A stretch of DNA of 64,000 bases from Dactylorhiza incarnata. Lineage: Eukaryota > Streptophyta > Magnoliopsida > Asparagales > Orchidaceae. The position numbers and the translations under genes are program-made. This document shows, piece by piece, positions 1-64,000 of the stretch (position 1 is its first letter; each line of letters starts with the position of its first letter). The notes under the pieces were generated by a model, which worked only from the letters and a program-made list of their open reading frames with translations, did no database searches and was not told the DNA's origin. Location: assembly GCA_033032865.1 (NCBI GenBank), contig JAWHQI010000019.1:16906001-16970000 (forward strand), in the 5' to 3' direction.

Positions 1-2635
1 CTGGGTAATTTTATAAGAATTTTAGGAGCCAATATTCCCTTTGAATTAGGACATAACCCCTTTAGGGAAACTTCTTATAAGAAGCATTTTCATGCATAAA
101 AGTCTTGGATGATGATGAAACTTTGGTGGTGCCCTTATAATCATGGTTTAGACCTCTGGTAATTTTTGTGAATTTTATTAAATGATTTAATCAGTACTTC
201 TTTCACAAGGCACTTGTTTTGATTTAAACTTAGGAAAAATATTTGAGAGTCCAAAACTCATTGTTAAACTGTGCAAATTGGTGATAGGACCTTTCAGAAC
301 ATTAGGAAGCTCTGTGAATTTTTATAGAATTTTTGAAGACTTAAATCAGTAGGCTACTTCACAATTCATTTAATTTGAGGTTTTTTGAAGTATTTATTTT
401 AGTGAAAAAATGATTTCCTTAAATCCTGAAACTTATTCAGTAGTCTTTTCTGGTGAATACAAGAGCTTGGTAATTTCCCCATAATTTTAGTGTTGATCTT
501 TTTGGTGGTTCCTTCCTAAAACTACAATTTTGGACAGATGTTAAATAATTAAGTTAGAGGACAATTTCTTACTGGAAAAATATGATATACTGTTTCTGAT
601 ATTATTTAGTCACCATAGATTTATCATAATTTTTGGAGAGCCATATCATAAGATTTACTTACACTTCATTATCATTTTCATGCTTGGCAAATATTTGGAG
701 AAATTAAATTAACTACTAAATAATTAAGGAAAATTATGATTCTTTGGAATTAGGCTTATAACATCATGATGGACCTCCAGTAAATAGATTGGGTCAGTTG
801 GGTGAATATTTGGAGTACCTCTAGTTGTGAGCTTCATGTAATTAGTTTGGTCTGCGTATAGTAAAACTGTGAAATTTGAGAATCAAGTGGATCCTTAGGA
901 GGGAATGGGAGGTAAGTGGTTTACCTAGTTTAGTTGAGAAGGTATGATTGTCAATAAGAAGGATTATAGATGGTAAAGGTGTGCTTGGTGTGTGAGAGGT
1001 AAGTTGCACTCGGGGTCGACGAAAGATCGTCTTGGAAAGTCATAAGTCACTTAGGGTTAATTCAATTGTAATAACAAGGAGCGTGTTCTTATGGGTAGAT
1101 ACCAACAACACTAAGTGTCTTGAGAAAGGGAACTTTGGGGTGTCATCCCATTACAGTTCCTAGTACCGTAGCGAGCCCCTAACAGGGTAATCCACGGGAA
1201 GTCCAGGATTAACCACAAACTGTAGGAGTAAGTTGTTATACAAGATTAACTTAATAATACACACACCCACACCCCGTGGTTACGAGAAGTTAGTTGGTTT
1301 GGTTTTACGAGCTGTAGGCTCGGTGGTTGAAGCAACGGATTAGTTAGACCGGTGAGCTTGTGACTCAATAGTGTTTGTTGGTACGGACGGGTCGGTCCAG
1401 CGAGCTGGTGGCTCGTAAGGTTATTGAGGACGGGCAGGTTAGCCCGGGGATTTTTTGGCTCGGGATATAGTAGAACATGTTGCATGTTCATGAAGGTGGT
1501 GGGTCTCCGGTATTGGATGGTCGTTTACACCGACATCAATACGTTGACTCGGCGAGTGTGGAATTTGCACTTAGCCTTGAAAGTCTGGTGCTCTAGCTAG
1601 TAAGTGTACGTAGATGCTCCGCGATTTTGCGTTGAGGCGTACGATAGGTCTAGGTAGGGTAGTGTGAATACCAACCAAGAGGTGGGCGAGGCCCAACCCA
1701 CCGCTTCCGTTTGCCACTACGGGAGTATCCTGGGAGTCTAGCTCGCTCCAAAAAGGGGGAACTAAAGGTCTATGCACATAGAGTCGAAGTGGGTGAGTTG
1801 CACTTGTATGAACATAGCATAACTGCATACCTTGCCTGTCATAGCATAAACATTGCATTTCAACCCCAACCCCTATCGTATAAGTCGATTATGGGACTTC
1901 TTATACGATAGGACTTGCTAAACGACCCCATGGTGTATAGGTTTGTATGGGCATTCCTATAAATCATTGGTTACTTTTCTATTACTATTGTCTTTACTTA
2001 CTACACTTTACTTATTCTTTACCTGCTCTTACTATGCCCTTTTACTGCTTCAGTTATATATATACACATGTGTAGTGTAGAAATATTTCCTGTACCACTG
2101 TCACCTGCTCCTTGTTATAACCCTTGCTGTTCTCTGCTTCATCCTCCCACACGGTGCCTAGGAGCCATTGGGGGTGGGGTGGGGAACATAAGGCTTAGTC
2201 TTTTTGACTAACGGTTGGTGGACCATATCATTTTAGGGGATCGAGGAGACGCAGCAGCACCAGAGGCCGGTGCAGACGGAGGCAGGCCAGTGTAGTGCAG
2301 GAGCACAGGATTCAGGGTCAGTGAGTGATTAGGAGTTAGCTTCCGCGAGTGATCTTGTAGAGAGGATATAATGTACAGGGCATGAGCCCTTTATTATTGT
2401 AACTCTTGTTGTCTTTTATTCAGTTATTATCTGTGGACATTTACCTTTATGGTTTTATATTTCATGTTGATTCTGTGGACTTGTCTTCTTTAATGCACTT
2501 TTCTTTGTGATCAATTTGGCCGGCAGGATCGTTGTTTTGTAGTGGTGACCTTCCCGAGTGAAGGTGTCACTGCAAAGCGGCGGTTCTGGGCCTAAGACCC
2601 AGTGTTTGAAAAGAAAAAAAAAAGGGGGTCTTACA
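1..2635 (+). mobile_element. Ty3/gypsy chromovirus LTR1, right part (5' LTR of the array)
   Basis: This is the right-hand part of a very long LTR; its start lies left of the window. Its first bases match LTR3 from about 18990, and it can be followed collinearly to the terminal TCTTACA at 2629-2635. A primer binding site follows directly, so this copy acts as a 5' LTR. No protein-coding content is credible; the small reading frames inside are chance. A block at about 1115-1218 is shared with element A. Confidence 0.85.
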
Positions 2636-4637
2636 AGTGGTATCAGAGCAAACCTCGATCTGAAGAAAAGAAGTCCACAAACCCTTGGCCACCCCGCGCG
2701 AGTTTTGTTTGAGGACAAACTAAGCAGCGGAAGCAGTGGTGTGCCTATATGGGGAAATCACATGAAAAGGTCCACTTTTAACTGAATCTTCTTGGTCAGT
2801 TTCCCCCTACGAGTGTCAAGTTTTCTTTTGTTGCCTGCGGCGAACCCTGTCCCCAGCAGGGAATACCTCCGGCTGCAAAGATTTCTTTAGTTAGTCCTTT
2901 AGTCCACGAGTTAGAATCAACCCCATTAGAATACGTGACTTACCTTAACAATTTATACCGTGACCTAGTCTGAAATAGACCGAAAGAATAACCTTTGGCG
3001 AAGGTACGAGGATACCTCAAAGAGACTAGAGAAAGAAAGATTGACTCAGAAGCAGAATGGTATGAGATTCATAGACTCAATCCTCGTATCCGTGAAATGT
3101 TTACATTAAGACAACCACCATGACAAACACTGAGGGTCGGATAAGAATTGAAGTTCAGAAGGGACCCATTTGGGATTGGGTGACATTTTGACCCTGATAA
3201 GGTTGTCATAGAAGGTACCCTGAAGAGTCTGAAGAATGGAGCGAATTAACAAGTCTCAAGATAGAACCCCAAGTCTAAGGTTGTGTGCCCTAAGGGTTGC
3301 TTGCATACCTGGGACGAATATAACTTGGTGATATTGAAGATACTTCGCCCAAAAATAGATAGAGGCTAATCTTTTGTTTATTGGGGCTTACCTTTTGTTT
3401 ATTAGGCAAATTAACGACGGACTTGGATTTCCCTTAGACCTAAGTTAGAAAATTTTTGTGTCGTGAACAATAATGATTTTGAGGTTGATCATATTCGATG
3501 TCACATGGACAAAGATGAGATGGTGTAAAAGTAGGTCTGGAATGATGATCTGAGGTGTTACCAGGACAATAAAAGGACATCGTGGATAGAACACCAGCTT
3601 GACCTTTGTTGAATCATTGGAAATGTAAAGTCGCCAGGATTAATCACTTAAGGATGTCAATGTCTTAGTCTAGAACTTGAGGATGGAAACTAGGTCATAC
3701 AAGTTGTAGTTATATTTGAGGTTCTTGTGACTTGAGGCTTTCAGAAGTGATTAACTTATGGTTGGTTAAAAATCACGCCCTGTCTTGGTAGATAATTTTA
3801 ACTACAATAATAGCCCTTATACCTTGGGAGCTTTGATGACGGATAACCAGAGATCTTAGACGATGTCCTATTGAATTTAGAATATAGTGTTTGAGTTTAC
3901 TATGATAAGAAAAATCTAAGTTTATCTTACCTTGGACCATTCGAAAGTGATCGAGACTAGCATATGTGGAAGTGATAGAAATTTGGTGAAATAAACGTGA
4001 TGATATTTCCTTGATGAAATTGAATTGTGAAAAACCCAAAGGTATCAAAAATTTTCCCTTATGAATCAAACTTCACGTAGAAAATGATTGGGAGTCGTCT
4101 TACCAACATGGATACTAATTGTGGTTGGTTAACATGTACTCATAAAGGTTCACAAGTGCCCCCATTAAAATTTAAGAATGTTTGGAACGCTAGACGATTT
4201 GACTAATTCCATCAATAGTAAAGAACTGGAAAAGTTGTAGAGTAGAGATGATTGATTACTCGGATGTACCTGAAGGAGTAAAGAATTTGAACGTGTGAAG
4301 AAAACTTTAGGGGCATAAGAGTCTGCCCAGGTTAGAGTGGAAGATCGAGGATAGATTGACCAAGGTAGCTAGGTCACCCTGGTCAGGATAGACGATACGA
4401 CGGCGCGAGTCTTGCGACACAAGAAGATTCCGTAGGTAAAAATCATGTTGTAAAATTATGGACAGTAGGAGCACACCTGGGAGCCACTAGAGCTGGGGTG
4501 GAAGAGATAGTCGATGCTCTTCGAGCCAGGAATAGTTTCAATCCTTAGGGGATGTTACGTTCAGTCACTCTCGGTGAAAACCCCACAAGCCTAGCCTGAA
4601 TTTCGAGGACGAAATTATTTTTTTGTTTATTGGGATT
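2636..4637 (+). mobile_element. Internal region 1 of the chromovirus array, degenerate
   Basis: About 2 kb between LTR1 and LTR2 with no usable reading frame. At about 4370-4510 it aligns by eye with the 3' end of the integrase region of internal region 2 (16140-16260), so the C-terminal tail of pol survives in decayed form. It ends with the same TTTCGAGGACGAAATT tract that precedes LTR3. Gag, protease, RT and the integrase core are absent or unrecognisable. I see nothing definable in 2660-4100 beyond this element-derived DNA. Confidence 0.7.
2638..2649 (+). other. Primer binding site of the chromovirus array
   Basis: TGGTATCAGAGC, complementary to the 3' end of initiator tRNA-Met, starts two bases after the LTR1 end. 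It is the usual minus-strand priming site of plant LTR retrotransposons and fixes the end of LTR1. Confidence 0.85.
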
Positions 4638-4883
4638 TGTAACATCCCCCAAACAGCTAGACCCCTAAGTTGGTTTTCTCATGACTAGGACATGACAAAA
4701 TCATAGGAAGAGCTCAACACCTTGTGAACCTAGGTGAGAAGGAGAAAACCCAAGTGGTCTGCAAATAGAAATTTTTAGGTACCAAGCCTAGGGTTGGACT
4801 TTAGGGACCCACCTTGAACCTTGACCCCACAATATCATCCCTAACCCATTAGAGGTCTCCTTGAAGCACCAGTGACCCATTGG

Positions 4884-5244
4884 GGTCAACCTAAGAGGCC
4901 AATTTGACTAAAGTCAACCTTAACCCAAAATTGGTCAAACTAGCTCAACTAAGGTCAATTGGCCCCCACCATGCCAAATTGACCATGCCCCTACCCTTGT
5001 ATGGGTACTAGGATCCTAATGGACCAAAAATCCCCATCATGGGGCCTCCAATTTGACCAATTTGCCCTAAACCCTAAATTGGTCAAAGTGCCCTAATAAG
5101 GGGCAATTCACCCTCACCTTGTCAAATTGACCCTACCTAGACCTTTCTAACCATTAAGGGAAGTCAATGGATCCCAAGCCACTCTTTGGGGTCAACCCAA
5201 TTGTCAATTAGACCAAAGTCAAACTCAAGCTTAATTTAGGTCAA
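4884..5244. promoter_or_regulatory. Dense TTGACY (W-box-like) cluster in LTR2
   Basis: About 13 copies of TTGACC/TTGACT or their complements (GGTCAA/AGTCAA) occur in 360 bp on both strands. TTGACY is the core of the W-box bound by plant WRKY factors. Chance expectation for this length is well below one. The same cluster is in LTR3 at about 16650-17015. Regulatory function is inferred from motif content only. Confidence 0.5.
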
Positions 5245-5924
5245 CATACCCCAATTTAACCTAATCTAGCCCAATCCACTTGGGCTAGACCCAATTAAGG
5301 TGGTCCACCACCTAATGGGGATTGAATGTTGCTGAGGTGGCCATTCAATTTGGAGAGAGTCGGCTAGGAGAGAGAAATTGGGAGTTTCCCCCAATTTGAA
5401 GAGAGAGAAAGTGGTCATTAAAGGAGGATTAATGGCATTCAAGGCAAATTGATCCCTCATTCATCTCCCCTCACACTCCATTCATCTCCTCAGGCTGTTA
5501 CAAGAAGCTTAAGGGGTTTTCCAGCCCTCAAGATGGCTGAATTCAATGGATTTCACCATGGCCGAAAGTTAGGTTTGATGGCCATTAATGGTTTTCAAGG
5601 TTGTAACCTCCCCCTCTCCTAACTGATCCCTTTAAAAGCTTCAGAGGACTGAGAGGAGTGGTTTTCCCCTTTTACTTGGAGGAATCGAGCACCAGGAGCA
5701 GGAATCGGCATGGCACCAAAAGCTCCAGGTCGGCCATGGCCAGCAAGAAATCGACAAGGAATCAACCCTCCTTATAGGTCTGGTTCTTCATCCCTCTCTC
5801 TGTGGATAGATCTCATCATGTTGCTTGCAGGGATTGGGGCCAATTGGTCCCAATTCGGGTTGGCCAAAAGCTACAGTTACGGAGCTTTAATTCCCGCCTC
5901 CAAATCCTTGTTCCGGCCACCTCT

Positions 5925-5990
5925 GGCCGGCCAACCGCCGTTGATCGCCGGCCACCACCTCGACGAAGGTGGTGGAGGCATTGGCCGGCC
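5925..5990. repeat. Two-tier inverted repeat in LTR2
   Basis: Outer arms GGCCGGCCAA (5925-5934) and TTGGCCGGCC (5981-5990) enclose inner arms CCACCACCT (5952-5960) and AGGTGGTGG (5967-5975) with a 6-base loop. The arrangement is kept in LTR3 (17684-17748) although loop and spacer bases differ. Confidence 0.75.
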
Positions 5991-6158
5991 GGGGCGGCGC
6001 TTAGGTGGCCGAGAAAATAGGGAGGAAGGCAGCCCAGGTCGGGGCAATCTCAACCGTCGGCTGAAGGAAGAAGACAACCAGTAGACGTCAGTTTGCTTCA
6101 AGATCTCTGCAAGATCTTTTATTTAATGTTGTACTGTTTACGTTATTTCATTTATTTA

Positions 6159-6340
6159 GTCGAACGAAAAATTGCTCTGCTTTCGTCGAGCGATGATATC
6201 TGTTATATTAGTCGAGCACTGTTATTATTTGATTTAGTCAAGCGCAGGTGGATTTTGTCGAACGAGAGGCGTTCTGCTTTCGTCGAACGCAGATTTGATC
6301 TGCTTTCGTCGAACGCCGAGTTTAATGTCGTCGAACACTG
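6159..6340. repeat. GTCGAACG short-repeat cluster in LTR2
   Basis: About eight variants of GTCGA(A/G)CG occur with irregular spacing, several within a longer unit CTGCTTTCGTCGAACGC. The matching LTR3 segment has about 14, so the cluster has expanded or contracted between copies. Confidence 0.75.
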
Positions 6341-7997
6341 AAACAGTTATATATAATTAAATGTTTATATGATTTATGTCAAATATTTTGTTGTACTTAG
6401 ATCTAATTATTAAAAATACTTAGGCCTCTCTACAGAAAAAGTGGTCAACACCAAAGGGTTAGCCCTTACGGTCTACTTTATTTTAAAATTAATTTCACCC
6501 CAAAAGGAGTTCTGTAGCTCCCTGTAGGTCCATTTTGGTGGTATTGGTCCCTAGTGTAGGACAACCACCATTTCTTGAATAACTTTTGATTGGGAAATGA
6601 TATGGACTTGAGATTTGAAATATAGTCTACTTATACCTACACACACATCATATCAAAATATGGGATTTTTAGGAGAACCTTTTTATAAGGTTTTTGAAAT
6701 AATTTCATAAATCATCTATTAATTAATTAGTGGGTTAAATGACCTCCAATGCCCTCCAAATTTTGGTGGGTGCTCCTTAGGGTTACTGTATGACCTTGGT
6801 AAAATTATCAGCCCAAGTGGGACTGTTTTGTTTAAGTATTTTGTAAACCCAATTTAGGTCAAATAGGGTCAAAGTTAGGGTATGGTGTTTACCTTGGGGT
6901 ATGGTAGTTCCTTCATAAAACTACAATTTTGGACAGATGTTAAATAATTAGGTTAGAGGACAATTTCTTACTGTAAAAATATGATATGTTGTTTCTGATG
7001 TTATTTAGTCACCATAGATTTATCATAATTTTTGGAGAGCCATATCATAAGATTTACTTACACTTCATGATCATTTTCATACTTGGCAAATATTTGGAGA
7101 AATTAAAATAAATACTAAATAATTAAGGAAAATTATGATTCTCTGGAATTAGTCTTATAACATCATGATGAACCTCCAGTAAATACTTTGGGTCCGTTGG
7201 GTGAATATTTGGAGTACCTCTAGTTGTGAGCTTCATGTAATTAGTTTGGTCTGCGTATAGTAAAACTGTGAAATTTGAGAATCAAGTGGATCCTTAGGAG
7301 GGAATGAGAGGTAAGTGGTTTAACTAGTTTAGTTGAGAAGGTATGATGGTCAACAAGAAGGATTATAGATGGTAAAGGTGTGCTTGGTGAGTGAGAGGTA
7401 AGTTGCACTCGTGGTCGACGAAAGATCGTCTTGGAAAGTCATAAGTCACTTAGGGTTAATTCAATTGTAATAACAAGGAGGGTGTTCTTATGGGTAGATA
7501 CCAACAACACTAAGTGTCTTGAGAAAGGGAACTTTGGGGTGTCATCCCATTACAGTTCTTAGTACCGTAGCGAGCTCCTTACATGGTAATCCACGGGAAG
7601 TCCAAGATTAACCACAAACTGTAGGAGTAAGTTGTTATACAAGATTAACTTAATAATACACACACCCACACCCCGTGGTTATGAGAAGTTAGTTGGTTTG
7701 GTTTTACGAGCTGTAGACTCGGTGGTTGAAGCAGCGGATTAGTTAGACCGGTGAGCTTGTGACTCAGTAGTGTTTGTTGGTATGGACGGGTCGGTCCGGC
7801 GAGCCGGTGGCTCGATAGGTCTAGGTAGGGTAGTGTGAATACCAACCTAGAGGTGGGCGAGGCCCAACCCACCGCTTCCGTTTGCCACTACGGGAGTATC
7901 CTGGGAGTCTAGCTCGCTCCAAAAAGGGGGAACTAAAGGTCTATACGCATAGAGTCGAAGTGGGTGAGTTGCACTTGTATGAACATAGCATAACTGC

Positions 7998-8002
7998 ATA
8001 TG
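7998..8002. other. Target site duplication, left, of the copia element
   Basis: ATATG immediately left of the copia LTR, repeated exactly at 14565-14569. Five bases is the usual size for plant copia integrase. Confidence 0.9.
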
Positions 8003-9205
8003 TGTTAAATTTTTTGAAAGACCGTTTAGGAGTTAGCAGGAGTTGTATCAACAAGAGTTATAGCCAAACAACCACAATGCCAAAACAGCAACGCAAGAAA
8101 TCTTTATTGAAACAGAACTGCTTTACAATGCGAGGTATACATGGCGAGACATGATTCATAAGAATCACGGAGATGAGAAGAACAAACACACCAAAAACTG
8201 AAACTAGCGGTCTGCCAAAGCAGAGACCGCACAGACCGCAAAAAAGGCTCAGGTCGCCCGGCTAGCTCTGTTGTACTCCCAGACCGCTTGCACAGTCAGA
8301 CTGCAGAAACAACTTGAGATCGCGCGAACAGAAGACAGACAAGCTGCACTGCCAGACCGCAATCCCAGACCGCACGAACTGAAGCTTATTGGAACAAAGA
8401 ACTGAAGTTGTCGCCAGACCACAACTCAGACCGCCTAACCGCTGAAGGTCGCTTGATCACTGAGTCCGCTGCGAACAGCACAAGAACACAATAAACCAGT
8501 TCGCTGACAGACCGCAGACGAACTGTTTATTCAAGCCACCAGAAATCACCAAGGAAGGAGACCGCAACCTGCTGACCGCAAACCTGCGAACACAACAACC
8601 GGTTAGCTCACTTCCGAGACCGCACGACCTCAAACTTGAGTTCGTAAGAAACAATCTGGGCTTTTGTTCTTACAGATCTTGTTAGAAATGACGGGCCCTG
8701 CACCCCTATTTATAGGCGGATAGAAGGATGTCGTCACCGCACAAACCGGGATACAATAACTGCCCATCAGATCGCCAGCGGCCTCACAAGACAGACCGCG
8801 TGGACACAGCACTTGGACGAGATCCAGCACAAGTCCGCAAGACAGCAGCAGTCCGCGCACAAGCCGCGCGGACACAACGACCACCCTTCCTGAGATCGCC
8901 TACACAGGGACAACCATCTGGCAGACTTAGGACAAGTCGCCAGAACAGCCCAAACAAGCCGCCCGGTCACTGCGAACAACCAAGAACAGGTCGCCCAGAA
9001 CAAGACCGGAAGAACTCATAACAGGTCGCCAGAACCAACGACCAAACCAAGAAGCAAACTGGCCGATCATAGCAGATCGCCAGAACAGCAGGGAGAGATC
9101 GCAGAACCAAACCGTCAGAGCACCAGCGCAGGCCGCGCGGTCTCTGCGGTCTCCAGCCTTCAGTCCGGCCGGACTCCCTTCCACTTCACTTCAACAATTT
9201 CAACA
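8003..9205 (-). repeat. Copia 3' LTR (left copy)
   Basis: 1,203 bp, the same length as the right copy. In the first 120 bases I count four differences, so the insertion is not very recent. The LTR is rich in GACCGC/GCGGTC words and includes CAGGCCGCGCGGTCT at 9129-9143. A TATAAATAG box lies on the minus strand at 8706-8715. Confidence 0.93.
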
Positions 9206-12200
9206 CCCCCCCTTGAAGTGGGAAGTGGAAACTAGACCGAGCAACCCCCTTAACCATGTAAACGGTCCCTTCGCCAGCGGCTTTGTGAAGATGTCTGCGA
9301 CATTGTCCGCACTCCGAACATGCTCGACCATAAGAGTTCCTCCCAACACCTTTTCGCGAATGAAATGGTGCTCAATCTCTATATGTTTGGTCCTAGCGTG
9401 ACAGACTGGATTGTTGACCAGTTTGAGAGCACTCTCATTGTCCCCACGTAGCATAGTGGGACCTCGAACCTCCTGATGAACGTCCTACACCAACCTCCTG
9501 AGCCAAATGGCTTCCTGAGCTGCCAAAGCCGAAGCCTTGTGCTCCGCTTCCGTGGTAGATACAGACACCGAGTCTTGCTTCTTGCTGCACCAAGAGATAG
9601 CTGTGGGGCCCGTCATAAAGACATAACCAGACGTTGATCTCCGATCATCCACGTCTCTCCCATAATCAGCATCCATGAAACCATGCAACTCCAAGCTTGA
9701 CCCTCTCCTATATAGGAGACCCAAATTAGAGGTTGACTTCACATACTTCAAGATGCCTTTTGCTGCCAGAAGATGAGGTTTCCGTGGTTCCGCTTGTCAA
9801 CTGCATAAGCAATATCTGGCCTTGTGATCGTCAAGTAGATCAAACTCCCAACCAGAGCTCGGAACACCAACGGTTCAGATAAAACCCTCCCCTCATCCTT
9901 CCAAAGTTTATGATGTTGCTCCAGAGGTATAGAGCTGCTCTTCCCTTCCTCCATGCCGAATCGCTGAACAATCCGCTCTGCATAGCCAGCCTGAGAAATG
10001 AGCACTCCGCTCTCCCGCCTCTGCACCTCGAGTCCAAGGAAATGGTGGAGCTCCCCCATATCCTTCATCTCGAATCTGATAGCAAGCTCAGCCCTGAGTC
10101 TTGCAACATCTTCCTTCGAGTTCCTGGTGACAATCATGTCATCCACGTACAGCAGCACAATCACCCGAAGCACCCCCTCCTTCTTGATGAACAAGCTAGA
10201 ATCAGAGTCTGAAGCAAAGAATCCGCAGAATATGAGATATTCTGCAACCTTTTCGTACCACGCTCGAGGCGCTTGCTTCAACCCATACAGGGCCTTCTTC
10301 AACTTACATACGTAGTCTGGATACTCCTTCGAGATGAAGCCTTGCGGTTGGAGCATGAAGATATCCTTGTCAATTTCGCCGTATAAGAAAGCATTCTTCA
10401 CGTCGAGTTGCCAAATCTCCCAACAACTCGAAGCCGCCAAGGCAATAACAAATCGAACCGAAGTCATCTTTGCCACTGGACTGAACGTCTCATCATAATC
10501 TTCTTCGTACTGCTGTGAGAACCCGTGAGCTACAAGGCGAACCTTGTAACGCTCGATACTACCGTCAGCTTTCTTCTTCAGCTTGAAGACCCACTTGCAA
10601 GTGACAGGAGTGGTGCCCTTGGGTTTGGGCACAAGAGACCAGGTCTCATTCTTCTCGAGAGCCACCATCTCTTCTTGCATAGCAATGTCCCATTCCTTCA
10701 CGCCTCTGGCCTTCTCAAAGCTCGACGGCTCCCTTTCATCCAAGGGACCAGCAAAGAAACATGAAACAAAGTTCACCATGTTCCCTCCTGTGTATCGATC
10801 TGGTGGTTGAATAGTCCTCTTCGACCTCCTAAGAGGTTGCTCCTGACTAACCACCTCCTCAGCTGCTTCTTCTGTGCAAGCTCCTCTTCTAGATGAACTT
10901 GGAGCATCGCTCCCCCTGCTTCCAGAACCTGAAGCCTCCATCTCAGAGCTTGACACAACTGGAGCTCCTGGTGAAACAGGCAACTCCACTTGAAGACTTC
11001 CCGCAGCTTTTCCTCCTTTATCAACCCTGCTCTTCGGTAGTTCAACTCCTGAACTCCCCTTGTAGGAAGTCACTTCATCGAACACCACATCCCGAGAAAC
11101 AATTGACCTCCGTGTCTCAGGATCCATGCATCTCCATCCCTTCTTCCGCTCATCATACCCAACAAAGACTAGCTTCCTTGCTTTCGCATCTAGCTTTGTC
11201 TGAAGAGTATCAGAAATATGCACATAGCAGGTTGACCCAAACACCCGAAGGTGTGCAACACTCGGCTTCTCCTTGAACATCAATTTGTGAGGGGTCTTCA
11301 TGTTGATAGGACTTAAAGGCAACCTGTTGATGACATAAGCTGCACAAGACATTCCCTTCGCCCAGAAGGACTTTGGGATATTCTTGGCATGAAGCCATCA
11401 TTTGCAAGTTTCTGTCAAATGCCGAATCTTCCTCTCGGCAACGCCATTCTGTTGTGGAGTATGGGCATAAGTGAGCTCTCTCCTGATGTCATGCTTCCTG
11501 CAAAAACATGAGAACTCACCAGAGGTGAACTCCCCACCATTGTCAGTTCTAAGTTTTTTAACCCGCAGGCCAAGCCAGCCTTCAACGAGCTCCTTGAACT
11601 CCACAAATTTTGCAAACGCTTCCGACTTCTCCTTCAAAAAATACACCCAGACATATCTGGTGTAATCGTCAATCAACACCAACATGTATCTGTTGCCTCC
11701 AAGGCTTGGGGTGGCAGTCGGTCCCATTAAATCACCGTAGATGCACTCCAACGGCACTTTGCACCTTGTTTGCGATTTGTCAAATGGAAGTCGATGAGAC
11801 TTACCAAACTGACATCCTTCGCAGACATGACCGTCTCCATAGGAGGACAAGCTAGGCAAGCCATTGACAAGGCCCCTTACCGCCATAGCCTTCAATTTGT
11901 CCATGCCTACATGCCCCAACCTTTCATGCCAGATGGCCGCGCCATCGTTGGTCCTCATCTTCTCAACATAGGTACTTGTCGATAAAACGAACAAGTCCTT
12001 CACCCGCTTGCCAACATGAATAACATTTCCCTTTATCTCCGGTTGAGTTTTGAGAAACTTCACTTTCGTTGGGCCAAACAGAACGTGATAACCGGCGTCG
12101 ACCGCATTGGTCACAGAGAAGAGATTTTTCTTCATACCAGGCACGAGATAAACACTCCTCAATGTGAGTGGACCCATATCACTGCTCAGAGAGATGACTC

Positions 12201-13272
12201 CTTCGTGCTCTACTGGATGAATAGAATTATCAGCCGTAATGATAGCATTGTTACCTGAGTAATGCGGCAAAGAAGAGAACTTTGATCCATCCCCGGTGAG
12301 GTGATGCCCACACCCTAAATCAACAATCCAGTCCTCATCATAGTTGATGGAAGCCAAGGCCTTAACGGGCATCGCCGTTATATTAGACGCAAAGGCTCCT
12401 CCCCATCCAACTTCACCAGACTTTGGCATCTCCTTCTCCACTGCATGTCCCGGCTGAAGATTCACCCGGCAATCTTTCTTGAAGTGCCCGGTCTTATTGC
12501 ATCTAAAGCACCTCGGTCCCTCTCCTTTCTTTTTCCCATCAGACTTAGATGCATAGCCCCTATCTTGCTGACCTGAAGTGGAGGGTCCATCATGACCCGG
12601 CTTCTTCTTCTCCCATTTCTTATTCTTCTTCCCAGAGAACATCACATCACTTTCTCCCCCGGAGATAGAAACCCCTGCCATCTGTCTTGCTAAACTTTCT
12701 TGCGAGGCAAGAAGGTTTTCCAGCTCCAACAACGACGGTTGATTTGCCCAACCCTGAACTGAAGTCACAAAAGCAAGATACTCCTTTCGCAACCCGCGGA
12801 TGATATGCCTCTTCAGTTTTTCCTCGGAGATTGGCTCATCAGGGTCCAATGCAGAAATCTCTGTCGTGAGGTTCTTCATCTTGAGGAAGAAGGTAGAAAC
12901 AGAAAGATCACCTTGAGAGGCTTTCGCCAACTCATTTTTAAGATACTGTAGCCTCGCTACATACTTCTTATTGAACAATCCATCCAAGGATGTCCAAATC
13001 TCAGAAGCAGATTTACATCTGGTGATGTGATCAAACAGCTCCGATGAGATAGCCCTTTTGAGAGTGAACTCTGCCTTAACATTCGTCCTCCTTCAAAGTC
13101 TCACCTCTGCCATATTATCTCCTGCTAGAAACACCTCTTGTGTGTCTTCTCTGCCAAATACCTCCCATAGATCCTCGCCAAGCAAGTAACTCTCCATACA
13201 TGACTTCCACTTTTTAAAGTTAGTCGATGTGAGGAGTTCAATACCAAGACCTCTTGCGTATCCACCTTCCAT
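9200..13272 (-). pseudogene. Copia gag-pol polyprotein, broken
   Basis: Domain order is gag, zinc knuckle (CFRCNKTGHFKKDC), protease, integrase (HHCC then DDE), reverse transcriptase with YVDD, RNase H. This is the copia order with integrase before RT. The start is the ATG at 13270-13272, 89 bases inside the right LTR, and keeps frame with everything to about 9790. Breaks seen: TGA at 13093-13095 in gag; TGA at 11398-11400 after the integrase core; a one-base frame change near 9790, where the RT frame moves to another frame; and TAG at 9485-9487 before the RNase H DNESAL segment. The protease reads DLG where DSG is usual, so its catalytic triplet is altered. It is a member of Ty1/copia; I do not assign the lineage. 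Confidence 0.93.
9206..9218 (-). other. Copia polypurine tract
   Basis: On the minus strand CTTCAAGGGGGGG abuts the 3' LTR. This is the plus-strand priming site and confirms the orientation. Confidence 0.85.
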
Positions 13273-13350
13273 GGAAATCTATGTGGTCTCTTCTTCACAA
13301 AGACGATGGCAACTCTAGTTGATCACTGCTTATCCACTCCAGAAACCTCC

Positions 13351-13361
13351 CTCTGATACCA
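13351..13361 (-). other. Copia primer binding site
   Basis: On the minus strand TGGTATCAGAG directly follows the right LTR and matches initiator tRNA-Met. Confidence 0.88.
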
Positions 13362-14564
13362 TGTTAAATTTTTTGAAAGATCGTTTAGGAGAAAGCAGGA
13401 GTTGTATCAACAAGAGTTATAGCCAAACAACCACAATGCCAAAACAGCAACACAAGAAATCTTTATTGAAACAGAACTGCTTTACAATGCGAGGTATACA
13501 TGGCGAGACATGATTCATAAGAATCAAGGAGATGAGAAGAACAAACACACCAAAAACTGAAACTGGCGGTCTGCCAAAGCAGAGACCGCACAGACCGCAA
13601 AAATGGCTCAGGTCGCCCGGCTAGCTCTGCTGTACTCCTAGACCGCTTGCACAGTCAGACCGCAGAAACAACTTGAGATCGCACGAACAGAAGACAGACA
13701 AGCTGCACTGCCAGACCGCAATCCCAGACCGCACGAACTGAAGCTTATTGGAACAAAGAACTGAAGCTGTCGCCAGACCACAACTCAGACCGCCTAACCG
13801 CTGAAGGTCGCTTGATCACTGAGTCCGCTGCGAACAGCACAAGAACACAATAAACCAGTTCGCTGACAAACCGCAGACGAACTATTTATTCAAGCCACCG
13901 GAAATCACCAAGGAAGGAGACCGCAACCTGCTGACCGCAAACCTGCGAACACAACAACCGGTTAGCTCACTTCCGAGACCGCACGACCTCAAACTTGAGT
14001 TCGCAAGAAACAATCCGGGCTCTTGTTCTTACAGATCTTGTTAGGAATGATGGGCCATGAACCCCTATTTATAGGCGGATAGACGAATATCGTCACCACA
14101 CAAACCGGGATACAATAACCGCCCATCAGATCGCCAGCGGCCTCATAAGACAGACCGCGCGGACACAGCACTTGGACGAGATCCAGCACAAGTCCGCAAG
14201 ACAGCAGCAGTCCGCGAACAAGCCGCGCGGACACAGCGACCACACTTCCTGAGATCGCCTACACAGGGACAACCATCTTGCCGACTTAGGACAAGTCGCC
14301 AGAACAGCCCAAACAAGCCGCCCGGTCACTGCGGACAACCAAGAACAGGTCGCCCAGAACAAGAACGGAAGAACTCGCAACAGGTCGCCAGAACCAACGA
14401 CCAAACCAAGAAGCAAACTGGCCGATCACAGCAGATCACCAGAACAGCAGGGAGAGATCGCAGTACCAAACCGCCAGAGCACCAGCGCAGGCCGCGCGGT
14501 CTCTGCGGTCTCCAGCCTTCAGTCCGGCCGGACTCCCGTCCACTTCACTTCAACAATTTCAACA
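13362..14564 (-). repeat. Copia 5' LTR (right copy)
   Basis: Partner of 8003-9205 with identical length. In the minus direction it is the promoter-bearing LTR: a TATAAATAGG box lies at 14065-14074. It carries the same GACCGC-rich composition and CAGGCCGCGCGGTCT at 14488-14502. Confidence 0.93.
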
Positions 14565-14569
14565 ATATG
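14565..14569. other. Target site duplication, right, of the copia element
   Basis: ATATG, the exact partner of 7998-8002. The next 20 bases also repeat sequence found left of the element, explained by an older 21-bp tandem duplication in LTR2. Confidence 0.9.
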
Positions 14570-15390
14570 AACATAGCATAACTGCATACCTTGCCCGTCA
14601 TAGCATAAACATTGCATTTCAACCCATACCCCTATCGTATAAGTCGGTTATGGGACTTCTTATACGATAGGCCTTGCTAAACGACCCATTGGTCTATAGG
14701 TTTGTATGGGCATTCCAATAAATCAATGGTTACTTTTCTATTACAATTGTCTTTACTTACTACACTTTACTTATTCTTTACCTGCTCTTACTATGCCCCT
14801 TTACTGCTTCAGTTATATATATACACATGTGTAGTGTAGAAATATTTCCTGTACCACTGTCACCTGCTCCTTGTTATACCCCTTGCTGTCCTCCACTTCA
14901 TCCTCCCGCACGGTGCCTAGGAGCCATTAGGGGCGGGTTGGGGAAATAAGGCTTAGTCTTTTTGACTAAAGGTCGGTGGACCATATCATTTTAGGAGATC
15001 GAGGAGACGCAGCAGCACCAGAGGCCGGTGTAGACGGAGGCAGGCCAGTGTAGTGCAGGAGCACAGGATTCAGGATCAGTGAGTGATTAGGAGTTAGCTT
15101 CTGCGAGTGATCTTATAGTGAGGATATGATGTATAGGGCTTGAGCCCTTTATTATTGTAACTCTTGTTGCCTTTTATTCAGTTATTATCTGTGGACATTT
15201 ACCTTTATGGTTTTATATTTCATGTTGATTCTGTGGACTTGTCTTCTTTAATGCACTTTTCTTTGTGATCGATTTGGCCGGCAGTATCGGTGTTTTGTAG
15301 TGGTGAACTTACAGAGTGAAGGTGTCACTGCAAAGCGGCGGTTCTGGGCCTAAGACCCGGTGTTTGAAAAGAAAAAAATGGGGTCTTACA
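14570..15390 (+). mobile_element. Chromovirus LTR2, right part
   Basis: Resumes LTR2 after the copia insertion and ends GGGTCTTACA at 15390. It aligns with LTR1 from about 1815 to 2635 and with LTR3 from about 42885 to 43712. Confidence 0.88.
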
Positions 15391-16411
15391 GAAGGTTTGT
15401 GCAGCAGTTTGTTAGATATCATGGTGTGCCGAGGACGATCGTGTCGGATCAAGATGGACGATTCACGTCGAGGGAGTGGAGAGAAGTGCAGGCCTATCTG
15501 GGCACCCAGTTGACTTTTAGTACAGCATTTCACCCTCAGACAGATGGGTAAACAGAGCGTACCAACTAGACCCTAGAGGATCTTTTACGTCTTTTCATTC
15601 TGGACCGCGGGGAGCTGTGGGAGAGACTGTTGCCACTAGTCGAGTTCTCATACAACAACAGTCATCAAGCTAGTATAGGCAGGGCACCATATGAGGCATT
15701 ATACGGACGGAGATGCAGAACACCATTGTCTTGGATTCAGGATGAGGATCTAAAGGAACTTGGCTCGGAGTTCGTGGAGGACACGGAGGCTCAGGTGAGG
15801 CTGATTCGAGATAGGATGCTGGAGGCCTAGAGCAGGCAGGCCAAGTATTACGATGCACGTCATCGTATGGTGGAGTTCCAGGTGGGAGACCATGTTTTCT
15901 TGAAGATACGTCCGGTGCATGGAGTCTCGCGGGTTCGCGGGCGGGAGAAGCTCAGTCCGAGGTATATGGGACCTTATAAGATCCTGGAGTGGATCGGTCC
16001 CCTGGATTACAGATTGGAGCTACCGCCAAAGTTGGAGGGACTGCACGACATTTTCCACGTCTCCTCACTTAGGAAGGCTCTACTTCAGCCAGAGCAGTAG
16101 GTTTCTACTTCAGAGGGGCCAGTAGCTACTGATCGGTCGGTTCACCTGGAGCCGGTTCGGATAGACGACACGGAGTTACGAGTCTTGCGGCACAAGAAGG
16201 TTCCGCTGGTCAAGGTCCTATAGAGGAATCATGGACAGGAAGAGCATACTTGGGAGCCACAGGACTTGATGCAGCAAAAGTACCCGCAGCTTTTTACGAC
16301 AGGTATAATTTAATTTTTCCGGGATGTTACTTTTTCTTCCTAACAATAGAAACCCCCTCGGGCTTAACCTGAATTTCGAGGACGAAATTTTTATTTTTAT
16401 GTATTGGGATT
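15391..16411 (+). pseudogene. Internal region 2: chromovirus integrase C-terminal half, broken
   Basis: No primer site follows LTR2; coding sequence begins at once with the integrase core, so gag, protease, RT and the integrase N-terminus were deleted up to the LTR end. One plus-strand frame carries the second catalytic Asp (VSDQDGRF), the HPQTDG motif, a catalytic Glu in a TERTN-like segment, the GPY/F-type module (YMGPYKIL) and the LHDIFHVSSLRK segment before a short chromovirus tail near 16150-16290. Nonsense codons lie at 15549-15551, in the TERTN segment, near 15828, near 16098 and near 16220. The chromovirus (Tekay/Del-like) assignment rests on this C-terminal sequence. Confidence 0.88.
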
Positions 16412-17887
16412 TGTAACATCCCTCAAACAACTAGACCCCCTAAGTTGGTTTTGTCATGACTAGGTCATGACAAAACCATAGGAAGAGCCCAAGACCTTGT
16501 GAACATAGGTGAGAAGGAGAAAACCCAAGTGGGCTGCAAATAGCAATTTTCAGATATCAAGCCTAAGATTGTGTTTAGGGGCCCCACCTTGAACCTTGAC
16601 CCCACCATAGCATCCCTAACCCATTAGAGGTCTCCTTGAAGCACCAGTGACCCATTGGGGTCAACCTAAGAGGCCAATTTGACTAAAGTCAACCTTAACC
16701 CTAAATTGGTCAAACTAGCTCAATTATGGTCAATTGGCCCCCACCATGCCAAATTGACCATGCCCTACCCTTGTATGGGTACTAGGATCCTAATGGACCA
16801 AAAAGCCCCATCATGGGGCCTCCAATTTGACCAATTTTCCCTAAACCCTAAATTGGTCAAAGTGCCCTAATAAGGGGCAATTCACCCTCACCTTGTCAAA
16901 TTGACCCTACCTAGACCTTCCTAACCATTAAGGGAAGTCAATGGAGCCCAAGCCACTCTTTGGGGTCAACCCAATTGGTCAATTTGACCAATGTCAAACT
17001 CAAGCTTAACTTAGGTCAACATACCCCAATTTAACCTAATCTAGCCCAATCCACTTGGGCTAGACCCAATTAAGGTGGTACACCATCTGGTGTGCCAGGT
17101 AATTACTGAAATTACGACTTAATTGTTGTAATTGCTGAGTAGGAGAGAGAAAAGGAAGTTTTCCCCAAATCGGAGAGAGGGGAAAGAGCATTCATGGTGT
17201 TTATATGCTATTGATCCTTCAAATCCCTCCCATTTGATGTGCTTTCATTCCCTCTTCAGTTACAATCAAATTTCTGGAGTTTTCCATGGCCAAGGGGGCT
17301 GTTTCAGGGAAAATTTTAGAGTAACCGAAATCTTGTTAATGGCCATTAATGGCTTTTGGAGATAAAGCCATCCTAGCCGAATGAAACTCCTCCCATTTCC
17401 TTCAGTACTCAGAGAGGAAGAGATCCCCCATTTTCCCAGTGAGTTTCGTGCAGATAAATCCTAGAAAGGCATGGCACCAAAATCTCCAGCACCGTCAATA
17501 GAAACTCGCCGGAATTCACGCCGCCAAGCCCCTGCTCAGGTCTGATCCTCTTCTCCTCCCTTAGTGCTAGATCTCTTCATTTTTCATGGCTTGATCCATG
17601 CACAATAGGGCTCAGATTGTGCATCCGAAAGGGTGCGTTATGTACCCTTTTTCCTTCCTCTAAAACTAGATCCGACCACCTCCGGCCGGCCAACCACCCC
17701 TATCGCCGGCCACCACCTCAACGGAGGTGGTGGTGGCATTAGCCGGCCGGAAAGAGGCATAGGTGGCCGGGAAATCACCCCGCATAGAGGCCCAGGACGG
17801 GCTGTCATGAGCTGTCCAACGGTTGGGGACGATGATGGAGAGCCGTCGGATCTTTATTTTAATGTTTATGATGATATCATTTGTTTC

Positions 17888-18206
17888 GTCGAACGCTGTA
17901 AGAAATTCGTCGGACGAATAATTCGTCGAATGGGAGTTGGTCTGCTTTAGTAGAGCACTGTTCGAATAGAAATTAGTCGAGCGCTGTTTTAATAATATTA
18001 GTCGAACGCAGATGTTTAAGAAATTAGTCGAACGCAGCTTTGTTCATATTTCGTCGAACGAAAGTTGGCCTGCTTTAGCCGAGCGCTGTTATTAAGTATA
18101 TTAGCCGAACGAAATAATTTTCTTCGAACGCAGATTTGATCTGCTTTCGTCGAACACAGATTTGGTCTGCTTTTGTCGAACGCAGAGTTTGAATTTCGTC
18201 GAACAC
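17888..18206. repeat. GTCGAACG short-repeat cluster in LTR3
   Basis: About 14 variants of GTCGAACG, GTCGAGCG or GCCGAGCG occur in 320 bp. Some units contain a small hairpin GCAGAT-TTG-ATCTGC. This is the expanded counterpart of 6159-6340. Confidence 0.75.
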
Positions 18207-20445
18207 AGAAACAGTTATATAATTAATGGTTTATAAGATTTCTGTCATATATTTTGTTATACTTAGATTTAATTGTTAAAAATACTTAGGGCCCTCTGAT
18301 GAAAAAGTGGTCAACACCAAAGTTGTAGCCCTTAGGGTCTACTTTATTGTAAAATTAATTTCACCCCAAGAGGAGTTCTGTAGCTCCTTGTAGATCCATT
18401 TTGGTGGGGTTGGTCCCTAGTGTAGGACAGTCACCATTTCTTGAATAACTTTTGATTGGGAAATGATATGGACTTGAGATTTGAAACATAGTCTACTTAT
18501 ACCTACACACACATCCTATCCAAAGATGAGATTTTAGGAGAACCTTTTTCTAAGGTTTTTGAAATAATTTCATAAATCATCTAATAATTAATTAGTGGGT
18601 TAAATGACCTCCAATGCCCTCCAAATTTTGGTGGGTGCCCCTTAGGGTTACTGCATGACCTTGGTAAAATTATCAGCCCAATTGGGACTATTTTGGTTGA
18701 GTATTTTGTAAACCCAAGTTAGGACAAATAGGGTCAAAGTTAGGGTATGGTGTTTACCTTGGGGTATGGTGGTCAAAACTCATCACCATGAAGTGAAACC
18801 TTGGTAACTGGTTTAGGATCACTTAAAGAATCCCCATGAGTGGTTTGGGGTGGTGTAGAGGTGGATAAGCCCTAGAATACTAGTTTTATTCCTAGGTGTG
18901 CATTTAGAACCTTGTGAAGGCCATGTGGTCAAAAAGTCCCTGGTTGGTTATGAAACTTGGTTGATAGATTCATAGGATGTAAATAGGCACTGGATAATTT
19001 TATAAGAATTTTAGGAGCCAATATCCCCTTTGAATTCGGACATAACCCCTTTAGGGAAACTTATTATAAGAAACATTTACATGCTTAAAATTTCTTGGAT
19101 GATGATGAGACTTTGGTTGTGCCCTCATAATCATGTTTTCGACTTCTGGTAATTTTTGAGAATTTTATAAAATGATTTAATCAGTACTTCTTTCACAAGG
19201 CACTTGTTTTGATTTAAACTTAAGAAAAATATTTGAGGGTCCAAAACTCTTTGTTAAATTGTGCAAATTGGTGATAGGACCTTTCTTAACATTAGGAAGC
19301 TCTGTAAATTTTTATTGAATTTTTGAAGACTTAAATCAGTAGGCTACTTCACAGTTCATTTAATTTGAAGTTTTCTTAGTTTGATTATTTTAGTAAGAAA
19401 ATTATTTCCTTAAATCCTGAAACTTAGTCAGTAGCCTTTTATGGTGAATACAAGAGCTTGGTAATTTTCCCATAATTTTAGTGTTGATCTTTTTGGTGGT
19501 TCCTTCATAAAACTATGATTTTGGATAGATGATAAATAATTAAATTAGAGGAGAATTCCTTACTGTAAAAATATGATATGTTGTTTCTGATGTTATTTAG
19601 TCACCATAGATTTATCATAATTTTTGGAGAGCCATATCATAAGATTTACTTACACTTCATGTTCATTTTCATACTTGGCATATGTTTGGAGAAATTAAAA
19701 TAAATATAAATTAATTAGGGAAAAATATGATTCTCCGAAATTAGTCTTATAACATCATGATAGACCTCCAGTAAATAGCTTGGGTCAGTTGGATGAATAT
19801 TTGGAGTACCTCTAGTTGTGAGCTTCGTATAATTAGTTTGGTCTGCGTATAGTAAAACTGTGAAACTTAGATTTTTATTGACCTACAAGGTGGAAAGGGT
19901 GTGCAGATGGTGCACATGGGTTGATTAGATAGTTAGAAGTCCACTCCAGGAAGTGTATGTGAGGATAGTGTACTTGTTGGGTTAAGAGTAAGGTTGTCCT
20001 GGGGATTGACGAAAGATCGTCTTTTCCCTGGTGGGTCCTAAAGCACTTAGGTCTAACTCAAGTGAAACGGTAGAAGGGAAATCTTAAGGGTAGATACCAA
20101 TAACAGTAAGTATCTTGAGAAAGGGAACTTTGGGGTGTCAACCCATTACAATTCCTAGTACCGTAGCGAGCCCCTTACAAGGTAACCCTCGAGAAGTCCA
20201 AGATTAACCATAAGTCGTAGGTGTATAGAAGATGCTCAAGATTAACTAATAACACATTCACTCACACTCCGTTGTCATCGGAGTTTGGTTGGTTTGGTAG
20301 CCCGAGTTGTAGGCTTGGAGGTGGTTGGTCCGGATTGTTGATCCGGAGAGTTTGTGACTTAGTTTGGTTTTTGGTTGGGCAAGTTAAGCCCAGGTGGTCT
20401 ATGTTTGGAGTATATAGATAGATAGTAGAACATGTTGCATGTGAA

Positions 20446-20450
20446 CAAGG
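20446..20450. other. Target site duplication, left, of element A
   Basis: CAAGG directly before TGTTGGAACA; repeated at 42559-42563. Confidence 0.92.
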
Positions 20451-21548
20451 TGTTGGAACATAGTCTTCCGCATCTCCTAGGTTTGAGAATAACAAATCCT
20501 ATGTGTATTTGATCTTGCGTGTTTAAGTGTGCAGGAAGTCAAAGTCCACATGACTAAAGGATGGTGGCCCCTAATTTTGAGCCAGCAATTCCAAGTCTCC
20601 CGCTAGCGCTAGCGGTAGCACTTAGCGCCTGGCGCTAGCGATGATAGCGCAATTCCGATAGCACATATGGAAGGCGATAGCGCCTGACGGTAGCCGATAG
20701 CGCAGGCGGTAGGGACGCACACAGTTAGCAAGGAGGAATTGTTTCCTCGGATTAAAGATTCTGCCGCTTAAAACAGGTCCTAATATGGGATAGCGTAGGG
20801 GGTAGCGCTAGCACAGGCGCTAGCGCTGAGGCTATATAAAGGACCCATTGGCTTCGTCTTCCTCACTCTTCTACAACTCTAAATTCCAGAGCTTCGTGTC
20901 ATATCATAGAGAGGAAATTTCAGAGAGATACTCCCACCAAAAGCTTAGAGAGAATTTCTGAAGGAGGACTTCTTCACGCTTCATCCGACCGGCGACCGCT
21001 TCAACAATGCTTATACTACAGCGGTCCAGCGTCTCCAACTTCAGAAGTTCTTAGAGGGAGTTTTTATTATTGATGTTTTTATATTCACATCTTTATTCTT
21101 GTAATCGTTAGTGAATTCGCCTCGTGTTGGCGACTAGGTCTGGGTAGGACTTAGGGCAGAAATTCGCCTCGTGTTGGCGACTAGGTTTCGGGTGTAGGTC
21201 TAGGGGGTGCTCGAGGCCATATCCGGGGAAGGGTTGGCTAGAGCGGCTTGAGGCCGTATCTGGGGAAGGATCGGCTAAAGCCAACCGGTTCGTGGGGATA
21301 CGAGTCGGTATAGAAAACAAAAAGAGTCTTTTTATTAGCTTTGATTTCTAGCTTCGATGAAAGATCAAGTTTTGTAATCATGCTTCTCAAGTTAATAAAA
21401 TCATGTCTTTACTTTTACTTCACTTGATTTGTCTTGATCTTCTCTAGTTTAATAATCAAAGCTTTTCCAAAGTTATTCAAAATATATTATAAGTTTTTAA
21501 AACCCTTATTCACCCCCCCCCCCTCTAAGGGCGCCTACCGATCCAACA
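20451..21548 (+). repeat. Element A 5' LTR
   Basis: Begins TGTTGGAACA, ends GATCCAACA. The upstream third is full of GCGCTAGC-type words (about 20600-20830) just before TATATAAA at 20833-20840. A C homopolymer precedes the end, near 21512-21525. Confidence 0.93.
20833..20840 (+). promoter_or_regulatory. TATA box of element A 5' LTR
   Basis: TATATAAA in a GC-rich setting, preserved in the 3' LTR at 41842-41849. Its position, about 380 bp into the LTR, suits the R-region start. Confidence 0.75.
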
Positions 21549-21550
21549 AG

Positions 21551-21562
21551 TGGTATCAAAGC
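21551..21562 (+). other. Element A primer binding site
   Basis: TGGTATCAAAGC two bases after the LTR: an initiator-Met-type site with one change from the chromovirus site. Confidence 0.85.
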
Positions 21563-21598
21563 GAGGTTTTATTCCAATCGGCTTAACAACCGGGAATA

Positions 21599-23038
21599 AT
21601 GGCATCTCATGATCTCGCTTCTACTAGTGGGGAAAATTTCTGTGAGGAAGAAATATCTCTTAAACCACCTTTATTTGAAGGAACAAATTATAAATGATGG
21701 AAAATTTTAATTGAAAAATTTATTAAAACTTTAGATATCGAAGTATGGAATTTAGCCATTATAAGACCTGCAGATGAATCAAATAAAAAGGAACGTCAAC
21801 TAAATGCAAAAGCCAAACATTATTTATTTTGTGCTCTATCGAATGAAATTTTCAAATTAATATATTGTTTTTCTGGTGCATACAAAGTTTGGCAATTTCT
21901 TGAAGAAATGTATGATTTTCCTCTCGCAGGTATGGACCAAACTCAGGAGGAGAAGAACATACAAGTATCCACCACTATTCAAGAAGATCTCTCTCGTAGC
22001 AAAGACATGGAAATCATGGAAACAAACTTGGAAAAAGACAAAGAAGATGAAAAGTCATCTATGATGGAGGAAGGCGCAAAAGATAACGAAGGAACTTCAT
22101 GCACACACTTTGCCTCTACGAAAAGCGTTGTAAGAAAGTCTAAATCTTCTTCTTGTGTAATAACTTCCATTTCTAGTTTCAATATACTAAAAACTGCTAA
22201 ACGTAAGATCAAGAAATTGAAAATCACTATTACAAATTTGCATTTAGAAAATAAGAGATTAAAAGCTAATGCTAATTTAGAATCAAATTGTGATGTGGTT
22301 TCACCATCTTGTCCCTTACTTGAAAACACAAAACCTTGCTTCGATTGTGATAATTTCAAGGTAAAACTTAAGGAACTTGATAAAGAAATTATATGTATAA
22401 AAGAACATAATGAAAAGTTATCTTTAGAAAATTCATCTTTAAAAGGTGATTGTGCTACATGCAAAAGTTATAAAATTGAAATTGAAGAGATGGATGAAAC
22501 ATTTGAGGAATACAAAAATGAATACCAAAACCACATTGATTCAATTGCTTCTACTCTTAAAAATAGCACAATTGCGTATAATAAAGCTAGACATAACTTG
22601 AAACTTAAAAACAATGAATTAGAAACTAAAATTATCTTGCTTAAGGAAATCTTAAAGAAAAATTCTCAATATCAAACAAACTCTAAGAGCAAGTTAAATA
22701 TGATATCTCAAAATATGAATAAATCAAACAATGGGAATAAAAAACTTCAAAATGAAATTCCAAAATACTATCACTATCAAACTTCTCCCAACATAAAAGT
22801 AAATGTTCACAAATTTCCTATGAAAAATATTTTCAACAATCACAATGGAAATTTGACTCATAAAAATAATATTAAACCAAAGTTTGAATGGAGACCCAAA
22901 ATTAAAAACGAAACACTAACTCCACTCAAAATGGCCCATTCAATTCTATCTACCCAAAAGCAAACACGTAGTATTTGGGTACCCAAAGGAACCATCACTC
23001 CTGGTCCTCTTTGGATACCTAAAATTCTCATTCAATAA
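21599..23038 (+). pseudogene. Sirevirus-type gag, broken
   Basis: The ATG at 21599-21601 is the first after the primer site. One frame runs 480 codons to 23038 with a single TGA at 21695-21697, directly before the WKILIEKFIK segment typical of copia gag N-termini. The usual middle of gag and the zinc knuckle are missing: the frame passes from the LEEMYDFP segment (about 21900) straight into acidic and coiled-coil sequence (about residues 190-360, Lys/Glu-rich, with several Cys pairs). It ends in the WVPKG...PLWIPK tail often seen in Sirevirus gag. Capsid function is therefore unlikely from this copy. Confidence 0.8.
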
Positions 23039-23495
23039 TACCCTATTATTCGCATGAAGTAGAAATAAAAAATTATCAAATATTCTACTTCATGATATGC
23101 TCTAAATTTTGTTCTCTTATTTCCCTTAAAGACTATCATGCTATGATCATCGTATAGGAAACATGATCGTATCTCTTAAAGTTTAATATGCCTATAAAAT
23201 TAATCAAAATTCAAAATCATATCCTATTTTGGTGACCTAGTTGTTATTTATATATTACTCAAAATCTTCTATGAGGTATTAAATTATCTAATCTTAGGAT
23301 TTCTAAAATATGCTAAACATCTCCACTTCATGATTTTAAAAATTATAAATAACACATAAAACAAAACTACCAAAGAAGGATCAGATAAAATGATTAAACA
23401 TCCAAAGATAACAAAATCAAACAACATCCAAAAACATAGGTTCAAACTCCTGTATTATTACAAAACTGAAATGCCTTCCCCTCGGACCTTCCTAC
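23039..23495. other. Noncoding stretch between gag remnant and antisense ORF
   Basis: AT-rich DNA inside element A. No frame, repeat or pol remnant is recognisable. It separates two convergent reading frames. Confidence 0.6.
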
Positions 23496-24569
23496 CTACT
23501 CTTCCTCATCTATCTCCTCCACACTAGGACTTGGGGAGTGTCTTCTGCGAGCCTTCCGAGTCGAATGTCGGGGCGGCTCCTGATCTGGGCTGTCCCACTC
23601 CCTCCGCTCTGGTGTTGATGGTTTTAGCTTTAAGGCCTTGATCATAAACTTCACCATCTTCTTTATCCCTGAAACATCCTTCTCCACTTTTGCCATCCGC
23701 TCTCCCATCTCCTCTTTAAATGACCCAAATGAATCATCTCGAGCTCCTCGAGATGACGCTCCTCGCCGGAGTGGTGGTCAAGTAGATGTCGATGGTTCAT
23801 CCGGGATGAATGATGCTCGCAAGTGAGAAGTACTATAGATAGGAGGGTAGCAATCTATCAAGTAGAAACCCATTTCAATAGAAGGATACATCATCTGAAT
23901 CGCCCGCTGTATGATGCTGCCCAGGGGCAAGTTGTTGTATCTATGACGGGAAGGTTGCCGCAACTTGTAGGAATAGCGAATCAGAGAAAGTAATAAGTCA
24001 GCCACGTCGAACTTCTCCTCCTCCAAAATAAAATAAGTGACATAACTGAGCTGGGCTGTGACCTTTGCTGTGTCACCCAACTTCAGCATAATTGTGTGGC
24101 GTAATACATCCTGAACAACTAGGGCATCAACGGTGAGTGTCGACACAGACGAGATCAGACTCCTGCATTCCTTATTATGTAGCACCATGTTCACCTGAGT
24201 CCAATCTCTGTCCACCCTGAACCTCTCCACAATCTCCAAGCGATTAGAATGCTGGGACAATTCAAGCACGAGCCTCAGTAGTTCATGGGTAATGGTCACC
24301 ACTTGTCCTTGCACCTGTGACTGCACTCCTCCATCCAGCCTGGTCTGTGATATGTCTTCCAAGTGTGTATAAAAATCCCGCACTAACTCCGAAGAAAATC
24401 CATCAAAACTAAATAAATTCGACACCTCGGAAGTAGCAAATAACTGCATGACATGATATTGGTGTGGCAAGTCGAACTCCACGACATATGGAACACCTAC
24501 TACAGCTGCTTCCACGGCCAGCTCTGCTGTTTTCTTACCCTTAGATCCAGGTGCCATCTGCACATACAA
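23496..24569 (-). pseudogene. Antisense ORF of element A, plant transposon-protein-like, one stop
   Basis: A 358-codon minus-strand frame inside a plus-strand element, broken only by TGA at 23778-23780. The central part (LVRDFY...NLPLGSIIQRA) resembles the family annotated as putative plant transposon protein in many plant genomes; this is recognition by eye. A C-terminal segment (about 23700-23620) looks like a short coiled coil followed by a basic, Ser/Pro-rich, then acidic tail. The start is ATG 24567-24569 or the in-frame ATG twelve bases later. It is unrelated to gag or pol and its role in the element is unknown. Confidence 0.65.
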
Positions 24570-25645
24570 AAAAAATTAAAAAATTAAGCAACCGTTACTA
24601 GCGCCAGCGCTATCAAGAGCGCCCGGCGTTATCAATAACGCCTACTGTAGCGCTGGCACTACTCCTCTCATCTGAAATAGTAAAAATCTCCTTAAAAAAA
24701 TAAAACACTTTCAGATCCTAGATTACTAGATGCAAGAAATCCACATAAAAATCAAGATCAAAACCAAAATCCTCATAAAAACACTAATCTTGAAGAAAAT
24801 CAACCATTGTAGATCTAGTTTCTAAATCCACCTAAAAACCTCAAATATCTTCATCTCTAACATCAAAATCAAGTTTTAAAACAAAAAACATAAAAAAGGA
24901 TGAAGATTTACCTCAGATCTACGCGTGGGCTGAGTCGTCTTCTAGGGTTTTACCAGAGAGGGTGAATGAAAATGGCGAAAATGAAAAAAGAATCGGGATT
25001 TAACTAAAGGCTCGATAGCGCCAGCGCTATAACTAGCGCCAGCGGTATCCCAGCCTTCTGATTTTTACTAAAAATAAGATTCTATAAAATACCTAAAATT
25101 ATTCCCTACTATATGCACTACTTAGTGATGCAAGATTTCGTTTATTACGACTTGAGTTAGGTGTCCCAGATCTTTCGAGTTAAAATACATTCACAAAACG
25201 CAATTTTGTAATTTTTAACCATCGAAAACATCTCCTAAAAATCTGAGATTTCAGCATGGAACTACTATTAGGACACTTAATCAAGTTCAACAATTAAAAT
25301 TTTCAAAATCATAAAAAATCTTGTACTGTTTCCCGCGCTAGCGCTAACGCCGGCGCTAGCACACTTATTTGTTTTTTGGTGTTTTTAAAATTCTAAAAAA
25401 TCAATAAAAATATATTATTTTATATGCACTACTCATTTTTGCACTTTTGCTTTTATTACATTTTTGAAAAATCAAATACAAAAATACAAAAGCCAAATTA
25501 CAAAAAAAATTATGTTTTGCCTTTTTTTGGTTTTTTTTTGTTATTTGTTTAAATTTTATTTCTAAATGCAAAAATCAAATACAAAAATATAAAACAAAAA
25601 CAAGTATCAAAATTGTTATTTTGAACTTAACCTTTCCATTTACAT

Positions 25646-25749
25646 GTATCTTGCGAAAGGGTGATTTGGGCTATCATCCCATCATATCACCTAGTACCGG
25701 GCGAACCTCTCACCAGGTAGTCCTCGGGAAGTCCAAGATCAATCATATG
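25646..25749. repeat. About 100-bp block shared with the chromovirus LTRs
   Basis: Aligns by eye at roughly 75% identity with LTR3 20110-20214, and also with LTR1 1115-1218 and LTR2 7514-7617. Shared anchors include CTAGTACCG and GAAGTCCAAGAT, with small indels. The two host elements belong to different superfamilies. Confidence 0.65.
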
Positions 25750-27687
25750 AGTTCAAACTTTAAATAAAAATTATTCTTCAAATATCAAAAATACTGTATG
25801 GACTTCATTGAAAATCAAGCATGATTTAATCTATTATTTAGAACTTCTATAATGTTGCAATTTATCTTTTCAAACTACTTTGAACATTGCTTTGATATAT
25901 CTATTAATACGTGCATCAATTATATTGAAAAAGTTGTGTAGAACTAAGCTTAGCATGCCTCTAAGTATGAGTAAATGTTTTATGTTAGATAATGATCGCT
26001 ATTCACTCACTTATTTTGGCATTGTCTACTTATGTGTTTAATCTAAGAATGCTTGTGTATGTTTTGTAATAGTACAATAAATTAAAATTACACAAGTATC
26101 TTACCTACACAACCTCTATTTGCACTTTTAAAAGTTAAGAAAAGTGGTTATGTTTTTCATAAATTATATTGGTTTGCAAAACAAGTGTATTAGGAGAACT
26201 TTGTACAAAACAAAAATCATAAAATAAAGTGACAAAGATAACTCCACCAAGCACTACTTGAACCTCCTGATAAGTCTTAATAAGCATTGTGAGGTTGAGC
26301 ACCTTGGAAAGAATAGTAAAGTATCTTGTGCAAACCATAACTTTCTTTCAAAATAAAAACCACTTATTCTTAAGTACACCGGATCACAATAAAAATCAAT
26401 ATTGAAGAATAAAATTATGTGATCCCCCCAAGCACTACTTTGCACCCTGATAAGTCTTAATGAGCATTGTGTGTGCAAAGCACCTTGGTAGTTGTACATT
26501 TTTTGTGCATTGAAGTTTGTGGAAGTAAAATTATTTGTGTTTTATTGTGCTCTTACTTTGCATATTACTTGTACTTTTGATTAAAACATTTGTTTACTCT
26601 ATTCAAAATACACTTTTGTGCACATCATTATCTTCTATAACACTTCTTCTCATGACTATTGGATCCTAAGGCAAATTCTATACTACTCTTTATTTATGAA
26701 ATGCACTAGATAACCTAGCATGCAATATACAATGATTGGCATGATTTGAAATTATGAATTAAAATTACATTGTAGTAATTTTTTTGATAACATTATTTCA
26801 TGCTTGGTTACATTATTAAAGATTTTAATTGAACAATGATTTACAAAAACATCTTCTTTATGAAATTTAACTCATATATCTTTTTATGGATCATCATTAC
26901 AATAAGATGTTTCTTGTATTGCTACAAGTCTTCCTCATCGTCACCATATATTTCTACCTTGCGCTCTCATGCCTATATCAAAGCCTTAAATACCAAAATT
27001 CCTTTCTTTCAACAAATGGTAGACTTGCTTGGTAGATTTTATATTGGTTACTCTACACATGAATATTTTCTTTTTTCCTAAAAACTCTGATTTATTTCTA
27101 TAAAAATATTGTAATGCTAAAATTTTGATTTATGAATGGATTTCAAAATAACTATGTGAGTGTTTTCATAAATTCAAATAAAAATATAAATCCATAGGCT
27201 ATGTCATTAGATTTAAAAAGCTTAAATGTTTCCAAAAATTATTATCCATGACATCATTTCTCACCATAGTGGGGGCGCAGGGTTGTAGACATTAGATAAC
27301 CTTTATCTCTAGTCATGTCTTGTCCTTAACCGGGGAGGGTTCCAGTGGGGCCTTGCGAGGCACTGGGGGGAAAGAGTGCTAGGTTGAGTTATGTTTAGTG
27401 TTTGCATATGGGACTAACACCCCAACTTACGGTATGTATGCAGCTCCTCATGCCCATCCGTGCCTTAGTACGGGGCTAGGGTGTAGACATATTGTCTGGG
27501 TAGTTTAGTTACTTGGAAATCATTACATTTTGTTTATGCTACAAACTCTGATTTATGAAAATGTTGAGATACTCAAACTCTGATCTATTTAAATGAAAAG
27601 TATTCTAAAACTCCTTATTATTTCCTTCTCTCTATAAGCTCGATCATGCTTTTAAGTGGTGTATCCTTACCCACTTTTGCTAATAAC

Positions 27688-27937
27688 AAAAGGGGGAGAA
27701 CTAACATGATAAATATTCATCTATTATCAAACTATAATGCTTAATTAAGATGATAGCTTACATATTAGGAGAGCATTATAGTAGGGGAGCATTTATTTAG
27801 GGGGAGCAATTCTAAATGTTAAAATCAATAATTATCCTAAGTCATCACTCACACACACACAAATATAGTCTCATCATGCTTATTTATTAATGCTCTGATT
27901 TATCATTAATGGATTTGTTATTATCAAAAGGGGGAGT
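27688..27937 (+). other. Repeated polypurine tracts of element A
   Basis: AAAAGGGGGAG occurs at 27688-27698 and 27926-27936, with AGGGGGAG at 27799-27806. The last one lies next to the 3' LTR. Repeated polypurine tracts are a known Sirevirus trait. Confidence 0.7.
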
Positions 27938-27938
27938 T

Positions 27939-28048
27939 TTTTGGAAAATAGTCTTCCGCATCTCCTAGGTTTAAGAATAACAAATCCTATGTGTAGTTGA
28001 TCTTGTGTGTTTAAGTGTGCAGGAAATCAAAGTCCACATGACTCATGG
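27939..28048 (+). repeat. Element A 3' LTR, left fragment
   Basis: Matches the first 110 bases of the 5' LTR. The terminal TG is mutated to TT. Element B interrupts it at 28048; the 5-bp flanks CATGG (28044-28048) and CAATG (41565-41569) are an imperfect duplication. Alignment with the intact 5' LTR supports this boundary. Confidence 0.88.
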
Positions 28049-28816
28049 TGTTGAGTCCGAAATCACACCTCTGAAGGAAATCGGAGGATGCGGGTTGCCG
28101 GTTACTTTTTAGGTGGGAAACATGGGACCGCTAGCAGCGGTCAAGGCCAGACTTCGCCCGTCACGGCGAATGCCACTCCTGTGATGGGCTTTCCTTTGAT
28201 TAAATTGGGGCGGTTACAAATGCAGAAAAGAGAAACCGGCCGGTCAGACAGTCAGCAAGACAGAAAACTCGAGTCCGCAGCTCAAACAAGCGAGCTCCTG
28301 GATTCGAATCTGTGTGTCCCTTGGGAACAGTGCCGCCCCCTATTTATAAGCTCGGGGGCCTGCCCGAACGGGCAGGGATAAAATAACCGCCTGCCCGGGT
28401 ACAGGAGAAACGGGCAGGCGGTGACGGGATACACAAAGAAGGAAAAGAAAGAAGCCGCGCGACTTGGCGGCTTGCCCTTTCGAATTATCTGACCAGAGGC
28501 TGAGGATGACGTGACCAAGGCGACGATGCAATCCGGGCGGTCTTCTTCTTGAGACCGCGGCTTGTTCTTTGATCCCGAACCTTGGCTTGTCTCTATGGCA
28601 CAATCCTCCCGGTCTCCGACTTGAGACCGCGACTTGTCCTGTTGGACTTGGGCCTGGATTATCTTTAGTACTTGAGGGCGATCTGAATAATGTCAGACCG
28701 CCCGGCCTGTGCTAGTTGGTGTTGATGGACCTTGTATAACCTGAGCCGGGTGACTTGGATCCGCAAACCGAACGGTCTGCGAGTAATCCTCTTGAAAGCA
28801 GTCTTCTGGGTAAACA
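28049..28816 (-). repeat. Element B 3' LTR (left copy)
   Basis: 768 bp; ends TAAACA before TAATCCCCGC, whose complement GCGGGGATTA is the presumed polypurine end. A TATAAATAG box lies on the minus strand at 28340-28348. The first 53 bases differ from the right copy at three positions. Confidence 0.9.
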
Positions 28817-28901
28817 TAATCCCCGCATATTTTTAAATTTCCGAGAAGATTTTGAAAATATCAGTTCTAGCCGGAGACCGCGCCGATTTCACCCTGTTGG
28901 T

Positions 28902-28908
28902 TATAAAA
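28902..28908 (+). promoter_or_regulatory. Antisense TATA box before aORF1 of element B
   Basis: TATAAAA 42 bases before the aORF1 ATG, on the strand opposite gag-pol and outside the LTR. The spacing allows a very short leader. Confidence 0.6.
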
Positions 28909-28949
28909 TGTTCCAGGAGCTTCTATTCTAGCATAAATCCATTGCTATC

Positions 28950-31049
28950 ATGAGTCACTACTCGCTTATTGCGGTTATGACTTTTAGGCTGAACACCCCG
29001 AAAAATATGGTGGATTTAATGGCCCAGCTCAAAGTTCTTGAGAAGCCCGGAAAAAGCCGCGAGAGAAACTGCTCGAAGGATAAGAGGAAGAAGAATAAAA
29101 CGACGTGGCCTGAGAGTATAGTAATGATCGCTTCCACGAGTAGGCCGGCCGACCGACCTCCAGAGCTGACAGTCGACTTATCGACCAAAAATGAAGCGAG
29201 TAAGCCGACCGACCTGCATCCCGAATTGACAGTCGACTTATCGATTAGAAAGGAGGAGAGTTGCCCGAATCCATCCCCAACTGATCCCCCGACCTTCTCT
29301 GACATGGGAGACAACCCGCCTCCTCCGCCGGATAAGACAGACTTGGAGACCGTCGTCCCAAAGAGCGATGGTGATGAGTCTTTCAAGATGGAGGTCACCC
29401 CGTCCGGGGTTTTTCATCTAAAAATTAGAGATGAAGGGGGAGAGGCAGTTGACTCCCCCAAGCCGAGCGACCAGCAAGCTTCAGTAGTCAACATCGAGGA
29501 TAGCCCGGAAAAGCTAGCCATCCTGAAGTCGAAAAAGAGGAAGGAGGAGTCCGCGGCGGACAGGCTTCTGAAGAAGATGAAGAGGCTAAAAGCCAAGAAC
29601 AAGGCAGCGTCCGGGAAACCGAGAGAGGACAGCCTGCAAGGCAAGTCGCGCGAGAAGGAAGTCTCGGAGGGCCTGATTACTCCCTCCCCCAAGTCGAACG
29701 ACCAGGCTCCCGTCGATGCTCACATCATTTCCGTAAGTGACATCCTCAGGGATTTTGATTCTCTTCAGAAGCAAGATGATCAGCTGAGAACTTCTTCCGA
29801 ACTGTAGGCTGCCAACCCACCAGGACAGAAAGGAGCCGCCCTGTCTGAAGATGCGACCAGTACTAAGGAGGCCGTTCTCCCTAAGGTTGCGACTAGAACC
29901 GAGGAAATCGTACCGGCTCCCGAAGATACTGTAATGACTGGTCTCCGACTTATGCAGGTGAAGGCGGAGAGGGTAAGGGATCAGCTTACCGGGGCGCCAC
30001 CGCCGCCACCCAATCTGCTGCTGCAAGGTAAAAGTGGAGCGGATTACCACCCCGTTCGTTTTTTCATGTCGCGGCCTCGAAACAAGTCGCGTGCTTCGTT
30101 GTTGAACCCGTCGCCCAGCTTCTTTCCCTCTGCTGCTCAATTTTCTGCTGCTAAGCGGAGGCAAAGCGAGAGATCGTGGAGAGAACAACGCCGAAAGTTT
30201 GATACCGAGCAAGCAATGCTACCTGTCCGCCTGAATTCAACCCAAACCGCTGCGGCTTGTAAGCGAGGAAGTTTCGAAGAGAGCGATCTCCTTTTGAACA
30301 CTTTCTGACTGCTTTTTCTCATTGCAGATGATCGTGACTCTATTCCAAAGCTGGGCGAACTGGTGTCCTATCTCCCTCCGCTTGATCCGCCTTCGCCGGG
30401 ATCCTGGGTTGTACCAGATACTCGGATGGAGGATGAGATGGGCCGTCTTCAAAGGAATCTCGAAGCTCTTTCAAAGCAGTTGAGGGCCCTTGAGGAGCGG
30501 GAGAAGACCGCTCAAGAAGAAAAGATTGCATTGCGGGCAGAACTGGAGGCTGAAAGGAAAGAGAGTCGGGCTGTGCTGGAGACCCAGCGGAGAGAGCGCC
30601 GAGAAAAGGAGAAAGCGCAGCAAGATCAGGTGGCCGCACTGACCACCCGGGTTGATCGCAGAAAGAAGGAGATGCAGAAGCTTGAAGCGGACTGCGCCTA
30701 TTATCGGGATAAATATCTTCATTTGTCGAGGGAGATCGGCGGAAGCCGACGTCCCCTTAATGTTGCTGATGGAGGTCGGGGTGGATCACGCCGCCCGGAT
30801 GCTGGGACGAGCTCGTCTCTTCCAGCGGCCGGGACGATCCAACATATTGCTAGTGCGAATGAGCCCGCAACGGCCCTGCCTGCCCGTGTTATTCCAGCGG
30901 CGCGGGTAGAGAGGGATGCCGCGCGGCTTCATAGCATGATCAATCACCTTAATCACGGCATGAACCAAATGCAAGGGACAATTCTCCAGATAGGCGACCA
31001 AGTCGCGCGGCTTCATAGGGAATATGCGCCGATTGATGCCCGCAAATGA
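28950..31049 (+). CDS. aORF1 of element B, antisense spliced gene, intact
   Basis: Three exons with GT-AG introns restore one open frame of 574 codons: 28950-29732, 29808-30027, 30328-31049. The TAG at 29805-29807 is the 3' end of intron 1 (GTAAGT...CTGTAG, 75 nt); intron 2 is 300 nt (GTAAAA...TTGCAG). The product starts near a TATA box. It has Lys-rich and Pro-rich low-complexity parts (DNPPPPPDK near residue 130), a basic Lys-rich segment (about residues 195-225), and a long charged coiled coil in exon 3 (about residues 355-460) ending in an Ala/Arg-rich tail. I recognise no enzyme motif. It occupies the same place as aORF1 of element C. Function is unknown; nuclear or nucleic-acid binding is only a guess from the basic tracts. 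Confidence 0.7.
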
Positions 31050-31408
31050 TGAGTGATTTTAAGATCTTTATCTGTAATAATATTTCTATTCGGTCCTTTG
31101 GACAACTGTTTGAATTTGATTTCACAATATTTGGTCTGTTTTCCAGGCCGCGCGGTCTGAGTTTTTGAATTTACTTTATGTTCGTGTTGAATGTTGATTG
31201 ATGCCTGTGGACTACTTCATAAGCAGATCAGCTTCTTTCCGTGCTTTTCTAATTCGTCCACTTGAATTATACTTGTCTTGGTAATTCTTTTGTGGCGATG
31301 TGCCGGCGCGGGTTGATCGGTCTAGCCGTGATTTGACCCTTGTTAGATGCAGATCAGCCGTTCTTATAAGTAGTGTCCTTCCAAAAGTCTTTTTACCAGA
31401 ATTTCGAG
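31050..31408. other. Spacer between aORF1 and aORF2 of element B
   Basis: Noncoding. Includes CAGGCCGCGCGGTCT (31144-31158), identical to a word in the copia LTRs, and TTCTTATAAGTAGT at 31362-31375, a TATA-like box 35-45 bases before the aORF2 ATG. A near-identical box precedes aORF2 of element C. Confidence 0.65.
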
Positions 31409-33285
31409 ATGGGAGCAAAGCGCCAGCCAAATCGACCTGCGAAAACCTCTGCTACCCGCTCCGAAGCCGCTGTGGCTTTTCACTCAGCAGACCACGAGGA
31501 GTGCCGTTTGACCAAGGCCGAATTGGACGAATTCGTTGAGAAACACATGACTGACAGCTCGCTGCTCGCGCGACTTCCGCTCCGTGATGAGCGGATGAAT
31601 TCTTCTGGCCCAAACCAAATCGCGATCCCAATCGACCATTTCGATTGCGGATTTAAGTTCCCGATTTCGATTGAGCTCGCCATGGTCTTTGACCATTATG
31701 GAGTTGTACCCGGTCAGATTTCTCCTAACTCGATGGCCGGAATTTGCAGCTTCATCTCCTACCTGCGATCTGAGAGGGTCCGCTTTTCCATGGATCTCTT
31801 CAGGAAAATATTCTCGGTGCGGGCCATCCCGGACTCTGAATCGAATGTCTTCAAAGGCCATCTCTACTTTGGCTGCCGCGGGTTGAAGATGGTTAACCTC
31901 GCGAACAAGGTCACAGCCTGGTCGGAGAGATACTTGATCTTCGAAGGCCGACTTGGCCTGTTGAACCCGAATCCGCAAGTGCGGCCGGAGGAGGCCTTTC
32001 AACAGGTCGCAATAAGCGAGGTCGAGAAGAAAACCTGCAAGCTTCTCGAGGATAAGCGGCTTAACGTAAGCTACTACATCCCGCTACTTGCCGAGATAGA
32101 GAATGTTCGGCCTGAAGATAGTAAGCTTTCCTTTAACCCGCTTCCGACTTCAATATTGACCGCTCGGTCATTTGTGTTGACCCTTTCCTCTTTTTTGTAG
32201 TCGAAGCCGTTGTCCCTGCCAACAAGCCGGTCAGCCCGGCCGGTTTAATCTTAACTCAGATGGAGAAGAGAAAAAGACAAGTCAGGAACAAGCCGCTGCC
32301 ATCCGACGGGGAGGATTCGGCCTCTTCGGGCGACTTCTCCGCCCTTCGTTCCTTTAGCAAGGTGAAGGATTTAAAAGGCCGCACGGTTTTGTCATGGCAT
32401 CCGGACGGCGACGGTGTTCAGGTCTCTACCGCGCTCCCCCATTGGACGAATGAGAAGTCGGGCCGGCATGCTGAGGCCGCTAGCATTGCCATGTTTGGCC
32501 GATGGAACTTCAGGAGGTTGAGGAGGATTCCCGAGGAAGAGCTCGCCCGGGAGGCCGCGCGGGTTGGTGCCGAGAGCCTCATCACCAATGTCTTTATGGG
32601 AATGACCTTCAAAAGGTTGATTAAAGCAAATGATCACCTAGAGAAGGAAATCGCCAAATTGAAGAAGGAGAATGTGCGGCTAAAGGAAGCCGAGTCGGTA
32701 AGTTATCACCTGGCCAACCGTCCTTCTGAATTTTTCAGACCGCGCGGTCTCTTACCTTACTCTTTTTTGCAGGCAAAGTATGATGAGACCAATCCGGTTT
32801 ATCAGCAGGAACTTTTCCCTCATGTCGCCGAGGGAATCAACAATGCTTTCAACCGCCTGCGGGAGCTCAAAGCGTTCGCGCCTGGTTTCGAGCATTTTAC
32901 CTTCTCAGACGCCTACCCGATCTTGCAAAAGAAGTTAGAGAAGATCAGGCGGAAAGCCAAAGGAAAGAACAAAGCCGACGGATCCAGTTCAGAGGAGAGC
33001 GACGACGGGGATGATGAGGCCGAAGAACCTGCAGCGGCTGAGAGTGGGGAGAGTGGCTCGGAGTCCGAATCCAGCGGTTCCGAAGAAGAGGCTGGGCGCA
33101 AGTCGGGCAAATTGAGCAGTTCATCCTCGTCGGGTAGCGAGGTTACTCCCCTGACGTTTCAATTGACGGGAGCGAACACTCAAGTACCCCTGCGTCTAAG
33201 AAACTTAGGTCGCATAATTAGTAGCTGTATTTTGCTTTTTGTTTTGAATAGCCGTCGGCTTGACGTTGTTAGCCGGTCGGCTTAA
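31409..33285 (+). CDS. aORF2 of element B, antisense gene with gypsy-type transposon domain, intact
   Basis: Exons 31409-32120, 32201-32697 and 32773-33285 join in frame to 573 aa with no internal stop. Introns are GTAAGC...TTGTAG (80 nt, phase 1) and GTAAGT...TTGCAG (75 nt, phase 0). The segment IAIPIDHFDCGFKFPI...HYGVVPGQISPN...FRKIFSVRAI (about residues 70-150) matches my recollection of the putative gypsy-type transposon domain family found in plants. A coiled coil follows (around residues 370-400), then an acidic Glu/Ser-rich tail from about residue 475. Element C carries a clear homologue with two introns at the same places and phases. The role is unknown; in the Tat lineage such antisense genes are recurrent. 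Confidence 0.75.
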
Positions 33286-34373
33286 AATATAATGTAAAGA
33301 ATGTTTTGATAATGAAATGGAAAACTTTTACCTGTCTATCTGTCTACCTTTTGCGACTTACTTGTGGTTGTTTGCGATCTTTTTCTGTGTTAGATCTAAC
33401 TAAGTCGTGCGATTTAATATTATCTCATCCGGTTAGGATAATGATCTTCACAGGATTCCGGTAAAGTATCTATTAGTAAAAACCCACTCGCACAGCTTGC
33501 TTCTTTCAATCCGGATCGAATTTGTTCGATTCATTCTGAGAAAGTGCTAACTTATTATGAATGCATTACGACACCCCGGAAGCCGAACATAATCAAGCCG
33601 CGCGGTTACTACTAGACCCTGCATATTTGCTTTCCAGGATAAAGAATGGCAAGTCATAGGAACAATTATCAGACCGAGCGACCAGTACTTTAACTCAGGC
33701 GACTTGCAACTAAGATTGCTGCAAGCCCCACCCCCGTGAATGTAACTGACAACCGATCAGGATTTTGAAATAATCAAGCCGTGCGGCCATAACCTGGCTC
33801 TACATAATTGCCTTGTAAGACACAATATCAAGTCGCAAGAAGATCAGCTGATAGACCGTGCGATTAATATTTAATCCGAACAATTTATATGACAGCCTTA
33901 TATAATATTGGCTGACAACCCGCACGGGCTGTATATAGAATTTGTGCGATTAGTAGGTTTAACACTTGCAATCATAACTGTTTGATCGAAAAGAGCCTAT
34001 AATTAGCCGATCGGATAGAGTTGAAACCCATAAAGATGATAGATTCACAACCCGAATAATGAGGTCGGCCGATCATGATTATGCTTGCTCCCTTGATATT
34101 TTCCTTGTGACATTTTAATGATATCCTGTTCATTTCAAACCGTCCGGTCTGAACACCGGACCGCATGACATCTTTGGAATCTGCTGATTTTAGACCGCGT
34201 GGTTTAATAACCAGACCGCCTGAAAGCCATGGTACGTGCTTATTTCAAACCGCCCGGTTTGAGTATTAAGTCATCTGGTTTGTGATGTACATAGGAATCC
34301 TGCTTTTTCCTCCAGATGGTCTATAATGACCATATGGGATGAGATAATTTCCCTGTAATGCGATAAAGGATAA
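33286..34373. other. Noncoding 3' region of element B after aORF2
   Basis: About 1.1 kb without reading frames. It is studded with GACCGC/GCGGTC words, often in face-to-face pairs, for example at 34138-34165 (ACCGTCCGGTCTG...CCGGACCGC) and 34195-34260. No tandem periodicity is visible here. Confidence 0.6.
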
Positions 34374-34794
34374 CTACAGACTCAGATGACCAAGTGGGCA
34401 GGTGGGCCTAGGCGGCGAACATTGCTTTCCTCAAGTGGTCATAAGAGCTGTAGAAATAAAGAGAAAGAAAAGTACAGACCCAGATGACCAAGTGGGCAGG
34501 TGGGCCTAGGCGGCGAACATTGCTTTCCTCAAGTGGTCATAAGGGCTGTAAGCGACTCGACTGCTCTCTTGCCTAGGGCTACAAGCCGAGTTGATCAATT
34601 GGGCAGGTGGGCCTAGGCGGCGAACATTGATTTCCTCAGAGAGATCAACTCAGTTGTGGGTCCCTCTTAGGCATCGCTTGAGAGTACCTAGGAGTATTCG
34701 ATAGTCACAGACTAAGATGATCAGTTGGGCAGGTGTGGTTATGCTGCGGGGGCTATACCGACATTGCTTTCCTCAGAAAGATCATAAAAGCTGT
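34374..34794. repeat. Four hairpin repeat units with covarying stems
   Basis: Units at 34374-34453, 34473-34550, 34581-34657 and 34707-34794. Each has a loop with GGGCAGGTG near its start and ACATTG(C/A)TTTCCTCA near its end, flanked by complementary arms. Inner arms are ATGACCA/TGGTCAT in units 1 and 2, GAGTTGATC/GATCAACTC in unit 3 and ATGATC/GATCAT in unit 4. Outer arms are CTACAG/CTGTAG in unit 1, with CTC/GAG there and CCC/GGG in unit 2. Base changes in one arm are matched in the other. The array lies where antisense aORF2 and sense integrase converge. Confidence 0.8.
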
Positions 34795-35144
34795 AATTAT
34801 ATCCGTCTCGGGGCATGATAGAGCCAACATTCACCTAGACCTCCCTTGATGCAGGGGTGTGTTGGATATCAGCCGGGATCCAAGGTTCTGAAGACCACCG
34901 CACGGGAATTGGCAAGTTACCACTACACGTGTGCGAAAACTCCCCGCTACACATGATCTTCATGGTTTTACGCTAATGACTATAATCCGAGGGGGTTCGA
35001 GCAGAACTTGGCGATGTCTCTGTGGTTCAGTGAGTTTGATATATGAGAAAATGTAAAAAGGGAACATCAGACATGGAGAAGTGTCAGTATGGGGCTTCTT
35101 ATTAAAATATCTGAAAAATTGCAGGAAAGTAAAGAAGACATATT
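34795..35144. other. Spacer between hairpin array and integrase stop
   Basis: 350 bp of noncoding sequence in element B's sense 3' UTR. I see no further unit of the hairpin array beyond weak resemblance near 34805-34860. Confidence 0.55.
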
Positions 35145-38100
35145 TTAAGGATAGAACCGTTTGAGATCGTCACCGCTCCAAGTGCGCGAAATGTCTTCTC
35201 CCTCGCTTGTTTGGAGGCGGTAAGCCCCACTTTTTAATACCTCCTTGACGATGAAAGGTCCAGCCCAATTAGGATTTAGCTTCCTGACATTGCCTGTTCG
35301 GGCTGCTGCATCAACCTTTTTTAGCACAACGTTGCCAATCGCAAAATGCTTTACCCTGACATTTTTGTCAAAGTACTTTGCCATCCTCCTCTTAACTTCT
35401 TCTTGTCTGATTGTTGCCTCGTCTTGAAGTTCTTCGATCAGATCCAGGCTATACTTGATAGCCTCATCATTGTCTTCTATCCACGCTTCTCCTCCCTCTT
35501 TTGCATACACGACTCTTGGAGTGACTACCTCAAACTCTACAGGCACAACAGCTTCCGAGCCATGAGATAATTTGAATGGTGTATCCCCGGTAGCTGAAGA
35601 CGGGGTAATACGAAGGGTCCAGAGAATGGAAGGAAGTTGATCTGCCCAATTTCCCCTTTGATTCAAAACCCTTTTCATCAGGAGCTGCTGGATTTGCCTG
35701 TTTGCTGCTTCTACTTGGCCGTTTGTCCTTGGATAATGTACTGAGGCAAATCGAAGATCAATTCCCACCTGATCACAAAAGTTTATCATCTTCGGATTAT
35801 TGAACTGTGGACTATTATCAGTGACAATTGCTAGCGGAATTCCATGACGGCAGACTATTTCTCCCCAGATGAAGTTTCTGACAATTTGGGTTGTAGTTTT
35901 TGCCAGCGCTTTCGCCTCAATCCACTTGCTGAAATAGTCGATCATTACAATGATAAAACGACGCTGGCTGTTGGATATTGGGAAAGGTCCAATAAGATCC
36001 ATCCCCCATACTGCGAAGGGCCATGGCGCAGTTATTGATCTGAGTGACTGAGCAGGCAAATGCTGAAGAGGAGCAAACTTTTGGCACTGAACACACCGCT
36101 TGGCAAATGCCTCAGCATCCTTCCTCATGGTTGGCCAAAAATACCCCTGCCTTAAGATTCTCTTCTCTAGGGTCTTCGCTCCCGAGTGACTACCGCACTC
36201 CCCGGAATGAACTTCCTGAAGTATGGTTGGGACTTCATCCTCCGAAACACATCGTGCTGAGGGAGAAATCAAAGTTTTTCTGTAGAGAACTCCCGCTATC
36301 AGATAATAATATGCCGCTTTCCTTTTGAATCTTCTCCGATCTTTGATGGAATGGTGGAACTCCCCCTTTGATAGGAATAGCTCGTAAGGATCCTTCCATG
36401 AAGGATTATGATCAATTTGCATGAGTTCTGCCTCATCTATTGCCGGATGAAAAAGTTCAAAGGTCACTCCCCCTGATGGAAGACCGAACTTCGACAATTC
36501 ATCTGCCTCCTCATTTTGCGTTCTTGGGATGTGCTCGATAATAAATGACTTGAATCTTCCGATTTCCTTTTTGGCTAATAGCAGATATTTTCGCAGAATC
36601 GGATCCCTTGTCTCATAATTCCCCAAGACCTGGGAGGCCACCACCAGTGAATCGGTTCTAACATGTACATATTCTATGCCCAGCTCTTTCGCAAGCCTTA
36701 GCCCAGCCAGAAGTGCTTCATATTCTGCCTGGTTATTTCTAACTGGAAAGAAGAACATGATAGCTTGCTCCAGCCTGATGCCATTTGGGCTGATCAACAC
36801 TACTACGGCTCCCACGGAGTTTCTGCCAGAAGCCCCATCCACATAAATGATCCAAGCCAGAGGAGATTGTACCACTTGTTCAGGACTAAGCTCTGTTGTA
36901 TCTACCAAGAAGTCTGCCAAGATTTGTGCTTTGATTGCTGTCTGGGGGATGTACGATATCTCAAATTCACTTAGTTCAATAGCCCATTTTGCCAACCTCC
37001 CTGAATGATCCGGCTTTTCAAGAATATTTTTTAAAGGATGATCTGTAATAACTTGGACGGAATGAGCCTGAAAATAAGGGTGAAGCCTTCGCGCGGACAT
37101 AACTAAGGCCAAGGCCAGTTTCTCTAGGATCGAATATCTGGTTTCTGCATCCTTAAGGATGTGGCTGACATAGTATATTGGAAACTGCCTCCTCTTTTCT
37201 TCCCGAACGAGGACAGAAATCACCGCATCTGGTCCGACTCCCAGATATAAGAATAGCTTTTCTCCCTCACGGGGACTTTGGAGTAGTGGAGTCGAAGTTA
37301 ACTGTTCCTTCAGCTGCTCGAAAGCCTTGTTACACTACTCGCTCCATTCGAACTTTGATCCCCCTCGCAATGTTTAAAAGAATGGGGCACTTTTATCTCC
37401 GGATTTGGAGATAAACTTGCTCAATCCTGCCAATCTTCCCCCAAGTTGTTGAACTTCTTTAGTATTTCGAGGAGGGGTCATATCAAGGATGGCCTTTACC
37501 TTATCTGGATTTGGTGCAAGGCCATCAGGAGTTAAGAGATGCCCAAGAAATTATCCTTTGCTTAACCCGAACACACATTTCAATGGGTTTAATTTTAACT
37601 TGAACCTCCGTAGAGTAGCGAACGTCTCTACGAGGTCTTCCAAGTGCAATGAGAATGTTTTACTTTTGAGAAGAAGGTCATCAACGTAAACTTCGAAATT
37701 CCTGCCCTTTTGATGTTTAAAGACGGTATCAATCATTCTTTGGTATGTTGCGCCCGCATTTTTAAGACCGAAGGGCATTATGAGATAGCAGTAACACCCA
37801 TCGTTTGTGATAAATGAGGTTTGCGGGATGTCAGGTTTGTGCATTTTAATTTGATGATACCCGAAAAAGGCATCGAGGAAACTCATAAAACCATACCCAA
37901 CCGCGGAATCAACTAAGACATCTATCTGAGGCAAAGGGTAACAATCTTTAGGGCACGCTTTATTAAGTTTGGTGAAGTCCACGCACATGCGCCACTTCCC
38001 ACCAGATTTCTTAACCATTACAACATTCGACATCCACGTGGGATATTGAATCTCAGAAATGAAACCCTCTTTTAGGAGTTTGGAAACCTCCTCTCTGATG

Positions 38101-39053
38101 GGCAACGCCAGCTTGGTCGCCACTTCTCTCTTCTTTTGCTGGACGGGCTTGAATTCAGGAGACACATTTAGATGATGACAAGCCACGTCCGGATCCACTC
38201 CTGGCATATCCTCCGCTGACCAAGCGAAGATATCCAGGTTTTCCAACAGGCAGGAGATTAGCTCCATTTTCTCCTCCTCTGGCAACTCAGCGTTGATGAC
38301 CAGCTTCTTTTCTGCTCCTTTAGTAATAGGAACTTCTTGGGTCGCTTGGGCAGGTTCCAAGAGAGCCCCTTCTCGATCTTTTTCTTCCTCGGCGGCCTCT
38401 GGAGACTCAGCAATCTCCAAAGCCTCAGCCACGGCCTCGGGAAGCGGAACGTCGGTGATCATGTTGACAGTTTGGACGTAGCACTCCCGAGCCACCTTTG
38501 GGTTGCTCCTGACCCGATACTGCTTTCCTTCTGCCGCGAACTTGAGGGCAAGGTGAAAGGTCGACACTACTACCCTATATGCATTGAGAATCGGCCTTCC
38601 GAAGATGGCACAGTAGTTGCTCGGGGCATCCACTACCACAAAATTGATTAACTTTATTACTCCTCCAAGAGAGACCAGGAGCTTTACTGAGACCTCTACT
38701 TCCTTCCTTCCCCCAGAAAAGCCATAGAGGGGCCCGTCGGTGGAAAGCAAAGACTTTCCGGTCTTCAGGGCCTCGAAAGTCGGGCGGAAAAGGAGATTGA
38801 CGGAGCTGTCGGTATCAATCAGAATCTTGTGGACTGTATAGTTTTCGATGACGGCCTTGATGACCACCACATCGTCGAAAGGATTAGCATTGGGGGGAAG
38901 GTCATCCTGACCAAATGTGACAATAGTGCTTTCGGGAGGAGAACTTGTAGTAGCTGCCACTTCCTGCTTTAGAACTCTCGCAATGCTGGATTTGCGAGAT
39001 GATTCCGCTCCAGCTCCTCCATGAATACAATAGATGTCCCCTAAGGGCCCCAC
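35145..39053 (-). pseudogene. Element B pol: protease, RT, RNase H, archaeal RNase H, integrase
   Basis: One minus-strand frame from 39053 to 35145. Order: protease (ILIDTDSS near 38810, where D-[NT]-G is expected, so the catalytic Gly is Asp); RT with FLDAFFGYHQI and YVDD (near 37690); RT-linked RNase H; the second, archaeal-type RNase H (YVDGASG...NNQAEYEALLAGL, near 36850-36690); integrase with an HHCC zinc site (near 36200-36080), Asp in WGMDLIGP, Asp in VTDNSPQF and Glu in NGQVEAAN; and a C-terminal domain ending LKRFYP. Stops at 37551-37553, near 37376 and near 37337 break the RT-RNase H junction. The remaining 692 codons of RNase H and integrase are open. Putative pol start upstream is uncertain. 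Confidence 0.92.
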
Positions 39054-39547
39054 ATCTTTGACTTCGACGCATTATGTAGAAGGATGGATGCCATCATAGC
39101 AGCCGGCGTCTTCGACGTCGGCACATTCCCAGGTTACTTCTACTGTTTCTTTCTCTTTTCTCTTCTCGGCAGTTGGTTCAGCAGTTGTATCTTTCCGAAC
39201 TAGACCCCGGAGCTTTCCTTCTCCCAGGAGTCTCTCTATCAGCAAACGAAGGGACCGACAGTCTTCGGTTAGATGCCCCCTTCTTTATGATATTCACAAT
39301 AAAGGTTCGGATTTCGATTGCGGATATCTGACTTCAGAGGAGCAGGCCTTTTGAAATCTGGCCTCTTTTGTAGAATCTGGACTACTTCGTCCATGGTGAC
39401 GTTTAAGGGAGTGAATGACTCTTGCGAGTCATCATATTGAGTGGATGGAATGACTGGAGGTGGTTGCGCGGTGTACTATTGTAAGTATACCGGCATGATT
39501 TGCGGAAGAGGAGCAGATGGAGCGGGAGCGATGGCCAAAGGTTGTTT
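39054..39547 (-). pseudogene. Element B gag-protease linker with zinc-knuckle remnant
   Basis: Between the gag stop and the pol frame. A CEYHK-type zinc-knuckle remnant can be read near 39290-39305 in a shifted frame, and stops occur near 39475 and 39072. In an intact relative this would join gag to protease. Confidence 0.55.
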
Positions 39548-40747
39548 CTAATCTTGAAACCGTTGATTGCCCATGAATGGTTGCTTATTTTTGTAATTTC
39601 TCCCCCTTTGGGAACGGGGTTCAAAGTGTGACTGATTCGATGGAGGATGATGGAAGGACGCATTTGACTGCTCCTTGTCGCTTACCAGCTTTGCGACGTA
39701 GCCTGGATTACTCTTCTCTCCTCTGATAAACATATTTGCCAAACTCATCATCTCTTGATAAGTCCTAGGCTCCCTTATATTTGCTTCAAATTTTAAGGTG
39801 CCCTCCTTCAAACCATGAATGAGGGTAACCCTGTACAACTCGGGATCCACATTTTGGACCTCCATGATCTCTTTCTGGAAGTGGTCTACAAAACGAGCCC
39901 ACGTCTCGTCTTCCCGCTGTTTTATATCGAAAAGGCCCGCCGGGCCACTCTTTCTCTTCCTCGAGATAGAGAATCTCAGCAGGAATTCCCTTCGCAACTC
40001 AGCGAAACAACGGATTGACCTGGGGTGCAATCCGTCAAACCACTCTCTTGCTTGTCCTTCAAAGGAGGTCACAAGAAGCTTGCACTTGGTCGCATCAATT
40101 AAGGTTCTAAGAGCGATGGCTGACTCGAAGGCTTGTAAATGAACCGTGGGATCTGTATCCCCATTGAAAGCTGGCAGGCGAGGCTCTCTGAAATTATTAG
40201 GGGCAGGCTCCCCTCTGACTTCGTCCACAAAGGGAGAAGTTTCTTCCATATCTTCATATAGTGGAGTAGGATAATAAGCCGCCGGAGCTGCGGCTATTCG
40301 CGGACAAGCCGCCTGATAAGAGGACCGGGCGGCAGCTTCTGGCGGGTAGGAGTGATGAATAGGAACTTCAGGCGGGTAGGAAAGGCGGGCAGCGTGAGAA
40401 GCCGCCCCGTGGAAATCAAGGGCCCGAGCCGGCATGCTGTGCGCGGCTTCCTGATAGAAGCTTTGCCTAGCCGCAAAGCCTTCTTGCTGGGGCTGGAAGT
40501 TAGCGGCTTGTGGTAGCGGGTAAGGAGGAGGTGGAGGAGGGACCGGGGTCACCGCCTGATTAGCCGCGGTTTGTTGTGGAACTAGCCGCTCGGTTAGCAT
40601 TGTTATAGTCTGGCTGATCGCTTCAAGTCGTTGATCAGTGACCCTCTGAGCCCGCTCGGCTTCTCTCCTGGATTGCTCCAAGGCTTCCCACAAAGAATCC
40701 TCGCTGTGATCGGAGCGGTCTCCAGGGGGGAACTTGCGGTCTGACAT
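39548..40747 (-). CDS. Element B gag, open but cut before its zinc knuckle
   Basis: 399 aa starting 50 bases inside the right LTR, the first ATG in the sense direction. It has a charged N-terminus, a Pro/Ala/Tyr-rich linker, and a retrotransposon gag domain at about residues 190-330 with the AREWFDGL...ELRREFLLRFS core. It ends at TAG 39548-39550, after which related sequence continues in frame for about 24 codons, so the stop is probably a mutation that removes the nucleocapsid part. Confidence 0.85.
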   Translation of the reverse strand: MSDRKFPPGDRSDHSEDSLWEALEQSRREAERAQRVTDQRLEAISQTITMLTERLVPQQTAANQAVTPVPPPPPPYPLPQAANFQPQQEGFAARQSFYQEAAHSMPARALDFHGAASHAARLSYPPEVPIHHSYPPEAAARSSYQAACPRIAAAPAAYYPTPLYEDMEETSPFVDEVRGEPAPNNFREPRLPAFNGDTDPTVHLQAFESAIALRTLIDATKCKLLVTSFEGQAREWFDGLHPRSIRCFAELRREFLLRFSISRKRKSGPAGLFDIKQREDETWARFVDHFQKEIMEVQNVDPELYRVTLIHGLKEGTLKFEANIREPRTYQEMMSLANMFIRGEKSNPGYVAKLVSDKEQSNASFHHPPSNQSHFEPRSQRGRNYKNKQPFMGNQRFQD

Positions 40748-40796
40748 TGTAGTGAGGATTTCACCGACAATCCACGATCTGAAGGTCGCGTGTTTT

Positions 40797-41564
40797 TGTT
40801 GAGTCCGAAATCACACCTCCGATGGAAATCGGAGGCTGCGGGTTGCCGGTTACTTTTTAGGTGGGAAAAATGGGACCGCTAGCAGCGGTCAAGGCCAGAC
40901 TTCGCCCGTCACGGCGAATGCCACTCCTGTGATGGGCTTTCCTTTGATTAAAATGGGGCGGTTACAAATGCAGAAAAGAGAAACTGGCCGGTCAGACAGT
41001 CCGCAAGACGGAAAACACGAGTCCGCAGCTCAAACAAGCGAGCTCCTGGATTCGAGTCTGTGTGTCCCTTGGGAACAGTACCGCCCCCTATTTATAGGCT
41101 CGGGGGCCTGCCCGAACAGGCAGGGATAAAATTACCGCCTGCCTGGGTACAGGAGAAATGGGCAGGCGGTGACGGGATACAAAAAGAAGGAAAAGAAAGA
41201 AGCCGCGCGACTTGGCGGCTTGCCCTTTCGACCTGTCTGACTAGAGGCTGAGGATGACACGACCAAGGCGACGATGCAATCCGGGCAGTCTTCGTCTTGA
41301 GACCGCGGCTTGTTCTTTGATCCCGAACCTTGGCTTGTCTCTATGGCACAATCCGCCCGGTCTCCGACTTGAGACCGCGACTTGTCCTGTTGGACTTGGG
41401 CCTGGATTATCTTTAGTACTTGAGGGCGATCTGAATTATGTCAGGCCGCCCGACCTGTACTAGTTGGTGTTGATGGACCTTGTATAACCTGAGCCGGGCG
41501 ACTTGGATCCGCAAACCGCACGGTCTGCGAGTAATCCTCTTGAAAGCTGTCTTCCGGGAAAACA
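40797..41564 (-). repeat. Element B 5' LTR (right copy)
   Basis: 768 bp, partner of 28049-28816. In the minus direction it drives gag-pol: a CTATAAATAGG box lies at 41088-41098. The sequence next to its inner end does not match the initiator-Met site, and I cannot name the primer tRNA. Confidence 0.9.
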
Positions 41565-41569
41565 CAATG

Positions 41570-42558
41570 ATGGTTTCCCCTAATTTTGAGCCAGCAATTC
41601 CAAGTATCCCACTAGCATCGGCGGTAGCACTTAGGGCCTGGCGCTAGCGATGATAGCGCAATTACGGGAGCACATATGGAAGGCGATAGCGCCTGGCGGT
41701 AGCCGATAGCGTAGGCGGTAGTGACGCACACAGTTGGCAAGGAGGAATTGTTTCCTCGGATTGAAGATTCTGCCACGCAAAACATGTCCTAATATGGGAT
41801 AGCGCCGGCGGTAGCGCTAGCGCAGGCGCTAGCGCTGAGGCTATATAAAGGACCCATTGGCTTCGTCTTCCTCACTCTTCTACAACTCTAAATTCCAGAA
41901 CTTCGTGTCATATCATAGAGAGGAAATTTCAGAGAGATACTCCCACCAAAAGCTTAGAGAGAATTTCTGAAGGAGGACTTCTTCACGCTTCATCCGACCA
42001 GTGACCGCTTCAACAATGCTTATACTACAGCGGTCCAATGTCTCCAACTTCAGAAGTTCTTAGAGAGAGTTTTTATTATTGATGTTTTTATATTCACATC
42101 TTTATTCTTGTAATCGTTAGTGAATTCGCCTCGTGTTGGCGAATAGGTCTGGGTAGGACTTAGGGCAGAAATTCACCTCGTGTTGGCGACTAGGTCTCGG
42201 GTGTAGGTCTAGGGGGTGCTCGAGGCCATATCCGGGGAAGGGTTGGCTAGAGCGGCTTGAGGCCGTATCCGGGGAAGGATCGGCTAAAGCCAATCGGTTC
42301 GTGGGGATACGAGTCGGTATAGAAAACAAAAAGAGTCTTTTTATTAGCTTTGATTTCTAGCTTCGATAAGAGATCAAGTTTTGTAATCATGCTTCTCAAG
42401 TTAATAAAATCATGTCTTTACTTTTACTTCACATGATTTGTCTTGATCTTCTCTAGTTTAATAATCAAAGCTTTTCCAAAGTTATTCAAAATATATTATA
42501 AGTTTTTAAAACCCTTATTCACCCCCCCCCCCCTCTAAGGGCACCTACCGATCCAACA
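41570..42558 (+). repeat. Element A 3' LTR, right fragment
   Basis: Resumes after element B and its flank CAATG (41565-41569), and ends GATCCAACA at 42558. It keeps the GCGCTAGC-rich block, TATATAAA at 41842-41849 and a C homopolymer near 42521-42533. Confidence 0.92.
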
Positions 42559-42563
42559 CAAGG
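42559..42563. other. Target site duplication, right, of element A
   Basis: CAAGG, the exact partner of 20446-20450. Confidence 0.92.
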
Positions 42564-43712
42564 TGGTGGGTCCTTAGTGTCGATAGTCATTGCACCGACG
42601 TTGATACTCGGGCTCGGCAAGTGTGGAATTTGCACGTAGCCATAAAAGTCTGGTGGTCCAGCCAGTAAGAGTACGCAGAAGCTCTACGGTTTTGCGTTGA
42701 GGCGTACGATAGGTCTATGTTAGGTAGTGCATATACCAACCTAGAGGTGGGCGAGGCCCAACCCACCGCTTCCTTTTGCCACTACGGGAGTATCCTGGGA
42801 GTCTTGCTAGCTCCAAAAAGGGGGAACTAAAGGTCTGTGCGCATAGAGTCGAAGTGGGTGAGTTGCACTTGTATGAACATAGCATAACTGCATACCTTGC
42901 CTGTCATAGCATAAACATTGCATTTCAACCCCTACCCCTATCGTATAAGTCAGTTATGGGACTTCTTATATGATAGGCCTTGCTAAACGACCCCTTGGTC
43001 TATAAGTTTGTGTGGGCATTCCTATAAATCAATGGTTACTTTACTGTTACTATTGTCTTTACTTTCTGCACTTTACTTACTCTTTACCTTCTCTTGCTAT
43101 GCTTATTAACTCTTTCATTTATGTATATATATACTTGAGTAGTGGTAGAACTCTTCCTGTAGAATATACCCTGTCATCTGCTTTTGCTATTACCCCTTGT
43201 TTGTCCTCTGCTTCATCCTTCCCGCTCGGTGCCTAGGAGTCACCGGGGGAGGGGTGGGGGATTGGCTTAGTCTTTTTGACTAACGGTCGGTGGACCTTAT
43301 CATTTTAGGAGACCGCGGCGATGGAGCAGCGCCAGAGGCCGGTGCAGATGGAGGTGGGGCAGTCTAGCACGGGAGCACCGATGACAGGATTCGTGAGTGG
43401 CTATTAGTTCTAGATTTTTTTTTGCTTCCGCGAATGAATTGGTAGTGAGGCTTGATGTATCGGGCAGGAGCCCTTGTTATCTCTTTCTTTATTTCAGTTA
43501 CATTTATGTGGACATCTCTTCGTGGATGTATGACTTTTCTATGTGATGTGGACTTGGCTTTCTTTTAGCTTGTTTTTCTTTGCTTCTTCGTGATCGATTT
43601 GGCCGGCAGTATCGGGGTTTTGTAGTGGCGACCTTCCCGAGCGAGGGTGTCACCACAAAGAGGCGGTTCTGGGCCTAAGACCCAGTTGTTTGAAAAAAAA
43701 TGGGGTCTTACA
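42564..43712 (+). mobile_element. Chromovirus LTR3, right part
   Basis: Collinear with LTR1 from about 1490 to 2635; ends TGGGGTCTTACA at 43712. What follows is not a primer site but another LTR, so this is the right end of the chromovirus array. Confidence 0.88.
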
Positions 43713-44823
43713 GTTAGCACTACCGTTGGCGCTAGCATAAATGCAAATAATTGACGGGAAGGAAACAATGGAGAAAAAGGAATGATTTGCGGGATACATA
43801 TTTAGCGTGCTCTACCACGGCGCGGCATGTCTACCGCCCAGCGGTAGCTTTTGGAATCCTCCCGTCTAGATGTGATTGAGGAGCAAATGTGGAAGGGGAT
43901 ATTGGATGAAGGAAGTTTATCTCGCTATCGCGGAGCGTTAGCAATACCGTGATGCGCTAGGCGGAGTTCAAAGTTTGGCGCTCAAAAGCTGCCTAAGCTG
44001 CCACGATCTGTGAGCTTGATCATTGCCTAATGTGGCTACCGCGGGGCGGTAGAACTACCACAGGCGGTAGCGGCTGATTCTATTTAAAGACACGCGCTTC
44101 CTCCGTTGTTGCTTGCTATTACAGAACGATTGAAGCCATATATTCAGAGCACTCGTGAAAGCCTTCCCCAAGCAGCTCGAAGAACTCCGTCAACGTTCAT
44201 GAATGCAAATAACTTGAAGACCGATCCGATCGCATCTACATCGACATCAAGTTCTTCTTTTGAGGGAGTTTTTAGTTTTTGTTTTGTTTTAGTTTCTAAT
44301 TATAACCTTTATATCTTTTGTTCGGTAGAGGAATTCGCCACACGGCGACTAGGGCCTTACGGGACTAGGGGAAATTCGCCTCACGTTGGCGCCTAGGTCT
44401 AGGGTGTAGATCTAGGGAGTGCTCGAGGCCTTTCCGGTGAGGGAAGGGCTAGAGCGGCTTGAGGCCATATCTGGTGAGAGATAGGCTAGAGCCTACCGGT
44501 CCTTTGGAGAAGGGTCGGTATAGAAAACCCAATAGAGCTTTTCATTTGTCGCCTCTTTCCAAGCATCATTGGGAAAAGATTTTGTAAACAAAATTATTTA
44601 TTGTTAATGAAAATATATCTTTCTTCATCTCTGTTTCGTGATCTCTGATTTTCATTTCTATAACATAAACAGATTTTCTCTGTCACTAACGCCGAGCGGT
44701 AACACTACCGTTCGCGGTAGCAACAGAGAATCGTTCTTCATTTAAATATTCTCAAAAATCTTAGAACCCTTATTCACCCCCCCCCCCCCCCCCCCACCTC
44801 TAAGGGTGTATACAGATCCAACA
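43713..44823 (+). mobile_element. Second Sirevirus-type LTR, right part
   Basis: Same plan as element A's LTR but strongly diverged: GCGCTAGC/GCGGTAG-type words, then TATTTAAA at 44081-44088, GGAATTCGCC...GGCGACTAGG near 44330, a C homopolymer (44778 onward), CTCTAAGGG and a GATCCAACA end. About 740 bp separate TATA and end, against about 715 in element A. No primer site follows, so it is a 3' or solo LTR; its left end lies outside the window across the chromovirus array. Confidence 0.75.
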
Positions 44824-44897
44824 AATAATAGTTATTTGTTCTAGGGAGAACTTTGTCGTATGGAAAGTAACAGCTAAAATATTCATGGAGGCTATGT
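44824..44897. other. Short flank between two LTR fragments
   Basis: 74 bp with no recognisable element. Confidence 0.5.
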
Positions 44898-45735
44898 GTA
44901 AGACCCTCTTTTTTATGCATTCTTTCTCGGGTCTTATCGCCCAGAACCACCATCTTGCGGTTGCACCATTACTCCAAATGGTCGTCGCCACAATACGTCG
45001 ATCCTACCGATTATTCATCATCATCCAGGCCTACCATAATCACAGATATGTTAAGTAAACAAGAAGCACATGTCCACAACAATCACATATTATAAATAAT
45101 ACATGTCCAAAATGAGATAATCATAAATAGCAAAGTACTAATCAGAGTGCAGAAATAGTAATGAAGTACAACTAGGACTTAAGCCTGATCTATCAGTCTC
45201 TTCTTTGCTTCTCTCCTGGCAAAGATATAGCAATCTAAACACTCACATGGCTCGACGCCCTCAATAGCATATAACTCTGCCCTCTGTCCTGGGTAGATGT
45301 GCAGAGTAGGTAAATGACGTGTGTTACTTACCTGTGTTCTCCTAGGAGCAGCGGAGAGTCCGACTCCTGGCGAGGTCGTCGTCTCAGGTACCTCCCTCTG
45401 GTGGAGGTCGTGCACTTCCATGTCTCCTGTAATAATGAGGTCCACCGACCGTCATTCTATAAGACTCAGCATATTCCTCCCCGCCTCCACCCGCGACTCC
45501 TAGGAACCATCCGGGAGGAGGAAGCAGAGGACATAAAGGGGTAATGAATCAAGCAGGTGATAAGCGGCTAGACTAACAGGGTATAGTAAATACTAAACAA
45601 ATAAGGATAACAGTTCTATGCTAGTAGAGTATAGTATGACAACAATAAGTAAAAGGCAATGCAACTAAAAGAAGCAGGTATAATAAATAGAGAGTAGCTA
45701 CAAATGTAACTTTAAGTTATATGCACACACAAAAG
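44898..45735 (-). mobile_element. Chromovirus LTR fragment in inverted orientation
   Basis: Begins TGTAAGACCC, the complement of the chromovirus LTR terminus. It follows in reverse the segments GGCGGTTCTGGGC, the primer-proximal G-rich block and GACTAACGGTCGGTGG. It is cut at 45735 by element C. The 89-codon frame at 45179-45445 falls in LTR sequence with no coding counterpart elsewhere. Confidence 0.78.
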
Positions 45736-46614
45736 TGTTGAAACCGATTTCTCGGTCTCTTGTGGAGCTCGGGGCCCTCACCGAAATGAGGGGCAGCTAG
45801 CCCTTACCGGTCCCTCGGGAGAGGTAAGGTCGACGATTCGAGCAAAGAACAAAGACCCTAGTCTCAGCGAGGAGGTCCCTCCACTAACCCGGAAGATCGT
45901 TGAGCGCTTCCCCTCCCAAGCCAAAGCTAAGACTCGGGCACCTTGGAGAGCTAGAGAGCCCAAACCAAAGCGACCTAGGGAGAGAAGAGCTCAAAGATAA
46001 TGAACCGGTCTTCCTCCAAGGTGCCCTTCACGGTCTATTTATAGATTTTGGTTTTGTGGTCTGTCAATAGCCAACTCCCGCTGTCCGTTCTTACTATCCG
46101 CACCCCAAATTGGTCTGCTAACAGCCAAACTCCGCTGTCCGGAGGGGCTAACCGCAGACCACCAGGGGTTTTTTGGTGAAAGACCATCCCAATTACCAGC
46201 GAACCCGAGACCCTCGACCTGTTCAGCGAACCTGAGGTTCGCCAAGGCCACCTAGCGAGCTCCTTCGGCTGGCTGGCTCGCCTCTTCCCGGGCTCGCCCC
46301 CACCTGTGCTCGCCCTCGGTCGCCTGGCGAACTCCTTCGGCCGGCTGGCTCGCCTGTCTCCACGGCTCGCCCGCTGAACCACTCCTTAGCGGGTCGAGCT
46401 AGCCAAAATGGCTAAATGTACCCCAGAAATGGCTATTTGCACCCCAAGGGCCCGGACCTGCCCAGCGAGCTCCTCCGACCGGCTGGCTCGCCTCTTCTCG
46501 GGCTCGCTCCCATCTGGGCTCGCCTTCGGTCGCCTGGCGAACTCCTTCAGCCGGCTGGCTCGCCTGATCGTGCGAACTTGGAACCCCTCTCCTGGCGAAT
46601 ATCGGGGTTGTACA
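45736..46614 (-). repeat. Element C left LTR
   Basis: 879 bp from TGTTGAAACC to GTTGTACA; the right edge is set by the following CAATCCCCGC, which matches the polypurine side of element B. A TATAAATAG box on the minus strand lies at 46035-46043. It differs from the middle LTR at seven sites, all transitions, all left of 46362. Confidence 0.88.
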
Positions 46615-46802
46615 CAATCCCCGCTCTTCGCGAGGTTGTCTTGAGCTCGCGAAGAAACATCCAACCCTGGTGTTCGCCGATTCGGCTGACGTGGCGGGAA
46701 TCTTGTGGTGGGTCCCACGCCCAAAGCTATAAATACCGTCCGCCGCGGCTAGTGATCAAGCTTTTTCTTCCCCATCATCCTCGCAGAAAACAACTTCTCA
46801 GA
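46615..46802. promoter_or_regulatory. Antisense promoter region before aORF1 of element C
   Basis: Plus-strand TATAAATA at 46728-46735 lies 68 bases before the aORF1 ATG, with a TGACGTGG box at 46687-46694. TGACGTGG resembles plant bZIP sites. The arrangement suggests antisense transcription independent of the LTR promoter. Confidence 0.6.
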
Positions 46803-48037
46803 ATGTCCTCCACGCTGAGCGCGCGAGATCGACTAAAGGCTTCAAGAGAGATGGCGAAGGCCCAGGTCGCCGAGCGCAACGCCTGGATGTTCAACTTGGC
46901 CACATCTCCTTCCCCACAGCCGAAGAAGGCCAAGACGGTTCGGAGGTCGCAGGGGGAGGACGTGTCGTCGCCTCCTGCCTCGCCCCCGCCGCCGGATACC
47001 GGGCTCGCACAACAGGTATTCTTCGTCTAGACTTTTTTACATCGCCTACCCATTTACTCCTTTTCCTCACGCAGAACCCTCCACCCGAGGAACGTATGGC
47101 GGGCCTCACGCTGACCTCCTCTCGCCCTCCGTCCCCCGCAAGGTTGGGATCGCTAGATGCTGTGATCGGGACTTCGACTCAGCAGGCACCGACCTCGTGA
47201 CCCCGTAAGTCATGCGTATCCTCCCTTATCTCCGCTTAAGTCCGTGTGATATCTACACGTTGGTGGCCTATGCAGATACCCCACCGCTGAGTCCCAAGGA
47301 GAAAGTCTCCACCCCGGTGAACTCGCCGGTCCCGCCTAAGGTTAACGTGGCGACCCCTGGCTTCGGTCTGATGGGCAGGCGAAGTCCAGGCGGCTCGCTT
47401 CTCGACGGCGCCCAAGTCGCGGAGAGAGTGGTGTACCCTCCTGGTCTGGGGAAACCCCACGTCCCGGGATTCCGCGAAAACTTCCAGGGTCGGCCGGAGT
47501 CTTCGCGCAAGCCCCGTCACGAGTCCCCCTTCTCGCCAGGTTAGCATGTTTCCGCGAGCTCTCGCCTCTTGCTCGTCCCCTGATCCTACTAACTCTTCCT
47601 TCGCTGAAATCTCAGGAGCCACCCCTGAGTCAGAGCACGGGAGGATGGAGATGTCACCCCCGCCTTCGCCTAGCCAGATTGAAGACTTCCTGGGTGACCC
47701 TAGCGACCCCGTGAGGATGAAGAGTCGGGTGTTCGAGGTGCTTCAGAAACACGGCATGATGTTACGCGAGTTGGAGGAGCGGTATGACGCGGACCGGGCT
47801 GCCTTTGACGAGAGATTCGCCGTGTTGGAAGAGGCGAATCTGCGCTTGATCGCCGAGGCGGAGCCGGTGCCTCGCGCAGATGTTACCTCGCCCGGCGTGC
47901 ACATCTCGCGGGGCGAGGATCAGGCACACCTAATCCTGCGCGAGCTTAAAGCGCTTCGCGAATATCATTATCCGAGAGTGCCGCCGCGTGCGGGCAAGCG
48001 GGGTCGGGGTCGCTGGAAATGGCTTCCTTACCCCTGA
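46803..48037 (+). pseudogene. aORF1 of element C, antisense spliced gene with one stop
   Basis: Exons 46803-47015, 47075-47204, 47276-47539 and 47616-48037 join with correct phases through GT-AG introns of 59, 71 and 76 nt, giving 342 codons. One TGA at 47198-47200 (end of exon 2) interrupts the frame, and no alternative donor near it keeps the frame. The product is Pro/Ser/Arg-rich with a charged helical segment in exon 4 (RMKSRVFEVLQKHGMMLREL) and a basic GRGRWKW end. No known domain. It occupies the same place as aORF1 of element B. Confidence 0.65.
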
Positions 48038-48562
48038 GGCTGCCGCGGGTTTAATTCTACTATCTTTCTGCTTTTATTTCTTTCATGACGCCTGTTGAAC
48101 AATATCTGGTGTGGTAATATTCGCGAGTCCGTTGCAACTCGCCTTTTATCGTTTTTCCTTTTTAATTTTTCCCTTTATTTCTGTGGTGTGCATGTGGTTT
48201 ATTCAGTTCGTCCGCTGTGTTTGATATGATCGCCCTCGCGGAGCGCTTGCGAGCTTCTGTGCAACGCTATGCCCGGACCCCTTTTCTTCGCGGGTCGGCC
48301 TTGGGCGGGACCCAATTACCGCGCGACGGCGAGCCCTGGCTCGCAAGACTGCAGTCCCTTTGAGCAGAAATCTACTTTATTTTAGCTATCCGCACTCCTG
48401 ACGCTTCGATTCCCGTGCCCACCCGAAATTCTTATAAATAGTTCGGATTCACTTTCCTACCCGTCGCATTTATTTCCCCAGTCTTCTCGCGTCTACGCTC
48501 ATCTCCGTTCTCGCAAGATCGTGCTCGCGTTCGCTGCTTGTGAGTTGCCTCTTCCTGACTCG
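48038..48562. promoter_or_regulatory. Spacer with TATA box before aORF2 of element C
   Basis: 525 bp. TTCTTATAAATAGT at 48429-48442 nearly equals the box before aORF2 of element B (TTCTTATAAGTAGT). The rest is GCGAG/CTCGC-rich without a reading frame. Confidence 0.6.
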
Positions 48563-50504
48563 ATGCGGACGAATCAGCAAATGGGAGCGGATGGCGAGAA
48601 CGAGGGGCGGTCGAAATGCGCCTCAGCATTTCAAGCCCACGAGTTCTACTGCGCGAACATCACAGCCGAGGAGTAAGAACTCGCTGTGGACCGCTATCTC
48701 CCGGAGGGTTATTCGGCTCGCTGTCCGAGTGAGAGATCTACATTGAACGAGACTGGGGCTGACGAGCTCGCGATCCCCATCGCGCACTTCGAGAATGGGT
48801 TGCGACTCCCTTTATGGCCTGAAATTCGTCAGGTACTTCGCCCAGCCTTCTCGCTGCTTCGTGCCCGCTATAGCAACTTTCTCATCGTTCTTTGTAGGTG
48901 TTGCGGTATTATGGGGTGTTACCGAGCCAGTTGACCCCAAATGCGATCGCGGATATTGTCGCGTTCGCCAGTTACCTGTGGGAGGAGAGGATCGAGTTCA
49001 GCCTCCTCGTCTTCCGCAAGGTATTTTCCTTCCGCGCCTTCCGAGACGGGACCACCTATTTCGCGAGTCAACACGTCACCGTCTGCGAGGCGGTGAACAA
49101 GAGTCACTATTGGACCCAGAAGTTCCTCCTGGTGAAGGGACCCTTCAGCAATCTCCACTTCACCCCCCTCCAGCGGGATGACGCTACTTACCGCCCTCCG
49201 AGCTCGCTGAGTGGTGCCGACGCCAAACTCCTCCAATACCTCTCCGGCAAGAACTTTGAAGTCGCCTATCTGCGGCGCAATGTCGACTCGCTGCTCGCCG
49301 TTCCTCAAGGGGAAGGTAGGGCTCGCTCTCGCCCCACTCTCCTCTCCTTTCTTCGTTGTATAACGCTCTTACTTTACAGGCGAGCGCGAGATCCCTGTTA
49401 ATCCCCCGCACGCACAAGGCATCACTCTCACGGCGGACACCCTCGCAACCGCGGCGGCAGAGGCTTGCCGCGATCTTCCCGCCGTCGGGTCCGGCAAGAA
49501 GCGGCCTCCTTCTGCGAGTCAGCCGGGTTCGCGGTCCTCCAAGAAGTTGAAGGGAAAGACCCTCGCTACCAAGGATAGGAGCGCGGTCGTCTATCTAAGC
49601 GAGACCGACGGCTCGCCTCCTTCCCCTGTGAAAAAGCTTGACCCCCCGGCGGACCAGGGCGCTGGGAGATCTTCCGTGACCCCCCAACCCAAAGGCCATA
49701 GGAACTTCGGTCTGGGCGAGAAAGTTTCTGACATCCTCGGCGAACCCCTGCTCGCTTGGGACCCCAATGCCAACCGGATTTCCTGCTCCACCCTTCACCC
49801 CTCCTGGGTGGAGCTCGGTAAGGCTGGGGAGGAGGCGTTCTCTCTCTCCTTCGGCTTATATGGCCGCGAGGACGCCGCTGCTTATAAAGATATGGGGCCA
49901 CGGCAACTGGTCTATGAAGAAATGCGAGCCCAGTTCCGCTCTACGGAACTCGCGCATATGGCGGGGCGCCGCTATCTGCAGGCGGATAGGGATATCTGCG
50001 CGTACCGGGAGGAGCTCAAGAGAGCTCGCGAAGAGATCAAGGGTCTTAAGGAGAGGGAGGAGGTGACGGAAAGCCTTCTCGCCGGGATGCAGGGCAAGAT
50101 GGTAAGTGATCCTTGGGTCTCTTTTCTTTGCCGTTTGCGACCTCTAGCCTTCTCTTAACTCATTTGATGCTCAGGATGCCGACGTAGCAACCCAGCTTCT
50201 CGCTCGCAACGGTGAGCTGGAGTTGGAGAATACTATGCTGAAGACCCGGGTGGACGAGCTGGTCCGCAGCGTGCTACCCCCTTCTCCTGGGCGAGCCGGA
50301 TCTAAACAGAGGGCTGCCGAAGGCGAGGAACAGAGGCGGCGAGATGCGCAGGAGGTCGCCAATCTCGTCTTCACGACCCTTAAGAACGCGAGTCTGCTCG
50401 CGGAAGACGCGATGGAGTTCACAGCCGAAGATGTCTGTCCGGACCTCTTCGACTTGGCGCCGTGGTTGGGAGCCCGCAAGAACGGCGAGGGCCCCCCAGA
50501 ATGA
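48563..50504 (+). pseudogene. aORF2 of element C, gypsy-type transposon domain, one stop
   Basis: Exons 48563-48832, 48898-49315, 49380-50101 and 50175-50504 join in frame to 579 codons; introns are 65, 64 and 73 nt, all GT-AG. One nonsense codon, TAA at 48674-48676, aligns with a Leu in element B aORF2. The segment IAHFENGLRLPLWPEIRQ/VLRYYGVLPSQLTPN...FRKVFSFRAF is the homologue of the element B domain. Intron 1 splits this domain and is absent from element B, while introns 2 and 3 match element B in position and phase. Coiled coil at about residues 425-470 and a Glu/Asp-rich end. Confidence 0.72.
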
Positions 50505-50986
50505 ACTCCTTTAGCTTCTTCTCCTCTCGAATGTATATTATTCTTTTTGGGCTGGCGAGATCGCCGCCGAACATAGAAAAATCTTGAGTAATCCTAGTTA
50601 TAATTTTTTTGTTGGTGTTTATGTGCATGCTCGCGTCTCTTTGCTCTTTCTCTCGCATTTGATCTTTTTTCTGCTCATGACAAGTTAAGCGGCCGTGCTT
50701 CCGGAAGGCCCGCGAATGCGGGTGTCTAGGCTCGCCTTCGCCGGTGCTCTCTTCTTATGGGTCCCGCGAGCCCGAGCTGTCATCGCCCGCGGGTATTGCC
50801 CGGTGAACTCGACCTTGGCGAGCTGAGGCATCGGCATTCTGCGAACCAAAAACCCCTTGACTCTAGTGTCTCGACCCGTTACCTCAGGCCTTACCTGCCT
50901 CAATCCTTTCAATTTTGCGAACCAAACCCTTCTGGCTCTACCACTTCAATCTTTTATCTTAGCCCCTGACCCTTACTACCAGCCTT
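50505..50986. other. Noncoding stretch after aORF2 of element C
   Basis: 482 bp leading to the 95-bp repeat array, pyrimidine-rich near its right end. I see no gene. Confidence 0.55.
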
Positions 50987-51858
50987 GGCATTCCAGCACC
51001 AATGTCCAACCTTGCCAGCCTCTCCAGAGATCAACCAGAACCCCCCGTCTAGGTGAGAGCCCGGGAGCAGAATCGATCCGGGGCATTCCAGCGCCAATGT
51101 CCAACCTTGCCAGCCTCTCCAGAGATCAACCAGAACCCCCCGTCTAGGTGAGAGCCCGGGAGCGGAATCGATCTGGGGCATTCCAGCACCAATGTCCAAC
51201 CTTGCCAGCCTCTCCAGAGATCAACCAGAACCCCCCGTCTAGGTGAGAGCCCGGGAGCGGAATCGATCTGGGGCATTCCAGCACCAATGTCCAACCTTGC
51301 CAGCCTCTCCAGAGATCAACCAGAACCCCCCGTCTAGGTGAGAGCCCGGGAGCGGAATCGATCTGGGGCATTCCAGCACCAATGTCCAACCTTGCCAGCC
51401 TCTCCAGAGATCAACCAGAACCCCCCGTCTAGGTGAGAGCCCGGGAGCGGAATCAATCTGGGGCATTCCAGCACCAATGTCCAACCTTGCCAGCCTCTCT
51501 AGAGATCAACCAGAACCCCCCGTCTAGGTGAGAGCCCGGGAGCGGAATCGATCTGGGGCATTCCAGCACCAATGTCTAACCTTGCCAGCCTCTCCAGAGA
51601 TCAACCAGAACCCCCCGTCTAGGTGAGAGCCCGGGAGCGGAATCGATCTGGGGCATTCCAGCACCAATGTCCAACCTTGCCAGCCTCTCCAGAGATCAAC
51701 CAGAACCCCCCGTCTAGGTGAGAGCCCGGGAGCGGAATCGATCTGGGGCATTCCAGCACCAATGTCCAACCTTGCCAGCCTCTCCAGAGATCAACCAGAA
51801 CCCCCCGTCTAGGTGAGAGCCCGGGAGCGGAATCGATCTGGGGCATTCCAGCACCAAT
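50987..51858. repeat. 95-bp tandem repeat array of element C (copy 1)
   Basis: Nine full 95-bp units (50987-51841) plus 17 bases of a tenth, each starting GGCATTCCAGC. Units are nearly identical; the first two differ most. Because 95 is not a multiple of three, the repeated 81-codon minus-strand frames are artefacts. Each unit can pair GGAAT with ATTCC across the unit junction. Position: sense 3' UTR, between integrase and the antisense genes. Tandem repeats in this region of Tat/Ogre elements are known and can seed satellites. Confidence 0.93.
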
Positions 51859-51955
51859 ATGTCCACCCTGCTGCGGCCTCAGTACAGCAGTAGTTATAAG
51901 CATTATATACGAAAAAAGAAGAGTAAGCCATTTATTAAATAACATGACAAAGCGT

Positions 51956-54900
51956 TCAAGGGTAGAATCGTTTCAAGTCATCCCCACTCCGGGCCCGGTC
52001 GAGAGGTACCCCTTCCACATCCTGGAGATGATACCCTCCCGACTTGAGCACCTCGCTTACAATATACGGGCCTTCCCAGTTGGGGTTAAGCTTACCCACT
52101 GTGGCCCCTCTGCCAGCTGCATCGACCTTCTTCAGGACTAGGTCCCCTTTCTGAAAGTGCCTGATCCGGATATGTTTGTCGAAATATCGAGCCATCCGCC
52201 GTTTGACCTCTTCCTATCTGATGGTGGCCAAGTCCCGGAGTTCTTCCACCAGGTCCAAAGACAGTCTCTGCTCTGCGTTGTTGCCCTCTAGCCAACCTTC
52301 ATCCCCCTCGCTCGCGGCGATCACCCGGGGGGTCTTCACCTCAAACTCTATGGGGAGGACGACCTCGGACCCGTGAGAGAGCTTGAATGGAGTCTCCCCG
52401 GTGGCGGTATTCGGAGTAGTCCTCATTGCCCAGAGGACGGAGGGTAGCTGTTCCACCCAGTTTCCTCGAAGGTTCTCTACTTTCTTTTTTAGTAGGTTGA
52501 CGATTATTTTGTTTGCCGCCTCCACCTGCCCATTGCTCCTCGGGTGGTGGACCGATGCGAACCTAAGATCAATGCCGAGCTGGGTGCAGAAACCGACAAA
52601 CTCTTCACTAGCAAACTGCGGCCCGTTGTCCGTCACTATAGCTAGAGGGAGTCCATGCCTGCAAATTATCTCCCCCCACACAAAATTCCTTACAACCTGA
52701 GAGGTTACCTTAGCGAGTGCTTTCACTTCTACCCACTTGGAGAAGTAGTCGATCATGACCAGCAGGAACTTCCTCTGGCCGCTGGCTTGGGGGAAGGGAC
52801 CGACCAGGTCCAGCCCCCATATGGCGAAGGGCCAGGGAGCCGTGATGGTCCGGAGTCTTTGGGCTGGGAGGAGCTGGAGCAGAGCATAGAGCTGGCATTT
52901 TCGACATTTCCTTGCGAACTCAGCCGCGTCTTTGCTGAGAGTGGGCCAGAAGTAGCCTTGCCTCAACACTCTCCCTTCCAGGGTCCAACTCCCGGAGTGA
53001 CTGTCGCACTCCCCGGAGTGGATTTCTTCCAACACTCTCGGGACCTCCTCTTCGGAGACACAACGGGCCAGGAGCCCCGAGAGGGTCTTTCTATATAGCC
53101 CCCCTGCATGCAAAGAGTAATAGGCAGACTTATACCTGAAGCGTCTCTTGTCCACATCCTCTCCAGGGAACTGCCCGGAGGATTGGAAGGTGATGAACGG
53201 ATCCATCCATGAGGCTTGTTGATCCACTTCCATCAATTCTCCTTCCTCGATGGAGGGCCGGAAGAGTTCCAAAGTCGTGCCCCCCGCTCGGGGACCGAAC
53301 TTGGCTAGGAGGTCCGCCTGGGTGCTCTTCTCCCTCGGCACGTGCTTGATCGAGAAGGTGTGGAACTGTCCGATGACCCCCTTAACTTTTCCCAGGTATA
53401 GTAGGAGGGTTGGATCCCTTGCTTCAAATTCTCCTTTGATCTGGCATGCTACCACCATGGAGTCCATGGAGACCTCCACGTCCTGCACACCCAGTTCCCG
53501 GGACAGCCGAAGGCCCGCTATCACTGCTTCGTACTCAGCCTGGTTGTTGGTGATTGGGAAACGGATGTTTAAGGCTTGTTCAATCCGAGTCCCCTGAGGA
53601 CTCACCAGGACTATCCCCCCTCCATAGGAGTATTTTCCCGACGCTCCATCCACCAACATCTTCCATGCTTCTGGGGGAGGTGGCTCGTGCTCCCCCACTT
53701 CGGCCGCATAGTCGGCCATGAAGTCTGCCACTGCTTGGGCCCTGATGGATGTCCTGGGTACGAACGTGATACTGAATTCGCTTAACTCCACGGACCACTT
53801 TGCCAACCTTCCTGAGTGCTCCACCCCTTCCATGATTTTGCGGAGCGGGTGGTCCGTCACTACTTTAATTGAATGGGCTTGAAAGTAAGGCCGGAGCCTC
53901 CAGGCTGACACCACCAATGCGAAGGCCAACTTTTCTAAAATCGGGTACCGGAGCTCTGCCTTCTTCAGCACTCGACTGACGTAGTAGATAGGGAATTGCT
54001 TCTTCCCTTCCTCCCGGATTAACACGGAGCTTACTGCTTCGGACCCAACCCCCAGGTACAGGGATAGGTCTTCTCCTGGCCTCGGTCCCTGGAGCAGAGG
54101 GGTTTGGGTGAGCTGTTCTTTCAGAGCTTGGAAGGCCTTCTCGCATTCCGGGGTCTATTCAAACTTCTTGTTTCCCCGCAGTACTTTGAAAAAAGGTGCA
54201 CATTTTTCTCCTGCCTTGGAGAGGAATCTGCTGAGCCCAGCCAATTTCCCTGTAAGGCTCTGAACCTCCTTCGGATTTCTCGGCGACTCCAACTCCATCA
54301 CCGCTTTAACTTTGTCCGGGTTGGGCTCCACTCCTATGGGGGTGAGCAAATGGCCCAGGAACTTCCCTCGGCTCGCCCCGAAGACACACTTCAAGGGATT
54401 GAGCTTCATCTTGTACCGCCGCAGGGTCCCAAATGTCTCTTCGAGGTCGCGGAGGTGAGTCTCGAGGTCTCGGCTCTTAACCATGAGGTCGTCGACATAG
54501 ACTTCTAAATTTCTTCCTTTCTGCTCGCGGAAGACCCTATCCATCATCCTTTGGTACGTAGCCCATGCGTTCTTGAGCCCGAAGGGCATCATCTTGTAGC
54601 AATAACATCCATCCCCCGTGATGAAGGAAACATCCTTGATGTCCGGGGGATGCATGCGAATTTGATGGTAACCTGAAAAAGCATCTAAGAAAGACATTAC
54701 AGAAAAACCAACGGCTGAGTCAACCAGCGCGTCGATCCTGGGCAGGGGGTAGCAATCTTTCGGGCATGATTTATTAAGAAGCGAAAAGTCGATACACATA
54801 CGCCACTTACCTCCTCCCTTCTTTACCATAACGACGTTGGAGACCCAGCCTGGATACTGGATCTCCGATACAAACCCGGCCTGGAAGGAGTTTGCCCACC

Positions 54901-55512
54901 TCCTCGCGGATGGGCCCTTCTAGCTTGTCCGCGACGGCCCTCCTCTTCTGATGGATGGGGCGGGCACCGGGGTCGAGGTTGAGGCGATGGCACGCCACAT
55001 CCGCGTCGATCCCGGGCATTTCCGCGGTGCTCTAAGCGAAGACGTCCACGTTCTTCTGTACGCAAGCCAGAATCTCCGCTTGATCTCCTGGGCTGAGTTC
55101 TCCGCTGACCCGGACTTTTTCCACCACCCCCAGCGGGGTGGTGACCTCGAGCTCCACGACCTCGTCCACAGCCTCCAACCAGAACTGCTCCCCCCAAGCC
55201 CTTTCCTATTCGGCACAAGCGGGAGCTTAGGTCTCTTCCTCGACTTCCTTCTCTACCACCATCAGCTCTTCCGCCCTTCCCTCCTGGGCCTTCTCCTCTT
55301 CTTCCTTTTCTTCAGCCCGGGGTACTTCAGCTACCCCTTCCTGGGCATGAACTTCATCTCCCTCCTTCTCTTCGGCTACCTCCAAACCTCCGACTTCGGC
55401 CGCCTCCTCCATCACCTTATCCCACTCCTCAGCTTCTCCCATCCAGGAGATGGTGTTGACCGCCGTCACGTAGCACTGTCTTGCCACCTTGGGATCCGCC
55501 CTGATCCGCACC
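51956..55512 (-). pseudogene. Element C pol: RT, RNase H, archaeal RNase H, integrase, broken
   Basis: From the protease end (about 55512) to LKRFYP at 51956. RT has FLDAFSGYHQI and YVDD (near 54500). The archaeal-type RNase H is at about 53670-53460. Integrase has its HHCC site near 52990-52880, Asp in WGLDLVGP, Asp in VTDNGPQF and Glu in NGQVEAAN. Breaks: stops near 55227, near 55208 and near 55033; a frameshift near 54885; TAG at 54155-54157; TAG at 52214-52216 in the integrase C-terminus. The 603 codons from 54025 to 52217 are open. Closely related to element B pol by eye but clearly a different family. Confidence 0.92.
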
Positions 55513-56040
55513 TGGACCCCCCCCCCCCCCCCCCCCCCCGTCGTTGAACTTGAGGCACTGATGAAAAGTGGAAGGGACGCAGCGGAACGTGCTGATGAGT
55601 GGCCATCCGAAGATGGCGTTGTAACTGCTCGGGGCGTCCACTATGACAAAATGACAGTTCCGGGACTGCCCACCCAGGGTCACATGGAGCCCTACTCCTC
55701 CTTCTACTTCCTTCCTCTCCCCCGAAAATCCGAACAGAGGGCCGTCTGAGGCCAGCACCCTTCTGGGTTCCACCTCCATCTTGTCGAATGCCTTCTTGAA
55801 TATGACATTGACCGAACTCCCGTTGTCTACTAGGATTCGGGAGACGGTGAAGTTCTCGATCGCCGTCTGGATGACCAGCGCGTCGCAGAACGGGTCCTCG
55901 TAGCTCGGCATGTCCTTCAGGGTGAAAATAATTTTTTCGGCCGGGGGTGGAGCGGTGGATGTTGACGCTACGCTCCGGCGGTAGATGGTATGGAGACTAG
56001 CCTTGCGGGTTGCCTCCACTCCTACCCCCCCCCCCCCCAT
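55429..56040 (-). pseudogene. Element C protease segment, frameshifted at a C/G homopolymer
   Basis: Carries ILVDNGSSVNVIF, the normal aspartic protease motif with DNG intact, and the later AIFGWP segment. The frame then runs into a poly-C tract (plus strand about 55518-55538) read as Gly codons and leaves the pol frame. A second C tract lies at about 56025-56038, between gag and protease. These tracts may be true mutations or sequencing errors. Confidence 0.8.
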
Positions 56041-56107
56041 GGATCACTCTGATCCCTCCCCTACTCCCCAGATCTGCTCTATCCTCACACCTTTCCTCCT
56101 CCTCCTC

Positions 56108-57628
56108 TCAAGGTTCCACCTCCACGATCCTTAATGGCTGATGCTGTGGTGGCGCGGGCGCTCTGCCCCTCTTCACCTCCAGGAACTCCGGACAGGTGTC
56201 CGTTGAGTGGCCTTCTACATCGTGGAAGATGCAGTATGGCACCGCCACTTCCCTTGCCTCGGTCTCTGCTACCCTATTCCTTCTTCTCCTAGCGGCCGCC
56301 GTTTCCGCTTCTCCTCCCCTTCCCCTTCCTCTTCCTCGGCCAATTGCCATGGCTTGTTGAGGCGGGGGAGGTAACTGCATCGGGCCCTGCCTCCACCCCA
56401 ACTGGGGGGGTCTCCACTGACCTTCGAAACGGTTACCCCTTCCTGGGTCGTAACCCCTTCCCTGTCCCTGCACTCCTCCACCTTGCGGCCTCCATCCCCC
56501 CTCCGGGGCCCGGGGCTCTTCCCTTCTTCTGACCTCTTGCTGCCTCATCTCCGGCTCACTGAGCTTTGCTAGCCTCTTGGTGAGCTCTGGGTTGGCTTCT
56601 TCGCTTGCTACTTCCTCCGCCACCCTCTCCATCAGCTCCTCATAGGAGACGGGGGCCTTCCTCTTCAACGCCATCTTGAAGAAACTTTCCTTCAACCCGA
56701 CCGTGAAGGCGAGTTGAAGTGCAAACCCAGGCACCTCCTGAGTGAGCTGCACTTCCTCCTGGAACCGATCCGCATACTGAGCCAACGTCTCCCTGGACTC
56801 CTGCTTCACCGCGAAGAGGGAATCAGCGTCCTTCTTCCTCCTTTTTGAAGTTGAAAATCTCAACAAAAAACTTCGGCGCAGGTCTTCGAACGCGTAGATA
56901 GAGCCTGCCGGAAGTGAACGAAACCAGTCCCTGGCCTTCTCCTTGAGAGTGACGGCGAAGAGCCGACATTTGAAGGCATCGAACATCGGCCTGATGGAGA
57001 CCGAGTCCTCGAAAGACTGCAGATGCTGAACTGGGTCATCTCTGCCATTGTAGTACACTCTATCCCATTCTCCGAATCCCACTGGAATGGGTGCAGACAA
57101 CACCAACTCGCAGAAGGGACTTCCCCCTCCTGGCATCTTTTCTCGCTCGGCTCGCGGACCTAGCTCGCTCGCCAAGCTTGGGATCGCACTCGCGAGGGCG
57201 ACGCTCGCATGAGCCACCCCGATTGTCGCCGCATCCTCCTGGTGTGCGCTCGCCTGCGCCGCGCTCGCTGGGGCAGAGCTTGTCGGCACCGAACTCGCCG
57301 GCGCGGAGCTAGCCAACACCGGGCTCGCCGGACTGGCGAACAGCACTCGCCCTTCCCTGTCATGCCCTGGTTCAACGGCAACTTCTTTTCCAGCCCTTCC
57401 TCCTGGTGCCCTCTCGCCGACTGCTGTTGGGGGAGTGGTCGCCTGAGGTGCCGGGGTCGCAAACTCACTTCGCAGAGCCGTGACCGTGAACCCCAAGGTG
57501 TCGAGCACCTCCTTTCTGAAATCCGCGAACATCCTAGCCATCGCTTCCTGAGGGGTCTCGCCGAACTCCTCGCCCTGCTCTTCATCTCCAGCCATAACTC
57601 TTCTCTGGGACTTTCTTGAACCAGCCAC
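56108..57628 (-). CDS. Element C gag, open
   Basis: 506 aa; ATG 24 bases inside the middle LTR, the first in the sense direction. An Ala/Ser/Pro-rich linker lies at about residues 60-150. The gag domain with ARDWFRSL...DLRRSFLLRFS is at about residues 200-310, an Arg/Gly-rich stretch at about 380-450, and a noncanonical zinc knuckle CIFHDVEGHSTDTC (CX2HX4HX4C, second Cys replaced by His) near residue 470. It is longer than element B gag because the zinc knuckle is retained. It could supply particles if expressed. Confidence 0.88.
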   Translation of the reverse strand: MAGSRKSQRRVMAGDEEQGEEFGETPQEAMARMFADFRKEVLDTLGFTVTALRSEFATPAPQATTPPTAVGERAPGGRAGKEVAVEPGHDREGRVLFASPASPVLASSAPASSVPTSSAPASAAQASAHQEDAATIGVAHASVALASAIPSLASELGPRAEREKMPGGGSPFCELVLSAPIPVGFGEWDRVYYNGRDDPVQHLQSFEDSVSIRPMFDAFKCRLFAVTLKEKARDWFRSLPAGSIYAFEDLRRSFLLRFSTSKRRKKDADSLFAVKQESRETLAQYADRFQEEVQLTQEVPGFALQLAFTVGLKESFFKMALKRKAPVSYEELMERVAEEVASEEANPELTKRLAKLSEPEMRQQEVRRREEPRAPEGGWRPQGGGVQGQGRGYDPGRGNRFEGQWRPPQLGWRQGPMQLPPPPQQAMAIGRGRGRGRGGEAETAAARRRRNRVAETEAREVAVPYCIFHDVEGHSTDTCPEFLEVKRGRAPAPPQHQPLRIVEVEP

Positions 57629-57651
57629 GCTCCACGCTCACCGCACCAAAA

Positions 57652-58530
57652 TGTTGAAACTGATTTCTCGGTCTCTTGTGGAGCTCGGGGCCCTCACCGA
57701 AATGAGGGGCAGCTAGCCCTTACCGGTCCCTCGGGAGAGGTAAGGCCGACGATTCGAGCAAAGAACAAAGACCCTAGTCTCAGCGAGGAGGTCCCTCCAC
57801 TAACCCGGAAGATCGTTGAGTGCTTCCCCTCCCAAGCCAAAGCTAAGACTCGGGCACCTTGGAGAGCTAGAGAGCCCAAACCAAAGCGACCTAGGGAGAG
57901 AAGAGCTCAAAGATAATGAACCGGCCTTCCTCCAAGGTGCCCTTCACGGTCTATTTATAGATTTTGGTTTTGTGGTCTGTCAATAGCCAACTCCCGCTGT
58001 CCGTTCTTACTATCCGCACCCCAAATTGGTCTGCTAACAGCCAAACTCCGCTGTCCGGAGGGGCTAACCGCAGACCACCAGGGGTTTTTTGGTGAAAGAC
58101 CATCCCAATTACCAGCGAACCTGAGACCCTCGACCTGTTCAGCGAACCTGAGGTTCGCCAAGGCCACCTAGCGAGCTCCTTCGGCTGGCTGGCTCGCCTC
58201 TTCCCGGGCTCGCCCCCACCTGTGCTCGCCCTCGGTCGCCTAGCGAACTCCTTCGGCCGGCTGGCTCGCCTGTCTCTACGGCTCGCCCGCTGAACCACTC
58301 CTTAGCGGGTCGAGCTAGCCAAAATGGCTAAATGTACCCCAGAAATGGCTATTTGCACCCCAAGGGCCCGGACCTGCCCAGCGAGCTCCTCCGACCGGCT
58401 GGCTCGCCTCTTCTCGGGCTCGCTCCCATCTGGGCTCGCCTTCGGTCGCCTGGCGAACTCCTTCAGCCGGCTGGCTCGCCTGATCGTGCGAACTTGGAAC
58501 CCCTCTCCTGGCGAATATCGGGGTTGTACA
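57652..58530 (-). repeat. Element C middle LTR
   Basis: 879 bp, shared by the two tandem units: 5' LTR of the left unit and 3' LTR of the right unit. A TATAAATAG box on the minus strand lies at 57951-57959. Its right 250 bp are identical to the left LTR while its left part differs at seven sites. Confidence 0.9.
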
Positions 58531-58718
58531 CAATCCCCGCTCTTCGCGAGGTTGTCTTGAGCTCGCGAAGAAACATCCAACCCTGGTGTTCGCCGATTCG
58601 GCTGACGTGGCGGGAATCTTGTGGTGGGTCCCACGCCCAAAGCTATAAATACCGTCCGCCGCGGCTAGTGATCAAGCTTTTTCTTCCCCATCATCCTCGC
58701 AGAAAACAACTTCTCAGA

Positions 58719-59953
58719 ATGTCCTCCACGCTGAGCGCGCGAGATCGACTAAAGGCTTCAAGAGAGATGGCGAAGGCCCAGGTCGCCGAGCGCAACGCCT
58801 GGATGTTCAACTTGGCCACATCTCCTTCCCCACAGCCGAAGAAGGCCAAGACGGTTCGGAGGTCGCAGGGGGAGGACGTGTCGTCGCCTCCTGCCTCGCC
58901 CCCGCCGCCGGATACCGGGCTCGCACAACAGGTATTCTTCGTCTAGACTTTTTTACATCGCCTACCCATTTACTCCTTTTCCTCACGCAGAACCCTCCAC
59001 CCGAGGAACGTATGGCGGGCCTCACGCTGACCTCCTCTCGCCCTCCGTCCCCCGCAAGGTTGGGATCGCTAGATGCTGTGATCGGGACTTCGACTCAGCA
59101 GGCACCGACCTCGTGACCCCGTAAGTCATGCGTATCCTCCCTTATCTCCGCTTAAGTCCGTGTGATATCTACACGTTGGTGGCCTATGCAGATACCCCAC
59201 CGCTGAGTCCCAAGGAGAAAGTCTCCACCCCGGTGAACTCGCCGGTCCCGCCTAAGGTTAACGTGGCGACCCCTGGCTTCGGTCTGATGGGCAGGCGAAG
59301 TCCAGGCGGCTCGCTTCTCGACGGCGCCCAAGTCGCGGAGAGAGTGGTGTACCCTCCTGGTCTGGGGAAACCCCACGTCCCGGGATTCCGCGAAAACTTC
59401 CAGGGTCGGCCGGAGTCTTCGCGCAAGCCCCGTCACGAGTCCCCCTTCTCGCCAGGTTAGCATGTTTCCGCGAGCTCTCGCCTCTTGCTCGTCCCCTGAT
59501 CCTACTAACTCTTCCTTCGCTGAAATCTCAGGAGCCACCCCTGAGTCAGAGCACGGGAGGATGGAGATGTCACCCCCGCCTTCGCCTAGCCAGATTGAAG
59601 ACTTCCTGGGTGACCCTAGCGACCCCGTGCGGATGAAGAGTCGGGTGTCCGAGGTGCTTCAGAAACACGGCATGATGTTACGCGAGTTGGAGGAGCGGTA
59701 TGACGCGGACCGGGCTGCCTTTGACGAGAGATTCGCCGTGTTGGAAGAGGCGAATCTGCGCTTGATCGCCGAGGCGGAGCCGGTGCCTCGCGCAGATGTT
59801 ACCTCGCCCGGCGTGCACATCTCGCGGGGCGAGGATCAGGCACACCTAATCCTGCGCGAGCTTAAAGCGCTTCGCGAATATCATTATCCGAGAGTGCCGC
59901 CGCATGCGGGCAAGCGGGGTCGGGGTCGCTGGAAATGGCTTCCTTACCCCTGA
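58719..59953 (+). pseudogene. aORF1 of element C, second tandem copy
   Basis: Exons 58719-58931, 58991-59120, 59192-59455 and 59532-59953 with the same introns and the same TGA (59114-59116) as copy 1. Three substitutions separate the copies, all in exon 4 (copy 1 positions 47714, 47733, 47988). The antisense TATAAATA is at 58644-58651. Confidence 0.65.
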
Positions 59954-60478
59954 GGCTGCCGCGGGTTTAATTCTACTATCTTTCTGCTTTTATTTCTTTC
60001 ATGACGCCTGTTGAACAATATCTGGTGTGGTAATATTCGCGAGTCCGTTGCAACTCGCCTTTTATCGTTTTTCCTTTTTAATTTTTCCCTTTATTTCTGT
60101 GGTGTGCATGTGGTTTATTCAGTTCGTCCGCTGTGTTTGATATGATCGCCCTCGCGGAGCGCTTGCGAGCTTCTGTGCAACGCTATGCCCGGACCCCTTT
60201 TCTTCGCGGGTCGGCCTTGGGCGGGACCCAATTACCGCGCGACGGCGAGCCCTGGCTCGCAAGACTGCAGTCCCTTTGAGCAGAAATCTACTTTATTTTA
60301 GCTATCCGCACTCCTGACGCTTCGATTCCCGTGCCCACCCGAAATTCTTATAAATAGTTCGGATTCACTTTCCTACCCGTCGCATTTATTTCCCCAGTCT
60401 TCTCGCGTCTACGCTCATCTCCGTTCTCGCAAGATCGTGCTCGCGTTCGCTGCTTGTGAGTTGCCTCTTCCTGACTCG

Positions 60479-62421
60479 ATGCGGACGAATCAGCAAATGG
60501 GAGCGGATGGCGAGAACGAGGGGCGGTCGAAATGCGCCTCAGCATTTCAAGCCCACGAGTTCTACTGCGCGAACATCACAGCCGAGGAGTAAGAACTCGC
60601 TGTGGACCGCTATCTCCCGGAGGGTTATTCGGCTCGCTGTCCGAGTGAGAGATCTACATTGAACGAGACTGGGGCTGACGAGCTCGCGATCCCCATCGCG
60701 CACTTCGAGAATGGGTTGCGACTCCCTTTATGGCCTGAAATTCGTCAGGTACTTCGCCCAGCCTTCTCGCTGCTTCGTGCCCGCTATAGCAACTTTCTCA
60801 TCGTTCTTTGTAGGTGTTGCGGTATTATGGGGTGTTACCGAGCCAGTTGACCCCAAATGCGATCGCGGATATTGTCGCATTCGCCAGTTACCTGTGGGAG
60901 GAGAGGATCGAGTTCAGCCTCCTCGTCTTCCGCAAGGTATTTTCCTTCCGCGCCTTCCGAGACGGGACCACCTATTTCGCGAGTCAACACGTCACCGTCT
61001 GCGAGGCGGTGAACAAGAGTCACTATTGGACCCAGAAGTTCCTCCTGGTGAAGGGACCCTTCAGCAATCTCCACTTCACCCCCCTCCAGCGGGATGACGC
61101 TACTTACCGCCCTCCGAGCTCGCTGAGTGGTGCCGACGCCAAACTCCTCCAATACCTCTCCGGCAAGAACTTTGAAGTCGCCTATCTGCGGCGCAATGTC
61201 GACTCGCTGCTCGCCGTTCCTCAAGGGGAAGGTAGGGCTCGCTCTCGCCCCACTCTCCTCTCCTTTCTTCGTTGTATAACGCTCTTACTTTACAGGCGAG
61301 CGCGAGATCCCTGTTAATCCCCCGCACGCACAAGGCATCACTCTCACGGCGGACACCCTCGCAACCGCGGCGGCAGAGGCTTGCCGCGATCTTCCCGCCG
61401 TCGGGTCCGGCAAGAAGCGGCCTCCTTCTGCGAGTCAGCCGGGTTCGCGGTCCTCCAAGAAGTTGAAGGGAAAGACCCTCGCTACCAAGGATAGGAGCGC
61501 GGTCGTCTATCTAAGCGAGACCGACGGCTCGCCTCCTTCCCCTGTGAAAAAGCTTGACCCCCCGGCGGACCAGGGCGCTGGGAGATCTTCCGTGACCCCC
61601 CAACCCAAAGGCCATAGGAACTTCGGTCTGGGCGAGAAAGTTTCTGACATCCTCGGCGAACCCCTGCTCGCTTGGGACCCCAATGCCAACCGGATTTCCT
61701 GCTCCACCCTTCACCCCTCCTGGGTGGAGCTCGGTAAGGCTGGGGAGGAGGCGTTCTCTCTCTCCTTCGGCTTATATGGCCGCGAGGACGCCGCTGCTTA
61801 TAAAGATATGGGGCCACGGCAACTGGTCTATGAAGAAATGCGAGCCCAGTTCCGCTCTACGGAACTCGCGCATATGGCGGGGCGCCGCTATCTGCAGGCG
61901 GATAGGGATATCTGCGCGTACCGGGAGGAGCTCAAGAGAGCTCGCGAAGAGATCAAGGGTCTTAAGGAGAGGGAGGAGGTGACGGAAAGCCTTCTCGCCG
62001 GGATGCAGGGCAAGATGGTAAGTGATCCTTGGGTCTCTTTTCTTTGGCCGTTTGCGACCTCTAGCCTTCTCTTAACTCATTTGATGCTCAGGATGCCGAC
62101 GTAGCAACCCAGCTTCTCGCTCGCAACGGTGAGCTGGAGTTGGAGAATACTATGCTGAAGACCCGGGTGGACGAGCTGGTCCGCAGCGTGCTACCCCCTT
62201 CTCCTGGGCGAGCCGGATCTAAACAGAGGGCTGCCGAAGGCGAGGAACAGAGGCGGCGAGATGCGCAGGAGGTCGCCAATCTCGTCTTCACGACCCTTAA
62301 GAACGCGAGTCTGCTCGCGGAAGACGCGATGGAGTTCACAGCCGAAGATGTCTGTCCGGACCTCTTCGACTTGGCGCCGTGGTTGGGAGCCCGCAAGAAC
62401 GGCGAGGGCCCCCCAGAATGA
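60479..62421 (+). pseudogene. aORF2 of element C, second tandem copy
   Basis: Exons 60479-60748, 60814-61231, 61296-62017 and 62092-62421; same TAA (60590-60592). One synonymous-looking change (copy 1 48963) and one inserted base inside the last intron (near 62047) are the only differences I see. Shared nonsense codons show both copies derive from one already broken parent. Confidence 0.7.
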
Positions 62422-62903
62422 ACTCCTTTAGCTTCTTCTCCTCTCGAATGTATATTATTCTTTTTGGGCTGGCGAGATCGCCGCCGAACATAGAAAAATC
62501 TTGAGTAATCCTAGTTATAATTTTTTTGTTGGTGTTTATGTGCATGCTCGCGTCTCTTTGCTCTTTCTCTCGCATTTGATCTTTTTTCTGCTCATGACAA
62601 GTTAAGCGGCCGTGCTTCCGGAAGGCCCGCGAATGCGGGTGTCTAGGCTCGCCTTCGCCGGTGCTCTCTTCTTATGGGTCCCGCGAGCCCGAGCTGTCAT
62701 CGCCCGCGGGTATTGCCCGGTGAACTCGACCTTGGCGAGCTGAGGCATCGGCATTCTGCGAACCAAAAACCCCTTGACTCTAGTGTCTCGACCCGTTACC
62801 TCAGGCCTTACCTGCCTCAATCCTTTCAATTTTGCGAACCAAACCCTTCTGGCTCTACCACTTCAATCTTTTATCTTAGCCCCTGACCCTTACTACCAGC
62901 CTT

Positions 62904-63775
62904 GGCATTCCAGCACCAATGTCCAACCTTGCCAGCCTCTCCAGAGATCAACCAGAACCCCCCGTCTAGGTGAGAGCCCGGGAGCAGAATCGATCCGGGG
63001 CATTCCAGCGCCAATGTCCAACCTTGCCAGCCTCTCCAGAGATCAACCAGAACCCCCCGTCTAGGTGAGAGCCCGGGAGCGGAATCGATCTGGGGCATTC
63101 CAGCACCAATGTCCAACCTTGCCAGCCTCTCCAGAGATCAACCAGAACCCCCCGTCTAGGTGAGAGCCCGGGAGCGGAATCGATCTGGGGCATTCCAGCA
63201 CCAATGTCCAACCTTGCCAGCCTCTCCAGAGATCAACCAGAACCCCCCGTCTAGGTGAGAGCCCGGGAGCGGAATCGATCTGGGGCATTCCAGCACCAAT
63301 GTCCAACCTTGCCAGCCTCTCCAGAGATCAACCAGAACCCCCCGTCTAGGTGAGAGCCCGGGAGCGGAATCAATCTGGGGCATTCCAGCACCAATGTCCA
63401 ACCTTGCCAGCCTCTCTAGAGATCAACCAGAACCCCCCGTCTAGGTGAGAGCCCGGGAGCGGAATCGATCTGGGGCATTCCAGCACCAATGTCTAACCTT
63501 GCCAGCCTCTCCAGAGATCAACCAGAACCCCCCGTCTAGGTGAGAGCCCGGGAGCGGAATCGATCTGGGGCATTCCAGCACCAATGTCCAACCTTGCCAG
63601 CCTCTCCAGAGATCAACCAGAACCCCCCGTCTAGGTGAGAGCCCGGGAGCGGAATCGATCTGGGGCATTCCAGCACCAATGTCCAACCTTGCCAGCCTCT
63701 CCAGAGATCAACCAGAACCCCCCGTCTAGGTGAGAGCCCGGGAGCGGAATCGATCTGGGGCATTCCAGCACCAAT
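62904..63775. repeat. 95-bp tandem repeat array of element C (copy 2)
   Basis: Same unit number (nine plus 17 bases) and same variant units in the same order as copy 1. Equal unit order means no array expansion or contraction has occurred since the tandem duplication. Confidence 0.93.
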
Positions 63776-63872
63776 ATGTCCACCCTGCTGCGGCCTCAGT
63801 ACAGCAGTAGTTATAAGCATTATATACGAAAAAAGAAGAGTAAGCCATTTATTAAATAACATGACAAAGCGT

Positions 63873-64000
63873 TCAAGGGTAGAATCGTTTCAAGTCATCC
63901 CCACTCCGGGCCCGGTCGAGAGGTACCCCTTCCACATCCTGGAGATGATACCCTCCCGACTTGAGCACCTCGCTTACAATATACGGGCCTTCCCAGTTGG
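63873..64000 (-). pseudogene. Element C integrase C-terminus, second copy, cut by the window edge
   Basis: Equivalent to 51956-52083 of copy 1, ending LKRFYP at 63873. The rest of the second unit and the outer LTR lie beyond the window. Confidence 0.88.

Follow-up and report, generated by a model that had tools for sequence, protein, structure and literature searches.

Four hairpins of one design stand in a row between the integrase gene and the antisense reading frames of a retrotransposon in the orchid Dactylorhiza incarnata, and the question that they raise is whether such an array is kept as a folded structure and, if it is, on which molecule and to what end. The array lies in a 64,000-nucleotide stretch of contig JAWHQI010000019.1, here called the window; all coordinates below are window positions unless a locus is named. 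The region between pol and the 3' long terminal repeat (LTR) of Retand elements is known for tandem repeats and antisense open reading frames (ORFs), and the available text of PMC11963269 states the origin and function of these repeats as unknown.

The host element

The array belongs to a Tat element that occupies positions 28049-41568, with its sense strand on the minus strand of the window. The LTR pair, 5' at 40797-41568 and 3' at 28049-28820 (both minus strand, about 772 bp), is 95.3% identical. The flanks show no clean target-site duplication, and the element sits within the LTR of another retroelement (20453-21548; 27941-28043 plus 41566-42558). A minus-strand ORF inside this outer element (23778-24575) has a weak match to Transposase_32 (PF20167), under the curated cut-off.

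Domain searches identified a sense gag ORF (39548-40810, minus), a sense ORF with a reverse transcriptase (RT) domain (37551-39071, minus), and a sense ORF with RNase H, additional RNase H, and integrase domains (35145-37334, minus), the last carrying RT_RNaseH at 33-124, RVT_3 at 166-283, and Integrase_H2C2 at 364-420 within the one ORF. On the plus strand, an antisense ORF at 31370-32200 contains TRP28 (Transposase_28, PF04195; E 4e-9), and the final antisense open frame ahead of the array, at 32137-33285, has no Pfam domain. The additional RNase H between RNase H and integrase is a Retand trait common to Ogre (PMC6317226), and an antisense TRP28 ORF between pol and the 3' LTR, as found here, is reported for 97% of Retand clusters (Vicient 2025, PMC11963269). 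The LTR of about 772 bp, the internal region of 11,976 bp, and the pol-3' LTR region of 6,324 bp all fall within the Retand ranges of 315-1,194, 7,380-12,869, and 2,933-6,566 bp (PMC11963269). As judged by domain order, TRP28, and sizes, the element is a Retand-type Tat LTR retrotransposon. Among the best 120 of 1154 matches to the integrase ORF, the closest proteins, from Platanthera zijinensis, are 57-62% identical and cover 58-100% of the query, and the remainder show 34-46% identity.

An earlier reading of the letters alone (the sequence-only reading) had placed the array in the sense 3' untranslated region (UTR) of a Tat element, at the point where sense and antisense transcripts converge. 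Both placements hold: the integrase frame reads on the minus strand and ends at 35145, the antisense frames read on the plus strand and end at 33285, and the array lies between them.

Two further elements share the window. A Copia-type element at 9748-13092 (minus strand) has gag-integrase and RT split over two ORFs. A second Tat-like element (45726-64000), with gag at 57637-56108, RT at 54919-54155, and RNase H-integrase at 54154-52214, all on the minus strand, lies between two direct repeats, each at least 6.36 kb long and with 9.2 copies of a 95-bp tandem repeat; the two share 99.8% identity and are apparently giant, very young LTRs. The hairpin unit model gave no match in this second element at E up to 5.

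Four hairpin units

The four units are found where the sequence-only reading had put them, at 34376-34451, 34474-34549, 34581-34657, and 34707-34794 (all on the minus strand), with start-to-start distances of 98, 107, and 126 nucleotides (nt). They score 102, 101, 91, and 88 bits, respectively, with unit model R1, which was built with unit 1. Each has an outer stem P1, an inner stem P2, a conserved two-sided core, and a variable inner stem P3. The outer stem consists of ACAG/CTGT or ACAA/TTGT plus a bulge plus up to 3 pairs, the inner stem has 6-7 pairs, and an internal loop separates the two stems. In unit 1 the arms are at 34376-34392 and 34436-34451, and the core, read on the plus strand, runs from GGGCAGGTG (34396-34404) to TTTCCTCA (34426-34433). 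The general form of the core is GGGCAGGTG...CATTG(C/A)TTTCCTCA, enclosing a variable inner hairpin; in unit 4 the same core encloses a long inner stem-loop (P3). GGGCAGGTG occurs four times in the array and once elsewhere in the window (52523, minus), compared to a shuffle expectation of 0.38 for the whole window.

The arms do change jointly, as had been claimed: 5 of the 16 proposed pairs differ on both sides between units, and all of these are still Watson-Crick. Unit 2 has one compensated pair relative to unit 1 (T-A to C-G), and unit 3 has four two-sided changes (G-C/A-T, C-G/G-C, and A-T/T-A, plus a C-G/T-A change that it has in common with unit 4). Units 1 and 2 differ at only 2 of 77 bases, and the two are pairing partners, for which P is about 0.0016 under uniform placement and 0.018 when each arm is taken to carry one change. 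At 13 positions in its arms unit 3 departs from unit 1, and it keeps 14 Watson-Crick pairs with no net pair loss (P 3e-5 under random placement; P 0.0017 for the two-sided count), and its internal loop gains extra pairs. For unit 1 versus unit 4, the pairing is unexceptional (P 0.14 and 0.08). Departures from pairing are A.A and G.A at 2 of 16 pairs in units 1, 2, and 4, with an additional A.A in unit 4; unit 3 has a single C.A mismatch in the outer stem (a U.G wobble on the sense strand), and units 3 and 4 both have A.A in place of the innermost pair.

At E up to 5 the unit model found no fifth unit in the window, and it did not bear out a suspected degenerate unit near 34300-34340. The non-coding stretch between the integrase stop and unit 4 (34797-34950) is partly conserved even in locus L055, with 74% identity over 267 bp including unit 4.

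Related arrays in the genome

In the 3.27-Gb genome of the same plant, the exact core pattern matched 9,877 + 10,140 = 20,017 times, and a reversed-pattern control matched 0 times. If four units per element are typical, this corresponds to an order of magnitude of 5,000 arrays. When the pattern required C after GGGCAGGTG, so that the two commonest inner forms dropped out, 348 + 410 = 758 further and more varied matches were obtained. A 79-base unit used as a DNA query against the genome gave no match in a search that skips common words, compared with the 20,017 found by pattern. In IMG/VR the core pattern matched two contigs (L001 and L002), which gave no blastn match to the window, and no relative of the integrase was found in the viral contigs.

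We inspected 33 arrays among the matches listed for the first pattern and 29 loci, amounting to 25 arrays, from the second. The array is shared by several families of Retand/Tat elements within this one plant genome, where it adjoins integrase, and units related to those of the window adjoin integrases of 63-92% identity. Of 27 arrays scanned with the covariance model of the unit, 13 have four units, 8 have three, 5 have two, and 1 has five, a tally that makes four the commonest count and that is no census, as several of the arrays fed the model, some loci were cut, and all except the window were found by pattern. Loci were picked by the exact core, and units within loci were picked by the core with up to 2 mismatches on each side, so the core conservation, with about 19 positions invariant or nearly so, is partly built in. 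The arms were absent from every search pattern, and the covariation tests below use the arms only.

One subfamily (L066, L070-L076, L085, and L086) is unusual in that its first two cores are only about 76-77 nt apart, with arms sharing sequence, as if the core had been duplicated into an arm.

Covariation in the stems

Two alignments were analyzed: A1, with 40 units, and A2, with 77. For A2, 184 units were collected (two false regular-expression hits were dropped), 170 of them distinct and 76 remaining without near-duplicates, to which window unit 2 was added. A comparison of aligned copies with a shuffled null, which the sequence-only reading had proposed as a check, showed covariation above shuffles in both alignments. 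In A1, standard pairs reach 81.4%, compared to 73.1% in shuffles, with 62 two-sided cells versus 25±4 and a covariation score of 0.235 versus 0.118±0.010 (0 of 500 shuffles). In A2 the values are 77.7% versus 67.9%, 171 versus 79±8, and 0.310 versus 0.167±0.008 (again 0 of 500). The number of pairs showing two-sided change was reached in 7 of 500 shuffles for A1 and 27 of 500 for A2, and further pair types were unremarkable (380 and 100 of 500, respectively). Partners slid out of register pair in 16-36% in A1 and in 19-37% of cells in A2, the latter against 77.7% for the proposed partners.

We also used a tree-aware null, in which the parsimony count of changes in each column was placed randomly on the tree from a paired root. 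For the 77 units, Watson-Crick cells number 906 versus 731±43 and two-sided Watson-Crick cells 166 versus 54.5±16.5; with the tree made from non-arm columns, the expectations become 676±48 and 64±18. Because the proposal of the structure had drawn on no units but those of the window, tests without them are independent of them. When the four window units were left out, the counts were 852 versus 699±40 and 156 versus 43±15, and with the non-arm tree as well, 852 versus 625±47 and 156 versus 64±16. In all of these comparisons, 0 of 400 simulations reached the observed value.

A G-test of all pairs against the tree null (60 simulations) found none of 3,655 pairs at E<0.05, the best being columns 40-47 (E = 0.42), in the inner loop and outside the stems. 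Limited to the 16 proposed pairs (E rescaled by 16/3655), the same test passed five at E<0.05 (0.007, 0.010, 0.010, 0.019, and 0.037). The claim of a maintained fold thus stands for the pairs as a set, across related copies, alignments, and null models, and not pair by pair in the all-pairs test. The outcome of unguided RNAalifold is similarly divided: all 77 rows gave no pairs, and 33 rows that were hand-picked for diversity, with the odd L066/L070/L071 subfamily left out, recovered P1 and P2 on both the sense strand (-7.61 kcal/mol, two-sided changes in 9 of 16 pairs) and the antisense strand (-7.26 kcal/mol, 7 of 19). The sense prediction adds a core helix, AGG/CCU. The P3 stem is preserved by almost every one of 36 distinct long forms but hardly varies, so it says little. 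Folding energies are modest, and the case therefore rests on covariation.

A proposed docking site on the genomic RNA

We propose, with a rough probability of 0.45, that the array is a multivalent docking site on the sense (genomic) RNA for a putative partner. This reading is ranked first because a conserved core, variable stems, and repetition together have the anatomy of protein docking, and because the sense RNA at this place is the genomic RNA just after pol. The core would be the recognized face, the stems would present it, and the repetition of units would allow cooperative binding. Candidate partners are Gag or integrase, which would select the genomic RNA, and a host factor for RNA export or stability, as in the case of the CTE, RTE, and MTE elements.

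The HIV Rev/RRE system combines a multi-site RNA element with an accessory protein encoded by the same element. By analogy, the Retand-type element also codes for a putative nucleic-acid-binding accessory protein, TRP28, here on the opposite strand. Since TRP28 is predicted to bind nucleic acid (PMC11963269), we name it, as a guess, as a third candidate. In one specific, unlikely version of the docking reading, the cores of the genomic RNA are bound by TRP28 made from the opposite strand, which would thereby govern, in a Rev/RRE-like manner, whether that RNA is exported, packaged, or able to escape silencing.

Apparent exchange of modules and the possibility of DNA hairpins

By blastn, homology between the window and elements of the C-type ends 11-26 nt beyond unit 1 (at 34365 in L057 and 34350 in L056), and homology with L058 ends at 33898. 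Farther out the matches are all short: the TRP28 stretch, a 103-bp piece shared with L058 (33270-33370), and, in L057, parts of the LTR. Over pol and array, locus L058 and the window are 91% identical, and yet in TRP28 the identity is just 58%. More generally, pol similarity among the related elements is 79-91% at the nucleotide level, and TRP28, with 58-60% amino acid identity to L056, L057, and L058 in every case, does not follow pol; no TRP28 was found in L055. From these comparisons, recombination seems to have given the antisense-ORF module a history separate from that of pol.

The inner loops show a pattern of their own. Unit 3 of L053 (L053:700-797) keeps its own stems around a long inner form of the unit-4 type, and in C-type arrays (L007, L010, and L031) the inner loops of all four units are mostly CTCGGC. 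Inner loops seem to be exchanged or homogenized between units, and stems seem to be unit-specific.

The hairpins could instead act as DNA or cDNA, as single-stranded DNA, cruciforms, or sites of RT pausing or template switching, with the array as the recombination joint between pol and the antisense ORFs. The homology breaks just past unit 1, the contrast between the array and TRP28 in L058, and the unit-4-type loop within the L053 unit all speak for this explanation, as does the fact that pairing is almost wholly Watson-Crick and that any strand bias is too unclear to single out one strand as the RNA. A plain hairpin, however, has no need of a conserved core (allowing for the selection of loci by core), and single units fold somewhat better as sense RNA. 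We consider this explanation rather unlikely.

Evidence on strand and a possible antisense role

Fold z scores for units 1-4 are -2.96, -2.14, -2.87, and -0.77 on the minus strand and -2.32, -2.50, -0.81, and -1.12 on the plus strand. Among 89 units, the mean is -2.88 for sense and -2.35 for antisense, and sense is lower in 72. The whole 521-nt region, compared to shuffles, gives z scores of -3.06 antisense and -2.30 sense. Wobbles at internal nodes are 104 of the sense type versus 40 of the antisense type, representing only 13 versus 9 events; on terminal branches the events are 28 and 30. The evidence on strand, and on RNA versus DNA, is mixed because G-U pairs are fewer than in the tree-aware null on both strands and the 521-nt region folds better antisense; it leans slightly to sense RNA. 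The sequence-only reading had spoken of a folded RNA or cruciform, of which the hairpin holds up and the nature of the molecule is left with this divided evidence.

It had also listed a small-RNA precursor among possible roles. This is unlikely because the stems have at most about 15 bp, with loops, rather than a long near-perfect duplex.

Another possibility is that the array belongs to the 3' UTR of an antisense TRP28 mRNA on the plus strand, where it would serve as a terminator or as a signal for the 3' end or for stability; splice-like motifs (CAG|GTG, TTTCCTCAG) may be part of it. The array lies about 1.1 kb past the final antisense stop, L056-L058 likewise encode TRP28, the core gains pairs including G-U on the antisense strand, and the whole region folds better than shuffles on the plus strand. 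Against this, single units fold slightly better as sense RNA, and the splice-like motifs within one unit are too close together, the minimum length of plant introns exceeding their distance. An AATAAA at 34455, the sole one on the plus strand within 33200-35200, was considered as an antisense poly(A) signal and set aside, as it is missing there in the C-type arrays examined. An antisense 3' UTR element is unlikely in our view.

Rates of change and selection

Between the window and C-type L056, identity is 96% in arms, 93% in core, 70% in spacers, 78% in the 3' flank, and 81% in integrase coding sequence; for L057 the values are 93, 92, 71, 77, and 85%, respectively. The nearest relative, L058, is not discriminating (arms 98%, core 96%, spacers 95%, flank 94%, and integrase 91%), and L055, with three units, aligns poorly with the window (arms 46%, core 69%, and integrase 66%). 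In a comparison of 20 loci, in which each unit took its score from whichever of the four window units matched it best, a flattering choice, and in which integrase was unmatched in one locus and covered less than 250 nt in two, there are eight loci with an integrase identity of 63-69%, and in these the identity is 56-81% for the arms and 73-93% for the cores. Across such loci the stems drift while pairing persists.

In a tree of the 170 distinct units, internal branches carry 37 changes from Watson-Crick to wobble or mismatch, 38 back, and 8 direct two-sided changes. Terminal branches carry 102, 27, and 5, respectively, although parsimony pushes singletons onto terminal branches and inflates the ratio of 102:27. 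The contrast looks like upkeep in active lineages followed by decay after insertion; pairing would have been selected while the Retand/Tat families were active. We hold it very probable that the hairpin structure has been selected at all.

A neutral origin would have a tandem repeat amplified in a hypervariable 3' UTR, with the complementarity of the arms produced by template-switch mutation and not by selection. Tandem repeats are indeed described as common in Tat 3' UTRs (PMC11963269; PMC7004042), and a single template-switch event can create and repair stems (PMC8794818). Nevertheless, when A- and C-type elements are compared, integrase coding sequence has changed faster than the arms, and the number and spacing of units are similar across families. 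Judged by eye only, neither unit 3 nor L069 has an arm that simply copies, in reverse, the other arm of a relative, and a simple template-switch origin was rejected for these two. Taken together, a neutral origin seems quite improbable.

A small self-cleaving ribozyme or other catalytic RNA, suggested only by an architecture in which nearly invariant core positions are framed by variable helices, is very improbable, since cleavage of the genomic RNA would be expected to harm the element and Rfam gave no match above the gathering threshold in the whole window (four sub-threshold, E 0.71-8.6) and a single sub-threshold match in four relatives (E 0.038; L083:381-473, outside the units).

Relation to known elements

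The CTE of simian type D viruses is a retroviral RNA export element. Together with the RTE of IAP and the MTE of musD (PMC12786077), it offers a functional parallel to the proposed docking site: these too are structured cis-acting RNAs in the genomic RNA of retroelements, with possible protein recruitment. The analogy has its limits, as the array has no sequence or Rfam match to them, is present in two to five tandem copies, and belongs to a plant host.

In VANDAL transposons, VANC proteins are element-encoded factors with tandem target motifs in the element's non-coding DNA. The likeness would lie in the combination of an element-encoded factor with repeated motifs; VANDALs differ in being DNA transposons, with short DNA motifs and not hairpins.

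Nearer in descent are the Tat 3' UTR repeats and Ogre-derived satellites (PMC7004042), which resemble the array in lineage, region, and satellite-like unit length, the start-to-start distance in the window family being about 97-126 nt. The array shares their tandem repetition. Such repeats are, however, described in the available text as family-specific or hypervariable, whereas here one unit with covarying stems recurs across families and is not a family-specific, fast-evolving sequence. A word search of the available text of PMC11963269 and PMC7004042 returned 0 occurrences of "hairpin" and 0 of "secondary structure", and a literature search on 3' hairpins of LTR retrotransposons and on Retand and orchid elements found, among titles and abstract openings, no such element described.

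Part of the Retand pol-3' LTR region here behaves as a selected structured element that crosses families, with at least 20,017 cores in one genome. The question of its function becomes a testable one, of which protein binds the core and which transcript is involved, and the covariance model of the unit can be used to search other plants. If the Rev/RRE-like reading with TRP28 is true, plant LTR retrotransposons would hold thousands of copies of a regulatory pair encoded by the element itself, and the array, its RNA component, would stand for a structured, repeated RNA of a new class. More broadly, the finding speaks against dismissing the satellite-like repeats of Tat elements as junk in every case.
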